Shown one piece after another: positions 1 through 64,000 of a stretch of 64,000 bases of DNA. How positions within the stretch are numbered: position 1 is the stretch's first letter; each line of letters starts with the position of its first letter. The DNA lies in contig NZ_VIWX01000001.1 of the NCBI RefSeq assembly GCF_007829955.1, positions 186,001-250,000 of the forward strand. Direction: 5' to 3'. The translations under genes were made by a program, and so were the position numbers. This DNA is from Saccharopolyspora dendranthemae. GTDB taxonomy: Bacteria; Actinomycetota; Actinomycetes; Mycobacteriales; Pseudonocardiaceae. The notes below the pieces were generated by a model. It saw nothing but the letters and a program-made list of their open reading frames with translations. It searched no databases and had not been told where the DNA came from.

Positions 1-346
1 GCGCAACACCCCTCTCGGCACGCTCGCCGCGGCGAAGCCAATGCGGGTGCAGCTCCCGGCGGTCGTCCGCGGACAGCCCACCCCAGACACCGACGGTGTC
101 GGCACCTCCGGTGCGGAGTTCCAGCTCGAGGCATTCGTCGGCGACTGGGCAGCCTTCGCACATCGCAGCGGCGAGTTCGCGGTCGGTTAGCTGCTGGTCC
201 AGCCAGTCGGGTTGGTCGGCAGGGAACTCCGCCATGCAGAGCCCGTTGCCGCGAACGCAGGCGCCGAGCAGCGCTGTCGATGCCCAGCGCAATCGGTCGA
301 GCCGCCAAGCGATTCCGATGAGCCAGAGGTTGTTGTAGGAGGTCAT
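1..346 (-). CDS. WhiB-family iron-sulfur transcriptional regulator, cut by the window edge
   Basis: Reads leftward from an ATG at 346 and is still open at base 1, so the C-terminus is outside the window. The translation carries the WhiB cysteine pattern (MCEGCPVADEC, with upstream cysteines in GACVRGNGLC) followed by the turn motif GVWGG and basic residues. WhiB proteins bind a 4Fe-4S cluster and act as redox- or NO-responsive transcription partners. The start overlaps the stop of the upstream HTH gene (TGATG), and a GGAGG lies 10-14 bases upstream, so the two are translationally coupled. WhiB genes beside excisionase-like HTH genes are common on actinobacterial integrative elements, which suggests, but does not prove, a mobile context. 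Confidence 0.85.
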   Translation of the reverse strand, partial: MTSYNNLWLIGIAWRLDRLRWASTALLGACVRGNGLCMAEFPADQPDWLDQQLTDRELAAAMCEGCPVADECLELELRTGGADTVGVWGGLSADDRRELHPHWLRRGERAERGVA

Positions 347-561
347 CACTTCCGACCTCCGTCCTGTGCCACCGCAGCACCGGCCAGGAGGCGGGTCAGC
401 TCGCTCTCGGGGATGACGAGTCGTCCGTTCCGGGGTTCGGCCCGCAGCTCGCCGACGCGGACGGCACGAGAGATGGCGGACGGGTGGAGGTTGAGGATCC
501 AGGCGGCTCGGCGGACGGAGCAGAAGTCGCGGCGCCCGTTTTTCGGCATGGAGGTACCCAT
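346..561 (-). CDS. Small helix-turn-helix protein, excisionase/AlpA-like
   Basis: A 71-residue protein whose body (RRAAWILNLHPSAISRAVRVG, read in two parts, then RLVIPESELTRLLAG) matches the winged-HTH layout of the MerR/excisionase HTH_17 type: a recognition helix, a short basic loop and a PESEL-type C-terminal helix. Such proteins direct site-specific recombination or act as small repressors. It is upstream of and overlaps the WhiB-like gene, and is divergent from the XRE gene at 731. The 169-base space between the divergent genes holds two palindromes that could be its operator. Family assignment is by pattern only; excisionase versus plain repressor cannot be decided. Confidence 0.7.
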   Translation of the reverse strand: MGTSMPKNGRRDFCSVRRAAWILNLHPSAISRAVRVGELRAEPRNGRLVIPESELTRLLAGAAVAQDGGRK

Positions 562-588
562 TTGAGAAAGCCCTTCAAAAGAATTGGA

Positions 589-622
589 AGCTGATTTCAG
601 CTTTAAACTGCTGATTTCAGCT
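589..622. promoter_or_regulatory. Pair of 12-14 bp palindromes in a divergent promoter region
   Basis: AGCTGATTTCAGCT at 589-602 is a perfect palindrome apart from its central TT. A second copy, GCTGATTTCAGC with one further matching base, lies at 610-622. The copies are 20 bp apart, about two helical turns, so two dimers could bind the same DNA face. They sit between the leftward HTH/WhiB pair and the rightward XRE gene and are much more AT-rich than the surroundings. An operator for the HTH or XRE protein is the simplest reading; this is inference. Confidence 0.55.
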
Positions 623-730
623 CTTGCTAAGCATGAGAATTCCGGGCCGCGGCTTTTCAGGCGCGGTCATGTCACGAAATGCGTCACGGAACGGCTAACC
701 TCGGCGCGAAGGCGGAGCGCGGAGGAATAG

Positions 731-1114
731 GTGTCGGAAGACTGGGCGGCGGTCGCCAGGGCCATCAACGAGCGCGTGAACGAGCTCGGCTGGCGACAGC
801 GGGAGCTCGCGGAGCGCTCGAACGTCTCGCAGGCGATTGTCCGCGAGATCCAGCACCACGTGGTGGAGCGCAAGCGCAGCGCCCGCACTCTGGAGTCGCT
901 GTCCATAGCGCTCGGCTGGCACCCGCAACACCTGCTTTTCCTGCTGCAGGGCCGAAAGCCGCCCGAGACCGACGAACCGATCTCGGACACCGCGGACACG
1001 GTCTGGTCCCGCTTGGACTCGCTCGAGCAACGCATGGCTGAGATCACCGAGCGGCTCGACGACCTCAAGGGCGACCTCGCGACGGTCATCGAGCACGTCC
1101 GCAAGAACCGTTAG
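731..1114 (+). CDS. XRE-family helix-turn-helix regulator
   Basis: Starts at GTG 731 behind GGAGGA (721-726); 127 residues. Residues 1-65 form a Cro/CI-type HTH (RQRELAERSNVSQAIVREIQ, then SARTLESLSIALGWHPQHL), and residues 85-122 form a likely coiled coil (LDSLEQRMAEITERLDDLKG). It is probably a dimeric DNA-binding regulator. It is divergent from the excisionase-like HTH/WhiB pair, with the palindrome pair between them, and may control both directions. Target and ligand are not recognisable. Confidence 0.8.
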   Translation: MSEDWAAVARAINERVNELGWRQRELAERSNVSQAIVREIQHHVVERKRSARTLESLSIALGWHPQHLLFLLQGRKPPETDEPISDTADTVWSRLDSLEQRMAEITERLDDLKGDLATVIEHVRKNR

Positions 1115-1264
1115 CGCCGGGTGGTTCGGCTTGCTGATGGCTTCGTTTTCCATGCCTTTAATTCCAGGCCGAATCAGCCGGGAAACCGATGCGCGAAAAC
1201 CCCTCAGCCAGTGCTCAACCGATGCTCAACCAGTGCACAAACCCACCGCGGAGGGCCGAACGCG

Positions 1265-2848
1265 ATGAACTTGGTGTCCAGTTGGACGGGGCGGACCGCC
1301 TGCGCGCTTCAAGCCGCGATGCGGATGAGCAACGACGAGTTCGCAGCCCACCTGGGAATCGGCTTGCGCACGGTTGCCGGCTGGCACGAGAAGCCGAACC
1401 GCCGACCGCAGTCGGAGATGCAGCGCACCCTGGACACGGCTCTGGCGCGAGAACACGAAGCGATCAAGGCCCGGTTCGCGGAGCTGGTGAAGGACAGCGC
1501 AGCCCCGGCCGAGCCGGTGGTCGACGAAGCCGCCGCGAACGACGCCGAGAAGCGGCTCAGCGACGACCCCGACATCGGGGCGGCTCTTGAATGGCTGGAC
1601 GTGCACGCGGCGTGGTCGCCCGGGACCGCACGCAGGGAGGTCGCCTCGCGACTTGCACAGCTCGACGTGAACGACCTCGAGGCCAGGGCGAGCCGACGAG
1701 CACGCGTTGATCAGCGCACCCTCGCCGATGTCCTCAGCAGGTACTACGGCCCCACGAGCGGAGACCACGGCAGGTATGCGGCGAAGTACGACGATGCCCA
1801 CGCCGAGACAAGTGTGCTGACCTGCGCGGACTGGCTCGATCTGGCATGCCCACTGTTCGCGGCGCACGACCGGCTCAAGGTCACGAGCTCGGCGCCCGAT
1901 GTGTTCGCCGAGCTCGACACCGACGCAGCAGGCCGAGCAGCACAGCGCCTAGCGGAAACCCTGGCCATGGGCACGCGTCTGGTCGACAAACCGCTCTACC
2001 GCCTGCTCGACACCTCCCCCACGCCGGACGCGATCAACGGCCGGGTGGGGACATCGCGCTTCGTCGAGTACGCGGTGACCATGGACCTGCTCGAAGGCGA
2101 GCTGGTCGACGCCACCGCCACGGACGCAACGTCAGCGCACGAGTCATTACCGCTGCGCGACCAGTACTTGCCGGACGTCGCCTCCGTCATCGATGTGGGC
2201 AACCGGCTCTGCGCCGGCGGGCCGCTCGCCCTGTTCGCGATCGCCCGGCCCGCCAGTCCGTTCCGCGGCGAGGCCGACTACGTGCTCCTCGTGCAGGAAC
2301 GATCGGGCAACGTGCTCAACGCAGCACGCCGCCTAGCGGTCATTCCGAAGGGCTTCCACCAGCCGATGACCGATCTGCGCGTCGACGCCCAGATCGGCGC
2401 GACGCTGCGCCGCGAGGTCGAGGAGGAGCTCTTCGGCCGAGACGAGATCGACAACACGACGAACGATCAACGCTCCGCCGACCCGATGCATCCCAGCCGC
2501 GTGTCAGAGCCCATGCGGTGGCTGATGGAGGACCCGAGTCGACTCCGCTTGGAGTGCACCGGCTTCGGACTGAACCTCCTGAGCGGCAACTTCGAGTTCG
2601 CGAGCCTGATCGTCATCGAGGACGAGGAGTTCTGGGAGCGCTACGGCGGCCGAGTCGAAGCGAACTGGGAAACGGCAGGCCTGCACCAGTACTCAAGCCG
2701 CGACGGCGAGCTGATTTCCGAGCTCATCGCTGATGTAGCGTGGAGCAACGAAGGGCTCTTCGCCCTGCTGCAAGGGCTTCGACGGCTCGCCCAGATCGGC
2801 GGCGAGCGGGTGAGTCTGCCGTCGATCGAATGGAAGGTTCAGAAGTGA
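1265..2848 (+). CDS. Helix-turn-helix protein with C-terminal Nudix-like domain (copy 1)
   Basis: ATG 1265 is preferred over an upstream in-frame start because GGAGGG lies about 10 bases before it and homology to the second copy does not extend upstream. 527 residues. Residues 10-45 look like an HTH (MSNDEFAAHLGIGLRTVAGW). A middle region of unknown fold follows, then, around residues 362-395, GFHQPMTDL and LRREVEEELFG, which resemble a Nudix box (the REUxEE core is present, the leading glycine is displaced). A paralogue at 15096-16691 shares the C-terminal 350 residues closely but has a different N-terminus. Nudix proteins hydrolyse or sense nucleoside-diphosphate derivatives, so this could be a ligand-sensing regulator. 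It is coupled by a GTGA overlap to the cupin-like gene. Confidence 0.6.
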   Translation: MNLVSSWTGRTACALQAAMRMSNDEFAAHLGIGLRTVAGWHEKPNRRPQSEMQRTLDTALAREHEAIKARFAELVKDSAAPAEPVVDEAAANDAEKRLSDDPDIGAALEWLDVHAAWSPGTARREVASRLAQLDVNDLEARASRRARVDQRTLADVLSRYYGPTSGDHGRYAAKYDDAHAETSVLTCADWLDLACPLFAAHDRLKVTSSAPDVFAELDTDAAGRAAQRLAETLAMGTRLVDKPLYRLLDTSPTPDAINGRVGTSRFVEYAVTMDLLEGELVDATATDATSAHESLPLRDQYLPDVASVIDVGNRLCAGGPLALFAIARPASPFRGEADYVLLVQERSGNVLNAARRLAVIPKGFHQPMTDLRVDAQIGATLRREVEEELFGRDEIDNTTNDQRSADPMHPSRVSEPMRWLMEDPSRLRLECTGFGLNLLSGNFEFASLIVIEDEEFWERYGGRVEANWETAGLHQYSSRDGELISELIADVAWSNEGLFALLQGLRRLAQIGGERVSLPSIEWKVQK

Positions 2849-3201
2849 GCCGCAACTGGCACCACGGAAACGCTGCAGAAGACGGCAGCAAAACCCGCGG
2901 CTGGCTGCTCGGCCACTTCATCGACCCCACCGAAGGCGGAGTCCGCGCCACCAAGGACCTCGAAGTCAAGTGGGGCACCCACCCCGCTGGCGACAAGCGC
3001 CCCGAATGGACCACCGACGAGCGGCGCACCACGATGCTGTTGCTGGTCGACGGCCACTTCCGCCTGCACCTCACCGAAGGCACCGTCGACCTCGCCAAGC
3101 AGGGCGACTACGCGGTCTGGGGCCCCGGCATCGACCACTCCTGGGAAGCCCTCACTGACGCCGTAGTCGTCACCGTGCGCTGGCCATCCGCATCGAACTA
3201 G
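2845..3201 (+). CDS. Small cupin-like protein coupled to the HTH/Nudix-like gene
   Basis: GTG 2845 overlaps the upstream stop by four bases, and GGAAGG at 2832-2837 is well placed for it; an in-frame ATG at 2830 is the alternative. 118 residues. The chain alternates short beta-like strands, with a central segment (TTMLLLVDGHFRLHL, then GDYAVWGPGIDHSWEAL) that resembles a single-domain cupin barrel with a late histidine. It may bind a small ligand or act with the regulator just upstream. The family is not firmly recognised; some databases mislabel similar proteins as signal peptidase. Confidence 0.5.
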   Translation: MSRNWHHGNAAEDGSKTRGWLLGHFIDPTEGGVRATKDLEVKWGTHPAGDKRPEWTTDERRTTMLLLVDGHFRLHLTEGTVDLAKQGDYAVWGPGIDHSWEALTDAVVVTVRWPSASN

Positions 3202-3380
3202 CAACTGACGTTGGTGCCTACCGGCCAGGACCCACCCCATAACCTGACGGTTCGTGAGAGGTCACCCCGGACGCTTGCCGTCATCTGCCACCACCTGGAA
3301 TGTTCACGAGCACAAACGCTGTCAGCAGCCCTCGTTTGCGGCCTTTGACGTTGTTTTGTGTCGATAAAGTGCGGAGATGA

Positions 3381-3620
3381 TCAAGCGCCGCCAGGAGCGA
3401 CCGCACTCGCCCGAGCCAGCTGGGTGACCACCAGACCCGGCTTGCCGGTGCGACTCGTCAGCTCGAAGGTTACGAGCGCCAACCAGTCGTCGACGCACGT
3501 CTGATGCCAAGCTAGCAGGACGCCGGGAACGGGCGCGGTTATGTTGATGCCGCCCACCCGCGCCCGGAACGGCGTGCTGCCAATGCCCCGTTGCGACGAC
3601 AGTGCCAGCGTCAGGCGGAC
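3381..3620 (-). pseudogene. C-terminal remnant of an unrecognised gene
   Basis: An open frame without a convincing start ends at a TGA at 3381-3383 and is closed upstream by TAG at 3621. It encodes about 78 residues with actinomycete-like codon use, including the segment WHQTCVDDWLALVTFELT. The product was not recognised. It is either a decayed gene tail or chance. The rest of 3202-3785 shows nothing convincing. Confidence 0.25.
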
Positions 3621-3785
3621 CTAAATGGGCTGCGGGATTCCGGCCGTCGCCGCGTGCCCTGCCAGTCCCCGCCGCCCTCGTTCGCCACCTGGTGCCTACT
3701 TCGTCGTGAAGTTTGGTCGGGTCGGCCAGAGAGGTGCAGCAGCCGAGCGAACGGTGCCCTCGGCCACTGACCTGAGGCTGTCGAG

Positions 3786-4616
3786 CTAGCGCGCCACTGG
3801 CGAACGACTTCGCCCTTTAGCCTTTGGCGGCACATAAATTCTTGCTGCTTCACGACGCGCCTCCAGAGCTTGGCGACCTGCAAGTTCAGGATCGACAAGC
3901 TGCAAGCCGCCGTCTCCTCTCCGCTTCCATCGATTCCCCTCGCTATCCGTAAAATACATGGACAGAGTCGAAGAAATCGTTTCGATCGCTTCCGTGGCTT
4001 GATCATTCAGATTGCTTCGAGCCTCGAAGAACGGCACCGCAAGCTCAGGAGAGGCGCCGGATTTAATTTCTCCAAATAAGTTCCTCCTTGCGTCACTTCT
4101 GCCATAAGTTTTTTCGAAATCCACGCTCATCTCTTGAAATTTATCAGGAAGTCCCCTGAAGAGCTCCTGCGCAAGCTCCTGAATTTCAGGAAATGCAGCA
4201 CTGTGGTCAATTTCCCTTCGCTCAGGAGAGCGGGTAGGCATAAGCCTCGGATAGCTGGCAATTATTCGTTCGTCAGAACCCGCAGCCTCGGCAGTCACGA
4301 GAACTTGGTAGATGGGTAGATCGCTGGCATTAATGTAGAAAAATGAGCACCTTCGCCCGAGGCTCAACGGCCAGGGGTCGACGACTATAGGACGCGCGTC
4401 GATCAGATCATCACACGGCTCCACCCATCCCGTAACTTGGCGTGATTGCCAGCGTAAGTCGTGTTTTTGAGCGAGCACCAACTGGCCAGCTTGTTTTTGG
4501 TACGCACAAAACGCAAAATAGGCCGCAGTTGTCGCCACCAGAACTGAACACGACGAGACCGCGAAACTAGCAACGTCTGTCCATTTCACGGCAGCTTCAG
4601 ATGCCAATGCGAGCAT
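3786..4616 (-). CDS. Membrane-anchored protein of unknown function
   Basis: 276 residues from ATG 4616. Residues 14-36 (VASFAVSSCSVLVATTAAYFAF) form one hydrophobic N-terminal helix, followed by a soluble domain with many aromatic and acidic residues and a basic C-terminal tail. This topology is common in single-pass proteins of phage and defence regions, but no family is recognised. The DNA is visibly lower in GC than its neighbours, which suggests recent transfer. It stands alone, convergent with nothing on its left and divergent from the PadR gene on its right. Confidence 0.6.
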   Translation of the reverse strand: MLALASEAAVKWTDVASFAVSSCSVLVATTAAYFAFCAYQKQAGQLVLAQKHDLRWQSRQVTGWVEPCDDLIDARPIVVDPWPLSLGRRCSFFYINASDLPIYQVLVTAEAAGSDERIIASYPRLMPTRSPERREIDHSAAFPEIQELAQELFRGLPDKFQEMSVDFEKTYGRSDARRNLFGEIKSGASPELAVPFFEARSNLNDQATEAIETISSTLSMYFTDSEGNRWKRRGDGGLQLVDPELAGRQALEARREAARIYVPPKAKGRSRSPVAR

Positions 4617-4844
4617 GTCGTGATCCTAGATCATGCTACTGAACCGCAAGGCCGTTTCGATGTTCTCGCTCGCTTTCATGTGTAGGGAAGATACCTACCT
4701 TACCCACATAGACCTAACGAAACCCCTGACCAGGCCTTTGATCTGTGGGCGATCTGACCGCGGGTGTCGGCAGCTCGCGACCATGATGCTTACTTTTTCC
4801 TGCCTCTGATTCCTACCTCGATCGCCATTGCCGCCCACCTACAC

Positions 4845-5186
4845 ATGTCTTCGACGACCTATGTAGAGTACTGGGCCCTGCGAAGGACACACGCGCTCGT
4901 CCAAGTGGCGATGGCGCTGATGACCGACCCAGCTGACCATCATTGGGGCTACGACACCGCCAAGCGCGCGGGAGTCCGCTCCGGCGTGCTGTACCCGATG
5001 CTGACGAGAATGCTCGACGAGGGTTGGCTCACTGACGGTTGGGAGGACCCAGCCGAGATCAAGGAGAAGCGTCCTCCCCGTCGGTACTACGAGCTGACGG
5101 ACAAGGGACGCACCGAGCTTGGGGCGCTCCTAGCCGACGCGCAGACCGATGTCCGATTCGGCAAGCTCATGGAGGGGTTCGCGTGA
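4845..5186 (+). CDS. PadR-family transcriptional regulator
   Basis: The start at ATG 4845 gives 113 residues; the longer frame from 4764 lacks support. Winged-HTH features are clear: WGYDTAKRAGVRSGVLYPML (helices and recognition helix), MLDEGWLTDGWED (turn) and PPRRYYELTDKGRTELGAL (the beta wing ending in the PadR signature YxLTxxGR). PadR proteins are small repressors, often of membrane or efflux genes. The stop overlaps the GTG start of the next gene, a membrane protein that is probably its target or partner. Confidence 0.85.
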   Translation: MSSTTYVEYWALRRTHALVQVAMALMTDPADHHWGYDTAKRAGVRSGVLYPMLTRMLDEGWLTDGWEDPAEIKEKRPPRRYYELTDKGRTELGALLADAQTDVRFGKLMEGFA

Positions 5187-5680
5187 TCGCAGACATCGTT
5201 ACGAACCTGACCTCCTTCTCCCTGCCTGGACTACTCACGGTCGTGGGCGTTTTCGGCTTCGCTCCCGGACTCTGCATGCGATTGATCGCGCTGATGTACC
5301 CACGCACGCACCCGCGTCGACGCGAGCTGCACGCTGAGATGAAGATCGTGCCGCGGATTGAACGGCCTTTCTGGGTTGCTGAGCAACTCGAAGAGGGCTT
5401 GTCTGAAGGACTCAGGTTGCGCCAACGAGCCGCGAAGAAGAGGAAGCAGGCAAAGAACGGGCCAGACCCCTACACCAACACGAGCGTGCGCGTGGCGAGG
5501 TTCGGGCGGGTAATCAGGGAGCTGCACCTGTCGGAAGACGAAGAAGAGCTGCTGCGGATACTGCGGCGCCACGGGGTTGATGACGCCCCAGAAGCCCTGG
5601 CCTTGAAGATCAAGCGGGATGGCCTAGACAACACCTGGCGAGAGGTCTCCTGGCAGCTCCGCGAGCGGGAGCGTTACTAA
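5183..5680 (+). CDS. Small membrane protein coupled to PadR regulator
   Basis: GTG 5183 overlaps the PadR stop (GTGA) and is preceded by GGAGGGG at 5171-5177. 165 residues: one strong hydrophobic segment near residues 12-37 (LPGLLTVVGVFGFAPGLCMR), then a basic cytoplasmic region (RAAKKRKQAKNG) and an acidic helical C-terminus (LSEDEEELLRILRRHG). Two-gene PadR/membrane-protein units recur on actinobacterial mobile elements, but the function is not known. Nothing suggests an enzyme. Confidence 0.65.
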   Translation: MIADIVTNLTSFSLPGLLTVVGVFGFAPGLCMRLIALMYPRTHPRRRELHAEMKIVPRIERPFWVAEQLEEGLSEGLRLRQRAAKKRKQAKNGPDPYTNTSVRVARFGRVIRELHLSEDEEELLRILRRHGVDDAPEALALKIKRDGLDNTWREVSWQLRERERY

Positions 5681-5734
5681 CGCCCGCAGAAGGGAAGGCC
5701 TCTGTCCTCACCCCGTCGACCTGGCGAAGCCCTC

Positions 5735-5814
5735 ATCAGTCCGTGTCAAGGGGGCAACCGGCGACGTCAGCGGGACATGCCAGCATAAAGCTTGCCCCCT
5801 TGACGCGGGCTGAT
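5735..5814. repeat. Long inverted repeat, 23-bp arms
   Basis: The arms at 5735-5757 and 5792-5814 pair with two mismatches; the inner 13 bp (GTCAAGGGGGCAA and its complement TTGCCCCCTTGAC) are perfect. The loop is 34 bases. There is no downstream T-run, so a simple Rho-independent terminator is unlikely, though it does follow the membrane-protein stop by 55 bases. A REP-like palindrome or a small mobile hairpin is possible. Confidence 0.6.
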
Positions 5815-5957
5815 AGCCCTTGTGGAGGTCGATGGGGTGAGGACAGAGCAGCCACGACCGGACCGCAGCCGATGCCTGTCCCCCACACCCTGTTCGCCTG
5901 CCCGTCCGGCGAGGACATCGCTTTGTGCCTGAGAGTGGACGCTTCTTCTGGCGGAGT

Positions 5958-6069
5958 CGGGCCCGCCTGCCTTCCGATCTGGTCGGCGCGCGGGGTGCCG
6001 GGGTGCCGGAGGCGGGCCCCGGCGGGGCCCCGCTGCACCGACCTCGGAAACCGCAGGCAGGCGGGCCCG
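5958..6069. repeat. Second inverted repeat, 15-bp perfect arms
   Basis: CGGGCCCGCCTGCCT at 5958-5972 is the exact reverse complement of 6055-6069. The inner flanks continue to pair imperfectly, so a hairpin of over 100 bases is possible. It lies between the first inverted repeat and the left end of the IS481 element. No gene is seen in 5681-6138; these two structures are the only notable content. Confidence 0.5.
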
Positions 6070-6138
6070 CAGGGCCGCCCTTGATGAAGAAAGGAAACTC
6101 TGAACACCGAGGTCAGCGCGTTTATGTGCTACTTCGCT

Positions 6139-8059
6139 TGATGGGTGACACGCGGTGTTCATTTGATGGGTAACACTGCCGCCCCCGGTTTGACTTCGGC
6201 GCGATGGTTGTTCGTCGCGTGGGGGGCCGGGGCCGATGCTCGTGGAGTTGAGCGTTGTGGAGCAGCGTTATCACGCGGTCATGGAGGTCCTGTCGGCTGG
6301 AGCGCAGGTCACCGAGGTCGCGGAACGGTATGGCGTGTCGCGGAAGACGGTGCATGCCTGGATTCGCCGCTATCGGGATGAGGGCTTGGCCGGTCTGGAG
6401 GATCGGTCGCATCGGCCGCGTGGGCATCCGTGGCAGCTGGATGCCGAGATCGAGGCGCGGGTGTGTGAGTTGCGGCGGGAGCATCCGCGGTGGGGTCCGC
6501 GCCGGTTGGTCTTCGAGCTTGAGCGGGCCGGGGTGGAGTCGGTGCCGTCGTTGTCGACGATCTATCGGGTGCTCAAGCGCCATGACCTGGCGGAGGGGGC
6601 GTCGCGGAAGCGGAGGCGGGAGAACTTTCGGCGCTGGGAGCGCGGCGAGCCGATGCAGTTGTGGCAGATGGACATCATGGGCTCGGTGATGCTGGTCGAC
6701 GGCACCGGGTGCAAGCTGATCTCCGGTATCGATGATCACTCGCGGTTCTGCGTCATCGCAGCCGTGGTGCCTCGGGCGACGGCGTGGGCGGTGTGCCGGG
6801 CGCTGGTGGCGGCGCTGGAGACCTACGGGGTGCCAGAGGAGATCCTGACCGACAACGGCAAACAGTTCACCGGGAAATACGGGCGTCCGCGCCCGTCGGA
6901 GGTGCTGTTCGACCGGATCTCCCGGAACAACGGGATCACGCATCTGCTGACCAAGATCCGCTCGCCCACCACGACGGGCAAGGTCGAGCGTTGGCACCGC
7001 AGCATCCAGGATGAACTGCTCGCCGACGAGGGCCCGTTCGCCGATGTGGAGCATGCCCGGCAGGCGGTGGAGAAATGGCGGCGGGAATACAACACTCAGC
7101 GGCCGCATCAGGCGTTGCACATGGCCACCCCGGCCGAGGTCTTCCGACCCGCCTCGGGTGAGAACGGGCTGGTGTTGTGGCGGCCCTCCGGAACTCGACA
7201 CCACTTCAGTCTCCTCGCCGGATGTGGTGGTCGAGGAGGATCCGCCGGAGCCTGTCGAGCCCACGGCCGGGTCGGGTGCGGTGGTGGTCGAACGGGTCGT
7301 GCCCGCCAGCGGGAATCTGTGGTTGCGGGGCCAGCAATTCTGGTTCGGGCCTCAGCGGGCGCGTCAGCGGGTCCGGATTTGGATCGACACCACCACCGCG
7401 CACGTCAGCCTCGACGGCTGGCACTACAAGACCCTGCCCTCGCGGTTATCCAGCCTGGATCTCGACAAACTCCGAGCCGCCGGGGCCCCTACGGCCGGGC
7501 CACCACCGCCGCGTCCCGACACACGTGAACTCATCTCGGGCGACCCGGTAGCCATCGACCGGGTCGTGACCGCATCGGGCACAGTCTCGGTCGCACGCCG
7601 ATCGCTGTCGGTCGGTCAGCAGTGGGCCGGACGCCACGTCACCCTGAGGTTGGAAAACGATCTGGCCCAGGTGATCATCGACGGCACGATCGTGCGGACG
7701 TTATCGCTGAACCTCTCCCCGTCCCAACGTCTTCGGCTACAAGGAGCGCGCCCGGCGGGGCCGGCACCCGAGCCCGACCGGCGTCCGGCCCGCATCCAGC
7801 GCCAGGTCTCCGCACGCGGCAGCACGCAGGTCACCGGCCAGACCGTGCAGATCGGCTACCGCTACGCCGGGCGTGTGGTCACCATCGAGGTCGACGAAAC
7901 CGTGCTACGCGTGTTCGACGACGCCGACGAGGCAATCACCACCGTGCCTCGCACGACCACCGCCCCGGTCGTCCGGCACAAGGCGTACGGTCACCGCGTC
8001 GAAAGCACGATCAGTCAGGAAGTGTCACCCCTCAACTGACCACAAACCGACACCCATCA
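6139..8059 (+). mobile_element. IS481-family insertion sequence
   Basis: The element contains one transposase gene. Its ends share TGATGGGTG (6139-6147 and, inverted, 8051-8059), followed by a second similar block (TTGATGGGTAACACT on the left, TTGAGGGGTGACACT on the inverted right), typical of imperfect IS481-type termini. Exact ends and target duplication were not fixed. A 320-bp remnant of the same type lies at 11846-12169. Confidence 0.75.
6236..8039 (+). pseudogene. IS481-family transposase with C-terminal triple repeat, frameshifted
   Basis: The N-terminal HTH (TEVAERYGVSRKTVHAWIRR) and DDE integrase core are intact: WQMDIMG with the first Asp, EEILTDNGKQF with the second Asp, and TGKVERWHRSIQDE with Glu. 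Near base 7186 the frame shifts by one, consistent with one extra C in the CCC of TGGCGGCCC. The downstream frame continues to a stop at 8039 with three related modules of about 65 residues, each ending in a V/I-rich beta segment (VRIWIDTTTAHVSLDG, VTLRLENDLAQVIIDG, VTIEVDETVLRVFDD). These resemble the beta-barrel tails of Mu-type transposases. The uncorrected gene would make only the catalytic part. Confidence 0.8.
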
Positions 8060-8160
8060 TCAGAAACTAGGCAAGTGGCCTGGAGGCCCAGGTATGGCCT
8101 GGGGAAGTCGCCGGGGCGACAGGGGCAGGTGTTGATCCGGGGCGGTGTTGTGGGTTGGGG

Positions 8161-8403
8161 CTAGCGATGCTGGTTGTCGGCTGAGTGGTCGAGGATGGCC
8201 TTCGCGAATGCCACGGCTTCGGCTTGTGCCCAGTGGTCGAGCTCTCCTCGTGAGGCGGCGCTTGCGAGAGCGCCTAGGAGGCTTGCTGAGCGGTAGCGGG
8301 TATGCGGGATGACGGGCCCTTCGTCACCTACCGCGCAAAGCCCTGCACCGCCTCTCGGGCAACTGATCCGGACCCGGTGCCGATGCCCCCCGACTCGCAG
8401 CAA
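8161..8403 (-). CDS. Short hypothetical protein or remnant
   Basis: An 80-residue frame. The C-terminal half (LGALASAASRGELDHWAQAE) looks protein-like and helical, while the N-terminal half is Gly/Arg-rich and may be noncoding. No family recognised. It lies between the IS481 element and the TIR-WD40 gene; the rest of 8060-8517 holds nothing recognisable. Confidence 0.25.
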   Translation of the reverse strand: MLRVGGHRHRVRISCPRGGAGLCAVGDEGPVIPHTRYRSASLLGALASAASRGELDHWAQAEAVAFAKAILDHSADNQHR

Positions 8404-8517
8404 CGGGTCCCGCGCACCGACCCGGCCCCCGCGTCCGTCCCGGTGCGCGGTCCTGCACCTGATCGCGGCGCAGTGGGATTTCGACAGCTCAGCGCGGTTC
8501 GAAAGCAGCCGGTGCGG

Positions 8518-11325
8518 TTACGGATCTGGGCATGCGGGAGTCGTCGGTAGCCCCTGGAGATACGACGAACGTTCCTCCGGGGTGAAGTTCCGCTGGTTCA
8601 AGGCGCTGCAAATCCGGGCCTTGATTCCAGCCTCGTCGGGAAGCGAAGCGTCCCACAGCCGTGCGGTCCGGTCGTTGCTCGCGGTGGCGATGGTGCTGCC
8701 GTCCGGGCTGAAGGTCACCGAGTTCACCGAGGCGGTGTGGCCGGTGAGCGTTCGCCGCGCTCGTCCTGATTCGGCATCCCACAACCGTGCAGTCTGGTCG
8801 TTGCTCGCGGTGGCGATGGTTTCGCCGTCCGGGCTGAAGGCCACCGAGTTCACCCGGCTGGTGTGGCCGGTGAGCGTCTGCAGGGGCTGTCCTGATTCGG
8901 CGTCCCACAGCCGGGCGGTTCCGTCATCGCTGGCGGTGGCGATCGCATCCCCATCCGGACTGAACACCACCGAGTTCACCGATTCGGCGTGACCGGGGAG
9001 CGTCTGCAGGGGCTGCCCTGATTCCGCATCCCACGACCGGGCCGTTCGGTCGCCGCCTGCGGTGGCGACCGTTCTGCCGTCCGGGCTGAAGGTCACCGAG
9101 TTCACCCAGCCGGTGTGGCCGGTGAGCGTCCGCAGGGGGTGTCCCGACTCCGCATCCCACAGCCGCGCGGTCTTGTCGTCGCTCGCGGTGGCGATGGTGC
9201 TGCCGTCCGGGCTGAAGGCGACCGAGAGCACCGAGCCGGTGTGGCCAACGAGTGTTCGTCGCGTTCGCCCTGATCCGGCATCCCGCAATCGCACGATCTT
9301 GTCGTCGCTCGCGGTGGCGACGGTTCTCCCATCCAGGCTGAACACGGCCGAATCCACAGAGCCGGTGCCGTCGGTGAGCGCTCGTAGCGGTTGCCCGGAC
9401 GCCGCATCCCACATCTGCACGGTCAGGCCGCCGTTCGCGGTGGCGACGGCTTTCCCGTCGGGGCTAAAGACGACTGAACCCACTGAGCCGGTCTGGCCGG
9501 TGAACGTTCGCCGGGGTTGCCCGGAATCCCACAGTCGCGCGGTCCCGTCGTCGCTCGCGGTGGCGACGGTTCTGCCGTCCGGGCTGAACGCGACCGAATC
9601 AACCTGGGCGGTGTGACCGGCGAGCGTGCGTCGCTGGCCTCCTGATTTCGCATTCCACAACCGCGCGGAACCATCGCGGCTCGCGGTTGCGACCGTTTCG
9701 CCATCGGGACTGAACGCCACGGACAGCACCCAGTCGGTGTGGCCGGTGAGCGTTTCGCGCGGTTGCCCGGAGGACGCCTCCCACAGCCGTGCGGTTCCGT
9801 CATCGCTCGCGGTCGCGACCGTTCCGCTATCCGGGCTGAACAGCACCGAGAGCACCGAGCCGGTGTGTCCGGTGAGGGTTTCGCGCGGTTGCCCGGAGGA
9901 CGCCTCCCACAGCCGTGCGGTTCCGTCGTAGCCCGCGGTCGCCACCGTCCTGCCGTCCGGGCTGAACGCCACCGAGGACACCCGGCCGGTGTGGCCGGTG
10001 AGGATGTGCAGGGGCCGTCCTGATCCGACTTCCCACAGGCGCGCGGTTCCGTCTCCGCCTGCGGTGGCGATGGTTTCGCCGTTCGGGCTGAACGCCAGTG
10101 AGCTCACCGGGCCGGTGTGTCCGGTGAGGGTGTGCAGGGGTCGTCCGGAGGACGCTTCCCACAGCTGTGCGGTTCCGTCGCTGTCCGCGATGGCCACTGT
10201 TCTGCCATCCGGGCTGAACACCACTTCGCTCGAGCCGCGGCCGTCGGCGAGCGTCCGCCGGTGGCCTCCCGATTTCGTCTCCTGCAGTTGCACGGCCCTG
10301 CTGGTCGCGATGGCGATGGTTTCGCCGTTCGGGCTGAACGCCAGCGAGCTCACCGGGCCGGTGTGTTCGGCGAGGGTGTGCAGGAGTTGTCCTGATTCCG
10401 CTTCCCGCAGTTGCACGATCCCGCCGTCGCTCGCGGTGGCGACGGTTCGCCCGTCCGGGCTGAACACCAGCGAGGACACCGGGTTCGTGGGGTCGCTCAG
10501 TTGTTTTCTCAGGAGCAGGGAATCTGCGCTGTAGAGGCTGGTGGTGGCCTCGGTGGAGGGGTGCGTGTTGTGCGCTTGCACCGCCAGCAGGGAGGCCAGA
10601 TCAGGATCTGCATCGAACAACGCGTTGGAGTTGGCGGCCAGTTGCCGGGACTGGGCGGTTTTCGTTTGCACGTAGGCCAGGCCAGCGGCGACCAGGGCCG
10701 AGATGAGCAGGACGGTGAGCGTCGCCGTTCCGATCCGTGCTGCACGCATGATTTTGCGGTGCTGGCGGATGTGCTCACCGATCAACTGGTCCTTGTCCAC
10801 TCCGCGCAGCGGCGCCGCGAGGTCGGCGATTCCTTCGCGGAAGCGGGGGTCGTCCCGGTTGACGCGCTCGGTCTTGTTCAACCGGCGCAGATCCACCCAT
10901 CTCGGCTCGCCGTGCAGCCGATCACGCAGCACGTCGGGCAGCGAGTCGGTCGACGACCAGTCGATGTTGCCGCGCTCGTCGAAGGCGAGCGTGCCATCGG
11001 TCAGCGCGATCAGGAACGTTTCGGGGGAGCATTCGCGCATCCAGAAGTCGGTCTCCTGCGCGACCCACTTCGACTTCGCGGCCTCGGGCGAGGCCATCAG
11101 GATGAACCACCGCGACGACCTCATCGCGCGTTCGATGGCCGGCCACAGGCCGGGGTTCGCGCCCATGACGGCCTCGTCCCGGAACACGCGCAGCGCCCGC
11201 GGTCGGTACCACGGTTTGGCGAACCGCTGCAGCTCGTTCTGCACCGCGGGTGCCAGCATTCCGTCAAGCGCGTGGCTGTACGACAGGAACGCGTCGAACT
11301 GCGGTTCCTGGATCTCGCCCCTCAT
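8518..11325 (-). CDS. TIR domain - transmembrane - WD40 repeat protein
   Basis: ATG 11325 gives 935 residues; the longer frame upstream overlaps the neighbouring gene and lacks homology. Residues 8-150 are a TIR domain (FDAFLSYSHALDG, VFRDEAVMGANPG, and SKWVAQETDFW with the likely catalytic Glu). One transmembrane helix lies near residues 197-220 (TLTVLLISALVAAGLAYVQT), and a DPDLASLLAVQAH helical linker precedes 15 WD40 repeats (about 278-890), each with the core FSPDGxTxATAS and xRLWxA. The C-terminal FTPEERSSYLQG is typical of bacterial WD40 sensors. TIR domains often degrade NAD or make signalling nucleotides, and propellers sense partners, so this is probably a conflict or cell-suicide sensor. 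The zinc-ribbon gene ends four bases upstream, indicating an operon. Confidence 0.85.
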   Translation of the reverse strand: MRGEIQEPQFDAFLSYSHALDGMLAPAVQNELQRFAKPWYRPRALRVFRDEAVMGANPGLWPAIERAMRSSRWFILMASPEAAKSKWVAQETDFWMRECSPETFLIALTDGTLAFDERGNIDWSSTDSLPDVLRDRLHGEPRWVDLRRLNKTERVNRDDPRFREGIADLAAPLRGVDKDQLIGEHIRQHRKIMRAARIGTATLTVLLISALVAAGLAYVQTKTAQSRQLAANSNALFDADPDLASLLAVQAHNTHPSTEATTSLYSADSLLLRKQLSDPTNPVSSLVFSPDGRTVATASDGGIVQLREAESGQLLHTLAEHTGPVSSLAFSPNGETIAIATSRAVQLQETKSGGHRRTLADGRGSSEVVFSPDGRTVAIADSDGTAQLWEASSGRPLHTLTGHTGPVSSLAFSPNGETIATAGGDGTARLWEVGSGRPLHILTGHTGRVSSVAFSPDGRTVATAGYDGTARLWEASSGQPRETLTGHTGSVLSVLFSPDSGTVATASDDGTARLWEASSGQPRETLTGHTDWVLSVAFSPDGETVATASRDGSARLWNAKSGGQRRTLAGHTAQVDSVAFSPDGRTVATASDDGTARLWDSGQPRRTFTGQTGSVGSVVFSPDGKAVATANGGLTVQMWDAASGQPLRALTDGTGSVDSAVFSLDGRTVATASDDKIVRLRDAGSGRTRRTLVGHTGSVLSVAFSPDGSTIATASDDKTARLWDAESGHPLRTLTGHTGWVNSVTFSPDGRTVATAGGDRTARSWDAESGQPLQTLPGHAESVNSVVFSPDGDAIATASDDGTARLWDAESGQPLQTLTGHTSRVNSVAFSPDGETIATASNDQTARLWDAESGRARRTLTGHTASVNSVTFSPDGSTIATASNDRTARLWDASLPDEAGIKARICSALNQRNFTPEERSSYLQGLPTTPACPDP

Positions 11326-11329
11326 GCGA

Positions 11330-11827
11330 TCAATGGTGGCAGCGTCGGTTCGACGCCACTGCGAAACCGCGCGACCCGCGAGTGCTGATGCAGGATCGGC
11401 ACAAGTCGCCGCTCTGGTACCGAGCGCGCCCGTTCGGACGCGTGTCCCGTGGTTCGAACGGACGGTTGCAGACTCGGCAATGCTCGTCGGGGTCGATCGC
11501 GGCGGGCAAGCCGATGATGAGTGTTCCGATGTTGCCCGCATAGCCATCGGCGGTCTCGTAGAGGCTCAGGGCATCGGCCCACGCGCAACGGATCGCATCG
11601 GCCTCATGCAGCAGGGACACGGTGACGTAGCCGGTCGCAGTGGTGTCGGTCGCGTCGTGCTTGATGTGCCAGCACAGCGGTCGTAGCCGCCGCTCGGTGG
11701 CGATCGAGATCAACTCGGCGGTGATCGGATCAATGTCGCGTTCCAGCAGCACCCGTTCACCGTAGCTGGTCAAGCCTGGATTCCCGCCCCTCCGGAAATT
11801 CGGGTGATGTGGGCAACAGTCTTCCAT
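11330..11827 (-). CDS. Zinc-ribbon-containing protein of unknown function in operon with TIR-WD40
   Basis: 165 residues from ATG 11827. A helical N-terminal region (GERVLLERDIDPITAELISI) precedes a C-terminal zinc-binding candidate, CRVC at about residue 125 and CRSC about 25 residues later. The stop at 11330-11332 is four bases before the ATG of the TIR-WD40 gene, so the two are very probably co-transcribed. The segment just upstream is a broken IS481 remnant, so the original promoter or N-terminus may have been lost. No family recognised; a regulator or partner of the TIR protein is inferred from position alone. Confidence 0.55.
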   Translation of the reverse strand: MEDCCPHHPNFRRGGNPGLTSYGERVLLERDIDPITAELISIATERRLRPLCWHIKHDATDTTATGYVTVSLLHEADAIRCAWADALSLYETADGYAGNIGTLIIGLPAAIDPDEHCRVCNRPFEPRDTRPNGRARYQSGDLCRSCISTRGSRGFAVASNRRCHH

Positions 11828-11845
11828 AGCTCGTTGCGCCCAAGC

Positions 11846-12169
11846 GACCAGAAGTGGGCCGGTCGCCGGGTCACCCTGCGTCTCGAAAACGACCTGGCGC
11901 AGGTGATCATCGACGAGGCGATCGTGCGCACGCTGCCGCTGAATCTCTCGCCCTCCCAACGCCTTCGGCTGCAACGAGCCCGCCCGGCCGGGCAGCACCC
12001 GAGATTGACCGTCGTCCGGCTCGGGTCCAGCGGAAGGTCTCCGCGCGCGGCACCACCCAGGTCACCGGCCAGTCCGTGCAGGCCGGCTACCGCTATGCCG
12101 GACGCGTGGTCACCATCGAGGTCGACGAAACCGTGCTACGCGTGTTCGACGACGCCGACGAGGCAATCA
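11846..12169 (+). pseudogene. Remnant of IS481 transposase C-terminal repeats
   Basis: The DNA closely matches 7612-7936 of the IS481 element (both encode VTLRLENDLAQVIID and VTIEVDETVLRVFDD), but frames shift around 12000. It is cut on the right exactly where the ISL3 left end begins (12170). It is a second, older or degraded copy of the same IS type, later split by ISL3 insertion. Confidence 0.8.
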
Positions 12170-13608
12170 GGCTCTTCCCAGATGAGGGTGTAGGTCGGCC
12201 GGGCGCGTCGGTCCGCAGATAGACGTCGAGGTCTCCCGACGATGGAGGTTCCTACGCCATCCATCCGAAAGACCTCGACGTGTCCGACGCTACCCCGCCG
12301 GCCGGCTTCGGCCGCCCTGACCTGACCGCCTTCGCTCGACTCGACGGCCTCGGTCTGAGCGTGACCGGGCAACGACTTGAACCGGATCGTGCGGTCCTCG
12401 CGTGCCGCGTGGTGGAACCAGATCAGTGGTGCCGACGGTGCGGCAGCGAAGGCGCTGCTCGTGACACCGTGATCCGGCGGTTGGCCCACGAGCCGCTGGG
12501 CTGGCGACCGACCGTGCTGGAAGTTGTAGTGCGCCGCTACCGCTGTGCCGACTGCGGACACGTGTAGCGCCAAGACACCAGCGCCGCGGCGGAGCCACGC
12601 GCGAAGCTCTCGCGCACCGGGTTGCGGTGGGCGCTGGAAGGGATCGTGGTCGCACACCTCACCGTCGCCCGTGTCGCCGAGGGACTCGGGGTCGCGTGGG
12701 ACACCGCCAACAACGCGGTCCTGGCCGAAGGCAATCGGCTGCTGATCAACGACCCCACGCGGTTCGAGGGCGTGAAGGTCATTGGCGTCGATGAGCACGT
12801 CTGGCGCCACACCAGGCGTGGCGACAAGTACGTCACCGTGATCATCGACCTCACCCCGGTCCGCGATGGCGCCGGCCCAGCAAGGCTGCTGGACATGGTC
12901 GAGGGCCGGTCGAAAGCGGCGTTCAAGACCTGGCTCGCCGACCGCGACGACGCCTTCCGTGACGCGGTCGAGGTGGTCGCGATGGACGGCTTCACCGGGT
13001 TCAAGACCGCCGCTGCGGAGGAGATCCCGGACGCGGTCACGGTGATGGATCCCTTCCACGTCGTGCGCCTGGCCGGTGACGCCCTCGACAGGTGTCGGCG
13101 CCGGGTCCAACTCGCGATCCACGGGCACCGTGGGTTCAGGGACGACCCGCTCTACAAGTCGCGGCGCACGCTGCACACCGGCGCGGACCTGCTTACCGAC
13201 AAGCAGAGCGACAGGCTACGCGCGCTGTTCGTTGATGACGCTCACGTCGAGGTCGAGGCGACCTGGGGTGTCTACCAGCGCATGATCGCCGCCTATCGCC
13301 ACGAGGACCGGCAACGTGGCCGCGAGCTCATGGAGAAGCTGATCACCGACCTCAGCGCCGGCGTCCCCAAGGTGCTCACCGAGCTCACCACCCTGGGCCG
13401 GACCCTGAAGAAGCGAGCCGCCGACGTGCTCGCCTACTTCGAACGACCCGGCACCAGCAACGGGCCGACCGAGGCGCTCAACGGACGGCTCGAACACCTG
13501 CGCGGCTCCGCACTCGGGTTCCGCAACCTGACCAACTACATCGCCCGAAGCCTGCTCGAGACCGGCGGCTTCAGACCCCAACTCCTACACCCCCGATTGG
13601 GATGAGCC
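12170..13608 (+). mobile_element. ISL3-family insertion sequence
   Basis: Terminal inverted repeats: GGCTCTTCCCA at 12170-12180 and TGGGATGAGCC at 13598-13608, with GGGTGTAGG-type similarity continuing inward. It carries one transposase gene. It entered the IS481 remnant on its left. The 8-bp flanks on the two sides do not match, so the right side has been rearranged since insertion. Confidence 0.8.
12280..13605 (+). pseudogene. ISL3-family transposase with in-frame amber codon
   Basis: An N-terminal zinc-finger region (CRRCGSEG, then YRCADCGHV) and the C-terminal catalytic core (VIGVDEHVWRH with Asp, VVAMDGFTGFK, VTVMDPFHVV with Asp, and NGPTEALNGRLEHLRGSALG near the end) are all in one frame of 441 codons. 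That frame is broken only by TAG at 12565-12567, in CADCGHV-stop-RQDTS where related proteins have Trp (TGG to TAG). Unless suppressed, the product is truncated; a restart at 12622 could give a catalytic fragment without the zinc finger. Confidence 0.85.
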
Positions 13609-13658
13609 ACTTTCCCTTGGGGCTCAGGTGGCGCTTATGTGCCCTTATGCTCGCCATC

Positions 13659-14687
13659 ATGGGCTCAGAGTGGGACTTCTTCATCAGCCACGCCAGTGAG
13701 GACAAGCGGCAAGTGGCTGGGCCACTGGCGCATTACCTGCGGTCGGTCGGCTTCTCGGTGTGGTACGACGATTTCAGTCTCCGCGTGGGTGACTCTGTAC
13801 TCCGCGAAATCGACCGTGGACTGGGGGCGTCTCACTTCGGGGTAGTCGTGCTCAGCGACTCATTCTTCGCCAAGGAGTGGACATATCGCGAGCTCGCAGG
13901 TCTGGTCACTACGGCCACGGCCGATCAGCGGCGGGTCCTGCCTGTCTGGCACAACGTTGATGCCGCAGCCATCGCTTCGTATTCACCGATGTTGGCCGAT
14001 GTCAAGGGGGTGCACACAAGCCGCGGGCTGCACGTTGTGGCTGAGGAGCTCGTACGCGCGTCGTTCCCGGACCGAGTAGCCGACCTACCGCTCTCCAACA
14101 GGTCGAAGGAGCGACCGGACGACCTGAACACGGCCCAGGAGACGCTGCGGTCAGTACTGGATGCAGGCGGCCGCCGGGAGGAAATCCTAATCGTCCTCTC
14201 TGCGTACCAGATCCTCCTAACTTTGTTTGGTCGATACACCGCTGCGGTGATTCCCACCGCCGGGTTCGCCGACTGTTTGCCATCCGATTTCGTCCTGTTC
14301 GAGCAGCACGGAATCACCGGGCCCATCCAGATCACCTTCGTCGTTCTCGGACCGACGGGGCCCGGTGGCGCGGACTTCCTGGCGGCCACCGATCGAGCAT
14401 TCGGTGAGGAAGTTACCTTCAATAAGTACCCCAAGAACAACTACCTGCCAGGGAGACGAGTAGGCGAATTCCCCAGAGTGCAGTCAGTGGCTCAGGGCAT
14501 CGCCGACCGACTGAAGTCGAACAACATCCACGCCAGAGACCCAAGGGTGTGGAACTTCTCAGTGCTCTTGGTCCACGGCAGGCGCGGTGTTCAAGACTCT
14601 GCGCCAACCTGCCGGACACGGTTGAACTTCGAGACTGCGTCATACGACCGACTAATTGATCCTACGGATCCTCCGTTCTGGGGCTGA
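13659..14687 (+). CDS. TIR-domain protein with unknown C-terminal domain
   Basis: 342 residues from ATG 13659; ATG 13647 is an alternative. Residues 1-130 are a TIR domain (WDFFISHASEDK, VWYDDFSLRVGDS, VLSDSFFAKEWTYREL), where the Glu in YREL is the likely NADase catalytic residue. Residues 165-342 are a separate domain (ILIVLSAYQILLTLFGRYTA, FVVLGPTGPGGADF) that I do not recognise. Bacterial TIR effectors with an added sensor domain act in anti-phage or conflict systems by depleting NAD, so that role is plausible. It follows the ISL3 right end by about 50 bases, so it may have lost its native promoter. Confidence 0.7.
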   Translation: MGSEWDFFISHASEDKRQVAGPLAHYLRSVGFSVWYDDFSLRVGDSVLREIDRGLGASHFGVVVLSDSFFAKEWTYRELAGLVTTATADQRRVLPVWHNVDAAAIASYSPMLADVKGVHTSRGLHVVAEELVRASFPDRVADLPLSNRSKERPDDLNTAQETLRSVLDAGGRREEILIVLSAYQILLTLFGRYTAAVIPTAGFADCLPSDFVLFEQHGITGPIQITFVVLGPTGPGGADFLAATDRAFGEEVTFNKYPKNNYLPGRRVGEFPRVQSVAQGIADRLKSNNIHARDPRVWNFSVLLVHGRRGVQDSAPTCRTRLNFETASYDRLIDPTDPPFWG

Positions 14688-15095
14688 ATCAGTTTGGTGT
14701 TGCGAGCGACAGCCTCGAGGTCACGTCGGACGGGCCCTGGTGTAGTTCCAACCTTCAGATACTTCAAGTTGCGGCTCTACCAGCGGAACCGCGAAACTTC
14801 CGCAGGCCTTCGTCTTTGAGGTGGCTTTCATGTCCTCGCGGAACGCCGTGACGACCTGGATACGAGGAACCAGGTGGCGGCGGTGATGGGCTGGGCCGCG
14901 AGCTTCGCAGGACTGCACGAATTCGGCGTGATCTCCATGACCGGCTTCGGCTGCTGGACCACGTGGCTCGTGCCGGCCACCTTCGACGACACCACCTTCG
15001 CAGGTGGCAGGCTGAGGCCGCACATCACCTGGCGAACCACAGTCCACCGCGCATACGGAATCAATCCCCGAGATTGACTTTCGGGAAGGGCATCA
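14688..15095. other. Stretch without a convincing gene
   Basis: Several short overlapping frames exist on both strands, but none has family resemblance. The most protein-like is 14874-15077 on the plus strand (67 residues, aromatic-rich, GTG start). It may be a remnant. Confidence 0.3.
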
Positions 15096-16691
15096 TCACC
15101 CGGCATTACTCTCGCGTAGACTCCGGATCCCCTGCAAGAACGCGAATAGTCCCTCATTGCTCCAGGACTCGTTAGTGACCAGATCGCTTACGAGTACGTG
15201 GTCAAGACTTGAGTACAAGCGAAGCCCGGAGGTTTCCCAGTTCGCCTCGATTTCCCCTCCGTAGCGGGTCCAGAACTCGTCGTCCTCGATCACCAGAAGG
15301 CAAGCGAACTCGTAGTTGCCGCTTACGAGATTCAGGCCGAAACCCGTGCACTCCATGCGTATTCGGGACTCGTCCGCCATCAGCCAGCGCATCGGCTCCG
15401 ACATCCGTCCGGGATGCAGTGGGGCCGCGGCACAGGCTCCGCCCACGGTGTTGTCGACGTCTTGCCTGCCGAAAAGCTCCTCCTCCAGCTCCCGCATAAG
15501 CGTCGAGGCTAACTGAGCGTCCGCGTGGAGGTCGGTCATGGGCTGATGGAAGCCTTTCGGGATCACCGAGAGCCTCTGCGCAGCGTTGAGTACGTGGCTT
15601 GACCGCTGTTGCACCACGAGAGCAAAGTCCTTCTCACCACGATATGGGTCTGATGGACGTGCGATGGCGCAGAGCGCGAGCACTCCCCCGGCACACAGTC
15701 GCCCAGTGAAGTCGAGCACGGAGTAGAGGTTCGGCAGATAGTGGTCCCGCATCGGCAGTTGGTCTGGCGTGCTGGCGGCAAGAGTATCTATCAGCTCGTT
15801 CTCGAGAAGATCCATGGAGACCGCGTACTCGATGAACGGCACCGTCCCGACCTCAGCTGAGATTGCTTCTGGCCCGACATGCAGGTTCAACAGCCGGTAG
15901 AGGGGCATGTTCGCTAGCCGAACCCCCTGGGCGGTGGCTTCGGCAAGCCGGTCAATCGCTCGGTCGGACGCGAGAACATCCTGGGCAACGGGTGAGTCAG
16001 TACACAGGGCGACTCTGTCTTTCCCCGCACCGAGCTGACATCCGAGGTCGAGCCATCGGTCGCAGGTCAGAATGCTCGTGCCGATCTCGGAATCCCCGCA
16101 AGCCACATTGTAGAAGTGGTACCCCGACTCCGGGGCCCCGTAGTAGTCCGCTACTGCTCGAGCGATCTCGCTTCGGCCGACCTTGCGGCGCCGCGCGGGT
16201 CTGTCGAGTACTTCATCCGCCGTCAAGGAAGCGAGACGGGACGTCACCTTCCGTCGTGTAGTTTCAGGCGCCCACCCACTTCGGGTATCGAGCCAAGCAA
16301 AGGACTGCGCCGTACCCACCCGCGTGTCTGGTGTTTGAACTGCTGGAGTCTTCTCCCGCCGAGCACCCCACGGCGCTGCTCTGAGTTTGTGGAACGGTTG
16401 CCACGGCCTGTCGACGTCCTCGCGCTCGATATCAGCCCCTGGCGGACCCAGCAGAACGTCGATACCCACGCCGAAGATGGATTCGAGCAATCTCACCGTA
16501 GCCGGCCGAGGTCGTCCGACTGGCTGTCCGCTCGGCGCCTTGCCGGCAACGAGGCGCTGCAGATGGCGGACGCTCAACGTGCCTGGCTCGTTTCGTTCGC
16601 ACGCGAATGTCTCGGCCCACTCCGTGAACTCCTGCAGCGTCTGCCGCCGCTCCCAGATCTTCTGCTCGAGCACCGTGCGCGCCTTCTGCAT
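15096..16691 (-). CDS. Helix-turn-helix protein with C-terminal Nudix-like domain (copy 2)
   Basis: ATG 16691 follows a purine-rich GGGGAAGGGG; the longer frame to 16805 is unsupported. 531 residues. The N-terminal region (FTEWAETFACERNEPGTLSV, HLQRLVAGK) is a probable HTH unlike that of copy 1. From about residue 150 it parallels the protein at 1265-2848: PLYRLL, FIEYAVSMDLLENELID, and GFHQPMTDL followed by LMRELEEELFGR near residues 380-412 (Nudix-like REUxEE core), then SEPMRWLM and FGLNLVSGNYEFA. A cupin-like partner is absent here. It is divergent from the small-gene operon starting at 16927. Confidence 0.6.
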   Translation of the reverse strand: MQKARTVLEQKIWERRQTLQEFTEWAETFACERNEPGTLSVRHLQRLVAGKAPSGQPVGRPRPATVRLLESIFGVGIDVLLGPPGADIEREDVDRPWQPFHKLRAAPWGARREKTPAVQTPDTRVGTAQSFAWLDTRSGWAPETTRRKVTSRLASLTADEVLDRPARRRKVGRSEIARAVADYYGAPESGYHFYNVACGDSEIGTSILTCDRWLDLGCQLGAGKDRVALCTDSPVAQDVLASDRAIDRLAEATAQGVRLANMPLYRLLNLHVGPEAISAEVGTVPFIEYAVSMDLLENELIDTLAASTPDQLPMRDHYLPNLYSVLDFTGRLCAGGVLALCAIARPSDPYRGEKDFALVVQQRSSHVLNAAQRLSVIPKGFHQPMTDLHADAQLASTLMRELEEELFGRQDVDNTVGGACAAAPLHPGRMSEPMRWLMADESRIRMECTGFGLNLVSGNYEFACLLVIEDDEFWTRYGGEIEANWETSGLRLYSSLDHVLVSDLVTNESWSNEGLFAFLQGIRSLRESNAG

Positions 16692-16926
16692 TGCAACCCC
16701 TTCCCCGCAGCCGCTCCCGTTATGTCGCGAGCACGTCGCCTTCGCGTCATTCCGCTGACCGCGAGCTGATGTCAGCATGATTTCAGTCTGACATGGACCG
16801 CTCACAAACGGTCACGAAATCCCTCCGGCGGCGTTGCGCAATCACTCCCCGACCGCCGCCGGATGCCGGCCGCGGCCAGGCCCACCTCCAGGCCTGGCCG
16901 CGGCCACCCTCGAACGGAGATCCCGA

Positions 16927-17418
16927 GTGAACCCTTCAACAGAGCAGGTCGTCTGGTTTCAATACCGCCCAGGCGTAGTGGTCGAGTCCCTTCGCGTTGC
17001 CCACTGCGCCGCACCGAGCAGCACCAACACCGCTGTTCAGTCCTGGTGCCGCCTGGAGTTCGATCCGGCAAGCCTCGAGCTGGCGGCGAGTCCCGGTGAG
17101 CCAGCGACTTCCGAAAAGGGACCCGGTTGCGCACCGTGCTCCGCATGCCTTCTGCAGCTCACCGCTGCGACAGAGACCGGCAGCATCCCCACTACGCAAG
17201 CCGCAAAGGCGTCCCATGACAACAAGCTCGCCGTGATACTCAGGAAGGCGCAGTGGCTGCTCGATGACGCCGCGTACTACCTCCCACGAGGCAACTACAA
17301 CCAGCGAGAACGCGATTCACTCGCCGCCACGCTCGACCAACTCGCCGGGTTGATTCGCGAACAAGCTCCGGCACCCGCAGACGCCGGCGAGCACCCAAGA
17401 ACCCAGTCCCAGCTGTGA
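16927..17418 (+). CDS. Hypothetical protein, first of a three-gene small operon
   Basis: 163 residues from GTG 16927. The N-terminal 75 residues are strand-rich (EQVVWFQYRPGVVVESLRVA), a CxxCxxC-like cluster (CAPCSACL) lies near residue 75, and the C-terminal part is helical (LRKAQWLLDDAAYYLPRG). No family recognised. Its stop overlaps the GTG of the next gene (17415), and it is divergent from the HTH/Nudix-like copy 2, which may regulate it. Confidence 0.45.
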   Translation: MNPSTEQVVWFQYRPGVVVESLRVAHCAAPSSTNTAVQSWCRLEFDPASLELAASPGEPATSEKGPGCAPCSACLLQLTAATETGSIPTTQAAKASHDNKLAVILRKAQWLLDDAAYYLPRGNYNQRERDSLAATLDQLAGLIREQAPAPADAGEHPRTQSQL

Positions 17419-17600
17419 CCACCGAAACGAGCCGTGGCCAGCGCGGATATAGAACCGCCCAGACAGGCGACCTCACCCCGGATTTGCCGACACAGCGCCT
17501 GCCCCGCATCGGCGCCCCAGGCCGCAGGGAGCTCTGGGCATCCACCCGTCCTCCGCTCGACGTCCTGCGCGCTGTGTTGGAAGACCTCAGACGGCTCTAA
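17415..17600 (+). CDS. Small hypothetical protein
   Basis: 61 residues from GTG 17415, overlapping the upstream stop by GTGA, which is the main evidence for translation. It is Arg/Pro-rich (TRPPLDVLRAVLEDLRRL at the end) and has no recognised family. Confidence 0.4.
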   Translation: MTTETSRGQRGYRTAQTGDLTPDLPTQRLPRIGAPGRRELWASTRPPLDVLRAVLEDLRRL

Positions 17601-17635
17601 CCACTCCAACGGAACAACCCTCGGAGCTGAAGAAC

Positions 17636-17956
17636 ATGCAGGCTGCCATCTGCCAAGGCTGCGGCGAGCCGCTACCGCCGCCGTCCCCGCGCGGCCGGCC
17701 CGCCCGCTACCACGGACCGGCCTGTCGGCAGCGAGCACACCGAGCCCGGCGACGGGCTCACGTCATCGACCGGGACTGGGCTGCGCTCGATGACGTCGAC
17801 ATGGCAATCGCCGACGTACGCAGACTGATGGCCACCGGCCGGGATCCGCGGTCGGCGTTGGCACGTTTGCTGACTGCTGCGCTCAACATGGCCAACCTCC
17901 GCGGGATCCTCCTATCGGTCGAACCGCCCGCCCCCGCGAGCACCGAGCGCTCCTAG
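17636..17956 (+). CDS. Small zinc-ribbon protein
   Basis: 106 residues from ATG 17636. The N-terminus has a treble-clef-like pattern (CQGCGEPLPPPSPRG, then YHGPACRQRAHRARRR), typical of small actinobacterial proteins that resemble rRNA- or nucleic-acid-binding zinc ribbons. The rest is helical (ALARLLTAALNMANLRGIL). It lies 35 bases after the 61-residue gene and overlaps the end of the convergent NB-ARC gene by 45 bases. Confidence 0.6.
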   Translation: MQAAICQGCGEPLPPPSPRGRPARYHGPACRQRAHRARRRAHVIDRDWAALDDVDMAIADVRRLMATGRDPRSALARLLTAALNMANLRGILLSVEPPAPASTERS

Positions 17957-20064
17957 ACGATTCGCGATTCGGTCGACCTCAGCAGAACGCCCCTGCTCTC
18001 GATAGATCGCGACCGCACGCCTCCAGCACGACTCGGCCTTTGCCGGATCCCCGTCTTCGTGCACGGTGCCTAGGTGGTCGAGCGCGTTGGCTTGTCCAGA
18101 CGTGTCGCCCAGTTCCTCGTACAGGCCCAGTGCGAACTCCAGGTTTTCAGCAGCCTCTTGAGATTTCGCGCTGAGCCAAGCGACATAGCCGAGGCTGAGG
18201 CCGGCGCGAGCTTCACCACTGCGGTTGCCGGTCCGACGGGGCCAGGCGAGGGCGTCCTCGCAAATCTGCTGCGCAAGTCCGTGGTCGCCGAGCTTGGCCG
18301 TGTACCAGCCGACGTCGTTCAGAGCGTGGGCGCCGCTTACCTCGACGCCGCGTTCCTCGTACAGGTGCAAGGCGTGCGTTGCGTGCTCGAGGGCCATGGC
18401 GTCGTTTCCCTGCCGTCCCCAAGCATCGGCAATCGCCCGGTGGGTATGCGCCTGTCCGAGCTCATCTCCGTCGCGCTCCGCCCCCGCCAGTCCTTCACGC
18501 AGGTGCGTAAGAGCGTCCTCGTAGAGCTCAAGCTGCGTGCATGCTCGCCCCAGGTGCCGGTAGGAACGCGTGCGCAGTTCGGAGTTGTCGAGGTGATGCG
18601 ACGCGCGGGCGCCAGCTTTCCAGGCTGACAGGTTGTCGTGAAAGTGCCCTTGCCGGAGCTGGAAGGTTGTCATCGCCCACGCCAGCTGCCATACCTGAGC
18701 GTGCCAATCGTTCTCAACGGCGAGATTCTGAACGGCGATGAGGTTGGCGCGTTCCGCCTCGAACCACGCCCACGCTTCCTCTCCACCACCGAGTTTCAGA
18801 GGTTGGCACCCGTACGGCAGGTCGGACAAGTCGATCGATGCGTGGAGTGGTGCGATGAGCAAGTCAGCAGCGTGCGCCGTGTGCGCCGAGTGCTCGACGA
18901 GCCGACGTCTCGCACCGTCGATCTCGTCAGTCGGCAGATCTTGGCGTGCCCGTTGACCGGCGTAGAGACGAACGAGGTCGTGCATCCGATACCGTCCGCC
19001 GGCTTCCCTGCTAGCCATGGAGACGCTCACGAGCGCCTGCAGGTTGGATCGTGTGACGGCCGTGGGTATGCCGCTGAGGCTTGCCGCGGCAGCGAGGCTG
19101 ATATCAGCGCCCGGAGCCAGTCCATGAGTCCGAACAGACGCGCCTGCTGGTCATCGACCGCCTGATATGACCACGACAACACCGCTTCTAGGCAAACCGT
19201 TGGCTCTCCTGCGTCGAAGGCTTCAAGGCGCGAAGACCTGTCGCGAAGCTCTGCTGCCAACTCCGCGAGAGGAATCTGAGGATCGAGCACAGCACGACCA
19301 GCAACGATGCTCAAAGCAAGTGGGAGACCTGCACAGTAGCGAATGAGCTCCGCTACCGCGTCTGCCTCGGTTTCCAAGCGTGCATGCCCGAGGCGACGCG
19401 CGAGGAGTGAGCGAGAGTCCGCCTCTCCCAGGGTGTCAACCGCGAGGGGCCGAGCACTGTGCCGGGTCACCAAACCGACCAGCCGATCACGACTGGTCAC
19501 CAGGACTGTGCAGCTCGACGCCCCTGGCAGCAATGGCACGACCTGAGCGCTGTCCCTCGCGTTGTCGAGCACCACGAGGATGCGGCGGTTTGCGACAAGG
19601 CTCCGGTACAACGCCAGCTGCGCGTTCAGGTCAGGTGGGACGTCCTGCGGCGGAACTCCAAGGGCGTCGAGGAACCCTCGCACCGCCTCACGAGGCGATA
19701 GCGGCTCGTCGATCGGATCAAAACCTCGTAGATTGACGAACAACTGCCCGTCTGGGAATCGCTCTGCGTTCTGGTGAGCCCAGTGCAGTGCGAGCCAGGT
19801 CTTCCCGATGCCCCCAACTCCGCCAATGGCTGAGATTACGACGGTCGGCGCCAGATGCGCCTCCGCGTCAAGCGCACCGGTGAGAGCGGCGAACTCATCT
19901 TCCCGGCCGGCGAAGCCACCTGGAGGTTCAGGCAACCCGCGAGGCACGGCCACAGGACGCCGGGCAGGCTCGTGGAAGTGAACGTCCCCGTTCACCTCGC
20001 CGGCCTGCAGCAGTGATCCGACGACAGCCGCACCCACCTCGTTGTGCACGTTGCGCCCAGGCAT
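17912..20064 (-). pseudogene. NB-ARC ATPase with TPR repeats, split by a one-base deletion
   Basis: Two abutting frames (19027-20064 and 17912-19030) together encode one AfsR/NB-ARC-TPR protein of about 717 residues without a DNA-binding domain. Frame 1 has the P-loop GGVGGIGKTWLALHWAH, Walker B RRILVVLDNA, the GxP motif CAGLPLALSIV and the start of the winged helix. Frame 2 has MHDLVRLYAG and at least five TPR-like helical pairs (SYRHLGRACTQLELYEDALT). The break is near 19122: restoring one G (ATGGGACTGG instead of ATGGACTGG) joins them. NB-ARC/TPR proteins are signal-sensing STAND ATPases used in regulation and conflict. Confidence 0.8.
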
Positions 20065-20299
20065 GAACGATCAGTCTGCCTCAACTAGTCCACGCACGGC
20101 GCGTGGGTCCTGGCGTAAACGATGCCCCACAAATTCGGACGTTAGGGCGGCACGTTACGTGCGTACACAACTATGAACCTCGCTTCTTCGCAGTCCGCAG
20201 CAGGGGGGCTGCCCAGGGTTCGGTTGACACGCTGGCCTGCCCCAGGGTTTCTTACCCGTTTCGATGTGAAGATCGGGCCTTGTTGAAAGGCTGCGATCT

Positions 20300-20590
20300 A
20301 TGACGTATCCACCGGAGTTCCGCTTCCGGGCCGTCGCGCTCGTTCGGGCTGGGAAACCGATCACCACGGCCGCCACGGAGCTCGGCATTAGCGCCGGGGC
20401 CCTGCACAACCGGGTCCGGCAGGACCAGATCGACCGCGACGAGCGCTCCGGGACCACCACCCATGAAAATGCCGAGCGGACGAAGGCCAACAAGCGTATC
20501 CGGCAACTCGAGGCTGAAGTCGAGATCCTCCGCAAGGCGGCGAGATTGCTCGGGGACGACCGCCCCGACCCAAAAGGGTTCACCCGGTGA
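20300..20590 (+). CDS. IS3-family OrfA (HTH protein)
   Basis: 96 residues: the N-terminal HTH of IS3-type OrfA (EFRFRAVALVRAGKPITTAA, ELGISAGALHNRVRQDQ) and a C-terminal leucine-zipper-like coil (RIRQLEAEVEILRKAA). It normally fuses to OrfB by frameshift to make transposase. The stop overlaps the OrfB GTG (GTGA at 20587). OrfA is intact, but OrfB is not, so the element is inactive. Confidence 0.8.
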   Translation: MTYPPEFRFRAVALVRAGKPITTAATELGISAGALHNRVRQDQIDRDERSGTTTHENAERTKANKRIRQLEAEVEILRKAARLLGDDRPDPKGFTR

Positions 20591-20934
20591 TCGATTCCCT
20601 CGTCGACGCCGGACACCCGGTCAAGGTCTGCTGCCGCCTACTCGGAGTTAGCAGCCCCGGCTATTACCAGTACAAGGCCCGGACGATGTCGCCGACGAAG
20701 ATGCGCCGCCAGTGGCTGACCGGCTTGATCCGCGAGGTCCGCGACGCCTCACGACAGACCTAGGGGTCCCGCCGCGTGCACGCCGAACTGACACGCGGCA
20801 TGGGCGTCGTGGTCAGCGAGAACTTGGTCGCCGAACTGATGCGGATCGCCGGCATCGCCGGGTTGCCCGGTCCTGTCAAGGTCAAGCGGTTGAAAGGTGT
20901 TGCAACAGCACACGATCTCACCATCGGAAATTCC
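20587..20934 (+). pseudogene. IS3-family OrfB fragment with amber codon
   Basis: Begins VIDSLVDAGHPVKVCCRLLG and SSPGYYQYKAR, the N-terminal HTH_21 region of IS3 OrfB. TAG at 20761-20763 replaces the Tyr codon seen in copy 2 (NTYGSRRVH). The frame reopens (SRRVHAELTRGMGV) and is lost near 20935, before any DDE residue. Confidence 0.8.
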
Positions 20935-21065
20935 CGTTCTATAACGAGCGTTATATGCACTGGAGCTGGCCTGCGCAAGCGGGCGCGCGGCCGGCGAGGA
21001 CGCCGGCCGCGCAGAGATCGGGCTCGCTCGGTGGACATCGACCCGGGTACCTCACACTGGACGGC

Positions 21066-21833
21066 ATGCACGGCGACCTCGAACCCCACGGCAGCCAGCC
21101 CATCTCGGACATCGCGCCACCGCTGCCCCGACCGCACCTGCTCCGCCAGCAGTGGCGGGACGTGAGCTTTCTGCACTGGGCCGTCAGCCCCGAGTCGGTC
21201 GCCCCCCACCTGCCACCGGGGACACGACCCGACCTCTACGAGGGACGCGCCTACGTGGGCCTGATCCCCTTCCGGATGGTCGACACCGGAGCGGCGCGAG
21301 GACCGGCGGTGCCGTGGCTCGGGACGTTCCCCGAGACCAACGTACGGCTGTATTCGGTCGACGACGCCGGTCGGCGCGGCGTGGTGTTCTGCAGTCTCGA
21401 CGCCGCCCGTGCCGTGCCGGTCGTAGTCGGGCGGCTCGCCTTCGGCCTGCCGTACGTGTGGACACGAATGAATCATCGGGTGGATCACCACTGGACACGG
21501 GCGGTGCACACCTACTCGGCTCACCGCCGGGGCCCGCACCGGACGGTCTCCAGCAGGCTGACCGTCCGGGTCGATGACGAGCGGATCGGCGGGGCAATGG
21601 AGTCGTTCCTGACCGCCCGGTGGGGCTTTCACGTCGCCCATCTGGGACGAACCTGGTTCCTGCCGAACCATCATGAACCTTGGCCCTTGCGCTCCGCCAC
21701 CGTGCACGAGATGCAGGACGACTTCCTCGCGGCTGCCGGCTTCCCCGAGGCGGAGGGTCGCGAGCCGGACCACGTCGCCCACGCCGCTGCAGTGACGACG
21801 CGGTTCGGACGTCCCGAGCCGGTAGCAGGATGA
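21066..21833 (+). CDS. DUF2071 / YqjF-family protein
   Basis: 255 residues from ATG 21066. Typical features: WRDVSFLHWAVSPESVAPHL and PPGTRPDLYEGRAYVGLIPF, FPETNVRLYS, GVVFCSLDAARAVPVVVGRL, YSAHRRG and a C-terminal RTWFLPNHHEPWPLRSA. YqjF/DUF2071 proteins are small beta-rich proteins of unclear biochemistry, possibly acetoacetate decarboxylase-like in fold. The longer frame starting at 20712 runs into IS3 sequence and is not the start. The gene looks intact between two disrupted regions. Confidence 0.8.
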   Translation: MHGDLEPHGSQPISDIAPPLPRPHLLRQQWRDVSFLHWAVSPESVAPHLPPGTRPDLYEGRAYVGLIPFRMVDTGAARGPAVPWLGTFPETNVRLYSVDDAGRRGVVFCSLDAARAVPVVVGRLAFGLPYVWTRMNHRVDHHWTRAVHTYSAHRRGPHRTVSSRLTVRVDDERIGGAMESFLTARWGFHVAHLGRTWFLPNHHEPWPLRSATVHEMQDDFLAAAGFPEAEGREPDHVAHAAAVTTRFGRPEPVAG

Positions 21834-21939
21834 CCGGTCACCTCCGTGCATCCGAGCCCGGCCGACCACGGACGATCCGGCTCCGACGGGGGATGCACCC
21901 GCTGGGCCGGGCCCTCACCGTCAGGGCGCGGTTCAGCGC

Positions 21940-22737
<798 letters not shown>

Positions 22738-22760
22738 GCTGTTTCTAAGCTAGAAATAGC
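22738..22760. promoter_or_regulatory. Operator-like palindrome upstream of the paoABC-like operon
   Basis: The arms GCTGTTTCTA (22738-22747) and TAGAAATAGC (22751-22760) pair with one mismatch around AGC, giving a 23-bp AT-rich dyad in very GC-rich DNA. It ends 64 bases before the GTG of the 2Fe-2S subunit, exactly where the truncated dehydrogenase stops. Such dyads are bound by TetR or MarR dimers; no such regulator gene is adjacent. Confidence 0.55.
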
Positions 22761-22824
22761 ATCACCGGCGCTCGTGTGCGCTCGTATGTGGTCGAACGTT
22801 CCCTACACAACAGAGAGGAATGTC

Positions 22825-23388
22825 GTGTCCACCACGCCGGAAGTCAGGTCGACAGCTACCACCCTCACCCTGAGGATCAACGGCGAGGAGCACGAGATGC
22901 GCCTCGACAACCGCACGTCGCTGCTCGACGCCCTGCGCGAGCGTCTCGGACTGACCGGCACCAAAAAGGGCTGCGACCACGGTCAGTGCGGGGCCTGCAC
23001 CGTCCTGGTCGACGGCTACCGCGCCGTTTCCTGCCTACAGTTCGCAGTGGCCGCCGAGGGCCGCGACATCTACACGATCGAAGGGCTGGCGGACGGGGAC
23101 ACCCTGCACTCCGTGCAGCGGGCATTCCTCGACCACGACGGGCTGCAGTGCGGATACTGCACCCCGGGCCAGATCTGCTCGGCCGTCGGCGCGCTCGAGG
23201 AGGCAGACCGCGGCTGGCCGAGCGTCGTCTCCGACGACGTCGCCGCCGGAGTACCGTCCGCGGCGGCGCTGACCCGGGCCGAGATCTCCGAACGGTTGAG
23301 CGGCAACCTGTGCCGTTGCGGGACGCATCGTGGCATCGTGGACGCGGTCCTCGATGCAGCGGGCGCCGGCGAGGAGACCGCGCGATGA
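22825..23388 (+). CDS. paoA: Aldehyde oxidoreductase, 2Fe-2S subunit
   Basis: 187 residues from GTG 22825 after GAGAGGAA. The plant-type ferredoxin cluster is [20 protein letters not shown] followed by SC, and the all-helical second 2Fe-2S domain has CGYCTPGQI and [16 protein letters not shown]. All eight cluster cysteines are visible. A 21-residue insert ([20 protein letters not shown] onward) lies between the domains, as in PaoA/YagT-type subunits. It passes electrons from the molybdenum centre to FAD. ATGA overlap with the next gene makes this the head of a three-gene operon. The symbol is by analogy to E. coli paoABC; no twin-arginine signal is seen. Confidence 0.85.
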
Positions 23389-24383
23389 GGGCCTTCACCT
23401 ATGAACGCGCCGCCAACCCGGCCGCGGCACAGCGCCTCGCCACCACGCAGGAGGAGGCCGTCTTCCTCGCCGGCGGCACGAACCTCACTGATCTGATGCG
23501 GCTCGGCGTCGCACGGCCGGCGGCCCTCGTGGACATCTCGGACCTGCCCTACGACGGGATCGAGCACCGCGCAGACGGCTCGACCCTTCTCGGCGCGCTG
23601 AGCCGCAACGCGGAGGTCGCAGGCGATCGAGTGGTCCGCGAGCGCTATCCCGTGCTGAGCCGGGCGATCCTTGCGGGCGCCTCCGGCCAGCTGCGAACGA
23701 TGGCCACCACGGGTGGAAACCTGCTGCAGCGCACGCGGTGCCCGTACTTCCAGGACGTCTCCAAGCCATGCAACAAGCGGGAGCCCGGCACAGGCTGCCC
23801 GGCGAGCCGAGGTCTCGCTGCGCGAGACCTCGGAATCATCGGCGTCTCGGACGCGTGCATCGCACACCATCCCTCGGACATGGCGGTCGCGATGGTTGCG
23901 CTCGACGCCGTCGTCCACATCCGGACCGTCGACGGTGCCGCACGCAGCGTTTCGCTGGAGGAGTTCCACCTGCTCCCTGGGAACACACCCGAGAAGGAGA
24001 CGGTGCTCGCGCCCGGCGAGCTGGTCACCGATGTCGAGCTGCCCCCGCCGCCGCCCGGCTCGTCGAACTACCGCAAGGTGCGCGACCGCGCCTCCTACGC
24101 GTTCGCGCTGGTCTCCACCGCCGTGTCGCTCGCACTCGACGACACAGGTTCCGTTGCAGCAGTGCGGATCGGGCTCGGCGGCCTCGCTCCCCGCCCGTGG
24201 CGCGCCCGGACCGCGGAGCAGGCCCTGCTCGGCGCCCGGTTCGACGAGGAGGCCGCCAAGTCGGCCATGCGGGCCGAGCTCGCGACGGCCCGCACCACCG
24301 AGCACAACGCTTTCAAGGTTGATCTGACCGTCGACGTCGTCACAAGCGAACTGCTCTCGCTCGCCGCGGAGGAGTCCCGATGA
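23385..24383 (+). CDS. paoB: Aldehyde oxidoreductase, FAD-binding subunit
   Basis: 332 residues from ATG 23385, overlapping paoA by ATGA. FAD-binding motif [13 protein letters not shown], then [16 protein letters not shown]. The segment [13 protein letters not shown] with the preceding RCPYF gives the cysteines that bind an additional 4Fe-4S cluster in PaoB/YagS-type subunits. The C-terminal CO-dehydrogenase flavoprotein domain is present ([17 protein letters not shown]). Role: FAD accepts electrons from the 2Fe-2S subunit and passes them to the final acceptor. Confidence 0.85.
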
Positions 24384-26512
24384 CCAGCACACCGACCGAT
24401 GTCCGGCGCCGCTCCGACACAGCATCGACGGTCGGCACCTCCGTCGAGCGCGTCGACGGCCTTTCGAAAGTCACCGGCGAGGCCCGGTACAGCTACGAGA
24501 TCCCCAGCAAGGGCGTCCGTTACGGCTGGATCGTCGGGTCCACCATCGCGTCCGGGCGCATCACCGCCATTGACGACAGCGCCACGCTCGCCGATCCCGA
24601 GGTGCTGGCAGTCATCGACCACCGCAGCGCGCCCCGCCTGCGCGCCGTGGGCGACACGGAGCTGGAGATCCTGCAGTCGGATGCGGTTCGTTTCCACGGC
24701 CAGGTGATCGCCATCGTCGTGGCGACCAGTCCCGAGGCCGCCCGCGAGGGCGCCGAACAGCTGCAGGTGTCATACGAGCAGCGGCCGCACTCGGTGGTGC
24801 TCGATCCGGACGGGCCGACTGTCTACACACCCGAGTGGGTCAACGGGCTCAACGAGCGAGCGGTCACGGAGTTCGGCGAGATCGACAAGGAGCTGTCCGA
24901 GGCTGCCGTCTCGATCGACTCGGCGTACACCACTCCCCCGCACCACACCTCGCCGATGGAACCGCACGCCACGATGGCCCGCTGGGACGGCGACGACCTG
25001 CTGCTGCACAACTCGGACCAGGCCCCGTACGTCACCACGACGATCCTCGCCCCGCTGCTCGGCCTCGCGCCGGAGCACATCCGGGTCGTCACCGAGCACA
25101 TCGGCGGAGGGTTCGGGTCGAAGTTCACCCCGCGGGCCGTACCGGTCGCGGCGACCCTGGCGGCGAAGGTCGTCGGCGCACCAGTCAAGATCGCGCTGAC
25201 CCGGCAGCAGATGTTCTCGCTCGCCTGTCACCGCACCGAGACCCAGCAGCGCGTCCAGCTGGGCGCCGATATCGACGGCCGGCTACGGGCGCTGGTGCAC
25301 ACCGCGTCGCAGTACACCTCGCAATCCTTCGAGTTCGTCGAGAACACCGCCACCAGCAGCAGGATGTTGTACAGCGCGGTCGCCCGGCGGACCCATCACA
25401 CCGTCGGCAGGCTCGACGTGCCGACCCCGGGCCCAGTGCGCACTCCCGGCCACGCGGTAGGCCTTTTCGCGCTGGAGACCGCGATGGACGAACTCGCGCT
25501 GGCACTGGAACTGGACCCCGTCGAACTGCGCCTGCGCAACATCCCGGAGCGGGACCCGGACACCGGCGAGGCCTGGAGCAGCCATGGGCTGGCCGAGTGC
25601 CTGCGACTCGGAGCCCGGACCTTCGGCTGGGGTGACCGGGATCCCCGGATCGGCACCCGGCGCCGCGGCCGGTGGCTGCTCGGGACCGGCATGGCATCGT
25701 CCACGCACCCGGACTACACGTTCCCCGCCGTCGCCACCGTGCGCGTGGAGGAGGACGGCTCGGTGGTGGCGAAGGTGGCGGGAGCCGACATCGGCACCGG
25801 TGCGCGCACGGCACTGACCCAGCTCACCGCGGAGGAGTTCGGCCTGCCGCTCTCCCAGGTCACCGTGCTCCTGGGCGACAGTACCTATGGCGAAGCCCCG
25901 CCCGCCGGCGGGTCCGCGGGCACCTCGTCCTGGACCTGGCCGATCATTACCGCGGCGCGCGAGCTCACGGCCCAGCTCGACAGGGCGCACGGCGTGGTCC
26001 CGCGCGGTGGCCTCGAGGTCACCGCCAACTCAGCGGATGCGCTCGCGAAGCGCACCACGCTGTCTCGGCACACCTTCGGTGCCCAATTCGCCGAGGTGGC
26101 GGTGGACATCGACTCCGGCGAAGTGCGTGTCGAGCGGCTCCACGGCACCTTCGCCGCCGGACGGATCATCAACACCCGCACGACGCGATCGCAGTTCATG
26201 GGTGGGATGATCATGGGGGTCGGTATGGCGCTCCACGAGGCAGGCCACCTCGACCCCGAGTTCGGTGACTTCGTCAACCACGATCTCGCCAGCTACCACG
26301 TGCCTGCCCACGCCGACGTGCGGGACGTCTGGGCCGACTGGATCGACGAGGTCGACGAGGGGCTCAACCCAGCAGGCGTCAAGGGCGTCGGCGAGGTCGG
26401 CATCACCGGCACCGCCGCGGCCATCGGCAACGCCGTCCACCACGCCACCGGCGTGCGGCTGCGCAACCTGCCGTTCACGATCGAGGGCGTCAGGGCCGGC
26501 CTCACGGCCTGA
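24380..26512 (+). CDS. paoC: Aldehyde oxidoreductase, molybdenum-cofactor subunit
   Basis: 710 residues from ATG 24380, ATGA overlap with paoB. Xanthine-oxidase-family large subunit: [43 protein letters not shown] (cofactor contact), [19 protein letters not shown] (the Arg typical of aldehyde rather than xanthine enzymes), [11 protein letters not shown], and the catalytic-Glu motif [20 protein letters not shown] near the C-terminus. Oxidises aldehydes to carboxylic acids with water as oxygen donor. Needs molybdopterin-cytosine-dinucleotide-type cofactor loading, but no XdhC-type chaperone gene is in the window. Confidence 0.85.
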
Positions 26513-26562
26513 TCGGGCACCCACGGCACCGCATCGGGCACCGTCACCACCGAGGGGCCGAG

Positions 26563-26628
26563 CATGACCGATCACGTCACCGTCGACCGGCTTACCGGCG
26601 AGGACGACGGCCTCGCCGTCGTCCGGCT
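26563..26628 (+). pseudogene. 5' stub of a truncated gene after paoC
   Basis: ATG 26563 lies 50 bases after paoC and opens with MTDHVTVDRLTGEDDGLAVV, which is protein-like. It is cut where integrase-like sequence begins. It may be the start of a lost fourth operon gene, for example a maturation factor; the sequence is too short to tell. Confidence 0.35.
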
Positions 26629-27259
26629 GGACGGAACCGTACAAGGCGGGCTGGATCAAGCGCGTCATCCCGACTATCGGCCATATACCGGTCCGCATGA
26701 TCACAAGCGGTGTCGTTGACCGCGCCGTCCACGACTGGATCGCCGATGGCTGCAGCATGTCGACGATCAAGAACACATTTGCCGTGCTCGTACGCGTGAT
26801 GGAGCAAGCGCTCCGTGACGGCCATCGTCGACCGGAACCCGGCTCGCGTGGTGGGGTGGCAGTCCGAGTTCCGTAAAGCGGAGGACGAGCCAGAAGACCC
26901 CCGCGCCTCGCACTACCCGACTGGCAGACGCTGACCAGGCTCGCGGATGCGTTGGTCGAGCGCTCTCACGAGCAGTACACGGGCTGGGGCGATGTTGTCC
27001 GGTTCGCCGCTTGCACCGCTGCGCGCATCGGGGAAGTGTCGGGATGCCGTGTAGCCGATATCGACACAGGCACATGGACTTGGAAGGTGCGACGCCAGAC
27101 GACGACCGGACCAGGTGGACTGGTCGACAAGGGGACGAAGGGCAAGCGAGCAAGAACCGTACCGCTCATCCCGGAGATCCGTGATCTGGTGATCCATCGC
27201 CTCACCACGCTGGACGGGAAACCAGACGCCCGTCTGTTCACTGGCCCCAAAGGCGGTCT
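26626..27259 (+). pseudogene. Tyrosine-recombinase (phage integrase) remnant
   Basis: A core-binding part (WIKRVIPTIGHIPVRMI, STIKNTFAVLVRVMEQAL) is followed, after a frame break near 26870, by catalytic-domain sequence GWGDVVRFAACTAARIGEVS with the first catalytic Arg and VPLIPEIRDLVIHRLTTLDG. It is cut at about 27260 by the IS3 copy 2 left end, before the His-X-X-Arg and Tyr motifs. An old integrative element probably lay here. Confidence 0.75.
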
Positions 27260-28003
27260 GACCTGCCCCAGGGTTTCTTACCCGTTTCGGTGTGAAGATC
27301 GGGCCTTGCTGAAAGACCGTATCCACCGGAGTTCCGTTTTCGGGCCGTCGCACTCGTTCGTGCTGGGAAGCCGATCACTGTCGTTGCCACGGAGCTGGAC
27401 ATCAGCGCCGGAGCCCTGCACAACTGGGTCCGGCAAGACCAGATCGACCGCGGCGAGCGCCCCGGGACCACCACCCGTGAGAATGCCGAGCTGGCGAAGG
27501 CCAACAAGCGCATCCGGCAGCTCGAGGCTGAAGTCGAGATCCTCCGCAAGGCCGCGAAATCTCTCGGGGAAGACCGTCCCGACCCATAAGGATTCACCCG
27601 GCGATCGATTGCCTCGTCGATGCCGGACACCCGGTCAAGGTCTGCTGCCGCGTGCTCGGGGTCAGCAGCCCCGGCTACTACCAGTTCAAGAACCGCCCGA
27701 TGTCGCCGACGACGATGCGCCGCCAGTGGCTGACCGGCTTGATCCGGGAGGTCCACGAGGCCTCACGCAACACCTACGGGTCCCGTCGTGTGCACGCCGA
27801 ACTGACACGCGGTATGGGCATCGCGGTCAGTGTGAACTTGGTCGGCGAACTGATGCGGCTCGCCGGGGTCGCCGGCCTTCCAGGTCCGGTCAAGGTCAAG
27901 CGGTTGAAAGGCAGTGCCACAGCGGACGATCTCGTCCATCGGAAGTTCCATCGGCTCTCGCCCAATGAGTTGTGGGTCACCGATATTTCCGAACATCCCA
28001 CCC

Positions 28004-29643
28004 CTTGGATTCCAGCAGTCGTCGCAACACCTACTGGAAGTGGTGGCGATGGCTGGTTCGAAGTACAGCAAGGAACGGAAGGAGCGGTTCCTCGATCTCG
28101 TGGATCGGGGCGGGACCGTTCGTGCGACGGCGAATGCGGCCGGAGTACATGAGGATGCGGCTTACACCTGGCTTCGCCAGGCTGGGCTGACGATGCAGCG
28201 GGCGACGCCGCGGAAGTACTCGAAGGCGGACAAGGAGGAGTTCTTCCGGCGGCTGGCGAAGAATCCGAACGTGTCGGCGGTGGCGCGGGAGCTGGGTTTC
28301 ACGCGGGTCACCTGCTATGCGTGGGCGCGCAAGGCCGGGATTCGTACCAGCGAGGCGCGTAAGGTCAATCCTCGCCGAGAAGAGTTCCTGCGACTTCGTG
28401 CGGAGGGCTTGACCCGGGCTGAGGCTCGGGCACGCGTCGGTGCCGATGCGCGATCCGCAACGGACTGGGACAAGGGCATCACGGTCATCAACCGGGGCCG
28501 CATCTACCCCGATGGCCATGTGGTGCGCTACCCGGAGTCCAAAATGGATGACGTGATCCCCGAGCGCAGAATGCGCGCCATAGGCGGCAGCATCGATCTG
28601 AACGAGGTCGAAAAGCTCATCCGCCCCCGCTATCTGAGCTTGCTCGAACGCGAGCAGATCAAGGATCTGCGTTGATCCGGGATGTCGATCCGGCAGATCG
28701 CCACCGAGCTGCGACGCTCTCCCTCGACCATCAGTCGCGAGCTGCGACGCAATACCGTCTCCACGCGCGGCTACCTGCCCCAAACTGCGCATCGGCTGTC
28801 GGTGCAGCGGCGGGCGCGTCCACGGCCGGCGAAGCTGGTGGCCAAAGCCAAGCTGCGGGCGTACGTGCAAGCGAAGCTGGGGAAGAAGTGGTCGCCGCAG
28901 CAAATCAGCAACCGACTGGTCAAGGATTTCCCGGTCACGCCGGAGATGCGCGTGAGCACGGAGACGATCTACCAAGCGATCTACGTTCACGCCCACGGTG
29001 AGCTCAGGCGCGAGGTTGGCAAGCAGTTGCGACGCGGGCGGGTATCCCGCAAACCGCGCAGGAAGCCAGGCGCCCGCCGTCCGCGATTTGTCGAGCCGAT
29101 GAAGTCCATCAGCCAGCGGCCCGCGGCCGCCGACGCTCGAGCCGTACCGGGCCACTGGGAGGGTGATCTGATCATCGGTGCGGCAGGAGGGTCAGCTATC
29201 GCGACGTTGGTCGAGCGATCCAGCCGCTACGTGATGCTCGCGCACCTCGGTCGCGAACGAAGCGCCGAGGCCGTGCGTGACAGCCTGATCACCACCCTCA
29301 GCCAGCTGCCCAAGTCGCTGCGAGGAACCCTGACCTGGGACCAGGGTGCCGAGATGGCCGAACACCGCGCGTTGACCACGGCCACCGACATCGACGTCTA
29401 CTTCGCCGACCCCGGCGCACCCTGGCAGCGCGGCAGCAACGAGAACACCAACGGCCTCCTGCGCCAGTACTTCCCCCGCGGGACTGACCTTGCGTCGTAC
29501 AACCCCGACGCGCTGAAAGCCGTCGCCGAGGAACTCAACGGCCGCCCCCGAAAGACACTCGACTGGGACACGCTCGCCGAATGCCTGGCTGCTTTACTGG
29601 ACACCGCGTAGATCAACCGTTGCGACGACTGCCGGAACCCAAG
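28004..29643 (+). mobile_element. IS30-family insertion sequence (copy A)
   Basis: Terminal repeats of 25 bp with two mismatches: 28004-28028 (begins CTTGGATTCCAGCAGTCGTC) and the complement of 29619-29643 (begins CTTGGGTTCCGGCAGTCGTC). The inserted DNA splits the IS3 OrfB reading frame, so insertion is certain. Both ends and the gene are present. Confidence 0.9.
28049..29611 (+). pseudogene. IS30-family transposase with in-frame TGA
   Basis: 520 codons from ATG 28049. The N-terminal half has an HTH (VRATANAAGVHEDAAYTWLR) and unknown sequence. TGA at 28673-28675 falls in EQIKDLR-stop-SGMSIRQIA where a sense codon is expected. The second half has the IS30 HTH (LRRSPSTISRELRRN) and DDE core: GHWEGDLIIG (Asp), TLTWDQGAEMAEH (Asp), YFADPGAPWQRGSNENTNGL (Glu). 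A restart at 28682 could still make the catalytic half. Confidence 0.85.
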
Positions 29644-29810
29644 CACGAGAAGGAAAAGTCTACTGTTGTGCGGTGATGGACACGTTCAGCCGCAAGATCG
29701 TCGGCTGGTCGATCGACAACTGCCAGGACACCATGAGGGCGGACCCCGGGCCTCACGCTGCCGGAAGGCGCAGCGTCGTTGAGACGGACTCGATTCCCGT
29801 CGGGGGGCGC

Positions 29811-29966
29811 GGGGGCCGACCTGGTCTCGTTCGGTCGTGCCCGGCTGGCAACCCCGACCTGATCGACAGGATGCACCGCGGGGTTCCCTACAACGAGGCA
29901 GATCCTGCGACCTTCTACGGCGGAAGTGTCGAGGGCTGCACCGACTGCGCTCCGCTCGCCGTCTAG
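29811..29966 (+). pseudogene. C-terminal remnant of an ene-reductase (old yellow enzyme family)
   Basis: GADLVSFGRARLA in one frame, then NPDLIDRMHRGVPYNEADPA and TFYGGSVEGCTDCAPLAV in the next, matches the C-terminus of NADH:flavin ene-reductases. One missing C near 29853 would join the frames. Only the last ~50 residues remain. Codon use fits its neighbours. Confidence 0.6.
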
Positions 29967-30027
29967 TGAACCCCTGCCGTCGAGACCGGCCCGCCATCGA
30001 CATCCCTGACGCGGTGCCCGGCCGTGG

Positions 30028-30789
30028 TCAGGGCTGCTGGTCCGTGGGGCGGATGACGATTTCGTTGACCGCTACCCTGCGTGGGTTGGTGACGATGTAG
30101 CCGATCGCGTCGGCGATGTCCTCGGCGTGCAGCCCCTCAACCTTCCCGAACGCGCCGGTGAAGTCGGCACCGGAGTTGTCCTTCTGGTCGAACAGCTCGG
30201 TCTCGGTGCGACCGGGCTCGATCACGGAGAAGCGCAGGTTGCGGGTGGTGTACTCCTGCCGCCAGGCCTCGGTCGCGCCGGTCACGGCGAACTTCGTCGC
30301 GTTGTACAGGGCCATGGTCGGGGCGGCGAACCGGCCGGCGACCGAGGAGATGTTCACGACGTCGGCCACCGACCGCGGGCTGTTCTTCGCGGCGGCGAGC
30401 AGGTGCGGGAGCGCGGCCTTGGTGACGTACATCAAGCCGCGCAGGTTGATGTCGACCATCCGGTCCCACTCGGTGAGCGGTGCCTCGTCGGAGGCGCCGT
30501 TGAGCATGACCCCGGCGGCGTTGACCAGGGTATCCAACCGCCCGAGCTCGGTGACGGTGCGCTCGACGGCGGTGGTCGCGGCGTCGGCGTCGGTCAGGTC
30601 GGCGGCGATGACCAGTGCAGTGCCCCCGGCGGCACGCACCTCGGTGGCGAGCTGGTCGAGCCGGTCGGCGCGTCGGGCGACGAGGGCGACGGCGGCGCCC
30701 GCTCCGGCGAGGCGTCGGGCGGTGGCGCGTCCGATGCCGCTGGACGCTCCGGAGATCAGGGCGACGGTTCCGGTCAGGTTCTCAGTCAT
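30028..30789 (-). CDS. Short-chain dehydrogenase (module A)
   Basis: 253 residues from ATG 30789. Rossmann motif SGASSGIGRATA, NAAGVM, SSVAGR with the catalytic Ser, and YNATKFAVTG (Tyr-Lys pair). SDR of the classical type using NAD(P). A close paralogue is at 37808 (both share GLMYVTKAALPHLL and EPGRTE). It is divergent from the MmyB-like regulator at 30948, with a shared ACTG-N7-CAGT dyad between them, so it is probably repressed or activated by it. Substrate unknown. Confidence 0.9.
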   Translation of the reverse strand: MTENLTGTVALISGASSGIGRATARRLAGAGAAVALVARRADRLDQLATEVRAAGGTALVIAADLTDADAATTAVERTVTELGRLDTLVNAAGVMLNGASDEAPLTEWDRMVDINLRGLMYVTKAALPHLLAAAKNSPRSVADVVNISSVAGRFAAPTMALYNATKFAVTGATEAWRQEYTTRNLRFSVIEPGRTETELFDQKDNSGADFTGAFGKVEGLHAEDIADAIGYIVTNPRRVAVNEIVIRPTDQQP

Positions 30790-30885
30790 GGTGTTGTTCC
30801 TTGCTCGGTTGCGATGTGTCGGCTGCTGACGAGATCCATGTCAGCCCGGCACTCTCGGCGGAATCAGATGGTGCGCACCTCTGGA

Positions 30886-30900
30886 ACTGGTATTGGCAGT
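30886..30900. promoter_or_regulatory. ACTG-N7-CAGT dyad between SDR and MmyB-like gene (module A)
   Basis: ACTG (30886-30889) and CAGT (30897-30900) around seven bases. The complementary strand reads GTACTGCCAATACCAGTTCC and matches 37702-37721 of the duplicate module (GTACTGCGGGTACCAGGTAC) despite little other intergenic conservation. A probable operator of the MmyB-like regulator. Confidence 0.5.
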
Positions 30901-30947
30901 ACGCGCTAAGCCCTACATCGCCTGGCCACCGCGCGCAGAACGGAGGC

Positions 30948-31844
30948 ATGACGACGTCGAGCGGGCTGCGCGAGTTCCTGACATCGCGCCGCGCACAGAT
31001 CGATCCGGAATCGGTGGGGCTGCCGCCGTCGGCCATCCCACGCTGGGGCCGTGGCCTGCGACGCGAGGAGGTGGCCGCGCTGGCCGGGGTCAGCGTGGAC
31101 TACTACGCCCGGCTGGAGCAGGGCCGCATCGGCAACGTCTCCGACCAAGTCCTCACAGCCATCGAGGACGCGCTCCGACTTGACCCTCTGGAGCGTCAGC
31201 ACCTGCGCAGCCTCGTGAGCCCGCAGCCGGCGCGGACGCGCCCGCGCCGGCCCGAGAAGCCGCAGGTCCGAGCCGGAATGCGCGCCCTGGTCCAGGCGAT
31301 GGATCCGCTTCCCGCGCCACTCCAGGGCCCGCGTATGGAGGTCCTAGCCTGGAACCGAGCCGCCTCGATCCTGCTCACCGACTTCGGAGCGATGCCCGCC
31401 CGCGACCGGAACATTGCTCGGTGGCTGTTCCTCGATTCCTCCAACCGCACCCGGTACCCCGACTGGGAAGAGGTCGCTGCGCCGACGGTCGCCGCACTAC
31501 GTGCGGCACATAATCCGGGCCGCCCAGACGAGGCGCTGGAGAAGCTGGTCGGAGGGCTCTCGGTGACCTCGGAGGAATTCGCGCGCTACTGGGCCGACTA
31601 CCGCCTGTTCAAGCACGCCCACGGCACCAAGCGCATCTTCCACCCCACCGTCGGGGTGATGACGCTGAACTACGAGACCCTCCACATCGCCGACTCCGAC
31701 GGCCAGTTCCTCTCGACCTACACCGCCGACGTCGGCTCGCCTGCCGCTGAGAAGCTCAGCATCCTCATGAGCTGGGGCACCTCATTCACCGAGGAGGACC
31801 AAGTGGAGAGCGAGGCCGGACAGAGGCAATCGGAGGTCGATTGA
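30948..31844 (+). CDS. MmyB-like helix-turn-helix regulator (module A)
   Basis: 298 residues from ATG 30948 after GGAGG. N-terminal XRE HTH (RRAQIDPESVGLP, RGLRREEVAALAGVSVDYYA, RLEQGRIGNVSDQVLTAIED), then the MmyB-like ligand-binding domain (PRMEVLAWNRAASILLTDFG, NIARWLFLD, YWADYRLFKHAHGTKRIFHP). These proteins bind small lipophilic ligands and commonly sit divergent to an oxidoreductase, as here. Paralogue at 36769-37656. Confidence 0.9.
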   Translation: MTTSSGLREFLTSRRAQIDPESVGLPPSAIPRWGRGLRREEVAALAGVSVDYYARLEQGRIGNVSDQVLTAIEDALRLDPLERQHLRSLVSPQPARTRPRRPEKPQVRAGMRALVQAMDPLPAPLQGPRMEVLAWNRAASILLTDFGAMPARDRNIARWLFLDSSNRTRYPDWEEVAAPTVAALRAAHNPGRPDEALEKLVGGLSVTSEEFARYWADYRLFKHAHGTKRIFHPTVGVMTLNYETLHIADSDGQFLSTYTADVGSPAAEKLSILMSWGTSFTEEDQVESEAGQRQSEVD

Positions 31845-31949
31845 CTGCGATGCTTCGCTGGCCGGACGCGCACCGAGCACGAGCGACCGAGAACGGGCAG
31901 CCCGCTAGGTCGCGCCGCCTGCCCCTGAGACGACTCGAATGGACTGATC

Positions 31950-32630
31950 ATGAACATCTTCCAGATCGGTGCAGCGGGCGGGATCGGACGACCCTCACAG
32001 CATTGCTGACGGCCCGTGGCGACCGAGTGACGAGCATGCACCGCGACCCGCAGCAGGCCGAGACGATCGCGGCGAACAGGGCAACACCGGTCGCCGGCGA
32101 CCTGATCGCCGACAGCGTCGAGGAACTCGCGGGAAAGCTGGTGGGCCACGACGCGGTGGTGTTCTCAGCCGGCGCGCCCGGCACCGGCCGGACATGACCA
32201 CGCTCATCGATGGCGAGGGGCTCGTGAAGGCGGCTGCGGCCCGGGCCGGTATCTCGCGGTTCGTGCTCGTGTCGGTATTCCCCGACGCGGCACGTGGGGG
32301 TGAGCTCGGTGAAGGCTTCGAGCACTACATGCGGGTCAAGAAGTCCGCGGACGTGCACCTGTCCCACACCGACCTCGACTGGGTCTTCGTGCGCCCCCGC
32401 ACTCTGCGTGACGAGCCGGGCGACGGTTCGGTGTCGGGTCCGCTGGCCTCGCGATCGAGTACGGCGAGGTGCGCCGCGACAACGTAGCCGCCTTCATCGA
32501 CGCTGTGCTGCACGAGCCCACGCTCAGCCGCGTGATCGTCGAGCTCACCGACGGCGAGTCGTCGGCAGGGGACGCTGTGAATGCAGCGGATCTGGTCGTG
32601 GCGGTTCGGCAGATCAGTCGACACGACGTC
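31950..32630 (+). pseudogene. NmrA/YwnB-like NAD(P)-binding protein, multiply frameshifted
   Basis: Opens MNIFQIGAAGGIGR, then shifts: TALLTARGDRVTSMHRDPQQ, AGKLVGHDAVVFSAGAPGTG; then DMTTLIDGEGLVKAAAARAG, ISRFVLVSVFPDAA, DLDWVFVRPRTL; then EYGEVRRDNVAAFIDAVLHE. At least three one-base shifts are needed, one again in a GGGAC context (CGGACATG). It is otherwise a complete atypical SDR that would reduce or bind NADP. Confidence 0.75.
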
Positions 32631-32805
32631 AGCGCAGGACTGGCAGGCGTTCGACGAGAACAGGGGAGGGGGATTTTTTGTCCCCGGATGGATTGTGCCT
32701 TCACCCCCTGCAGCCCCGGGTGAAGCATCGACGGCAGCAGGTTCCCGCGAACAACTCCCCTGCAGAGGGAGGGATCCTACGGCAGGACAAGAGGAGAGAC
32801 CATCC

Positions 32806-33567
32806 ATGAGTAGCAGTGCCATCTGTCTGATCACCGGCGGAAGCCGTGGCCTGGGAAGAGCCACGGCGCTCAAGCTCGCCGAGTCCGGCGTCGATGTGAT
32901 CATCACCTACCGGTCGGGCAAGGACGAGGCCACGTCCGTCGTGGAAGCCGTCGAAGCGCTCGGCCGCAGAGCAGTCGCCCTGCATCTGGAGACGACCGAC
33001 TTCGGCGCGTTCGCCGCGTTCGCCGCGTCCGTCCGCCGGGAGCTTGAGACCCGATGGGGCCGTGACACGTTCGATTTCCTGGTCAACAATGCCGGTAGCA
33101 CCATTCGTACGCCGGTCGGCGAGACCACGGAAGAGGCGTTCGACCTCATGGTAAACGTGCACCTGAAGGGCACCTTCTTCCTTACTCAAGCGCTGCTGCC
33201 GTTGCTCGCCGACGGGGGCCGGATCGTCAACGTGTCCACTGCGCTGACCCGGATCGTCAATGAGACGGTGTCGGTCTACGCCGCCGTCAAGAGCGCGGTC
33301 GACACCTACAGCCTCTACTTGGCGAAGGAACTGGGCTCTCGCCGCATCAGTGTCAACACCGTCGCGCCAGGACCAGTGGCCACGGACTTCGGTGGCGGGG
33401 CGATCCGCGACAACGCAGAGTTCCGTGAGGTGATTGCCGGCCAGGCCGCGTTGGGACGGGTCGGCGAGCCCGAGGACATAGCAGGCGCGATCGTGGCGCT
33501 ACTGCAGCCCGGAAGCGGCTGGATCACGGCCCAACGCATCGAGGTATCGGGCGGCATGCGTCTTTGA
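32806..33567 (+). CDS. Short-chain dehydrogenase/reductase
   Basis: 253 residues from ATG 32806 after GAGGAGA. TGGSRGLGRATALKLAESG, LVNNAGS, NVSTAL and VYAAVKSAVDTYSLYLAKEL (Tyr and Lys present), and a C-terminal VSGGMRL. Classical SDR, NADP-type by the Arg after the glycine motif. Distinct from the SDR pair at 30028 and 37808. It lies upstream of an MmyB-like regulator in the same direction. Confidence 0.9.
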   Translation: MSSSAICLITGGSRGLGRATALKLAESGVDVIITYRSGKDEATSVVEAVEALGRRAVALHLETTDFGAFAAFAASVRRELETRWGRDTFDFLVNNAGSTIRTPVGETTEEAFDLMVNVHLKGTFFLTQALLPLLADGGRIVNVSTALTRIVNETVSVYAAVKSAVDTYSLYLAKELGSRRISVNTVAPGPVATDFGGGAIRDNAEFREVIAGQAALGRVGEPEDIAGAIVALLQPGSGWITAQRIEVSGGMRL

Positions 33568-33692
33568 GGCCCTGTGACGACCTCGGATGGTCCGCAGTCT
33601 GCGGCTGCGGACCATCCTGGCCGGCCTGCGGACGCCGTTGATGCTTGAGTTGGCCGAGCGCCCGCGAGATGGGCTGGTGGATACTTGAGCGC

Positions 33693-34526
33693 GTGGATCG
33701 AAAGCAATTCGCTGATTTCCTGCGGAGCCGCCGCGAGGCGATCCAGCCCGGGGACGTAGGCCTGTTCCACGGCGGGCCTCGTCGACGAACACCCGGGCTG
33801 CGCCGCGAAGAGGTCGCCGCACTCAGCGAGATGTCGACCGACTACTATGCCCGGCTCGAACAGGGCCGCGGCCCGGTGCCATCCGAGACGGTACTTGGCG
33901 CCATCGCCCGTAGCCTGCGGCTCTCACCGCGAGAGCGTGATCACCTCTTCTTCCTGGCGGGCCGGCAGGCACCCGCCCACGAACCCTTAGAGAACAGCAG
34001 CTCGACTGGCCTGTCGCGTCTCCTGGACTTGCTTCAAGGCAGCCCCGCCCAGATCGTCACCCCGAGCGGGGAAACCCTCGCACAGACCCCGCTCTCCCTC
34101 GAACTCTTCGGTGACGAGAGCGTCTATGAGGGCCTGGAGCGCAGTCTGATGTACCGGTGGTTCACTCGTCCCGAGACCCGCCGCATCTACCCGGAGCGCG
34201 ACCACGCTCTGCACAGCAGGTCGTTCACGTCCCAGCTGCGCACGGCCTGCATCCAGGAGGGCACAGGGTCTTTCCCGGAGCGCGTCGTCACCTCTCTGCT
34301 CAACCTGAGCCAAGAGTTCGTCACGCTGTGGGGCATGCACGAAATCGACGTGCGCCACGAGGGTTACAGGAAGCGGGTGCGGCATCCGGGGGTGGGACTT
34401 GTCGACCTCGAATGTCAGCTCCTGTTCAGTGCAGGCCAGACGCACGGTCTGCTGGTCTTCACCGCGGCACCCGGGACAAACGGGCAGCACCAGTTGCGAG
34501 AACTAGCGGGTGCCGTCGGCGCCTAG
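33693..34526 (+). CDS. MmyB-like helix-turn-helix regulator
   Basis: 277 residues from GTG 33693. HTH: RSRREAIQPGDVGLF, PGLRREEVAALSEMSTDYYA, RLEQGRGPVPSETVLGAIA. MmyB-like domain: LDLLQGSPAQIVTPSGETLA, YRWFTRPETRRIYPERDHA. More diverged from the two module regulators. An IS5 end abuts the stop codon. Confidence 0.85.
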   Translation: MDRKQFADFLRSRREAIQPGDVGLFHGGPRRRTPGLRREEVAALSEMSTDYYARLEQGRGPVPSETVLGAIARSLRLSPRERDHLFFLAGRQAPAHEPLENSSSTGLSRLLDLLQGSPAQIVTPSGETLAQTPLSLELFGDESVYEGLERSLMYRWFTRPETRRIYPERDHALHSRSFTSQLRTACIQEGTGSFPERVVTSLLNLSQEFVTLWGMHEIDVRHEGYRKRVRHPGVGLVDLECQLLFSAGQTHGLLVFTAAPGTNGQHQLRELAGAVGA

Positions 34527-34579
34527 GTTCTGTCCTGTAAGTCATCGGAGCCAGAGGATGATAGCGGCGATGGTGAGTT
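34526..34579 (-). pseudogene. IS5-family transposase end fragment
   Basis: On the minus strand, LTIAAIILWLR then stop, directly followed by GACTTACAGGACAGAACC, is the C-terminal tail and terminal repeat of an IS5-type element. Only about 54 bases remain, between the MmyB-like stop and the IS3 remnant. Confidence 0.55.
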
Positions 34580-34906
34580 GGGGCTGCCCAGACTTTGATT
34601 GACACTCGGGTTTGCGTGGTGTCAGGCCGCTGAAGCGGCGGTGTAAATGGTCTCAAACTCGACTGGGGTGAGTTTGCCGACGCGGCGTTGGCGTCGCCGG
34701 CGGTGGTACTTGGTTTCGATCCAGGACACGATCGCCAGCCGGAGTTCCTCCCTGGTTTTCCACCGTTGGGTGTTGAGAACGTTCTTTTGCGGCAAGGAAA
34801 AGAACGATTCCATGGCGGCGTTGTCGCCGCAGGCGCCAACCCTGCCCATCGAGCCGGACAACTCGTGCTGGCGAAGCAGGCGCCGGAACTTCGTCGAGCG
34901 AAACTG
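34580..34906 (-). pseudogene. IS3-family OrfB C-terminal fragment
   Basis: Coding part 34622-34906: FRSTKFRRLLRQHELSGSMG, VGACGDNAAMESFFS (catalytic Glu), RWKTREELRLAIVSWIETKY, RRVGKLTPVEFE, stop at 34622. The terminal repeat GGGGCTGCCCAG starts at 34580. The upstream side is cut exactly by the IS30 copy B end at 34907. Confidence 0.85.
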
Positions 34907-35785
34907 CTTGGGTTCAACCGGTTGTCGCAACACCGGCTTGTTGGAGCGACTAGCTGATGGTTGAGGGCTTCGGCGGGTGTTTCCAGCCGAGTGTTTTGCG
35001 TGGCCTGCTATTGAGAGTGGCAGCGACGGCGTCGAGTTCATCGCGGTTCCAGCGGGATAGGTCGGCACCTTTGGGAAAGTACTGGCGCAGCAGGCCATTG
35101 GTGTTCTCGTTGGTGCCGCGTTGCCAGGGGCTGTTCGGGTCGGCGAAGTAGACCTGGATGCCGGTGTCGATGCGTAGCTGGGCGTGCTGGGCCATTTCCT
35201 TGCCGCGATCCCAGGTCAACGATCGGCGTAGCTGTTCGGGCAGGGTGGCGATGGTCGAGGCGATCGCGTCTCGAACAGACTCGGCGCCGCGGCCCGCCAG
35301 GGCGGGTCCGTTTTTCACACGCGGTTCGGTGCCGTGGCCGTCCATGCGGGGCAGGTGCAACAGCGTCGTGAACCTGGTGGTCCGCTCGACCAGCGTGCCG
35401 ATCGCGGAGCTGTCCAGGCCGATGATCAGGTCTCCCTCCCAGTGCCCGGGAACCGCACGGTCTGCGGCCTCGGCGGGTCGCCGGCTGATCATCACCTCGG
35501 GTGTGACCATCCCGTCGCCGCGTTTCCTGGCGCGGGAACGGGGAACTCGTAGCGCTCGGCCGGTGCGCAGGCAGGCGACCAGTTCACGGTTGAGCGCCCC
35601 GCGGCTCTGGACGTACAGTGCCTGGTAGGTCGCTTCGTGCGAGATGCGCATGGACTCATCATCCGGGAAGTCCGCCTTCAGCCGGTGGGGGATCTGCTCT
35701 GGGCTCCAGGCATTGGCCCATTGCCTGTCCTGGCGTCGTGGCTTGTTCCGGCCTTTCCATGGGGCTGTCCCCGGCCCCGGCACCG
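34907..35785 (-). mobile_element. Truncated IS30-family element (copy B) with transposase fragment
   Basis: The right-end repeat at 34907-34931 (CTTGGGTTCAACCGGTTGTC and five more bases) resembles IS30 copy A ends. The transposase fragment (stop at 34950) has AWSPEQIPHRLKADFPDDES, GHWEGDLIIGLDSSAIGTLV, LTWDRGKEMAQH, YFADPNSPWQRGTNENTNGL. The last residues are shifted by a missing G (CTGGAAACA for CTGGGAAACA). The N-terminal HTH half and left end are gone at 35785. It entered an IS3 OrfB gene. Confidence 0.85.
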
Positions 35786-35827
35786 GTGTCTGTCGTACGA
35801 CAGCGTCTTCCCCGGACGAGGCCGGGC

Positions 35828-36208
35828 ATGACCACGGATGTCTCGATCGGCGGTACGGATTTCAAGCTGTTCGTCTCCGCCGATGCCGATGGCCGGCCTG
35901 TGGATGTCCACATCGCACACTCCAAGCACGGGAGCTTCGGACACGGAATGTTGGAGGCATTTGGTGAGCTGCTCACCGAGGCGCTGCATTACGGGATGCC
36001 GCTCGAGGAAGTCGTGGCCAGGTTCGTGAACACGCGGTTCGAGCCGCAGGGATGGCGACGACAGCGGCATCCAATTCGTGACCAGCCCGATCGACTACCT
36101 GGCGAGGTTCCTTGCCCTGGAGTTCCTGCCCCACCACCGGTGCGTGGCGCTCGGCGTGCTCACCACCGACGGGGCTCTTAACCACGAGATCGCAGTTCAT
36201 CTGGGGTG
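35828..36208 (+). pseudogene. TSCPD-domain protein, frameshifted
   Basis: MTTDVSIGGTDFKLFVSADA, GRPVDVHIAHSKHGSFGHGM, EAFGELLTEALHYGMPLEEV, then shift near 36050 to GIQFVTSPIDYLARFLALEF and LPHHRCVALGVLTTDG. This matches the small C-terminal TSCPD domain of vitamin B12-dependent ribonucleotide reductase (NrdJ-type) and its stand-alone relatives. One extra G in the GGGATGG run would explain the shift. Only the domain is present, so it is a stand-alone protein or an nrdJ tail. Confidence 0.65.
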
Positions 36209-36768
36209 AGATCGTCCCGGATAGCTGGCGTAGTGCACGTATTCCAAACGTGTCGTATTCGGGGGCTTGAGGAACATCCGTGTCAGATCGTGCGCTAAGG
36301 GTTCCGGCGAAGTCCCGCTACGTTGACTGTGATCGGTGTTGAGGCCTTCCGTGATGGCGCGGACAGGGAGCTGGTACCGGGACAAGCGCAGGCCGCACGA
36401 CCGGCTCGGGTTCCCGATTTCGCTGACCGGCGTCCGCTACCTCGGGCGGGGCACGCCGATCCCGGGGGGTGGGGCATCCGCAGCCCGGTTCAGCGGCAGC
36501 TGGAGCACACCGCCGGTCATCGGCACCATCGGCACCACCCGGAACACCTGCGACGCCCTCACCATGCTCGAGCCCGGCAATGGACTGCTGACCGGACTAA
36601 GCGCGGACACGCCGGTGACGCGATGTTGTAGCAAGTCACTGTGGGACGGTTCGATCAATCCGGCCTCAGGGAAGCGGTACCTGGATCATCGGTACCGTTC
36701 GTCTGGACCAAGACCGCCAATCACATCCTGGCGAAGGCCAGCCATCCAACAACTGCAAACCCGCGATA
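36209..36768. other. Stretch without a recognisable gene
   Basis: A frame from 36336 to 36893 (MARTGSWYRDKRRPHDRLGF) shows some protein-like composition, but it enters the convergent regulator gene and no family is recognised. Probably IS or gene debris. Confidence 0.3.
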
Positions 36769-37656
36769 CTAGTCTTGCTGGGTCGTCTCCTGCCGCGCCC
36801 GCTCCGAGTCCAAGGGGGTCTCGGCCCAGCTCAGCAGGATGCGGAGTTTCTCATCGGAGGGCGAGCCGACCTCGGCGGTGTAGGTGGAGATGAACTGGCC
36901 CCCCGACTCGGGGATGTCGAGTGTCTCGTAGTTGAGGGTGATCTCGCCGACCGTATCGTGAAAGATCTTCTTCTTCCCGTTTGAGTGTTTGAAAAGCCGG
37001 TAATCGGCCCAGTACGCCGCAAAGTCTTCCGAACCGAGTGTCAGTTCGCCGACGAGCTGTTCAAGCGCGTCGTCGGCGACGCGGGGATTGTAGGCTGCGC
37101 GCAGCGCTGCGACGGTCGGTGCGGCGACCTCTTCCCACTCGGGGTAGCGGGTATGGGCTTCTGGGTCTAGGAACAGCCAGCGGGCGATGTTGCGGTCGCC
37201 GAAGGATTTGGCGCCGAAGTCGGTGAGCAGGATGGTTGCCGAGCGGTTCCAGGCCAGAACGTCCATGCGCGGGTTCTGCAAGATCGTCGGTATTGGGTCC
37301 ATCGCTTCGATCAGTGCGCGCACGCTGTGGCGTACTTTCGGTTTGGCCGCGCGCTTGTTGCGGACCTTGCCCGGTTTTGGTGCGCCGACGAGCGATCGGA
37401 AGTGTTCTCGTTCCAGTGGCTCCAGCCGCAGGGCGTTCTCGATCGCGCTCAGCACGTCATCGGAGATGTTGCCGATGCGTCCTTGTTCAAGTCGGGCGTA
37501 GTAGTCGACGCTCACCCCGGCCAACGTGGCGACCTCTTCGCGCCGGAGCCCGGGGCTCCGGCGCGCGACCGGCGAAGGTGGCAGGCCGACCGACGCGGGG
37601 TCGATCTGCGCGCGCCGAGAGGTCAGGAACTCGCGCAGCGATGTCGGGGTGTTCAT
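36769..37656 (-). CDS. MmyB-like helix-turn-helix regulator (module B)
   Basis: 295 residues from ATG 37656. Same architecture as the module A regulator: SLREFLTSRRAQIDPASVGL, PGLRREEVATLAGVSVDYYA, ENALRLEPLEREHFRSL and NRSATILLTDFGA, NIARWLFLDPEAHTRYPEWE, YWADYRLFKHSNGKKKIFHD. Divergent from the SDR at 37808; the ACTG-N7-CAG dyad between them is shared with module A. Likely controls the SDR/dehydrogenase/methyltransferase operon. Confidence 0.9.
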   Translation of the reverse strand: MNTPTSLREFLTSRRAQIDPASVGLPPSPVARRSPGLRREEVATLAGVSVDYYARLEQGRIGNISDDVLSAIENALRLEPLEREHFRSLVGAPKPGKVRNKRAAKPKVRHSVRALIEAMDPIPTILQNPRMDVLAWNRSATILLTDFGAKSFGDRNIARWLFLDPEAHTRYPEWEEVAAPTVAALRAAYNPRVADDALEQLVGELTLGSEDFAAYWADYRLFKHSNGKKKIFHDTVGEITLNYETLDIPESGGQFISTYTAEVGSPSDEKLRILLSWAETPLDSERARQETTQQD

Positions 37657-37703
37657 GACTGCATTGTCTACCCGGAACGGACCGCCCGGCAGCCTTAGCA
37701 GGT

Positions 37704-37718
37704 ACTGCGGGTACCAGG
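37704..37718. promoter_or_regulatory. ACTG-N7-CAGG dyad (module B)
   Basis: ACTG (37704-37707) and CAGG (37715-37718) around seven bases, with GTACTGC and TACCAG conserved relative to module A (complement of 30881-30902). It lies within the 151-base divergent intergenic region of the duplicated module and is a probable operator. Confidence 0.5.
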
Positions 37719-37807
37719 TACAGCGGTGCGTGCTTGCTCGTTCCCCTCGCGGGTTTCCGGTGCTGACATGAGGACAGGTCGAACGAACACACGACGAGGG
37801 GGAAGAC

Positions 37808-38566
37808 ATGGCCGAGAATCTCAAGGGCACCGTCGCGCTGGTCACCGGCGCTTCCAGCGGGATCGGGCGGGCGACGGCAACCCGACTGGCCGGCATGGGC
37901 GCCTCGGTGACGCTGGTAGCGCGCCGCGCCGACCGGCTGGAAGAACTCGCCGGAGAGCTGCGTGCGGAGGGCAATCCCGCACTTGTGATCGCCGCCGACC
38001 TGACGAACGCGGACGAAGCTGCCGCTGCGGTGGAGCGGACGGTCTCGGAGCTGGGCCGGCTGGACACGCTGGTCAACGCGGCCGGTGTGATGCTCAACGG
38101 TCCGTCGGAGTCGTCCCCCCTGCGGGAGTGGGACCAGATGGTCGACGTCAACCTGCGGGGTCTGATGTACGTCACCAAGGCGGCGCTGCCGCACCTGCTG
38201 ACGGCGGCGCAGGACAGCTCGCGCTCGGTGGCCGACGTGGTCAACATTTCCTCGGTGGCGGGCCGTTTCGCCGCCCCGACCGTGGCGCTCTACAACGCCA
38301 CGAAGTTCGCCGTCACCGGCGCCACCGATGCGTGGCGGCAGGAGTACACCGCGCGCAATGTGCGGTTCTCGGTAATCGAACCGGGGCGCACGGAGAGCGA
38401 GTTGTTTTCCCAGAAGGAGAACTCCGAAGCTGACTTCACGGCAGCCTTCGGAAAGGTCGAGGCGCTGCACGCCGAGGATATTGCCGACGCGGTCGGCTAC
38501 ATCGTCACCAACCCACGCCGGGTCGCGATCAACGAAATCGTCGTTCGCCCCACCGACCAGCCGTGA
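37808..38566 (+). CDS. Short-chain dehydrogenase (module B)
   Basis: 252 residues from ATG 37808. TGASSGIGRATATRLAGMGA, NAAGVMLNGPSESSPL, NISSVAGRFAAPTVALYNAT, KFAVTG, EPGRTESELF. Paralogue of the module A SDR with clear but incomplete identity, so the duplication is not recent. Its stop overlaps the GTG of the alcohol dehydrogenase (38563). Confidence 0.9.
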   Translation: MAENLKGTVALVTGASSGIGRATATRLAGMGASVTLVARRADRLEELAGELRAEGNPALVIAADLTNADEAAAAVERTVSELGRLDTLVNAAGVMLNGPSESSPLREWDQMVDVNLRGLMYVTKAALPHLLTAAQDSSRSVADVVNISSVAGRFAAPTVALYNATKFAVTGATDAWRQEYTARNVRFSVIEPGRTESELFSQKENSEADFTAAFGKVEALHAEDIADAVGYIVTNPRRVAINEIVVRPTDQP

Positions 38567-39696
38567 GGGCGACAATGATGAAGGACGCCGCGATGGCGCG
38601 CATCACGGGTGCCGTGATGCGCGCACCGCAGGAGCTCGGCTTAGAGCCGCTTGACCTGGCACCGCTGCGGCACGACGAGGTCTTGGTTCGCGTCCTGTCG
38701 GCTGGCATCTGCGGGACGGACCTAGAAATCCTGGACGGACACCTCGATCTGCTGCCGACGCCGGTGGTGCTCGGACACGAAGGAGCCGGTGTCGTCGAGA
38801 AAGTCGGCGCCGGTGTCACCGGTATTTCCGCGGGCGACGCCGTGCTGATGACCGTCGCTTCGTGCGGGAGGTGCGCGGCCTGCGTGACCGGGCGCCCCGG
38901 CTATTGCGAGCAGCATGACCCGATGAACTTCTCCGGAGGTCGTGCCGACGGCAGCACTGCCTACACCGATGCGAATGGCTTCGCGGTGCACAGTCATTTC
39001 TTCTACCAGTCGTCCTGGGCGGATTACGCGGTCGCGCACGTCAGCAACGTTTTTCCTATTCCGAAAGGTGCCGACCCGTCAGTGTTGGGACCGTTCGGCT
39101 GTGGAGTATTGACCGGTGCCGGCGCCGTGCTGAACGTGCTCGACGTACAGGCCGGCAGCTCGGTCGCGGTGTTCGGGATGGGCGCTGTCGGACTATCAGC
39201 GATCATGGCCGCAAAGGTCGCCGGTGCCGCGACGATCATCGCCATCGCGCGCAAACCGACTCAGCTCGCGCGCGCGGCCGAGGCCGGCGCCACGCATCTG
39301 GTCGACACCAACGAGATCAAGGACCTCGGTGCAGCGATCCAGTCCATTACCGGCAAGCCCGGAGTTGGCTACAGCGTCGAGGCGACCGGCGCCCCCTCGG
39401 TGATGAGGACATCGGTCGACGTACTGGCGGAAACCGGTCATGTGGCGTTAACCGGCGTCGCAGCGGGACAGACGCTCGAGCTAGATCCGTGGAACATCAT
39501 CCGTGGCCGGACCATCCACGGCACGACGCTCGGCGACGCCCCGCCGGGAATCCTGCTGCCCCGAATAGTGGATCTCCATCTCCAGGGCCGGTTCCCGATC
39601 GACAAGATCGAGACACACTACCCACTGTCCGATATGGATTGGGCGATCGCCGACGCCCGTTCCGGCAAGACGGCGAAGGCCGTCCTCCACCCCTGA
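38563..39696 (+). CDS. Zinc-dependent alcohol dehydrogenase, MDR family
   Basis: 377 residues from GTG 38563 (GTGA overlap); ATG 38575 is an in-frame alternative. Zinc ligands in AGICGTDLEILDGH and LGHEGAG, the structural zinc cluster SCGRCAACVTGRPGYC, NAD fold VFGMGAVGLSAIMAAKVAGA. Resembles aryl-alcohol/S-(hydroxymethyl) type enzymes and oxidises a primary alcohol to an aldehyde, or the reverse. Second gene of the module B operon. Confidence 0.85.
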   Translation: MRATMMKDAAMARITGAVMRAPQELGLEPLDLAPLRHDEVLVRVLSAGICGTDLEILDGHLDLLPTPVVLGHEGAGVVEKVGAGVTGISAGDAVLMTVASCGRCAACVTGRPGYCEQHDPMNFSGGRADGSTAYTDANGFAVHSHFFYQSSWADYAVAHVSNVFPIPKGADPSVLGPFGCGVLTGAGAVLNVLDVQAGSSVAVFGMGAVGLSAIMAAKVAGAATIIAIARKPTQLARAAEAGATHLVDTNEIKDLGAAIQSITGKPGVGYSVEATGAPSVMRTSVDVLAETGHVALTGVAAGQTLELDPWNIIRGRTIHGTTLGDAPPGILLPRIVDLHLQGRFPIDKIETHYPLSDMDWAIADARSGKTAKAVLHP

Positions 39697-39707
39697 AAAG
39701 GAAGACA

Positions 39708-40757
39708 ATGACCACTCTGACCGACGCCTACGCTGCAATGGAACGCGGTAGCCGTGTCACGAGTATTCGGATCCCGCGGCGCGACCCCGGGCCCGCGGAC
39801 GTCAGGATCGACGTCGCCTATGCCGGGGTGTGTCACTCCGATCCACTGCAGATCGACGGCGCCTGGGGTGCGGGCATCTTCCCGATGGTTCCCGGTCACG
39901 AGTCCTCCGGCATCGTCACCGAGGTTGGAGCTGAGGTCACCAGGTTCCGGGTCGGCGATCGCGTCGGCATCGGGAACTTCGTCGACAGCTGTCGCGAGTG
40001 CGACCTGTGTCACAAAGGTCTGGAGCACTATTGCCGGAAGCTGATCGTCACCTACAACGGCCACGATAAGGCTGGTGACCCGACCTACGGAGGCTACTCG
40101 CGCTCCATCGTGGTCGACGAGAAATACTTGGCCCGGATCCCAGAAGGGCTGGATCTCGCTAGTGCCGCGCCCCTGATGTGCGCGGGCATCACCGTTTATT
40201 CGCCGATGCGGCAGCACGGCGTCGGGCCGGGAACCAAACTCGGTGTCGTCGGTATGGGCGGGCTCGGGCACCTCGCGGTGAAGTTCGCGCACGCGCTCGG
40301 TGCCGAGGTGACCGTACTCAGTCAGGGGAACAGCAAGAAGGACGACGCGCTCGCCTTCGGTGCCAGCGACTTTCGTACCACCAGCGATCCGTCCACCTTC
40401 ACCGACCTCGCGGAGCACTTCGACATCATCATCTGCACGGTGTCGGCGGCCCTGAACTTCGACCAGCTGCTGTCCCTGGTCCGGTTCGGCGGCACCTTCG
40501 TCAACCTCGGCGCACCCGACGGCCCGGTGTCACTCGGCATGTCCTCCTTGATCCGGAGCAGGATCTCATTCACGTCGTCGGCGATCGGGAGCATCGCGCA
40601 GACCGAGGAGATGCTGGACTACTGCGTCCGGCATGACATCACCGCAGAAGTCGAGACGATTTCCGCGGAGGGCATCAACCATGCCCTCGACACCTTGCGC
40701 CACAAGAGCGGCAGCGGGGTCCGCTACCGCTACGTCATCGACGCCAGCACGATCTGA
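39708..40757 (+). CDS. Zinc-dependent alcohol dehydrogenase, cinnamyl-alcohol/YahK type
   Basis: 349 residues from ATG 39708 after AAAAGGAAG. AYAGVCHSDPLQID (catalytic Cys), VPGHESSGIV, four structural Cys in CRECDLCHKGLEHYC, VVGMGGLGHLAVKFAHALGA. Belongs to the NADP-preferring aldehyde reductase/cinnamyl-alcohol group. Eleven bases from the previous gene. Two successive MDR enzymes with an SDR suggest reduction of an aldehyde or ketone intermediate. Confidence 0.85.
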   Translation: MTTLTDAYAAMERGSRVTSIRIPRRDPGPADVRIDVAYAGVCHSDPLQIDGAWGAGIFPMVPGHESSGIVTEVGAEVTRFRVGDRVGIGNFVDSCRECDLCHKGLEHYCRKLIVTYNGHDKAGDPTYGGYSRSIVVDEKYLARIPEGLDLASAAPLMCAGITVYSPMRQHGVGPGTKLGVVGMGGLGHLAVKFAHALGAEVTVLSQGNSKKDDALAFGASDFRTTSDPSTFTDLAEHFDIIICTVSAALNFDQLLSLVRFGGTFVNLGAPDGPVSLGMSSLIRSRISFTSSAIGSIAQTEEMLDYCVRHDITAEVETISAEGINHALDTLRHKSGSGVRYRYVIDASTI

Positions 40758-40769
40758 GGAGGAAAACAC

Positions 40770-41648
40770 GTGACCGGCGCACCCGAAGGGGTCGGCGCGA
40801 CCGCCTTGCTGACCGCGTACGCACGAGCACAGGAGCCTGAACGCGACAGTCGGCTGTTCACCGACCCGTGGGCACAGCTGTTTGTGACCACGGCGGTCGG
40901 CGATGACGAGGGCATATTGCCCCGGATCGGGATGGCCCGGCCGACCGATCCGTGCGAACTGTGGGAGACCTTCCGCGACTACTTTGTCGGCCGAACTCCT
41001 TTCTACGACAAAGGAATTCTCGAACAGGTGCAGACCGGAACTCGCCAGATCGTCATCCTGGCGGCCGGTATGGACAGTCGGGCATTCCGCCTCGACCTCC
41101 CGTCCGACACGGTGTTGTACGAAGTGGACACGGCACCGGTTCTCGACTTCAAGAACGCCGCACTGGACGGGCAGCATGCGGAAGCCATCTGTCAGCGGAT
41201 TCCAGTGGCAGCTGATCTGCGGGAACCGTGGATCGAATTGCTGACCAATGCGGGCCTCGACACCGATGAACCCATCGTGTGGGTCGCCGAAGGGCTCCTC
41301 ATGTACCTCACGCCGGAACAGAGCCACCGGCTTCTAGGCACAATCACCGAGAACTCGGTCCCCGGTTCCCTGGTTCTGACGGAATACCCTGCACGACAGG
41401 TCGATGAGCAGACCCTGCTCGCACGAACGAACGACGAAGCCGACCGCGGGTCGGCGAGGGCCATCGCGTCGATCGTCCAGGAAGGCCCCGGAGTCGAGCC
41501 AGCCGGCTGGTTGCACAGCTTCGGCTGGGATTCGGAAGTAAAGACCATCGGTGTGCAGCTCGCCGAGCTCGGCCGTCCGGTGCCGCCACTGCTCGAGGTT
41601 ACCGAAGACCACGTCGCCATCTGGCTGCTCAGCGGCAGTCGTTCCTGA
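40770..41648 (+). CDS. SAM-dependent methyltransferase (TIGR00027/PPM-type)
   Basis: 292 residues from GTG 40770 after GAGGAGG. ERDSRLFTDPWAQLF, IVILAAGMDSRAFRLDLPSD (SAM motif), YEVDTAPVLDFKNAAL, VWVAEGLLMYLTPEQ. The family resembles leucine-carboxyl and polyketide O-methyltransferases; in actinomycetes it often modifies small molecules. Twelve bases after the dehydrogenase, so it is the fourth gene of the operon. Confidence 0.85.
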   Translation: MTGAPEGVGATALLTAYARAQEPERDSRLFTDPWAQLFVTTAVGDDEGILPRIGMARPTDPCELWETFRDYFVGRTPFYDKGILEQVQTGTRQIVILAAGMDSRAFRLDLPSDTVLYEVDTAPVLDFKNAALDGQHAEAICQRIPVAADLREPWIELLTNAGLDTDEPIVWVAEGLLMYLTPEQSHRLLGTITENSVPGSLVLTEYPARQVDEQTLLARTNDEADRGSARAIASIVQEGPGVEPAGWLHSFGWDSEVKTIGVQLAELGRPVPPLLEVTEDHVAIWLLSGSRS

Positions 41649-41824
41649 TACCGGTCACAGCGGACCTGGACAAATACTCGCGCTGGGACCACCGCGGCCT
41701 GTGATGGCTACCTGGCGACACGATCGAAGTTCATGGTGAGACGTCGGCCGACGTCGATGCAGATGGCCCCCCCAAGGTTACCGGCACCCGTCGGTCCCTA
41801 GCAGATGACCGCACGATTCTTGGC

Positions 41825-42859
41825 TCACCGCTGTCGCGAAACAGTCCCGTTGACGTACCGACGTTCACTGACCAGTTCCCGCCGGGAGGGTAGATGATCC
41901 AGCCGACTGATGAGCCGGACGATCAGACTCCGGAGATCGTGCTGCGTCGTCATCCCATTGGTCCTTGATACGGACAATGCTCGGCCGGGGCGCCAGCGCC
42001 CGTACTCAACCGAGGTATTTGCGAACCCCTCAACCACGACGTCCGGATGCACCGGGAGATACACAACTGGCTCACCACCAGGGAGTCCGGCGACCAAACC
42101 GGGCAGTTGTGCTGGCGTAGGGCCCTCGTCGTCGGGACGCAGCCGGGCAGCCAGCTCGGCGCGCAGTGGAGCCGCGAGCGGCTGGGATACCCCGCTGGCC
42201 CGCCAACCCCCGCGTGCAGAAGGGCGGCCAAGCACGAGGGACGCGGCACCGACGACGCCGAGTACCACCGCCTCCGTGGTCACCAGTTGGCGGATCTTGA
42301 GCCTACGTGATCCCGGCATGTAGCGCGAGGCAACCGGTTTGGCCACCAGGCCCCCGACTCCGGCCTCACCCCAGCTCGGGTCCAGCCATTCCCGAGCAGC
42401 ACTGGGGTCGAGGGTGTTGGTGACGAGTTGCAGGTGTGGTCGGGATTCGGCGAGCAGTTCGGCGAGTGCGGCACGCTGGTCGAGGGAGGGCTGGGTGCGA
42501 AGGTCCGCATCGGCCGTGGCCAGGAGATCGAAGGCCATGTAGATGACGGTGACGTGCTCGCGGGCGCGGCGTGCGGGTCCGGTCTGGAGCGCGGCGAACT
42601 CGAGGTGTTCGTCGCGTAGCGCGACCAGTTCTCCATCGAGGACGACGTCGCGGCCGAGGGCGGCGAGGTCCGCAGTGACTTCGGGAAACCGGGTGGTCAG
42701 GGCGGTCCGGCCCTGCCGGGATTGCAGCAGCCTGAGTCCAGCGAACGCGATCACCCGGTAGCCGTCGAGTTTCGGCTCGAACGCCCACCGGTCGCCGCTG
42801 GGAATCTCCCGGGCACGGGAAGCCACGGCCACTGGCACCGGCGGATGCAGCACAACCAC
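41825..42859 (-). CDS. ATP-dependent DNA ligase (LigC/LigD ligase-domain type)
   Basis: Starts counted from GTG 42859 (VVVLHPPVPVAVAS); the frame is open to 42979. 344 residues. Motif I is EPKLDGYRVIAFAG, with the Lys that is adenylated. Other motifs: LDGELVALRDEHLEFAALQT, YMAFDLLA, GVGGLVAKPVASRYM, RRLKIRQLVTTEAVV, then an OB-fold part. It lacks polymerase and nuclease domains and no Ku gene is adjacent, so it is a LigC-like stand-alone enzyme that could seal nicks in repair or on a mobile element. Confidence 0.8.
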   Translation of the reverse strand: MVVLHPPVPVAVASRAREIPSGDRWAFEPKLDGYRVIAFAGLRLLQSRQGRTALTTRFPEVTADLAALGRDVVLDGELVALRDEHLEFAALQTGPARRAREHVTVIYMAFDLLATADADLRTQPSLDQRAALAELLAESRPHLQLVTNTLDPSAAREWLDPSWGEAGVGGLVAKPVASRYMPGSRRLKIRQLVTTEAVVLGVVGAASLVLGRPSARGGWRASGVSQPLAAPLRAELAARLRPDDEGPTPAQLPGLVAGLPGGEPVVYLPVHPDVVVEGFANTSVEYGRWRPGRALSVSRTNGMTTQHDLRSLIVRLISRLDHLPSRRELVSERRYVNGTVSRQR

Positions 42860-42979
42860 CCTGGTCAGCCTGCCCCTGCCGCTCTCTGCTCGCCGGATGA
42901 CGCGGGAGCGGATCTTCGGTTCCGTGATGACCGTGCCTCGAACGCACGCCGGTGCTGGGCGGTTCCACCCGTCCGGCAC

Positions 42980-43440
42980 CGATCTCTAGACCTCTAGTGG
43001 TGTTGGTCAGCAGAAATAGGCAGGCCCCTGGCCTTGGTGAGAGAAGAACGCCGATACCCCGGTATTCGGCACTCGACAACAAGCGATCACCTCAGCCCGA
43101 CTGGCCCGGCGCTGTCCACCCGGCGATCAGGCAGGCTGAACCGCGCGCAACGCGTCATCCCCGTCCCGCTCCGCACTCACACGCGCATCAGTAAGCAGAC
43201 GACCGCACCACGCTCGTGTCGGCCCCAGCTCAGCGCGTGGGAAATGGTGGCGGAACTCGGTTTCCACCAAATGGATCGACATCAAGGTCCTCATGGTCGC
43301 CCCGCGCTTAGTCCCCTCTACGTGCCCGCTGCGCCATCTGTGTGGGGGTCGGCCATGCGCACCGCTGTCGAACTTGCGTTCCCTAGCGTGGAGTTGCTGG
43401 TGATCTTCCAGAAACTCCACACATAGGGAGAACGTGAAAG
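42980..43440. other. Intergenic stretch before the NucA-like gene
   Basis: About 460 bases with no convincing coding frame. Near its end lies a GTGGAGTT (43388-43395) / AACTCCAC (43413-43420) inverted repeat that overlaps the region just upstream of the GGGAGAACG ribosome-binding site for the gene at 43441. Confidence 0.4.
43388..43420 (+). promoter_or_regulatory. Stem-loop candidate upstream of the NucA-like gene
   Basis: Perfect 8-bp arms (GTGGAGTT at 43388-43395, AACTCCAC at 43413-43420) with a 17-base loop, ending about six bases before the probable Shine-Dalgarno sequence. It could be an operator or an mRNA structure affecting translation. Inference only. Confidence 0.4.
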
Positions 43441-44617
43441 ATGCGAACGCGAAAGCGCTCACAGTCGTTAGCTCGCGGTTGGTTATGGTCCGGTCGAGCG
43501 TTAGGGGCCGTGCTGGCTGCGGTCCTGTGTGCCGCGCCTGCCATGGCGGTGCCCGCAGAACAAGCCGTGGCAGCTCCGGCTAATGCACCTACGGCCGTCC
43601 AGGATGAGTGCGACCGACTGCAGACCCGACTGCCCGAGCTCGCCGAACAAGGACAGCGCCGGGCTCTGTGTGTGGAGAAGCAGCGAACTCCCGACACGGG
43701 GAGTTTTGCGGGTGCAGTAGCGATGACGGATACGGCAGTGCCCGAGCGTTGCTTGGGCGACTATCCCGGGGATGCGTGGATCATCGACCGCTACGTGGGT
43801 TGCCACCGAGAGCTGGTGTTGCTGCGCGTCATCGAGGTGCCCAGCGGCGAACAGATCGGCGAGGTTGACCTCTCGGTGGTCAATTCGATCACAGCAGACC
43901 CCCGTGCGCTGGCTTGGACCCACGACATTTCGATTTCCCGAGTGGGAGCTCGGGGCGATGTCAACGGGGTCATCGCCAACCCCGAGGCCGCCTGCGATGC
44001 CGGCTGCACCGTCACCGCCGCAGCTCCCCCGTCAGGCTTGGTGATGAACAATCCGCAGGGGGGGAATGACCGCCACGTCGATCGTCGATCCCGCTCTGCC
44101 GGGAAGCATTTCAGCGGCGACCACGAGCTGGACCATCCGCTACACTCAGATGGGCTCAGCCCCCTCGGAACCAGCCGTCTACGCCAGCGAGCCGGTGCGT
44201 TGCGATACCGCAACCCCCAACGCCGCGGCGGGTTGCGTGCTCTCGCGCTTCACCCCCACATTGACTTACACCCACGCCCGCAATGGGGAACTCGCCGCGC
44301 ACGTCGCTGATGCCCAGGCCTCGGGATTGCCGGGCTCGCCGCTGCACAGTCCGTTAACGCGCCAGACCGACCCGGAACTGATCACCAAGAATCGCGCCGT
44401 TGCGTGCCCATCGAGTCGGCCGCGACCGCCAGGCGACGAATGCGATGAATACCCATTCGCCAGTACCAACCAGGGTGCTTTCCTCGGCGAAGGATATAGC
44501 CGGCGCATGATCCTCAAGGAGGACAACCGGCAGGGCGGGACCGAACTGGCGGTGTTCTACCTCGACAACCGCGTCATCAACTTCGATCCGTTTAATGTCG
44601 AAGTGACCGCAGGCTAG
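43441..44617 (+). pseudogene. Secreted NucA/NucB-type DNase, frameshifted in a G7 run
   Basis: ATG 43441. Signal peptide: basic MRTRKRSQSLARGWLW, hydrophobic ALGAVLAAVLCAAPAMA, cleavage expected after AMA. The first part has ECDRLQTRLPELAEQGQ and LVLLRVIEVPSGEQIGEVD. At 44058-44064 seven Gs shift the frame; six Gs would continue to MTATSIVDPALPG and the C-terminal nuclease region CDEYPFASTNQGAFLGEGYS, NRQGGTELAVFYLDNRVINF, D. NucA/NucB DNases are Mg-dependent secreted or surface nucleases. Without the correction the enzyme would lack its catalytic domain. The next gene may encode its inhibitor. Confidence 0.75.
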
Positions 44618-44627
44618 CCTGATCGAC

Positions 44628-45137
44628 ATGACACAGCCACTGCTTCGTCTCTCGGGAACAGTCCCAGTAAGCCATCACCAGTTCTTTTTACTGGACGCAC
44701 GGACCTATCCCACCGACGGTGGCCGACTGTCATGGCGGGACAACGGACTGGCCACCAGCGCAGCCGGCATCCTCGCCCTCAGCACTGGGATTCATACCGG
44801 AGAGATCAACCTGGTGGTGGAGCGCTTCGACAACGCTCCACCACCAGACCTGCACGGCTGGGAAGACGTCACCGAACTCGACCTGCAAGTTCCGCACGGT
44901 GAGCTCCACGTCGCGGGGCTGATGCTGGAACCAGCTCCCGAACTACGCACACCGCTGACGATCGTCGGCGGGCGGTGCCGCGCCCGCATCCACGCCACCG
45001 GGCGCGACACCGACATCGACGGAGCCCCACCCGAACCCGTCGAGGACTACCTCATCCAGCTCTGGGACACCGACACCGACGCACCGGCCAATCTCTTGCG
45101 GTCCACCAGCCACTACGGAGCAAACGAACGAACATAG
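44628..45137 (+). CDS. Possible ComJ/Nin-like nuclease inhibitor
   Basis: 169 residues from ATG 44628, ten bases after the NucA stop. SHHQFFLLDARTYPTDGG, DNGLATSAAGILALSTGIHT, GEINLVVERF and DVTELDLQVPHGELHVAGLM follow the order of Bacillus ComJ/Nin (HQF start, Gly-Ala-rich middle, beta C-terminus), the cytoplasmic inhibitor encoded beside nucA. Resemblance is from memory and not aligned. Tight linkage to the nuclease supports an immunity role; the alternative is an unrelated protein. Confidence 0.5.
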   Translation: MTQPLLRLSGTVPVSHHQFFLLDARTYPTDGGRLSWRDNGLATSAAGILALSTGIHTGEINLVVERFDNAPPPDLHGWEDVTELDLQVPHGELHVAGLMLEPAPELRTPLTIVGGRCRARIHATGRDTDIDGAPPEPVEDYLIQLWDTDTDAPANLLRSTSHYGANERT

Positions 45138-45154
45138 GGCTGCCCAAAACCTAT

Positions 45155-45365
45155 TTGGGACGTGTCGGGACACGCCGCAACATCCGTCCCAGCACCTTCT
45201 TACGCGACGTTTCCGCATTTCACACAGCTAAAGTCCCTGTCCCAGGACGTTCTCCCAGGCATGCTCGCGACGGGACACCTGGGACAGCAAACACCCTCTG
45301 CTTCATCGTCTGTCGGGCAGCTGAAGCCGTGTGGTTAGTGCGCAACTCGCTCCTCGGACACGCGC
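45155..45365. repeat. ~200-bp imperfect direct repeat, copy 1
   Basis: Contains GGGAC-rich motifs (CGGGACAC, GTCCCAG, CTGGGACAG, CCCTCTGCTTCA) and an exact 26-bp block at 45323-45348 (starts GAAGCCGTGTGGTTAGTGCG). Copy 2 lies at 51590-51800 in the same orientation. It flanks the membrane protein/helicase/nuclease-like module, so it may derive from an attachment or integration arm. Copy 1 overlaps a recombinase remnant. Confidence 0.65.
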
Positions 45366-45590
45366 ACTATCCCTACGGCCCAGATTCACGGTGGCTTCCA
45401 CAATCCGTGACTCTGGGTCGTAGGTCATTTCCAGGCCCATTCTCTCGTAGAGCTCCTGCAGCTTGTGCGGATCGGCCCTGTTCAAAGCTCCCCCGACATC
45501 GCCGAGTGAGTCGATCATGGCGTAGAGCTCGGCATCGGTCAGAGCGTCAGGTTTCGGAGCGTTGGCCAGCTCAGCTTCGGCAACCACCTA
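45303..45590 (-). pseudogene. Serine-recombinase C-terminal remnant
   Basis: About 95 residues: LTDAELYAMIDSLGDVGGAL, RADPHKLQELYERMGLEMTY, DPESRIVEATVNLG. This is the typical C-terminal tail after the zinc ribbon of large serine recombinases. The catalytic domain is absent. It marks one edge of the repeat-flanked module. Confidence 0.55.
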
Positions 45591-45839
45591 CCGCCCACGT
45601 TCCTCGTCGGAGCCCACATCAAGAAACGCGCCACGTGCAGCGAGGACGAGCGCAAGGACTTCGACAACGTCGGCAACCGTCGCCCCCACCGTGCGTGCGC
45701 ACGGGTTCGGATGCGCACCGGTCATCGTCCATTGCCGGCGACTGCCGCGTGGCCGTGCTCGTCCGCGCGGTTTCATCGATCCGCGCGGAGAATCTCGGAT
45801 CGCCGCTGCGCCCGGGCGGACAGATGGAAGACTGTCTTG

Positions 45840-46358
45840 GTGCATCCCGCTCCAGCCCCTACCGCGACCACCTTCGTCATCACCCGTTCTCCGCACGCGT
45901 ACCAGCGCGAACTCCGGCGCATGCGGATCCCGATCATCGCGCAGTCCGTGTTGGTCGTAATCCAGTTGGCGGCGGGGACCACCCTCACTGCACTGGGAAG
46001 CATCAGCGGCTTCGTGTACTTCCCACTCACGCTGCTCTTGGCTCTCGGTCTCGGCCTCTACCTGCGCGTGTACCGGGTGCACGCCGCGATGCGTGGTCTC
46101 CAGTTGGTTTTCGCCCCAGGCGGGGTGACCTACATGTCGCATTCCGGTGCGTTCACAGCACCTTGGTCCGCGGTGAAGCGGGTTCGTCTACGGCGGGGCC
46201 GGTGGATCTCGGTGCGGGTGCCGCACTGGGGAGGCCCGATCGGCAGCTTCGGCCTGGCCGGTGAACTGATCATGCCACTCCAAGACACGGGACTGAGCTG
46301 GCACGACATCCGTGGCGCGGTCACCTACATCAGCAATGGCACGGTGACACCGCACTGA
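45840..46358 (+). CDS. Membrane protein with PH/YcxB-like C-terminal domain
   Basis: 172 residues from GTG 45840 (ATG 45930 possible). Two adjacent transmembrane segments, IIAQSVLVVIQLAAGTTLTA and GFVYFPLTLLLALGLGLYLR, are followed by a beta-rich cytoplasmic domain, GGVTYMSHSGAFTAPWSAVK, RGRWISVRVPHW, like bacterial PH/YcxB proteins. Function unknown. First gene inside the repeats. Confidence 0.6.
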   Translation: MHPAPAPTATTFVITRSPHAYQRELRRMRIPIIAQSVLVVIQLAAGTTLTALGSISGFVYFPLTLLLALGLGLYLRVYRVHAAMRGLQLVFAPGGVTYMSHSGAFTAPWSAVKRVRLRRGRWISVRVPHWGGPIGSFGLAGELIMPLQDTGLSWHDIRGAVTYISNGTVTPH

Positions 46359-46739
46359 CGTTGGAATCAGCAGCCAGCAGGCAGCAGGCAGCAGGAGGGA
46401 ATGCAAATCCCTCTCCGATACGCACATACCCGAACTCATCTTCAGCCTCACCACGCCTCCGCCAAGAACATCTAGGCCTTCAGCTCAGCGACTGCGGCGA
46501 CCCGGCACACCTCGCGGGGTCCATCAATTCAGGCCTTCGGCGGATGGTCGTCTGCGACCAGGCGATCTAGCGTTCCGTCTGGCGAACCTGGCGCAGCTGT
46601 TGAATCGAGCTGTGATCGTGGCCCAAGAGTTCAGCGCACTGGTGGCGCTTCATGCTGGTGTTCAGACGCGCTAGGTCGTTGCCTATTACGCGCCCTCGTG
46701 AACCCTGTCGATGTTGGCTCGGGACCTCCGGGTGTCTGC

Positions 46740-46803
46740 TCAGTCGTTGACCAGGCCGCCGTCGACCACCAGGTTCTGGCCCGACGAGATCTCGCGCTCG
46801 CAG
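46740..46803 (-). pseudogene. SDR C-terminal stub
   Basis: SSGQNLVVDGGLVND then stop on the minus strand is the classical SDR C-terminus. Only about 20 codons remain, between a 7-base tandem repeat (GGCAGCA, near 46371-46396) and the helicase start. The rest of 46359-46892 holds nothing recognisable. Confidence 0.5.
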
Positions 46804-46892
46804 CCCACGGGAAGCCGATCATGTTCTACAGTGCCCCTTGCTCCGAGCGGTAATCGCATGAACACACTGCGCGACGACACTAGGGGAATTCT

Positions 46893-49800
46893 GTGAGTGA
46901 CAACCGGTCTGCGAACATCGTCCGGTTCTGGCGAAGCATCGAGATGCTCAGTCCGCAAGACGTGCCGAAGACAAAACCCTACCGCCGCGGTGCCCACGAG
47001 CAGATCTTCGACCTGGACGCGGGGGAACTCGCCCCTTGGGAGTCGGGGCACCCGCTCCTCGACGATCCGATCCCCCCTCGGTACACGTGGCAGTTCACCG
47101 TCTACGGCGGCCTGTACTCCCGATCGGCCGTGGCCGAGGCGCTGGTGGAGGCGTTCGGGCAGGACACTAGGGAGGAACGACCGAGCGACGGGCGCACCGC
47201 CCTGTTCGCGCTCACGATCGACGCCGACGGGTGCCTGATCGAGAACGGCGCGACCCTGTCGGCCTGCGCATGGACACTGGGGAAGCTGACGTCCTCCAGG
47301 CTGGATCCCAACACCCTCGACGGGTTCGACGAGGAGGAACGGGCATTCGCCGAGGCGATGGACAAGCTGGTGCCGCCGGAACGTCGCTCCTCCACCGACG
47401 AAGAACACGACGGCAAGACGACCTCCGGCCCGTTCGATCGAGTCGTGCGCGCCTTCGGCGACCGCTTGAAGTCCGCGGGCATTGATGCGTGGAGCGCCGG
47501 AGCCGAAGCCGCGGGCACGGCTGTCAAAACAGCGACGGAGACCGCCGTGGGCCCGGTTCTCGGCGGTGTCGCCGGTGCCGCTGCGGGAGCGTTCACCGAG
47601 AGCGTGCTCGGCCCGGGCGACGCTGCGGACGACGGTGCTGGGTCCGAGACCGCCACCGCGCAACCGAGCGCACCTCGCCTTCTCGTCACCGCCTCGGCAC
47701 TGCACGATTTCGTCGCCGAGATGGCCGCAGCGCTGGGCGTGCGCGATTCCCTCTACCCCACCGGAGTGCGCGTCCGGTGCCGTGCGATACCGATCCGCGA
47801 CGACTCCGCCGATCAGGACTTCCTCAACAGCCACATCTCCAACGACCTCAGCCATGTCGCGGACGCGGTGGCCAGGGACGACATGGGCGCTGCCTTGCGG
47901 AACTACCTGACCGACGAGAGCGCGCTCGACACGGCGCGCCGGGTTGACGTCCGGGCGCACCCGGACGCGGTGATCGCCGGTGTCGAACCTCAGCACGTCC
48001 CGGCCGCGCGGTGGCCCGGCGACCCGGGCAAGCCGCTCGTGCTCAGTCAGCAGTTCGCCGTCAACCGCGTCGTCAGCGAGCTCAAGGACGACGCAGGGCT
48101 GTTCTCGGTGAACGGTCCGCCGGGCACGGGCAAGACCACGTTGCTGCGCGACGTGCTCTCCGCGATCGTCCTCGAGCGGGCGGACCGGCTCGCCGAACTC
48201 GCGTCCCCGTCGGAGGGTTTCACCGAGCGGCTCGAACTCGTTCCGGTCGGGCCGAAGAAGATCCCCACGCCGGTCCACGGCGTGTCCTGCGCGTTGAGCG
48301 GCTTCGAGATCGTCCTCGCCACTGCCACCAACGACGCGGCGAAGAACGTGACCGCTGAGGTGCCCGGGATCGACGCCGTGCGCGGATACACCGACGAAGC
48401 TCTCGACGCCGACTACTTCACCGACCTGGCCTCGCACGTCCTCGACGCCGAGGCGTGGGGGTTGGTCGCGGCAACGCTCGGCAGTCTCAAGTACCGCAAC
48501 ACGTTCGCCAAGCGCTTCTGGTGGGGCAACTACAGGACCTCGCGGAACCAGGACTCCCAGGACGCTGAGCCATCGGGCGCCGTGGGCATGTACCAGCAGC
48601 TCAAGGAATCCGCCCACGATCCCGACGCGGTCGACGACTGGGACACCGCAGTCGCCGAGTTTCGCCGTGCCCGCGAGGAAGTGGAGCGCCTCGCCCAGAC
48701 GCGGCAGCACGCCGCTGACGCGATCACCGCGGAAAGCAAGTGCCGTCGGCGCTGGGATGAGGCCAAGAGGGCGTTCGCCGACGCCGACGCGTTGTGCGCC
48801 CTCGTGAGAAAGGACTTGGCGACCAGCGACGCCGAGGCGAAGCATGCCGACCGGGTGTTCCGCGACACCGACGACGACTACGAGAGCCACCTCCGGCACC
48901 GGCCGGGATTATGGGTCACGTTGGCCACGTGGTTCCGCGCACCGCGCGAATGGCAGGCCAAGCACGAGGGTCTCGAGGAGGCTCGGGATGCGGCGAAGAA
49001 GAAGCTCCGCGACGCCGAAGGGACGCAGGAACGACTCCAGCAGCGACTGAGCGCGAAACTGACCGAGCTGCAGAAGGCTGAAGACGCACGCGCCGCGGCC
49101 TCGTACGAGCTCGACCTGGCTCAGGGCAAGGTGACTCAGGCGCGCGACCGATGGCCCGGCCATGTGCCGATCCCCGACGATTTCTCCGGCGACGACGAGT
49201 TCCAGAAGTGCGCGCCGTGGTCCGACGAGGAGTACGTCACGGCCCGCAACCGGCTCTTCCTGAAGGCGCTGCGATTGCACCGCGCCTTCATCCTGCACTC
49301 CAGCAACCGGATCCGCAGCAACCTCAGCGTCATGACCGAGATCCTGCAGGGCAACGCCAAGCCCTCCTCGGCAGCGAGATTGGCGGCCTGGCAGTCCTTG
49401 TTCCTGGTCGTGCCGATGATCTCGACGACGTTCGCCTCACTGCCTCGCCTGTTCAACGGTCTCGGGCGCGAGAGCCTGGGCTGGCTCCTCGTCGACGAAG
49501 CAGGCCAGGCCACCCCGCAGCAGGTGGTCGGCGGTATGTGGCGCTGCCAACGGGCGGTCGTGGTGGGAGATCCGCAGCAGCTTGAGCCGATCGTGACGCT
49601 GCCGACCTCGGCACAACACGCGCTGCGCCGTCATCACCAGGTCGACGAGCAATGGACTCCGGAGACGACCTCGGCTCAGGGCGTGGCCGACAGGCTCACC
49701 CGTCACGGGACCGCGCTGCCCCTCCAGGACAGCGACGAGCAGGTCTGGGTGGGCGCTCCGCTGCGCGTCCACCGACGTTGCGACCGACCGATGTTCGAAG

Positions 49801-50318
49801 TGTCGAACGACATCGCCTACGGCGGAACGCTCATGGTCTACGGAACCCAGCACACTGGTCAGTTCCCGGACGAAAACCGCTGGATCGACGTCCGAAGCCA
49901 GATCTCCACCGGCCACTGGGTTGGCGATGAGGGAAACGCGCTCACCGATCTGTTCGAGCAACTGGTGGCGCAGGAAGTCGACCTGGATGACGTCCGGGTG
50001 ATCAGTCCGTTCCGCGACGTCGTCAGAGGAGCCAAGAACCGGCTCAGCGCGCACGTCGGCCCTGAGTTCGCGAAGCGCAACGTGGGGACCGTGCACACCG
50101 TGCAGGGCAAGGAGTCCGACGTCATCGTCCTCGTGCTGGGGAGCGCTCCGAAAAGCCCCGGCGCACGGCTGTGGGCGGCCGACCGCCCGAACCTGCTCAA
50201 CGTAGCGGTCTCCAGGGCCAAACGACGGTTCTACGTCGTCGGCAATAGACAGCTCTGGAAGGATCTCCGCTTCTTCGATCGGCTCGCTGCGTCGCTCCCC
50301 GTTCACGAGTGGCGGTGA
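46893..50318 (+). CDS. Superfamily 1 DNA/RNA helicase (UPF1-like) with coiled-coil insertion
   Basis: 1141 residues from GTG 46893. A long N-terminal region of unknown fold has a Gly/Ala-rich segment (AVGPVLGGVAGAAAGAFTES, near residues 210-235). Helicase core: Walker A NGPPGTGKTTLLRDVLSAIV near residue 407, then an acidic coiled coil (about 590-750, QERLQQRLSAKLTELQKAE), Walker B LLVDEAGQATPQQVVGGM near 866, GDPQQLEPI, and the C-terminal motifs VRVISPFRDVVRGAKNRL, VGTVHTVQGKESDVIVLVLG and LNVAVSRAKRRFYVVGNR. This is the architecture of COG1112-type helicases in phage-defence operons. The adjacent gene has a possible nuclease-like motif. Confidence 0.85.
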   Translation: MSDNRSANIVRFWRSIEMLSPQDVPKTKPYRRGAHEQIFDLDAGELAPWESGHPLLDDPIPPRYTWQFTVYGGLYSRSAVAEALVEAFGQDTREERPSDGRTALFALTIDADGCLIENGATLSACAWTLGKLTSSRLDPNTLDGFDEEERAFAEAMDKLVPPERRSSTDEEHDGKTTSGPFDRVVRAFGDRLKSAGIDAWSAGAEAAGTAVKTATETAVGPVLGGVAGAAAGAFTESVLGPGDAADDGAGSETATAQPSAPRLLVTASALHDFVAEMAAALGVRDSLYPTGVRVRCRAIPIRDDSADQDFLNSHISNDLSHVADAVARDDMGAALRNYLTDESALDTARRVDVRAHPDAVIAGVEPQHVPAARWPGDPGKPLVLSQQFAVNRVVSELKDDAGLFSVNGPPGTGKTTLLRDVLSAIVLERADRLAELASPSEGFTERLELVPVGPKKIPTPVHGVSCALSGFEIVLATATNDAAKNVTAEVPGIDAVRGYTDEALDADYFTDLASHVLDAEAWGLVAATLGSLKYRNTFAKRFWWGNYRTSRNQDSQDAEPSGAVGMYQQLKESAHDPDAVDDWDTAVAEFRRAREEVERLAQTRQHAADAITAESKCRRRWDEAKRAFADADALCALVRKDLATSDAEAKHADRVFRDTDDDYESHLRHRPGLWVTLATWFRAPREWQAKHEGLEEARDAAKKKLRDAEGTQERLQQRLSAKLTELQKAEDARAAASYELDLAQGKVTQARDRWPGHVPIPDDFSGDDEFQKCAPWSDEEYVTARNRLFLKALRLHRAFILHSSNRIRSNLSVMTEILQGNAKPSSAARLAAWQSLFLVVPMISTTFASLPRLFNGLGRESLGWLLVDEAGQATPQQVVGGMWRCQRAVVVGDPQQLEPIVTLPTSAQHALRRHHQVDEQWTPETTSAQGVADRLTRHGTALPLQDSDEQVWVGAPLRVHRRCDRPMFEVSNDIAYGGTLMVYGTQHTGQFPDENRWIDVRSQISTGHWVGDEGNALTDLFEQLVAQEVDLDDVRVISPFRDVVRGAKNRLSAHVGPEFAKRNVGTVHTVQGKESDVIVLVLGSAPKSPGARLWAADRPNLLNVAVSRAKRRFYVVGNRQLWKDLRFFDRLAASLPVHEWR

Positions 50319-50397
50319 GGCGCTCGCGCACAAGTGGTGTCGCCGCGGCCGCCTGATCGAAACATCTGACACCAGCACGAGGGAGATCAAGGCGAGC

Positions 50398-51528
50398 ATG
50401 GGATCAGCCAGGTTACGTGTGTTCGAGTACGAGGCGACCGGCAGTCGGTCCCCGAAGTTGAAGGGGACTCCTACACAGGTCGGCAAAGATTTCCTGATCC
50501 CGGTGAACCTCGCCTCAGTGATCAAGACAAACGCCCTGGCCACCCCGCTGAAGAGCGCCAAACTCGACTACCGGACAAGGCGAAGTGAGCTTCAACTGTT
50601 GACCTCGTTCCTTGCGGACGAGGCCAACGCGATCAGACTCCGCAGGGCCGAGTTCAGTTCGAGCGCACACCACATCCAACGTTTCGTCAGCGAGTCCGGC
50701 GGGCTTGGCGTGCTCACCGCAGTAGTCCAAGCATGCTGGAATTGGAGTACGGGACACGGCCCCGTCCACAACGTCGACGTGATCAATGGAGCGCTGGCAA
50801 AGCAGTACAGGAGCGGGAACGGATCGCGGCCAGACCTGCTGTTCGACCTCGGCTTGAAACGCATGCTCGCGGGCGAAGCACGGGGCCGATCGAACAACCC
50901 GCATCGCTTGGTCACCTCGAAGCAGTACCAACGACTCGAAAGCTTGCTGCCCTGGAGCGCAAGCACCGGCACCCCGCTGTTGATGACCTGGGCATATTTC
51001 ACCGACACTGAAACCGTTGTCGATCTCTTCGTGCCACGTGATCCGGGAGGGCGCGCCTTCACGCCGTTCACATCCGAGACGTGGTCGGGAACAACGAATC
51101 CCAACGTGAAAAGCCTGTCATCGTTCCTCACACCGTGGTGGCCGGAGGAGTCGAACGAAGTCCGTCATCGTAACAGCGGGCCGGAGGGCACCTTCACCAT
51201 GGCGGCTCAGGAGCTACACCGGTTTGAATCCGAGCTCTTCCACTCAGCCGAAGAGGAAGACTCGGTCGGGTTTGCGGGGCGGAACCTACGGGGAGGCTGG
51301 GTGCCCACTGACCTGTTTCGCCGCGGACCGGGAAGGCTATTCCTGGGAGTGCTCAACGAGCAGCTCAGGCCCTCGGAGACCGCAGACATCATGCCCGAAA
51401 TGCAAACCCGCTACGAACGTTACAGCGACGGATGGTTGGCCACCCGCCCCACCGTCGCTATCGGCGGCCGCATTGTCGTCGTCCACGACCCGTACGGAGC
51501 AACCGGCTGGGATCTTCTTCGGCTGTAG
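50398..51528 (+). CDS. Helicase partner with possible PD-(D/E)xK-like motif
   Basis: 376 residues from ATG 50398 (79 bases after the helicase). The segment GSRPDLLFDLGLKRMLAGEA, RGRS at residues 141-167 resembles a PD-(D/E)xK active site (PD, then GEA with a following basic residue), but the spacing and Lys are not canonical. The remainder is beta-rich (PLLMTWAYFTDTETVVDLFV). No family recognised. Orientation and spacing imply an operon with the helicase. A nuclease role is a hypothesis, not an assignment. Confidence 0.5.
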   Translation: MGSARLRVFEYEATGSRSPKLKGTPTQVGKDFLIPVNLASVIKTNALATPLKSAKLDYRTRRSELQLLTSFLADEANAIRLRRAEFSSSAHHIQRFVSESGGLGVLTAVVQACWNWSTGHGPVHNVDVINGALAKQYRSGNGSRPDLLFDLGLKRMLAGEARGRSNNPHRLVTSKQYQRLESLLPWSASTGTPLLMTWAYFTDTETVVDLFVPRDPGGRAFTPFTSETWSGTTNPNVKSLSSFLTPWWPEESNEVRHRNSGPEGTFTMAAQELHRFESELFHSAEEEDSVGFAGRNLRGGWVPTDLFRRGPGRLFLGVLNEQLRPSETADIMPEMQTRYERYSDGWLATRPTVAIGGRIVVVHDPYGATGWDLLRL

Positions 51529-51589
51529 ACGCGCGGCCACGGCATGGCCGCCGGCACCGGTGCACCGATTGAGATCGTGCAGCCGGTTC

Positions 51590-51800
51590 AGGGACACATC
51601 GGGACACCCAGCAACACCCGTCCCACCACGCACCCAACCCCTGTTCCTGCAGTTCGGAAGACCCGACGACCTGTCCCGTCCGGGTGTCCCAGATGGACTA
51701 GAGCTGGGACACCCGGGACAGCAAAAAGCCCTCTGCTTCAGGCTGTTTCGGGAAGCAGAAGCCGTGTGGTTAGTGCGCAACTCCCCCCCTCGGACACAAA
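51590..51800. repeat. ~200-bp imperfect direct repeat, copy 2
   Basis: Matches copy 1 in order: CGGGACAC, CCGTCCCA, CTGGGACA, GGGACAGCAAA, CCCTCTGCTTCA, then the exact 26-bp block at 51758-51783. Directly oriented with respect to copy 1; the copies bound about 6.4 kb. An integrase remnant begins 130 bases to the right. Confidence 0.65.
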
Positions 51801-51924
51801 AATGCGTGCAATTTCACCGACGCACGGCAGACACTTTGGGACCGCAGCGATCGCTTGATCGCTGCGGTGTTGCTGCGTTCACCAACCACCCGCTGAGGCG
51901 GTCGGCGCCGTGAACGAGCAGATC

Positions 51925-52390
51925 ATCAGCAGGCGCCGACGTTCGTCGACTACATCCCCGAGGTCGCCAAGGCCGTTTCCCCCGGCACCAAGCATGTGTA
52001 GGGCACCTACTGGAACCGCATCCTCCAACACTGGGGACACCGACACCTCGACGAACCCACCACCCTCGAAATCCAGCAGCTCGCCGAAACCATCAGCTCA
52101 CAGGTTGTCGTGCGCCGCAACGCCCGCGGTGGACGCGGCGCCGCCGAGCACTTCATCACCGCCATCCGCTGCCTCTACAACCACGCCGTCGCCGACAAGC
52201 TCATCACCGAAAGCGACAACCCGGCCAAGAACGCCACCAAGCCCCGACGGCTCGCCAGCACCCGCCGAGGACTACCGGACAACCGGCTCAACGAAATCAA
52301 CCACATCGCCGCCACCACCGGCGACGACCCCCGCACTCGACACCCTCGTCCTGCGCCTGCACATCGAAACCGCCCTCCGAGTGGCACGCC
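51925..52390 (+). pseudogene. Tyrosine-recombinase N-terminal remnant with amber codon
   Basis: TFVDYIPEVAKAVSPGTKHV, TAG at 51999-52001 (Tyr expected), GTYWNRILQHWGHRHLDEPT, ARGGRGAAEHFITAIRCLYN, PRRLASTRRGLPDNRLNEIN. This is the SAM-like core-binding region of a site-specific integrase. The catalytic domain is lost at about 52390, where the carotenoid cluster begins. It does not resemble the remnant at 26626. Confidence 0.75.
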
Positions 52391-52469
52391 ATCGGCGTTC
52401 GAACGTAGGTTCTCTGGTGCGTGCTCCCAGCCGGACCTGGTGCTGACCGACCGGATCGGAGGCGTGGCG

Positions 52470-53480
52470 TCAACGGTTTCGAAGTGCGTAGCGCCTTTCG
52501 GCGTAGGCCAGATCGTCACGCCACAGCCTGGCTGCTCTCCGCTTCATGATCGGGCGAAGCGCTCCCGCGGCTCGCCGAGCGACCGCGAATCCCGGTCGAG
52601 TGGAATCGGCGATCACCGCCTCGACGACGGCGGTCCGGAAGCGGCCGTCGGCTCCCCGGCCCAGCGGTGTCGCATGTGTCTCGACCACGCTTCCCACGCC
52701 TTCGCCCTCGACGATGCGCATTACCACCGTCCTGGGCTCCGGGCAGACGAACTCGGCGCGCACCGGAACGCCGAACTGGCCGGCGACGCGGAAGGTCACC
52801 TCCACCAGGAACCGGTCCTGAGACTCGTCGTCCAGGACGGGCGGCGGAGCGCTGAGGACCGTCAGGCGGGTGAACGAGTAAGGGTGGAACCAGGCCCCGT
52901 GCCAGGGGTCCAAGCGGTTGGCGACGATGTCCGAGGGTTCGCACGCCCCGGCCATCGAGGCCACCGCTACGACGCCGGAAGCCGCGGGTGGCCGCGCGGC
53001 GATGACGGGTGTGTCCAGGGGCTCCTCTCCACCGACGTGATCCAGCCGAACCCACGCGAGAACCCCGTCGTCGTGACACGGCAGCGGTTTCCAACCCCGG
53101 CCCGCGCCCGGGCCCACGCGGAGCCCGTGCCATCTGCACACCAGTGAATCGCAGTCCACAGTGGCCTGGCTCAGCGGTGCGCCCAGGTGCGGGCAGGTCC
53201 CCGGGCCGACGCGGAGGGCCCCTGCCGAGTCGCGCCAGGCGACCAGTTCGATCCCGGCGACCTGGAAACCGCGGGGTCTCCTGGTGTCGATCTCCCGGCT
53301 GGCGGCCAAGACGTACCAGTTCCCGGACGGTCTGGTTTCTGCTCGCTTGAGCGCGGCGTCGATGATCGCCGGTTCGGCGTCGCGGTAGGTGGGCGCCTGG
53401 TCGGCCCACTGGCTCTCGACGACCGGTTGCACCGGCCAGTTCTGCGGCCAACGCCGTTGCAGCGCGCGCCAGGTCGTCAT
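52470..53480 (-). CDS. Rieske protein (DUF5914), last gene of the carotenoid operon
   Basis: 336 residues from ATG 53480. Rieske cluster: TCPHLGAPLS and VCRWHGLRVG (Cys-His pairs), then a C-terminal domain with NRLDPWHGAWFHPYSFTRL. DUF5914 is fused or adjacent to carotenoid desaturase/methylases in actinobacteria and may supply electrons to the CrtU-like enzyme. The ATG overlaps the crtU stop (ATGA), so coupling is certain; the exact reaction is inferred. Confidence 0.75.
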   Translation of the reverse strand: MTTWRALQRRWPQNWPVQPVVESQWADQAPTYRDAEPAIIDAALKRAETRPSGNWYVLAASREIDTRRPRGFQVAGIELVAWRDSAGALRVGPGTCPHLGAPLSQATVDCDSLVCRWHGLRVGPGAGRGWKPLPCHDDGVLAWVRLDHVGGEEPLDTPVIAARPPAASGVVAVASMAGACEPSDIVANRLDPWHGAWFHPYSFTRLTVLSAPPPVLDDESQDRFLVEVTFRVAGQFGVPVRAEFVCPEPRTVVMRIVEGEGVGSVVETHATPLGRGADGRFRTAVVEAVIADSTRPGFAVARRAAGALRPIMKRRAARLWRDDLAYAERRYALRNR

Positions 53481-55051
53481 CGCGTGCCCTCCTTCACTCG
53501 CGTGGTGAGCCAGCGCAGCGCCGCCGTTCGCCCTGCTGTCGGTACCGAGAACAGGTCGTGGCCGCGCAATCCCCACCTCGCCAACAGGTGGTTGGCGGCG
53601 TGCCAACCGGTCGTGGCCGCACGCTCCATCAACGCCACCGGCAGGTCGATCCGCACCCCGTCGCCGGCCAGCACCAGACCGGGGTGCGGGGTCGCGACGA
53701 GGGGCCGCCGGGCGAAATCCCCCACCCCGAACAACGGGCAGTCCTCGCGCCAGAGGAACGATTCGGCGGCGATGCCGGACCGTGCGGTCTCCGGGTAGAT
53801 CTCGTGCAAGCGGCGCAGCAGGTCCCGGCGCAACCGCTGGGTGCACGCCTCCTGCCCGACTCCGGGGTCCGCGGGTATTCCGTAGGCGTGCAGCTCGACG
53901 GTCGAGCCCCCGCGGCGCGCCGACCAGTCCTGCGCGTCGCGGTCGTAGCGGTCGAGCACGCTGATGTTGTCCAGCGGCGTCCGGCCTGCCGTGCCCAGGA
54001 ATGCGGGGCGGTGAGGCGCGACGGGTTCGTCGAGCCAGAGGCGCTGGACGAAGAACGGCGGAGCCGATCGCAAGCTCCGCACCGATTCGGTCCAGTGCGG
54101 TGCGTGCAGGTCCGGGGACGCGTCCACCACCTCGCGAAGGCCGGGCACGTCGGCGGCCAGGACCACGCCGTTCACCGCGTCGGTGTTCCCGGCGTCGTCA
54201 TGCACCCGGAACGACCGCCCGCCGTCCACGAGATCGATGCGCTGGACGGTTGTGCCGACCCGGAATTCGACGCCGCGGGCGGTCAAGTACTTGTGCAGCG
54301 GTGTCCACAGACTGCGGTCGAACCCCGCGTCCGGGACGTCGAAGAGGATTCCCTCGTTGGAACCGAGGAAGTAGATGTGGAACATCGCGGCCAGCTCCGC
54401 GGCCGACATCTGAGAGGGGTGCGCGAAGAAGCTTCGCGAGAAGACCTCGAACGCCAGGTGCCGGGCGGCAGGCGGGAAGTTGATCGACCTCAGGAAGCTC
54501 TCGGCGTCGACGTGGTCCAGCCTGTGGTAGATGCCGGGCACGGTGACGTTGCCGAGCGGTGCGGCGGCGCGGGGATCCAAGCGGAGCAGGTCCCGTTTGC
54601 GGAAGGTCGGACTGCGCAGTGCGAAGGCGACCGCGTTCCACGGCGGGTTTCGAGGCAGGCCGCGGAAGCTGTCCAGGCGTCCGCGCGAGTCGATCAGGGG
54701 GTAGTCGTCCAGCGCGGTCAACCTCTCCAGGCCGGGGTCAGCGCGTCGTAGCAGCAGGCGCAGGTTGTAGTACTGGCGGAAGAAGGCGTGAAAACCGCGG
54801 CTCATGGCGACCTGCCCGCCGTCGCCGAGCTGTTCGGTCCAACCGCCTGCCCTGCCGCCCAGGTAGGACTCGCGCTCGATGAGCCGAACTTCGACGCCGC
54901 GTTCGACGAGTCCGGTCGCCGCGCAGAGCCCGGCGATTCCGCCCCCGACGACGACCACTCGCGGTCTGCCCGCTCGTTCGACCGGATGCGTGCTCGCGCG
55001 GGGTCCCGGGTGGCGGACGATCCTGCGATCCTTGGCGATCTCACCGCTCAT
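53477..55051 (-). CDS. crtU: FAD-dependent carotenoid oxidoreductase, CrtU-like
   Basis: 524 residues from ATG 55051. FAD-binding VVVVGGGIAGLCAATGLVER, ERESYLGGRAGGW, SRGFHAFFRQYYNLRLLLRR, PLIDSRGRLDSFRGLPRNP, C-terminal LVLAGDGVRIDLPVALMERA. It has the CrtI/CrtU fold and resembles beta-carotene desaturase/methyltransferase of isorenieratene pathways (beta-ring to phi-ring). The methyltransferase just upstream and the Rieske gene just downstream support this. A plain amine oxidase-like desaturase is the alternative. It overlaps the methyltransferase by 11 bases. Confidence 0.7.
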   Translation of the reverse strand: MSGEIAKDRRIVRHPGPRASTHPVERAGRPRVVVVGGGIAGLCAATGLVERGVEVRLIERESYLGGRAGGWTEQLGDGGQVAMSRGFHAFFRQYYNLRLLLRRADPGLERLTALDDYPLIDSRGRLDSFRGLPRNPPWNAVAFALRSPTFRKRDLLRLDPRAAAPLGNVTVPGIYHRLDHVDAESFLRSINFPPAARHLAFEVFSRSFFAHPSQMSAAELAAMFHIYFLGSNEGILFDVPDAGFDRSLWTPLHKYLTARGVEFRVGTTVQRIDLVDGGRSFRVHDDAGNTDAVNGVVLAADVPGLREVVDASPDLHAPHWTESVRSLRSAPPFFVQRLWLDEPVAPHRPAFLGTAGRTPLDNISVLDRYDRDAQDWSARRGGSTVELHAYGIPADPGVGQEACTQRLRRDLLRRLHEIYPETARSGIAAESFLWREDCPLFGVGDFARRPLVATPHPGLVLAGDGVRIDLPVALMERAATTGWHAANHLLARWGLRGHDLFSVPTAGRTAALRWLTTRVKEGTR

Positions 55052-55793
55052 CTCGACCTCGGCCCGACTCCACCGGGCGCTCGGCGACGAAGGTGTGCAC
55101 GATCCGCCGCTGCCAGCCCGTCATGGTCGCGGTGCGCACCGCCGTGAACCCCGCCTCGGCCAATCTGCGGCGGAAGCGCCCCACCCCGTCGAACTCCGCA
55201 ACGCTGCGCCGCAGGTATCGGAACAGCGCGGTGTCACCGGTGGCTGCGAACCCGGAGGGGATGATCACGCCGCAGCACACCGCCTGCCACGTCGCCCGCG
55301 CCAGGAGCGAGTCTTGAACGGAGTACTCGTGGACGCCCAGCGCGCCGCCGGGCCGGAGCAGCGCCCGCAAGGCGCGCAGCCGTGCGTCCGGATCGGTCAC
55401 GTTGCGGATCAGGTACGCGGCGAGGATCCCGTCGAACGGTCCGCGCACACCTGCTTCGGCCGGCGATTCGATCGGGGCGTGCGCGAACCGCACCGACTCC
55501 GGCCAGTCCTTCCGCCGCGCGCGCGACAGCATCTCCGCCGACGCGTCCACCCCCACGATCTCCGCGTGCGGGTACACCTCCAGCAGCGCCGCGGTCGATG
55601 CTCCCGTCCCGCACCCGGCGTCGAGCAGCCGCAAGCCAGATCCCGCCCCGGGCAAGCACATCCGGCGCGCCGAGGAGCGGAGGTGTCGGTGGTAGCCGGG
55701 GTTGGCCGCCACCAGCCGGTCGTAGGAACCCGCGGCGCGGTCGAAGGCCTCGGTCACAGCAGGGCCGCGCGTGCCGATCTCGCCTGGCTTCAC
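55041..55793 (-). CDS. crtT: Methyltransferase of the carotenoid operon, CrtT-like
   Basis: 250 residues from GTG 55793, behind GGGGAGGGGAAG. FDRAAGSYDRLVAANPGYHR, LLDAGCGTGASTAALLEVYP (SAM motif I), AEIVGVDASAEMLSRARRKD, GPFDGILAAYLIRNV. Resembles UbiE/CrtT methyltransferases found in the Streptomyces crtYTU set; its substrate in the carotenoid pathway is not established. GTGA overlap with crtYd. Confidence 0.65.
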   Translation of the reverse strand: MKPGEIGTRGPAVTEAFDRAAGSYDRLVAANPGYHRHLRSSARRMCLPGAGSGLRLLDAGCGTGASTAALLEVYPHAEIVGVDASAEMLSRARRKDWPESVRFAHAPIESPAEAGVRGPFDGILAAYLIRNVTDPDARLRALRALLRPGGALGVHEYSVQDSLLARATWQAVCCGVIIPSGFAATGDTALFRYLRRSVAEFDGVGRFRRRLAEAGFTAVRTATMTGWQRRIVHTFVAERPVESGRGRDER

Positions 55794-56131
55794 GGCGCTT
55801 CCCCTCCCCTCTGCGGTGGCGTTCTCGCGCCCCGCTGGCGTTCCCAGAGCAGCAGCACGGAAGTCACCAGCGAGAACCCGAAGAGGAAGTCCTCGACGGG
55901 GATGTCCCACGGGAACCGCACACCGCTGAGGTGTTCCGCCGCGTAGATGACGGTGGGCTCGTCGAGCCTGGTGAGCAGGCCGTCGACCGGGATCTGGAAA
56001 CCGAGCACGATGACCGTGGTCAGCCAGTAGCTCGGTTTGGCGAACAGCCCGGTGCGCAGCACAGCGGCCTCCCACACCAGCACGATCAGGACCGAGAGCA
56101 CTGCGGGCACGGTGTAACCGATGCCGATCAC
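55790..56131 (-). CDS. crtYd: Lycopene beta-cyclase subunit, C-terminal half type
   Basis: 113 residues from GTG 56131. Three hydrophobic helices (TVPAVLSVLIVLVWEAAVLR, PSYWLTTVIVLGFQIPVDGL, PVEDFLFGFSLVTSVLLLW), with the PxED motif of heterodimeric cyclases. Forms the bacterial cyclase with CrtYc and cyclises lycopene to beta-carotene in the membrane. Starts within the crtYc stop (GTGA). Confidence 0.8.
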   Translation of the reverse strand: MIGIGYTVPAVLSVLIVLVWEAAVLRTGLFAKPSYWLTTVIVLGFQIPVDGLLTRLDEPTVIYAAEHLSGVRFPWDIPVEDFLFGFSLVTSVLLLWERQRGARTPPQRGGEAP

Positions 56132-56487
56132 GATGCACGCTCCTTCCGCGCCGGTGAGCTCCCCGTCCGGCGGAAGGCGGCCAGCAGCGCCTCGACGCAG
56201 CCGAAGGTCAGCAGGGCGCAGAGCGGGATCACCGCGAAGAACAGCACTTCCTCCAGCGGCAGGTGACCGAGCACTTCCACCCCGGAGACCCGGCGCGCGT
56301 CGAACGACCACACCCCAGCCGCGATGGCCACCGCATCCCAGACCAGGAACACCGCCGCGACCGGCAGAACACTCCTGATCGCCCGTCGCGGCCTGCGGTA
56401 GACCCTGGCCCCGAGGAATTCCAGCGGAGCTGTGATGGCCACGCACATGGCGAGGATGAGCAGGTAGCGCAGCTGATCAGGTTCCAT
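56128..56487 (-). CDS. crtYc: Lycopene beta-cyclase subunit, N-terminal half type
   Basis: 119 residues from ATG 56487. Helices LRYLLILAMCVAITAPLEFL, VLPVAAVFLVWDAVAIAAGV and LPLEEVLFFAVIPLCALLTF, with the conserved LPLEE motif. Partner of CrtYd. Its start is 11 bases inside crtB, so tight coupling is expected. Confidence 0.8.
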   Translation of the reverse strand: MEPDQLRYLLILAMCVAITAPLEFLGARVYRRPRRAIRSVLPVAAVFLVWDAVAIAAGVWSFDARRVSGVEVLGHLPLEEVLFFAVIPLCALLTFGCVEALLAAFRRTGSSPARKERAS

Positions 56488-57526
56488 GGCCCGCCTCCGG
56501 ATGGTGGTCGTCCCGCTCCCCGGTGCTCGCGCCTCTCCCGATCGGTGGTCCGATCATGCGATCTCCCCTGCCCGCTCGGCCGGGCCGCGGTGCGCCCCTC
56601 GACTGCCGGGCCAGCGCCGCGCGGAGAAGGCCGGCGGCCGCGACCCGGCCCCGACGCCACCTGCCGACCACCGCGCGGCTGTGGAACACCGCGAAGTCCT
56701 GCTCCTCGATGCGGTCCAGGATCTCGGCGTAGAGGGTGCACGCGGTCTCGATGCAGGGGCGCGAAACCGGTTCCAGCAACTCGATCCCCTTCCGCGCGAA
56801 CCGGTAGACCTCCCTGGCGGCGGCGTGTTGCTCTGCCAGGGCCCGGCGAACGCGCGGGTCAGTGCGCCGGTGCTGCCTGCACCAGGTGAGCAGTTCCCGG
56901 TCCACGCCGTGCGCGGCCAGCTCATCGGCCGGCAGGTAAACCCGGTCGCGGTCCAGGTCCTCGGCTACGTCTCGCAGGAAGTTGGTCAGCTGGAAGGCCT
57001 TCCCCAGCGCCGCAGCGTGCGGAGCCGCGTGCTCAGGCGGGCCCGTGGTGCCCAGCACCGGCAGGAGTTGCAGCCCGATGGCCTCGGCCGAGCCGCGCAT
57101 GTACCGGTCCAAGGCTGCTCGATCCGGGTAGTCGGTCACCGAGAGGTCTGTGCGCATGGACGTCAGGAAGTCCTCGAACAGGCTTCGGTGCAGCCCGTAG
57201 CGCCGTGCGGTGTCCACCACCGGGGCGATCAGTTGGTCCCGGCTGCTCCCGCGATCGAGGCCGGTCAGCAGCTCGCGTCCCAGCTGGGCCAGCTCAGCAC
57301 CGCGCTCGCCGGTGCTCGCCGGCGAGCGGGGCTCGTCGACGATGTCGTCGGCCCACCGGGCGAACCCGTACAACGCGTGCACCGCGGGGCGCCGCCCGCG
57401 GGGCAGCAGCCGAGTCGCCAGGAAGTAGGTCCGCCCGTGCCGCGCGTTGAGCCCCCGGCATCGCTGGTAGGCCTGCCGGAGCCCCGGGTCGGTGATCCCG
57501 GCGGCGTCGAGTTCCGCATCTCTCAT
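56477..57526 (-). CDS. crtB: Phytoene synthase
   Basis: 349 residues from ATG 57526. Squalene/phytoene synthase motifs YGFARWADDIVDEPRSPAST (first aspartate-rich DDxxD) and TNFLRDVAEDLDRDRVYLPA (second), plus a C-terminal linker. Joins two geranylgeranyl diphosphates to phytoene. The start overlaps the crtI stop (ATGA). Confidence 0.95.
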   Translation of the reverse strand: MRDAELDAAGITDPGLRQAYQRCRGLNARHGRTYFLATRLLPRGRRPAVHALYGFARWADDIVDEPRSPASTGERGAELAQLGRELLTGLDRGSSRDQLIAPVVDTARRYGLHRSLFEDFLTSMRTDLSVTDYPDRAALDRYMRGSAEAIGLQLLPVLGTTGPPEHAAPHAAALGKAFQLTNFLRDVAEDLDRDRVYLPADELAAHGVDRELLTWCRQHRRTDPRVRRALAEQHAAAREVYRFARKGIELLEPVSRPCIETACTLYAEILDRIEEQDFAVFHSRAVVGRWRRGRVAAAGLLRAALARQSRGAPRPGRAGRGDRMIGPPIGRGASTGERDDHHPEAGHGT

Positions 57527-59052
57527 GGGCGATTCCTCATCGCTCTCATCGGACCGCGCTCCGCCGAGCGCGGCGAGCCAGCTCCGGTGATGCGGTCCGC
57601 CGCCAAGCGCCCGGACACCAGCGCAGTCGGCACCCCGACCCCCGGAACGGTGGACGAACCGGCCAACACCACGTTCTGCGAGGATCGGGGGAAGTTTCTG
57701 GGCCGGAACGGACCTGTTTGCGCGAACGTGTGCGACCAGGCGAACGGGGTCCCTGCGACCATGCCCCTCTCGGCCCAGTCCGCCGGGGTCAGCACGTGCG
57801 AGGCGTCCACCGATGCGCGCACACCTGGGAGCAGCCGGTCTTCCAGCAGGCTGACGAGTTCGTCGGCGTAGGGCTCGGCACGCGTCCGCCAGTCGATGGG
57901 TCCGCGGCGGAGATGGGGAACCGGGGCGAGCACGCTCAACAGATCGCGCCCCTCGGGCGCGAGGGCCGGGTCAGTCGCCGTCGGTCTTGTCACCAGCAGC
58001 GAGGGATCGCGCATCACCCTGCCCTCGGTGATGAGCTCGTGGAAAGTCGAGCGCCACGCGTCTCCGAACGAGATCGTGTGGTGGGCGAGGGCCCCGGGTT
58101 GAGCGCGCACTCCGAGGTGCACGACGAAGGCCGACGGCGAGGGACGCAGCGGCACCGCACGACGCGGTTCACGCCCGAGCAGCCGGTGGGCCACCGGCGA
58201 GTCGACCGTGAGCACCGCTGCGTCGCAGGCGAAGCGCCTGCCGTCCGAGGTCCGGACGGCGCGGACCCGTGACCCCGAGCGTTCCAAGGACTCCACCTCG
58301 GCGCCGTAGTGGATCTCCACGCCAGCGTCCTCCGCCGCCCGCGCCAGTCCATCGGGGACCGCTCGCACGCCGCCACGGGGGAACCACACCCCCGCCACCG
58401 TGTCCATGTAGGAGATCACCGCGTACGCGGCGAGCGCTCGGTGCGGCGACACCCCAGCGTAGAGCGCCTGGAAGCTGAACACCCGGCGCAGTCGAGGGTC
58501 GGACAGGAACCGGCCGATGGCGCGGTCCAGCCGCCCGAACGCCCCCATCGCCACCAGCCGCGGGAGCTCAGGTGCGAGCAGGGACAGCGGAGAATCCAGG
58601 TTGGCGGCGATGAAGCGGTCGAACTCCACCCGGTAGAGCTCCGTCAGCCACGCCCGCAGCCGCTGGTAACCGGCTGCGTCGGCAGCACCGGAAAACGCCC
58701 TGATCTCCTCCGTCATCGCCGCGGCGTCGCTGTGCACCGCCAAGCTGCTCCCGTCCGCGAACACAGCACGGTAGGCCGGATCCACCGGGAGCAGTTCGAC
58801 GTGATCGGACATGCGCGCCCCGGCCGCCGCGAAGGTCCCTTCGAGGATGTCCGGCATGGTCAACACGGTCGGACCGGTGTCGACGCGGTAGCCCAGCATG
58901 TCCAGCCGCCCGGCGCGCCCACCAGGAACGCACTCCCGCTCCAACAGCTCGACGCGCCTCCCCCGCCCTGCCAGGTGCAGCGCGGCTGACAGCCCGGCGA
59001 AGCCGGCGCCGACCACCACCACCCGATCAGTTCGACCACTCACCGTGCGCAT
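57523..59052 (-). CDS. crtI: Phytoene desaturase
   Basis: 509 residues from ATG 59052 behind a purine-rich GGGGGAGACGG. FAD motif RVVVVGAGFAGLSAALHLAG, RVELLERECVPGGRAGRLDM, YRVDTGPTVLTMPDILEGTF, C-terminal NVVLAGSSTVPGVGVPTALV (CrtI signature). Four-step desaturation of phytoene to lycopene. The stop overlaps the crtB start, and the crtE stop is 46 bases upstream. Confidence 0.95.
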   Translation of the reverse strand: MRTVSGRTDRVVVVGAGFAGLSAALHLAGRGRRVELLERECVPGGRAGRLDMLGYRVDTGPTVLTMPDILEGTFAAAGARMSDHVELLPVDPAYRAVFADGSSLAVHSDAAAMTEEIRAFSGAADAAGYQRLRAWLTELYRVEFDRFIAANLDSPLSLLAPELPRLVAMGAFGRLDRAIGRFLSDPRLRRVFSFQALYAGVSPHRALAAYAVISYMDTVAGVWFPRGGVRAVPDGLARAAEDAGVEIHYGAEVESLERSGSRVRAVRTSDGRRFACDAAVLTVDSPVAHRLLGREPRRAVPLRPSPSAFVVHLGVRAQPGALAHHTISFGDAWRSTFHELITEGRVMRDPSLLVTRPTATDPALAPEGRDLLSVLAPVPHLRRGPIDWRTRAEPYADELVSLLEDRLLPGVRASVDASHVLTPADWAERGMVAGTPFAWSHTFAQTGPFRPRNFPRSSQNVVLAGSSTVPGVGVPTALVSGRLAADRITGAGSPRSAERGPMRAMRNRP

Positions 59053-59098
59053 CCGTCTCCCCCTGGGGACGGGGCGAGTCGGCCCTGGGCCCGGCCGG

Positions 59099-60226
59099 TC
59101 AACGCGTTCCGTCTTCGGTGCATCGAATCGCCATGTCCGCCAGCACTTCCCCGAGGAAGGGCTCCATCGGTGCCGAAGAGACCACGCGCAACGCCTCCGA
59201 CACCCGATCGGCGATGAGTTCCTCCGCGCGGTCCCGCGCGCCCGTGCTCGCGATCAGATCACGCCACCGCTCGACAGCGGACGCGTCGAGTTCAGCGGCG
59301 GAGAACAACTCCGACATCCGCTCCCGAACAACCGGAGAAGCGAGGTCGCGGGCGAGAACGACGACGGTGGTCGCCTTGCGGTCCCACAGGTCGGCGCCAC
59401 CGGGTTCACGCGGGGTGCCGAACACTCCGATCAGGTCGTCGCGCAGCTGAAACGCCTCACCGATGAGCGTGCCGTAGCGGCGGAAGACTTCCAGCACCTC
59501 CGCATCGCACCCGGCGAGGAGCGCGCCGATCTCCAGCGGCCGCTTCACGGTGTAGTTCCCCGACTTGCTGCGAGCGACCGCCAGCACCTCGTCGAACCCC
59601 GGCAGCCTCCGGGCGTCGTTGACCAAGTCGGCCAACTGCCCCACCGCCAGCTCGCTGCGCATCTGGTCGTAGGCCGGCCAAGCCCGGTCGAGAGCGGAGG
59701 CCGCCACCCCGCTCTCGCGGAGGAGCTGTTCGGCCCACACAAGCAGGAGATCCCCCAGCAAGACGGCGGAGGACGTGCCAAACCGCTCCGACGATCCAGA
59801 CAGGCCTCTCGTGCGATGCCAGTCGGCCAGGCGCACGTGCGCCGCAAGTCGGCCTCGGCGAACCACCGAGCCGTCCATCACGTCGTCCTGCACCAGCGCG
59901 AACGCGTGCAGCAGTTCGGCGCTGCCTGCGGCTCGCAGCGCGCTGTCACCCGGCTCCCCGGCGCTGAGCCAGCCGAGGTAGGTGAACGTCGAACGCAAGT
60001 ACTTTCCGCCCGTGCTGAACTCGGCCAGCAGGTCGGCCACGAAGTCGGGATCCGGCAGAGCGCGGACGTGGCACGCGCACCGGGCGCGGACGAACTCCCG
60101 CACGTGCTCGGCCACCCGGTCGCGCACACCGTCCAACCAACCGTCGAGACCGACTCGACGGCCAGCGGCCGACGGATCGGCTTCCGACCCCGCCGCGCTC
60201 GCTCCCACGATGGACACTCGGCGCAC
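59099..60226 (-). CDS. crtE: Geranylgeranyl diphosphate synthase
   Basis: 375 residues from GTG 60226. Prenyltransferase motifs LLHAFALVQDDVMDGSVVRR (first DDxxD) and FQLRDDLIGVFG (second), plus GGKYLRSTFTYLGWLSAGEP. Makes C20 diphosphate for crtB. First gene of the operon, so a promoter is expected to its right. Confidence 0.9.
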   Translation of the reverse strand: MRRVSIVGASAAGSEADPSAAGRRVGLDGWLDGVRDRVAEHVREFVRARCACHVRALPDPDFVADLLAEFSTGGKYLRSTFTYLGWLSAGEPGDSALRAAGSAELLHAFALVQDDVMDGSVVRRGRLAAHVRLADWHRTRGLSGSSERFGTSSAVLLGDLLLVWAEQLLRESGVAASALDRAWPAYDQMRSELAVGQLADLVNDARRLPGFDEVLAVARSKSGNYTVKRPLEIGALLAGCDAEVLEVFRRYGTLIGEAFQLRDDLIGVFGTPREPGGADLWDRKATTVVVLARDLASPVVRERMSELFSAAELDASAVERWRDLIASTGARDRAEELIADRVSEALRVVSSAPMEPFLGEVLADMAIRCTEDGTR

Positions 60227-60548
60227 CTCGGACCTGCCTTTCGATCCGGATCACCCGGCTCGAACTGCTCTCGCTGCTGCGTCACCCGGTCGCGCGACCC
60301 CTCAGGCCTGAGCGCCTGCATCGATGCGGTGCACGACGTGCACCAGATGACTTCGGCGAGCAACGTCAGCCGTGGCGTCAGCACCATCTCCAATCGGAGA
60401 GGCGCACGACCGTTCCCAGCGGTAACCGTAGAAAGCAATGCACCACCGATGCAACTCGAATCGAGCGCTATCCGTCCAATGGGCGTCGGACAACACACGG
60501 GTGGTTTCGCACGAGCACCGTCGGATCACGACGACGTGACGCACCGAC
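60227..60548. other. Region upstream of crtE
   Basis: 322 bases between crtE and the SDR gene. No convincing gene. No clear MerR/LitR dyad was found by eye. It is likely to hold the crt promoter. Confidence 0.4.
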
Positions 60549-61391
60549 TCACCCGTGCCGGACGCCCTGCCCGGCGAGAACCGCCGCGTACCCCTCGCGG
60601 TAGGAGGGGAATTCGAACTCGAAGCCCGTCGATCGCAGACGATCGTTGCGGCACCGCTTGTTCGATCTGGCAGGCGCAGACGGAGCGGCGAGCGGGAGGT
60701 CGGCCACGCCGAGCTCGCGAGCCAGGAAGGCGAGCACCTCGGCGCGCTCGGCGGGTTCGTCGTCGACGCCGATGTAGAGCGGTTCGGGACGGTCGACCCG
60801 GGTCGCCAGGTGCACGATCGCGGATGCCGCGTCGTCGCGGTGAATCCGGTTGGTGTAGGTCGTCTGCCGAGGGACACTGGCCTTGCCCGAGCGGACCTGG
60901 TTGATCAACGAGTCGCGCCCGGGCCCGTACAGCCCGGCCAACCGCACGACGACCGAACGGCGGTCGTGCGCGTGCAGCATGCGTTCGGCGTTAAGCAGGG
61001 CCTCCGCGGTCGCCGATCCCGGTTCCGGCGGCGTCCGCTCGTCGACCCAGCCGCCTTCGGCGTGGCCGAACACCGAGACGGAGGACACGAAGATGATGCG
61101 CGGTCGAACCCGGCGCGCGCTCAGCGCGTCCACGACGTTGCGCAGACCGCCGACGAAGGTCCGCTGGTAGGCGTCCCCGCTCCGCTCCCCGGCCGCGAGG
61201 ATGCAGATCACGACTTCGGTGTCCGCGGGGATGTCCGGTCGCTCCACCGACAGGTCGATCGCCCGCCCCTCGATCGCGGACGGGATGTGGTCGGGATTCC
61301 GCCGCATCCCCACGACACGACGTCCAGACCCGGCCAGCCGCAATCCGACCTCGGTACCGAGATCACCGCACCCCGCCATGAGCACCGTCAT
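60549..61391 (-). CDS. Atypical NAD-binding SDR (epimerase/YeeZ-like)
   Basis: 280 residues from ATG 61391. TVLMAGCGDLGTEVGLRLAG (nucleotide-binding), IFVSSVSVFGHAEGGWVDER, VVRLAGLYGPGRDSLINQVR, NRIHRDDAASAIVHLATRVD. The usual Tyr-Lys pair is not obvious, typical of atypical SDRs. It is divergent from the photolyase-like gene with 123 bases between, so the two may share light regulation. Confidence 0.75.
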   Translation of the reverse strand: MTVLMAGCGDLGTEVGLRLAGSGRRVVGMRRNPDHIPSAIEGRAIDLSVERPDIPADTEVVICILAAGERSGDAYQRTFVGGLRNVVDALSARRVRPRIIFVSSVSVFGHAEGGWVDERTPPEPGSATAEALLNAERMLHAHDRRSVVVRLAGLYGPGRDSLINQVRSGKASVPRQTTYTNRIHRDDAASAIVHLATRVDRPEPLYIGVDDEPAERAEVLAFLARELGVADLPLAAPSAPARSNKRCRNDRLRSTGFEFEFPSYREGYAAVLAGQGVRHG

Positions 61392-61514
61392 GAAAACCCT
61401 CCCTTCCCGGCCCACACCGGAGAAATCGATGCACCACCAAGAACCACGTGGACCGGGTGACCCCGTCCCGCGGAGACTCGGCTGGCGAACCGTACTGCGC
61501 AGCAGGATCGTTCG

Positions 61515-63029
61515 GTGCAGTCTGTGGCAATGCGCGATGACGCACCACTGTGGCTCTTCGGCGATCAGCTCGGTCCGCACTTCCACTCCGGCCCGGAGCA
61601 CCGTCACCGGGAGATCGTGTTGATCGAGTCCACCAGCGCGTTGACCCGTCGCTCGTGCCATCGGCAGAAGTTGCACCTGGTCCTGTCGGGGATGCGTCAT
61701 CTCGCCGACGAGCTGGGAAGCAGAGCCCGCATCGTGCGCGCGGACACGTATCGATCTGCCCTGCGCGAGCTGGGCACGTCCGTAGTGGTGCACGAGCCGG
61801 GATCGCACGCCGCAGCAGCGCTGGTGGACTCGATGTCCGACGAGGGGCTCGTGCGTGAGGTGGTGCCGACAGCGGGTTTCGCGCGGTCGAAGGATTCCTT
61901 CGCGCGCTGGGCGCGGGCGCAACGGCGTTTCCGGATGGAGGACTTCTACCGGGATCAGCGCCAGGAGTTCGACGTCCTGATGGAGCCAGGCGGCTCACCA
62001 GTTCAAGGGCGCTGGAACTTCGACTCGGAGAACCGCCAACATCCGCCCAAGAACGCCTCGGATCTCGGCGTCCCCGTTCCGTGGCACCCCCGCGAGGATC
62101 CCGTCGACGATCAGGTGCGCGGCAACCTGGACCAGTGGGAGCGCGACGGCGCTCTGCGCGCGATCGGAGCCGACGGTCCGCGGCTCTTCGCGGTGACCCG
62201 CGCCGAGGCCCGGGCAGCGCTGCGCCGCTTCCTCCGATACCGGCTGCCGGAGTTCGGGCCGTACCAGGACGCGATGCTCGACGCCGACTGGTCGATGGCG
62301 CACGCGCTGCTGTCGGTACCGATGAACCTGGGATTGCTGGCACCGCTGGAAGTCGTGCGCGCGGCCGAACGCGAATACCGCAGCGGGAAGGCGTCGCTGT
62401 CCAGCGTGGAGGGCTTCATCAGGCAGGTCCTCGGCTGGCGGGAGTACGTGTGGCACCTCTACTGGCACTTCGGACCGTCCTACCTGCGCGCGAACGAGCT
62501 CAACGCCACGCGTCCGCTGCCGGAGTGGTGGAAGGAGCTGGATGGCGATCACGTCGACGCGGAGTGCCTCCAGGTGGCGCTCAACGGCGTCCGCGACCGC
62601 GGCTGGGCGCACCACATCCAGCGGCTGATGGTGCTCGGCAACCACGCCCTGCAACGCGACTATCGACCTGCCGAGCTGACCGAGTGGTTCGCGACCGCGT
62701 TCGTCGACGGCTTCCCATGGGTCATGCCCGTCAACGTCATCGGGATGAGCCAGCACGCCGACGGCGGCCGGGTCGCGACCAAGCCCTACGCCTCCGGTGG
62801 TGCCTACATCAACAGGATGAGCGACTCCTGCCGCAGCTGCCGCTTCGATCCCGCCCAGCGCGTGGGTGAGGACGCCTGTCCCTTCACCGCAGGTTACTGG
62901 GCATGGATGCACCGGCACGAGGAACAGCTGCGGGGCAATCACCGCATGCGGCAGCCGCTGGCGACGATGCGCGGGCTCGCCGACTTGGACGCGATCGACC
63001 GGCAGGAACGCGGACGTCGCGAATTCTGA
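61515..63029 (+). CDS. Iron-sulfur bacterial cryptochrome/photolyase (FeS-BCP)
   Basis: 504 residues from ATG 61515 (ATG 61530 possible). LWLFGDQLGPHF opens the antenna domain, MEDFYRDQRQEFDVLMEPGG and GRWNFDSENRQHPPKN follow, FIRQVLGWREYVWHLYWHFG is the FAD region, WAHHIQRLMVLGNHALQ the active-site region, and CRSCRFDPAQRVGEDACPFT near residue 438 supplies cluster cysteines, with ECLQVAL (near 349) the likely fourth. Such proteins repair (6-4) photoproducts or act as photoreceptors. Adjacent to the carotenoid operon, as in light-induced actinobacterial clusters. Confidence 0.9.
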   Translation: MQSVAMRDDAPLWLFGDQLGPHFHSGPEHRHREIVLIESTSALTRRSCHRQKLHLVLSGMRHLADELGSRARIVRADTYRSALRELGTSVVVHEPGSHAAAALVDSMSDEGLVREVVPTAGFARSKDSFARWARAQRRFRMEDFYRDQRQEFDVLMEPGGSPVQGRWNFDSENRQHPPKNASDLGVPVPWHPREDPVDDQVRGNLDQWERDGALRAIGADGPRLFAVTRAEARAALRRFLRYRLPEFGPYQDAMLDADWSMAHALLSVPMNLGLLAPLEVVRAAEREYRSGKASLSSVEGFIRQVLGWREYVWHLYWHFGPSYLRANELNATRPLPEWWKELDGDHVDAECLQVALNGVRDRGWAHHIQRLMVLGNHALQRDYRPAELTEWFATAFVDGFPWVMPVNVIGMSQHADGGRVATKPYASGGAYINRMSDSCRSCRFDPAQRVGEDACPFTAGYWAWMHRHEEQLRGNHRMRQPLATMRGLADLDAIDRQERGRREF

Positions 63030-63242
63030 ACCTTGGTGCGTATCAGAACTCGTTGGCGCTGACGCAGATCACCGAGAACACGCGACGGAACCCCGCCGAA
63101 CGTCGGCCCACCGGAGGCTGCCGGGTTGCACGGGTTCTGCATAGAATTATCCCAGCCGTGCTGGCGGGCTCGGATCGCGCGTGGGCGTGTGTTCACGCGC
63201 GGCCCTTCGGGTGCGCCGGGTCGAAGAGGAGGAGCGCGGAGC

Positions 63243-64000
63243 GTGGAGCTGACTCATTCGAGCGTGGTCGACGCGCCTGTCGAGGAGGTGTTCGCCTGGC
63301 ACAGCCGGCCCGGGGCGATCACTCGACTGACACCTCCGTGGCAACCCGTGCGGGTGCTGGCCGAATCGTCGTCGCTGCGCGACGGCCAAGCCGTGCTCGG
63401 CCTGCCCGGGGGTTTTCGATGGGTCGCCGCTCACCAGCCCGACGGTTACGACCCGCCCCACCGATTCGTGGACGCACTGGTGTCGCGGCCACCCGTGGGC
63501 GCTCTGCCCTGGCGCCACACCCACCGGTTCACAGCGGTGGGCGATCAACGGACACGCGTGGACGACGCGATCGACACACCCGTGCCCGGCTGCGCGCTGC
63601 GAGCCATGCTCCGCTACCGCCACGCTCAACTCGCCGAGGACCTCGCCGCCCATGCCCGATACCGCTCGCTGAGCGATCGGGCGCTGACCGTCGCCGTCAC
63701 CGGATCGAGCGGCTTGGTCGGCAGCGCGGTCACCGCCCTGCTGAGCACCGGGGGGCACCGGGTGATCCGGCTCGTGCGTCGTGCCGCCCGCCATCGCGAC
63801 GAACGCCGCTGGGATCCCCTCGACCCGGCGGTTGATCTCCTCCGCGGTGTTGATGCCGTGATCCACCTGGCTGGTGAACCGATCGTCGGCCGGTTCACCC
63901 AAGCCCACAAGGCCGCTGTCCGCGACAGTCGCGTCGAACCCACTCGGCTGCTGGCGATGCGAGCGGCCACCACTCCTGACGGGCCCGGCGCTTTCGTGTC
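63243..64000 (+). CDS. SRPBCC domain fused to TIGR01777-type epimerase, cut by the window edge
   Basis: GTG 63243 lies behind GAGGAGGAGC. The first ~140 residues are a START/SRPBCC-type fold (ELTHSSVVDAPVEEVFAWHS, RFVDALVSRPPVGALPWRHT), and the second part is the SDR nucleotide-binding region (TVAVTGSSGLVGSAVTALLS, AVIHLAGEPIVGRFTQAHKA), which matches TIGR01777/YfcH-type proteins. Still open at 64000. It follows the photolyase by 213 bases. Confidence 0.85.
   Translation, partial: MELTHSSVVDAPVEEVFAWHSRPGAITRLTPPWQPVRVLAESSSLRDGQAVLGLPGGFRWVAAHQPDGYDPPHRFVDALVSRPPVGALPWRHTHRFTAVGDQRTRVDDAIDTPVPGCALRAMLRYRHAQLAEDLAAHARYRSLSDRALTVAVTGSSGLVGSAVTALLSTGGHRVIRLVRRAARHRDERRWDPLDPAVDLLRGVDAVIHLAGEPIVGRFTQAHKAAVRDSRVEPTRLLAMRAATTPDGPGAFV

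What the first reader, a model, noticed from the sequence alone, without database searches (positions are those of the whole stretch)
46893..51528. Helicase plus partner with possible nuclease-like motif, flanked by repeats: candidate defence module
A 1141-aa UPF1-like SF1 helicase (Walker A, DEAG box, HTVQGKESD and VAVSRAKRRF motifs, coiled-coil insertion) is followed in the same direction by an unrecognised 376-aa protein with PDLLFD...AGEARGR, reminiscent of a PD-(D/E)xK nuclease. Direct repeats and recombinase remnants bracket the module, which has mobile-cargo structure. Helicase plus nuclease pairs occur in known systems (for example Mokosh, which uses a PLD nuclease), but this partner does not match what I recall of them.
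Basis: partly seen in the sequence, partly recalled or inferred. Interest (0 to 1): 0.8.

Follow-up and report, generated by a model that had tools for sequence, protein, structure and literature searches.

The report
Lone helicase and unrelated neighbour, island cargo
Two neighbouring genes in a soil actinobacterium, a helicase related to known anti-phage proteins and a protein of an undescribed family, look like a defence pair but are better explained as independent cargo brought together on a patch of DNA marked off by what look like site-specific recombination sites.

Summary
The genome is a Saccharopolyspora. The pair reading fails. Helicase relatives occur without the partner (4 of 7 loci); the helicase was found in 1 of 32 partner contexts, the same DNA segment in S. 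aridisoli; in S. flava the helicase is cut short while the partner is intact. The genes diverged differently between window and S. aridisoli (dS 0.113 against 0.007; break between 50353 and 50586, p 4.5e-10). The helicase is closest to Mokosh MkoC (E 2.7e-63) but has no PLD nuclease; it is not a Mokosh system. The partner belongs to an undescribed family (31 of 390 family genomes) with a conserved D...E-x-(R/K) motif like PD-(D/E)xK nucleases; its fold was not established. The repeats behave as recombination sites: homology between genomes stops at a core ending CCTCGGACAC, followed elsewhere by a tyrosine-recombinase operon or a large serine recombinase. So: defence-type cargo by accretion, a new protein family, an unusual shared site.

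The parts
44066..44617 (+). NucA/NucB-type DNase gene, upstream neighbour outside the repeats
   Evidence: Pfam PF14040 E 4.5e-10
44628..45137 (+). gene of unknown function just before repeat 1; a similar-looking gene lies near the partner relative in G007 (by eye)
   Evidence: ORF, no Pfam; DNA 93.8% shared with G016 up to the repeat; G007 counterpart read by eye
45153..45361 (+). direct repeat 1, recombination-site-like; core 45342-45361
   Evidence: nhmmer E 4.6e-58, but this copy was one of the 6 seeds of the model; homology with G016 from upstream stops at the core end
45318..45581 (-). remnant of a large serine recombinase C-terminus, overlapping the core
   Evidence: 54.5% identity to residues 402-488 of the L150 serine recombinase, which matches Pfam Recombinase
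45711..46358 (+). possible membrane/bacterial PH protein
   Evidence: PF10756 E 0.0051, below cut-off
46402..46655 (.). remnant matching the start region of a Beta_protein gene of S. aridisoli
   Evidence: 79.5% DNA identity to L041 1055-1312; L041 gene = PF14350 E 3e-41
46740..46781 (-). tail remnant of a short-chain-dehydrogenase-like gene (name by eye); a whole one stands beside the helicase in G016
   Evidence: ends ...GQNLVVDGGLVND as the L037 gene does
46782..50344 (+). helicase unit: stretch shared with G016
   Evidence: blastn limits 46782-50344 (G016), 46783-50318 (second S. flava copy); left limit 46782 also with S. aridisoli. S. aridisoli and G016 share further sequence upstream, so 46782 is a junction of the window's own
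46893..50318 (+). UPF1-like SF1 helicase, 1141 aa, no PLD domain
50354..50585 (.). interval holding the divergence breakpoint between helicase and partner units
   Evidence: 151 mismatches in 3572 bp before, 15 in 1444 bp after
50398..51528 (+). partner, 376 aa, undescribed family with PD-(D/E)xK-like motif D146...E160-x-R162
51585..51797 (+). direct repeat 2, recombination-site-like; core 51777-51797
   Evidence: nhmmer E 1.2e-58, also a seed of the model; homology with S. aridisoli stops at 51798
51927..52331 (+). remnant of a tyrosine recombinase
   Evidence: 71.9% identity to residues 37-171 of the L094 integrase, itself PF00589 E 3.6e-12

Best explanation
The stretch 45361-51797 is cargo lying between two copies of a recombination site (core ending CCTCGGACAC). 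It holds two independently evolving genes. The first is a stand-alone UPF1-like helicase of a broad, defence-associated family that most likely acts alone, or with other cell enzymes, on nucleic acid of invaders (function inferred, not shown). The second belongs to an undescribed family found, in the other loci examined, without this helicase; it is probably a PD-(D/E)xK-like nuclease (inferred from motif). They became neighbours when integrative elements, driven by a tyrosine recombinase (with a small companion gene) and/or by a large serine recombinase, inserted and recombined at the shared site; both recombinases seen beside this copy are only remnants, so it probably cannot move by its own means. 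Shown: no conserved pairing in what was searched, different divergence of the two genes, homology stopping at the site. Inferred: the recombination mechanism and both biochemical functions.
For: Helicase relatives (43% identity or more) without partner: G016 95%, second copy in S. flava 79%, G009 52%, G004 43%. Helicase found by blastp (E 1e-3) in 1 of 32 contexts around partner matches. In S. flava the helicase frame starts at residue 69 of the window protein, while the partner there reads identically. dS 0.113 (helicase) against 0.007 (partner) for the same two genomes, break between 50353 and 50586, p 4.5e-10. Site: the last 45 or so bases are nearly invariant in 29 aligned copies while upstream parts vary; L134 and L135 share 4 kb at 99.5% up to the repeat and then show no match of 100 bp or more, L134 and L148 share 1.6 kb from the first base after the core and no such match before; of 33 sites, 9 are followed by the small companion gene and/or the tyrosine recombinase, 6 by a serine recombinase gene whose 3' end overlaps the core, 3 by serine recombinase pieces 57-836 bp away. 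Defence company: Beta_protein, SLFN-type helicase, MazG-like in S. aridisoli; type IIG restriction enzyme and Mrr-type gene on either side of the G004 helicase.
Against: In the window and S. aridisoli both genes are intact, 79 bp apart in the same direction; no terminator-like site on the + strand was found between them in the window, so co-transcription is possible. At 15 of 33 sites neither recombinase type (nor the companion gene) was found by tblastn within 3 kb; other recombinases were not sought. The 33 sites are a selected set, not a sample. Cargo at other sites is often metabolic by inspection of ORFs. No excision product or experiment was available. The wide genome searches scored only a few candidates per genome (4 for the partner for the helicase), so pairs elsewhere may be missed.
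Confidence: 0.72

Rival explanations
1. A young but functional two-gene defence system: the helicase senses or unwinds foreign nucleic acid and the partner is its nuclease, assembled once in Saccharopolyspora and spread with the segment.
For: Same strand, 79-bp gap, both intact in the window and S. aridisoli, where the outer flanks differ. PD-(D/E)xK-like D146 and E160 in 29 of 29 sequences.
Against: One transferred segment only; four helicase relatives lack the partner and the other partner contexts lack the helicase; unequal divergence of the two genes; helicase 5'-truncated in S. flava with partner kept (confidence lowered from 0.17 for this).
Confidence: 0.15
2. The helicase is a reduced Mokosh type II protein (MkoC) that has lost its PLD nuclease and uses the partner in its place.
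For: MkoC is the best PADLOC match, E 2.7e-63, aligned 248-947 of 1136.
Against: Pfam scans of 6 relatives (four Saccharopolyspora loci, a Kitasatospora and a Klebsiella aerogenes plasmid) list no PLD domain at E 0.1; no HxK(x)4D motif in either window protein; so lack of PLD seems usual in this branch.
Confidence: 0.06
3. Neither gene is for defence: the helicase is a general RNA/DNA helicase carried passively and the partner a housekeeping protein.
For: The second S. flava helicase copy and the G009 copy lie among apparently metabolic genes by eye; six partner loci of genus g286 share neighbours, which suggests vertical inheritance there.
Against: Defence-type neighbours in S. aridisoli and G004, patchy distribution, near-identical partner DNA in two species with different flanks.
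Confidence: 0.2

Closest known systems
Mokosh type II (MkoC)
   Same: UPF1-like SF1 helicase of similar length; helicase part aligns over 700 profile positions
   Different: no C-terminal PLD nuclease in it or in 6 relatives scanned; the partner matches no PADLOC model
Plasmid-borne UPF1-like helicases (annotated viral (Super1) RNA helicase, ATP-binding protein and the like)
   Same: 616 plasmid records match at E 1e-40 or better, 535 of them Klebsiella; the ten best rows show 36-47% identity over 59-77% of the query; one (CP028952) is 1082 aa with no PLD, and no plasmid record matched the partner
   Different: mostly other phyla and other neighbours; what they do was not looked up
PD-(D/E)xK nucleases (Mrr_cat and NERD tested)
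   Same: order D...E-x-(R/K) followed by a conserved region
   Different: no profile similarity (probability 0.1%), whereas Mrr against NERD gave 19.5% in the same test; R instead of K in 26 of 29
Integrative elements accreting at one site (ICE/IME; PMC3218068 and PMC5704250, seen as search listings with the start of the abstract only; accretion recalled)
   Same: direct repeats as ends, recombinase gene next to one end, shared core
   Different: two recombinase classes beside the same core; conjugation genes were not sought

Membership tests
Mokosh type II | COG1112/UPF1-like RNA helicase domain | tested here: met
   MkoC E 2.7e-63; AAA_11, AAA_12 over cut-off. Definition from a passage of PMC11672841.
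[quoted passage not shown]
   Protein ends after the helicase match; no PLD among the 20 Pfam families listed at E 1, no HKD motif
Mokosh type I | separate PLD nuclease gene and an STK domain | tested here: not met
   Partner: no Pfam/PADLOC match, no HKD motif; no kinase domain in the helicase's Pfam list
PD-(D/E)xK nuclease superfamily | catalytic D ... (D/E)-x-K | tested here: inconclusive
   D146 and E160 in 29 of 29; third residue R in 26, K in 3
PD-(D/E)xK nuclease superfamily | restriction-endonuclease-like fold | tested here: inconclusive
   AlphaFold2 model from 3 near-identical sequences had mean pLDDT 29.6; no PDB profile match; hhalign negative against two families, with a weak positive control
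Integrative element attachment site | shared core at which unrelated flanks join | tested here: met
Integrative element attachment site | excision/integration by the adjacent recombinase | not testable with these tools
   needs experiment or read data
Integron cassette array | IntI-type integrase and attC sites | not tested
   no IntI or attC model search was made; one recombinase was scanned and matches the general PF00589

The most novel reading that the evidence does not exclude
Saccharopolyspora and relatives carry a common docking site (a core of about 30-50 bp, often within a repeat of about 213 bp) used both by elements with a small-gene/tyrosine-recombinase operon and by large-serine-recombinase elements whose gene ends inside the site, so that unrelated elements stack at the same spot and reshuffle cargo, defence genes among it, in an integron-like way; the partner would be one of its cargo, a new single-gene nuclease-type effector family.
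Probability: 0.28. Interest if true: 0.62.

Novelty: new variant of a known kind. Interest (0 to 1): 0.36.

Why it matters
It removes a tempting but unsupported helicase-nuclease pair and puts two better questions in its place: what an undescribed protein family, matched in 31 of 390 genomes of the taxonomic family searched, does, and how two different classes of recombinase came to sit at one and the same core.

Tried and rejected
Mokosh membership: rejected for lack of PLD. Repeats as tRNA/tmRNA or known RNA gene ends: no tRNA and no Rfam match (window at gathering scores; five loci at E 1). Partner in phages or plasmids by tblastn: no match; in viral contigs: 67 pattern matches, none a relative. 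Helicase in 296 phylum genomes at E 1e-30: only the window's own genome, but just 2 candidates per genome were scored. hhalign against Mrr_cat and NERD: the first two runs read minus-strand loci on the wrong strand and are void; the corrected run used 18 and 10 sequences, partner negative, control Mrr-NERD weakly positive. Of the loci returned I used those 18 of 20 and 10 of 24. AlphaFold2: model too poor, so no fold search was made. The idea that islands at these sites are mainly defence islands: not upheld, many carry metabolic ORFs by eye. PHROGs gave only weak matches, best E 0.013. Core pattern search in 390 family genomes matched in 245; the reversed-pattern control also matched in some, and many matches are clearly chance, so no prevalence is claimed; its 30 loci were printed and the 6 whose cores looked complete by eye went on, so those 6 are a chosen set. 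Two of the 29 aligned copies (L041 at 742-952, L135 at 368-578) were missed by the regular expression; its 33 sites are the other 27 plus those 6. Papers: Mokosh passages were seen in PMC10013915, PMC10952713, PMC11672841 and PMC10925250 (find passages only); all other papers were seen as listings, with the start of the abstract. Searches that might have shown a published account of the shared site listed none that I recognised as such; I did not read those papers. A helicase literature search was not followed up.

Full report
1. Observation. Both genes, the motifs, the repeats and the recombinase remnants are present as described. The other genome with the pair, G006, is by the same token S. 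aridisoli (L010). The name Pseudonocardiaceae for the taxonomic family is recalled; the tool gives it as f1.

2. Helicase. Pfam AAA_11 and AAA_12 pass cut-offs. The best defence model is MkoC, E 2.7e-63, but only its positions 248-947 of 1136 align. Six relatives (four Saccharopolyspora loci, a Kitasatospora plasmid, a Klebsiella aerogenes plasmid) list the same helicase domains and no PLD domain at E 0.1. In plasmids, 616 records match at E 1e-40 or better, 535 of them Klebsiella, none with 80% of the query in one place; no plasmid record matched the partner. That MkoA and MkoC are UPF1-like is stated in PMC10925250 (passage). dN/dS is 0.19, 0.24, 0.29 and 0.41 against four relatives, which points to purifying selection.

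3. Partner. The window protein has no Pfam or PADLOC match at E 1 and one NCBIfam match below its cut-off. Scans of 28 relatives gave only single weak matches in Pfam and NCBIfam, none in PADLOC, and four weak PHROGs. No PDB sequence matched the profile. It was found in 31 of 390 genomes of the family, some with fragments only, and in 2 of 396 genomes drawn from the phylum, the window's own included. In 29 aligned sequences R7, N45, E64, F96, E99, G102, D146, E160, G163, R164, W186 and W198 are invariant; residue 162 is R in 26 and K in 3. The order PD...E-x-(R/K) suggests a PD-(D/E)xK nuclease. This is a motif argument: the structure model failed (pLDDT 29.6), and hhalign against Mrr_cat and NERD gave 0.1% probability, while Mrr against NERD gave 19.5%.

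4. Are they a pair? In 22 genomes of the genus, 7 loci in 6 genomes hold a helicase relative of 43% identity or more. The partner follows in 3 (G000, S. flava, S. aridisoli), which share one segment, and not in 4. In S. flava the shared DNA begins only at 47099: the helicase there lacks its first 68 residues and is joined to other DNA, whereas the partner is identical to the window's. Of 32 contexts around partner matches, full, fragmentary or marginal, one (S. aridisoli) contains a helicase hit at E 1e-3. Between window and S. aridisoli, 151 mismatches fall in the 3572 bp up to 50353 and 15 in the 1444 bp after it (Fisher p 4.5e-10), with dS 0.113 against 0.007. G016's homology ends at 50344. 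So the two genes have separate histories. What speaks for a pair is position: same strand and a 79-bp gap, with both genes intact in two genomes.

5. The repeats. Sixteen of 22 genus genomes have at least one match to repeat 2, some of them short. Twenty-nine copies with the 3' end share a nearly invariant end, CG-GTG..TAGTG-GCAA-(C/G)T...CCTCGGACAC, while the part before it varies and in some is unrelated. Homology between genomes stops at this end: window and S. aridisoli share the left of repeat 2, window and G016 the left of repeat 1; L134 and L135 share 4 kb at 99.5% to the left only; L134 and L148 (86%) and L141 and L145 (79%) share sequence from the first base to the right only (matches under 100 bp were not listed). 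This is what site-specific recombination leaves. To the right of the core stand, in 33 sites inspected, a small gene and/or a tyrosine recombinase in the same direction (9), a large serine recombinase whose 3' end overlaps the core (6), serine recombinase pieces 57-836 bp off (3), or none of these within 3 kb (15). I call the small gene AbrB-like by eye only; Pfam gave no match for the one scanned. The L150 serine recombinase matches Recombinase and zinc-ribbon models, and the resolvase model just below its cut-off. In the window, repeat 1 is followed by a serine recombinase remnant and repeat 2 by a tyrosine recombinase remnant.

6. Company. In S. aridisoli the same segment lies beside Beta_protein (PF14350), an SLFN-type helicase and a MazG-like gene. 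In G016 a GmrSD_N gene lies near the helicase. In G004 a type IIG restriction enzyme and an Mrr-type gene flank it. Other sites carry mostly metabolic-looking ORFs, so the site is a general landing place, not a defence-only one.

7. Mechanism and verdict. Best supported: two independent cargo genes gathered at a recombination hot spot; the helicase probably a stand-alone anti-invader enzyme and the partner probably a nuclease, both inferred. Not a member of Mokosh. The protein family and the shared core are the parts worth following.

Noticed in passing
window 45342-45361 and 51777-51797; L134, L135, L145, L148, L150 and others: One core lies beside two different recombinase classes (tyrosine with a small companion gene; large serine), with inverted arms CGGGTGAATAGTG / CACTATTCACCCG in some sites such as L135.
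   Followed up: partly
window 44066-45137; L034 10596-11810: A NucA/NucB-type DNase gene (both scanned) and a small following gene lie upstream of the window module and also next to the partner relative in G007.
   Followed up: partly
L042 about 7494 in the orientation: In S. flava the helicase is joined to other DNA at residue 69, while the partner is whole; whether this is a real rearrangement or an assembly fault was not tested.
   Followed up: partly
L141 5778-18496: Three cores in about 8.4 kb of G004 bracket or adjoin a 1288-aa AAA_11/AAA_12 helicase and a DUF4011-MTES_1575 helicase.
   Followed up: no
plasmids, e.g. CP028952 (L181): UPF1-like helicase relatives sit on 535 Klebsiella plasmid records; 564 of all 616 matching records are typed as conjugative. 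Their role was not looked into.
   Followed up: no
L034 14204-17943: Near the G007 partner, behind a transposase-like gene: a calcineurin-like phosphoesterase and an ATPase, an SbcD/SbcC-like pair by eye.
   Followed up: no
L040 6752-16910: The G004 helicase relative stands between an Mrr_cat gene and a type IIG restriction enzyme-methyltransferase.
   Followed up: partly
window 6000-36000 and 52500-63000: Several transposase-like ORFs to the left, and what looks by eye like a carotenoid gene cluster to the right of the module.
   Followed up: no
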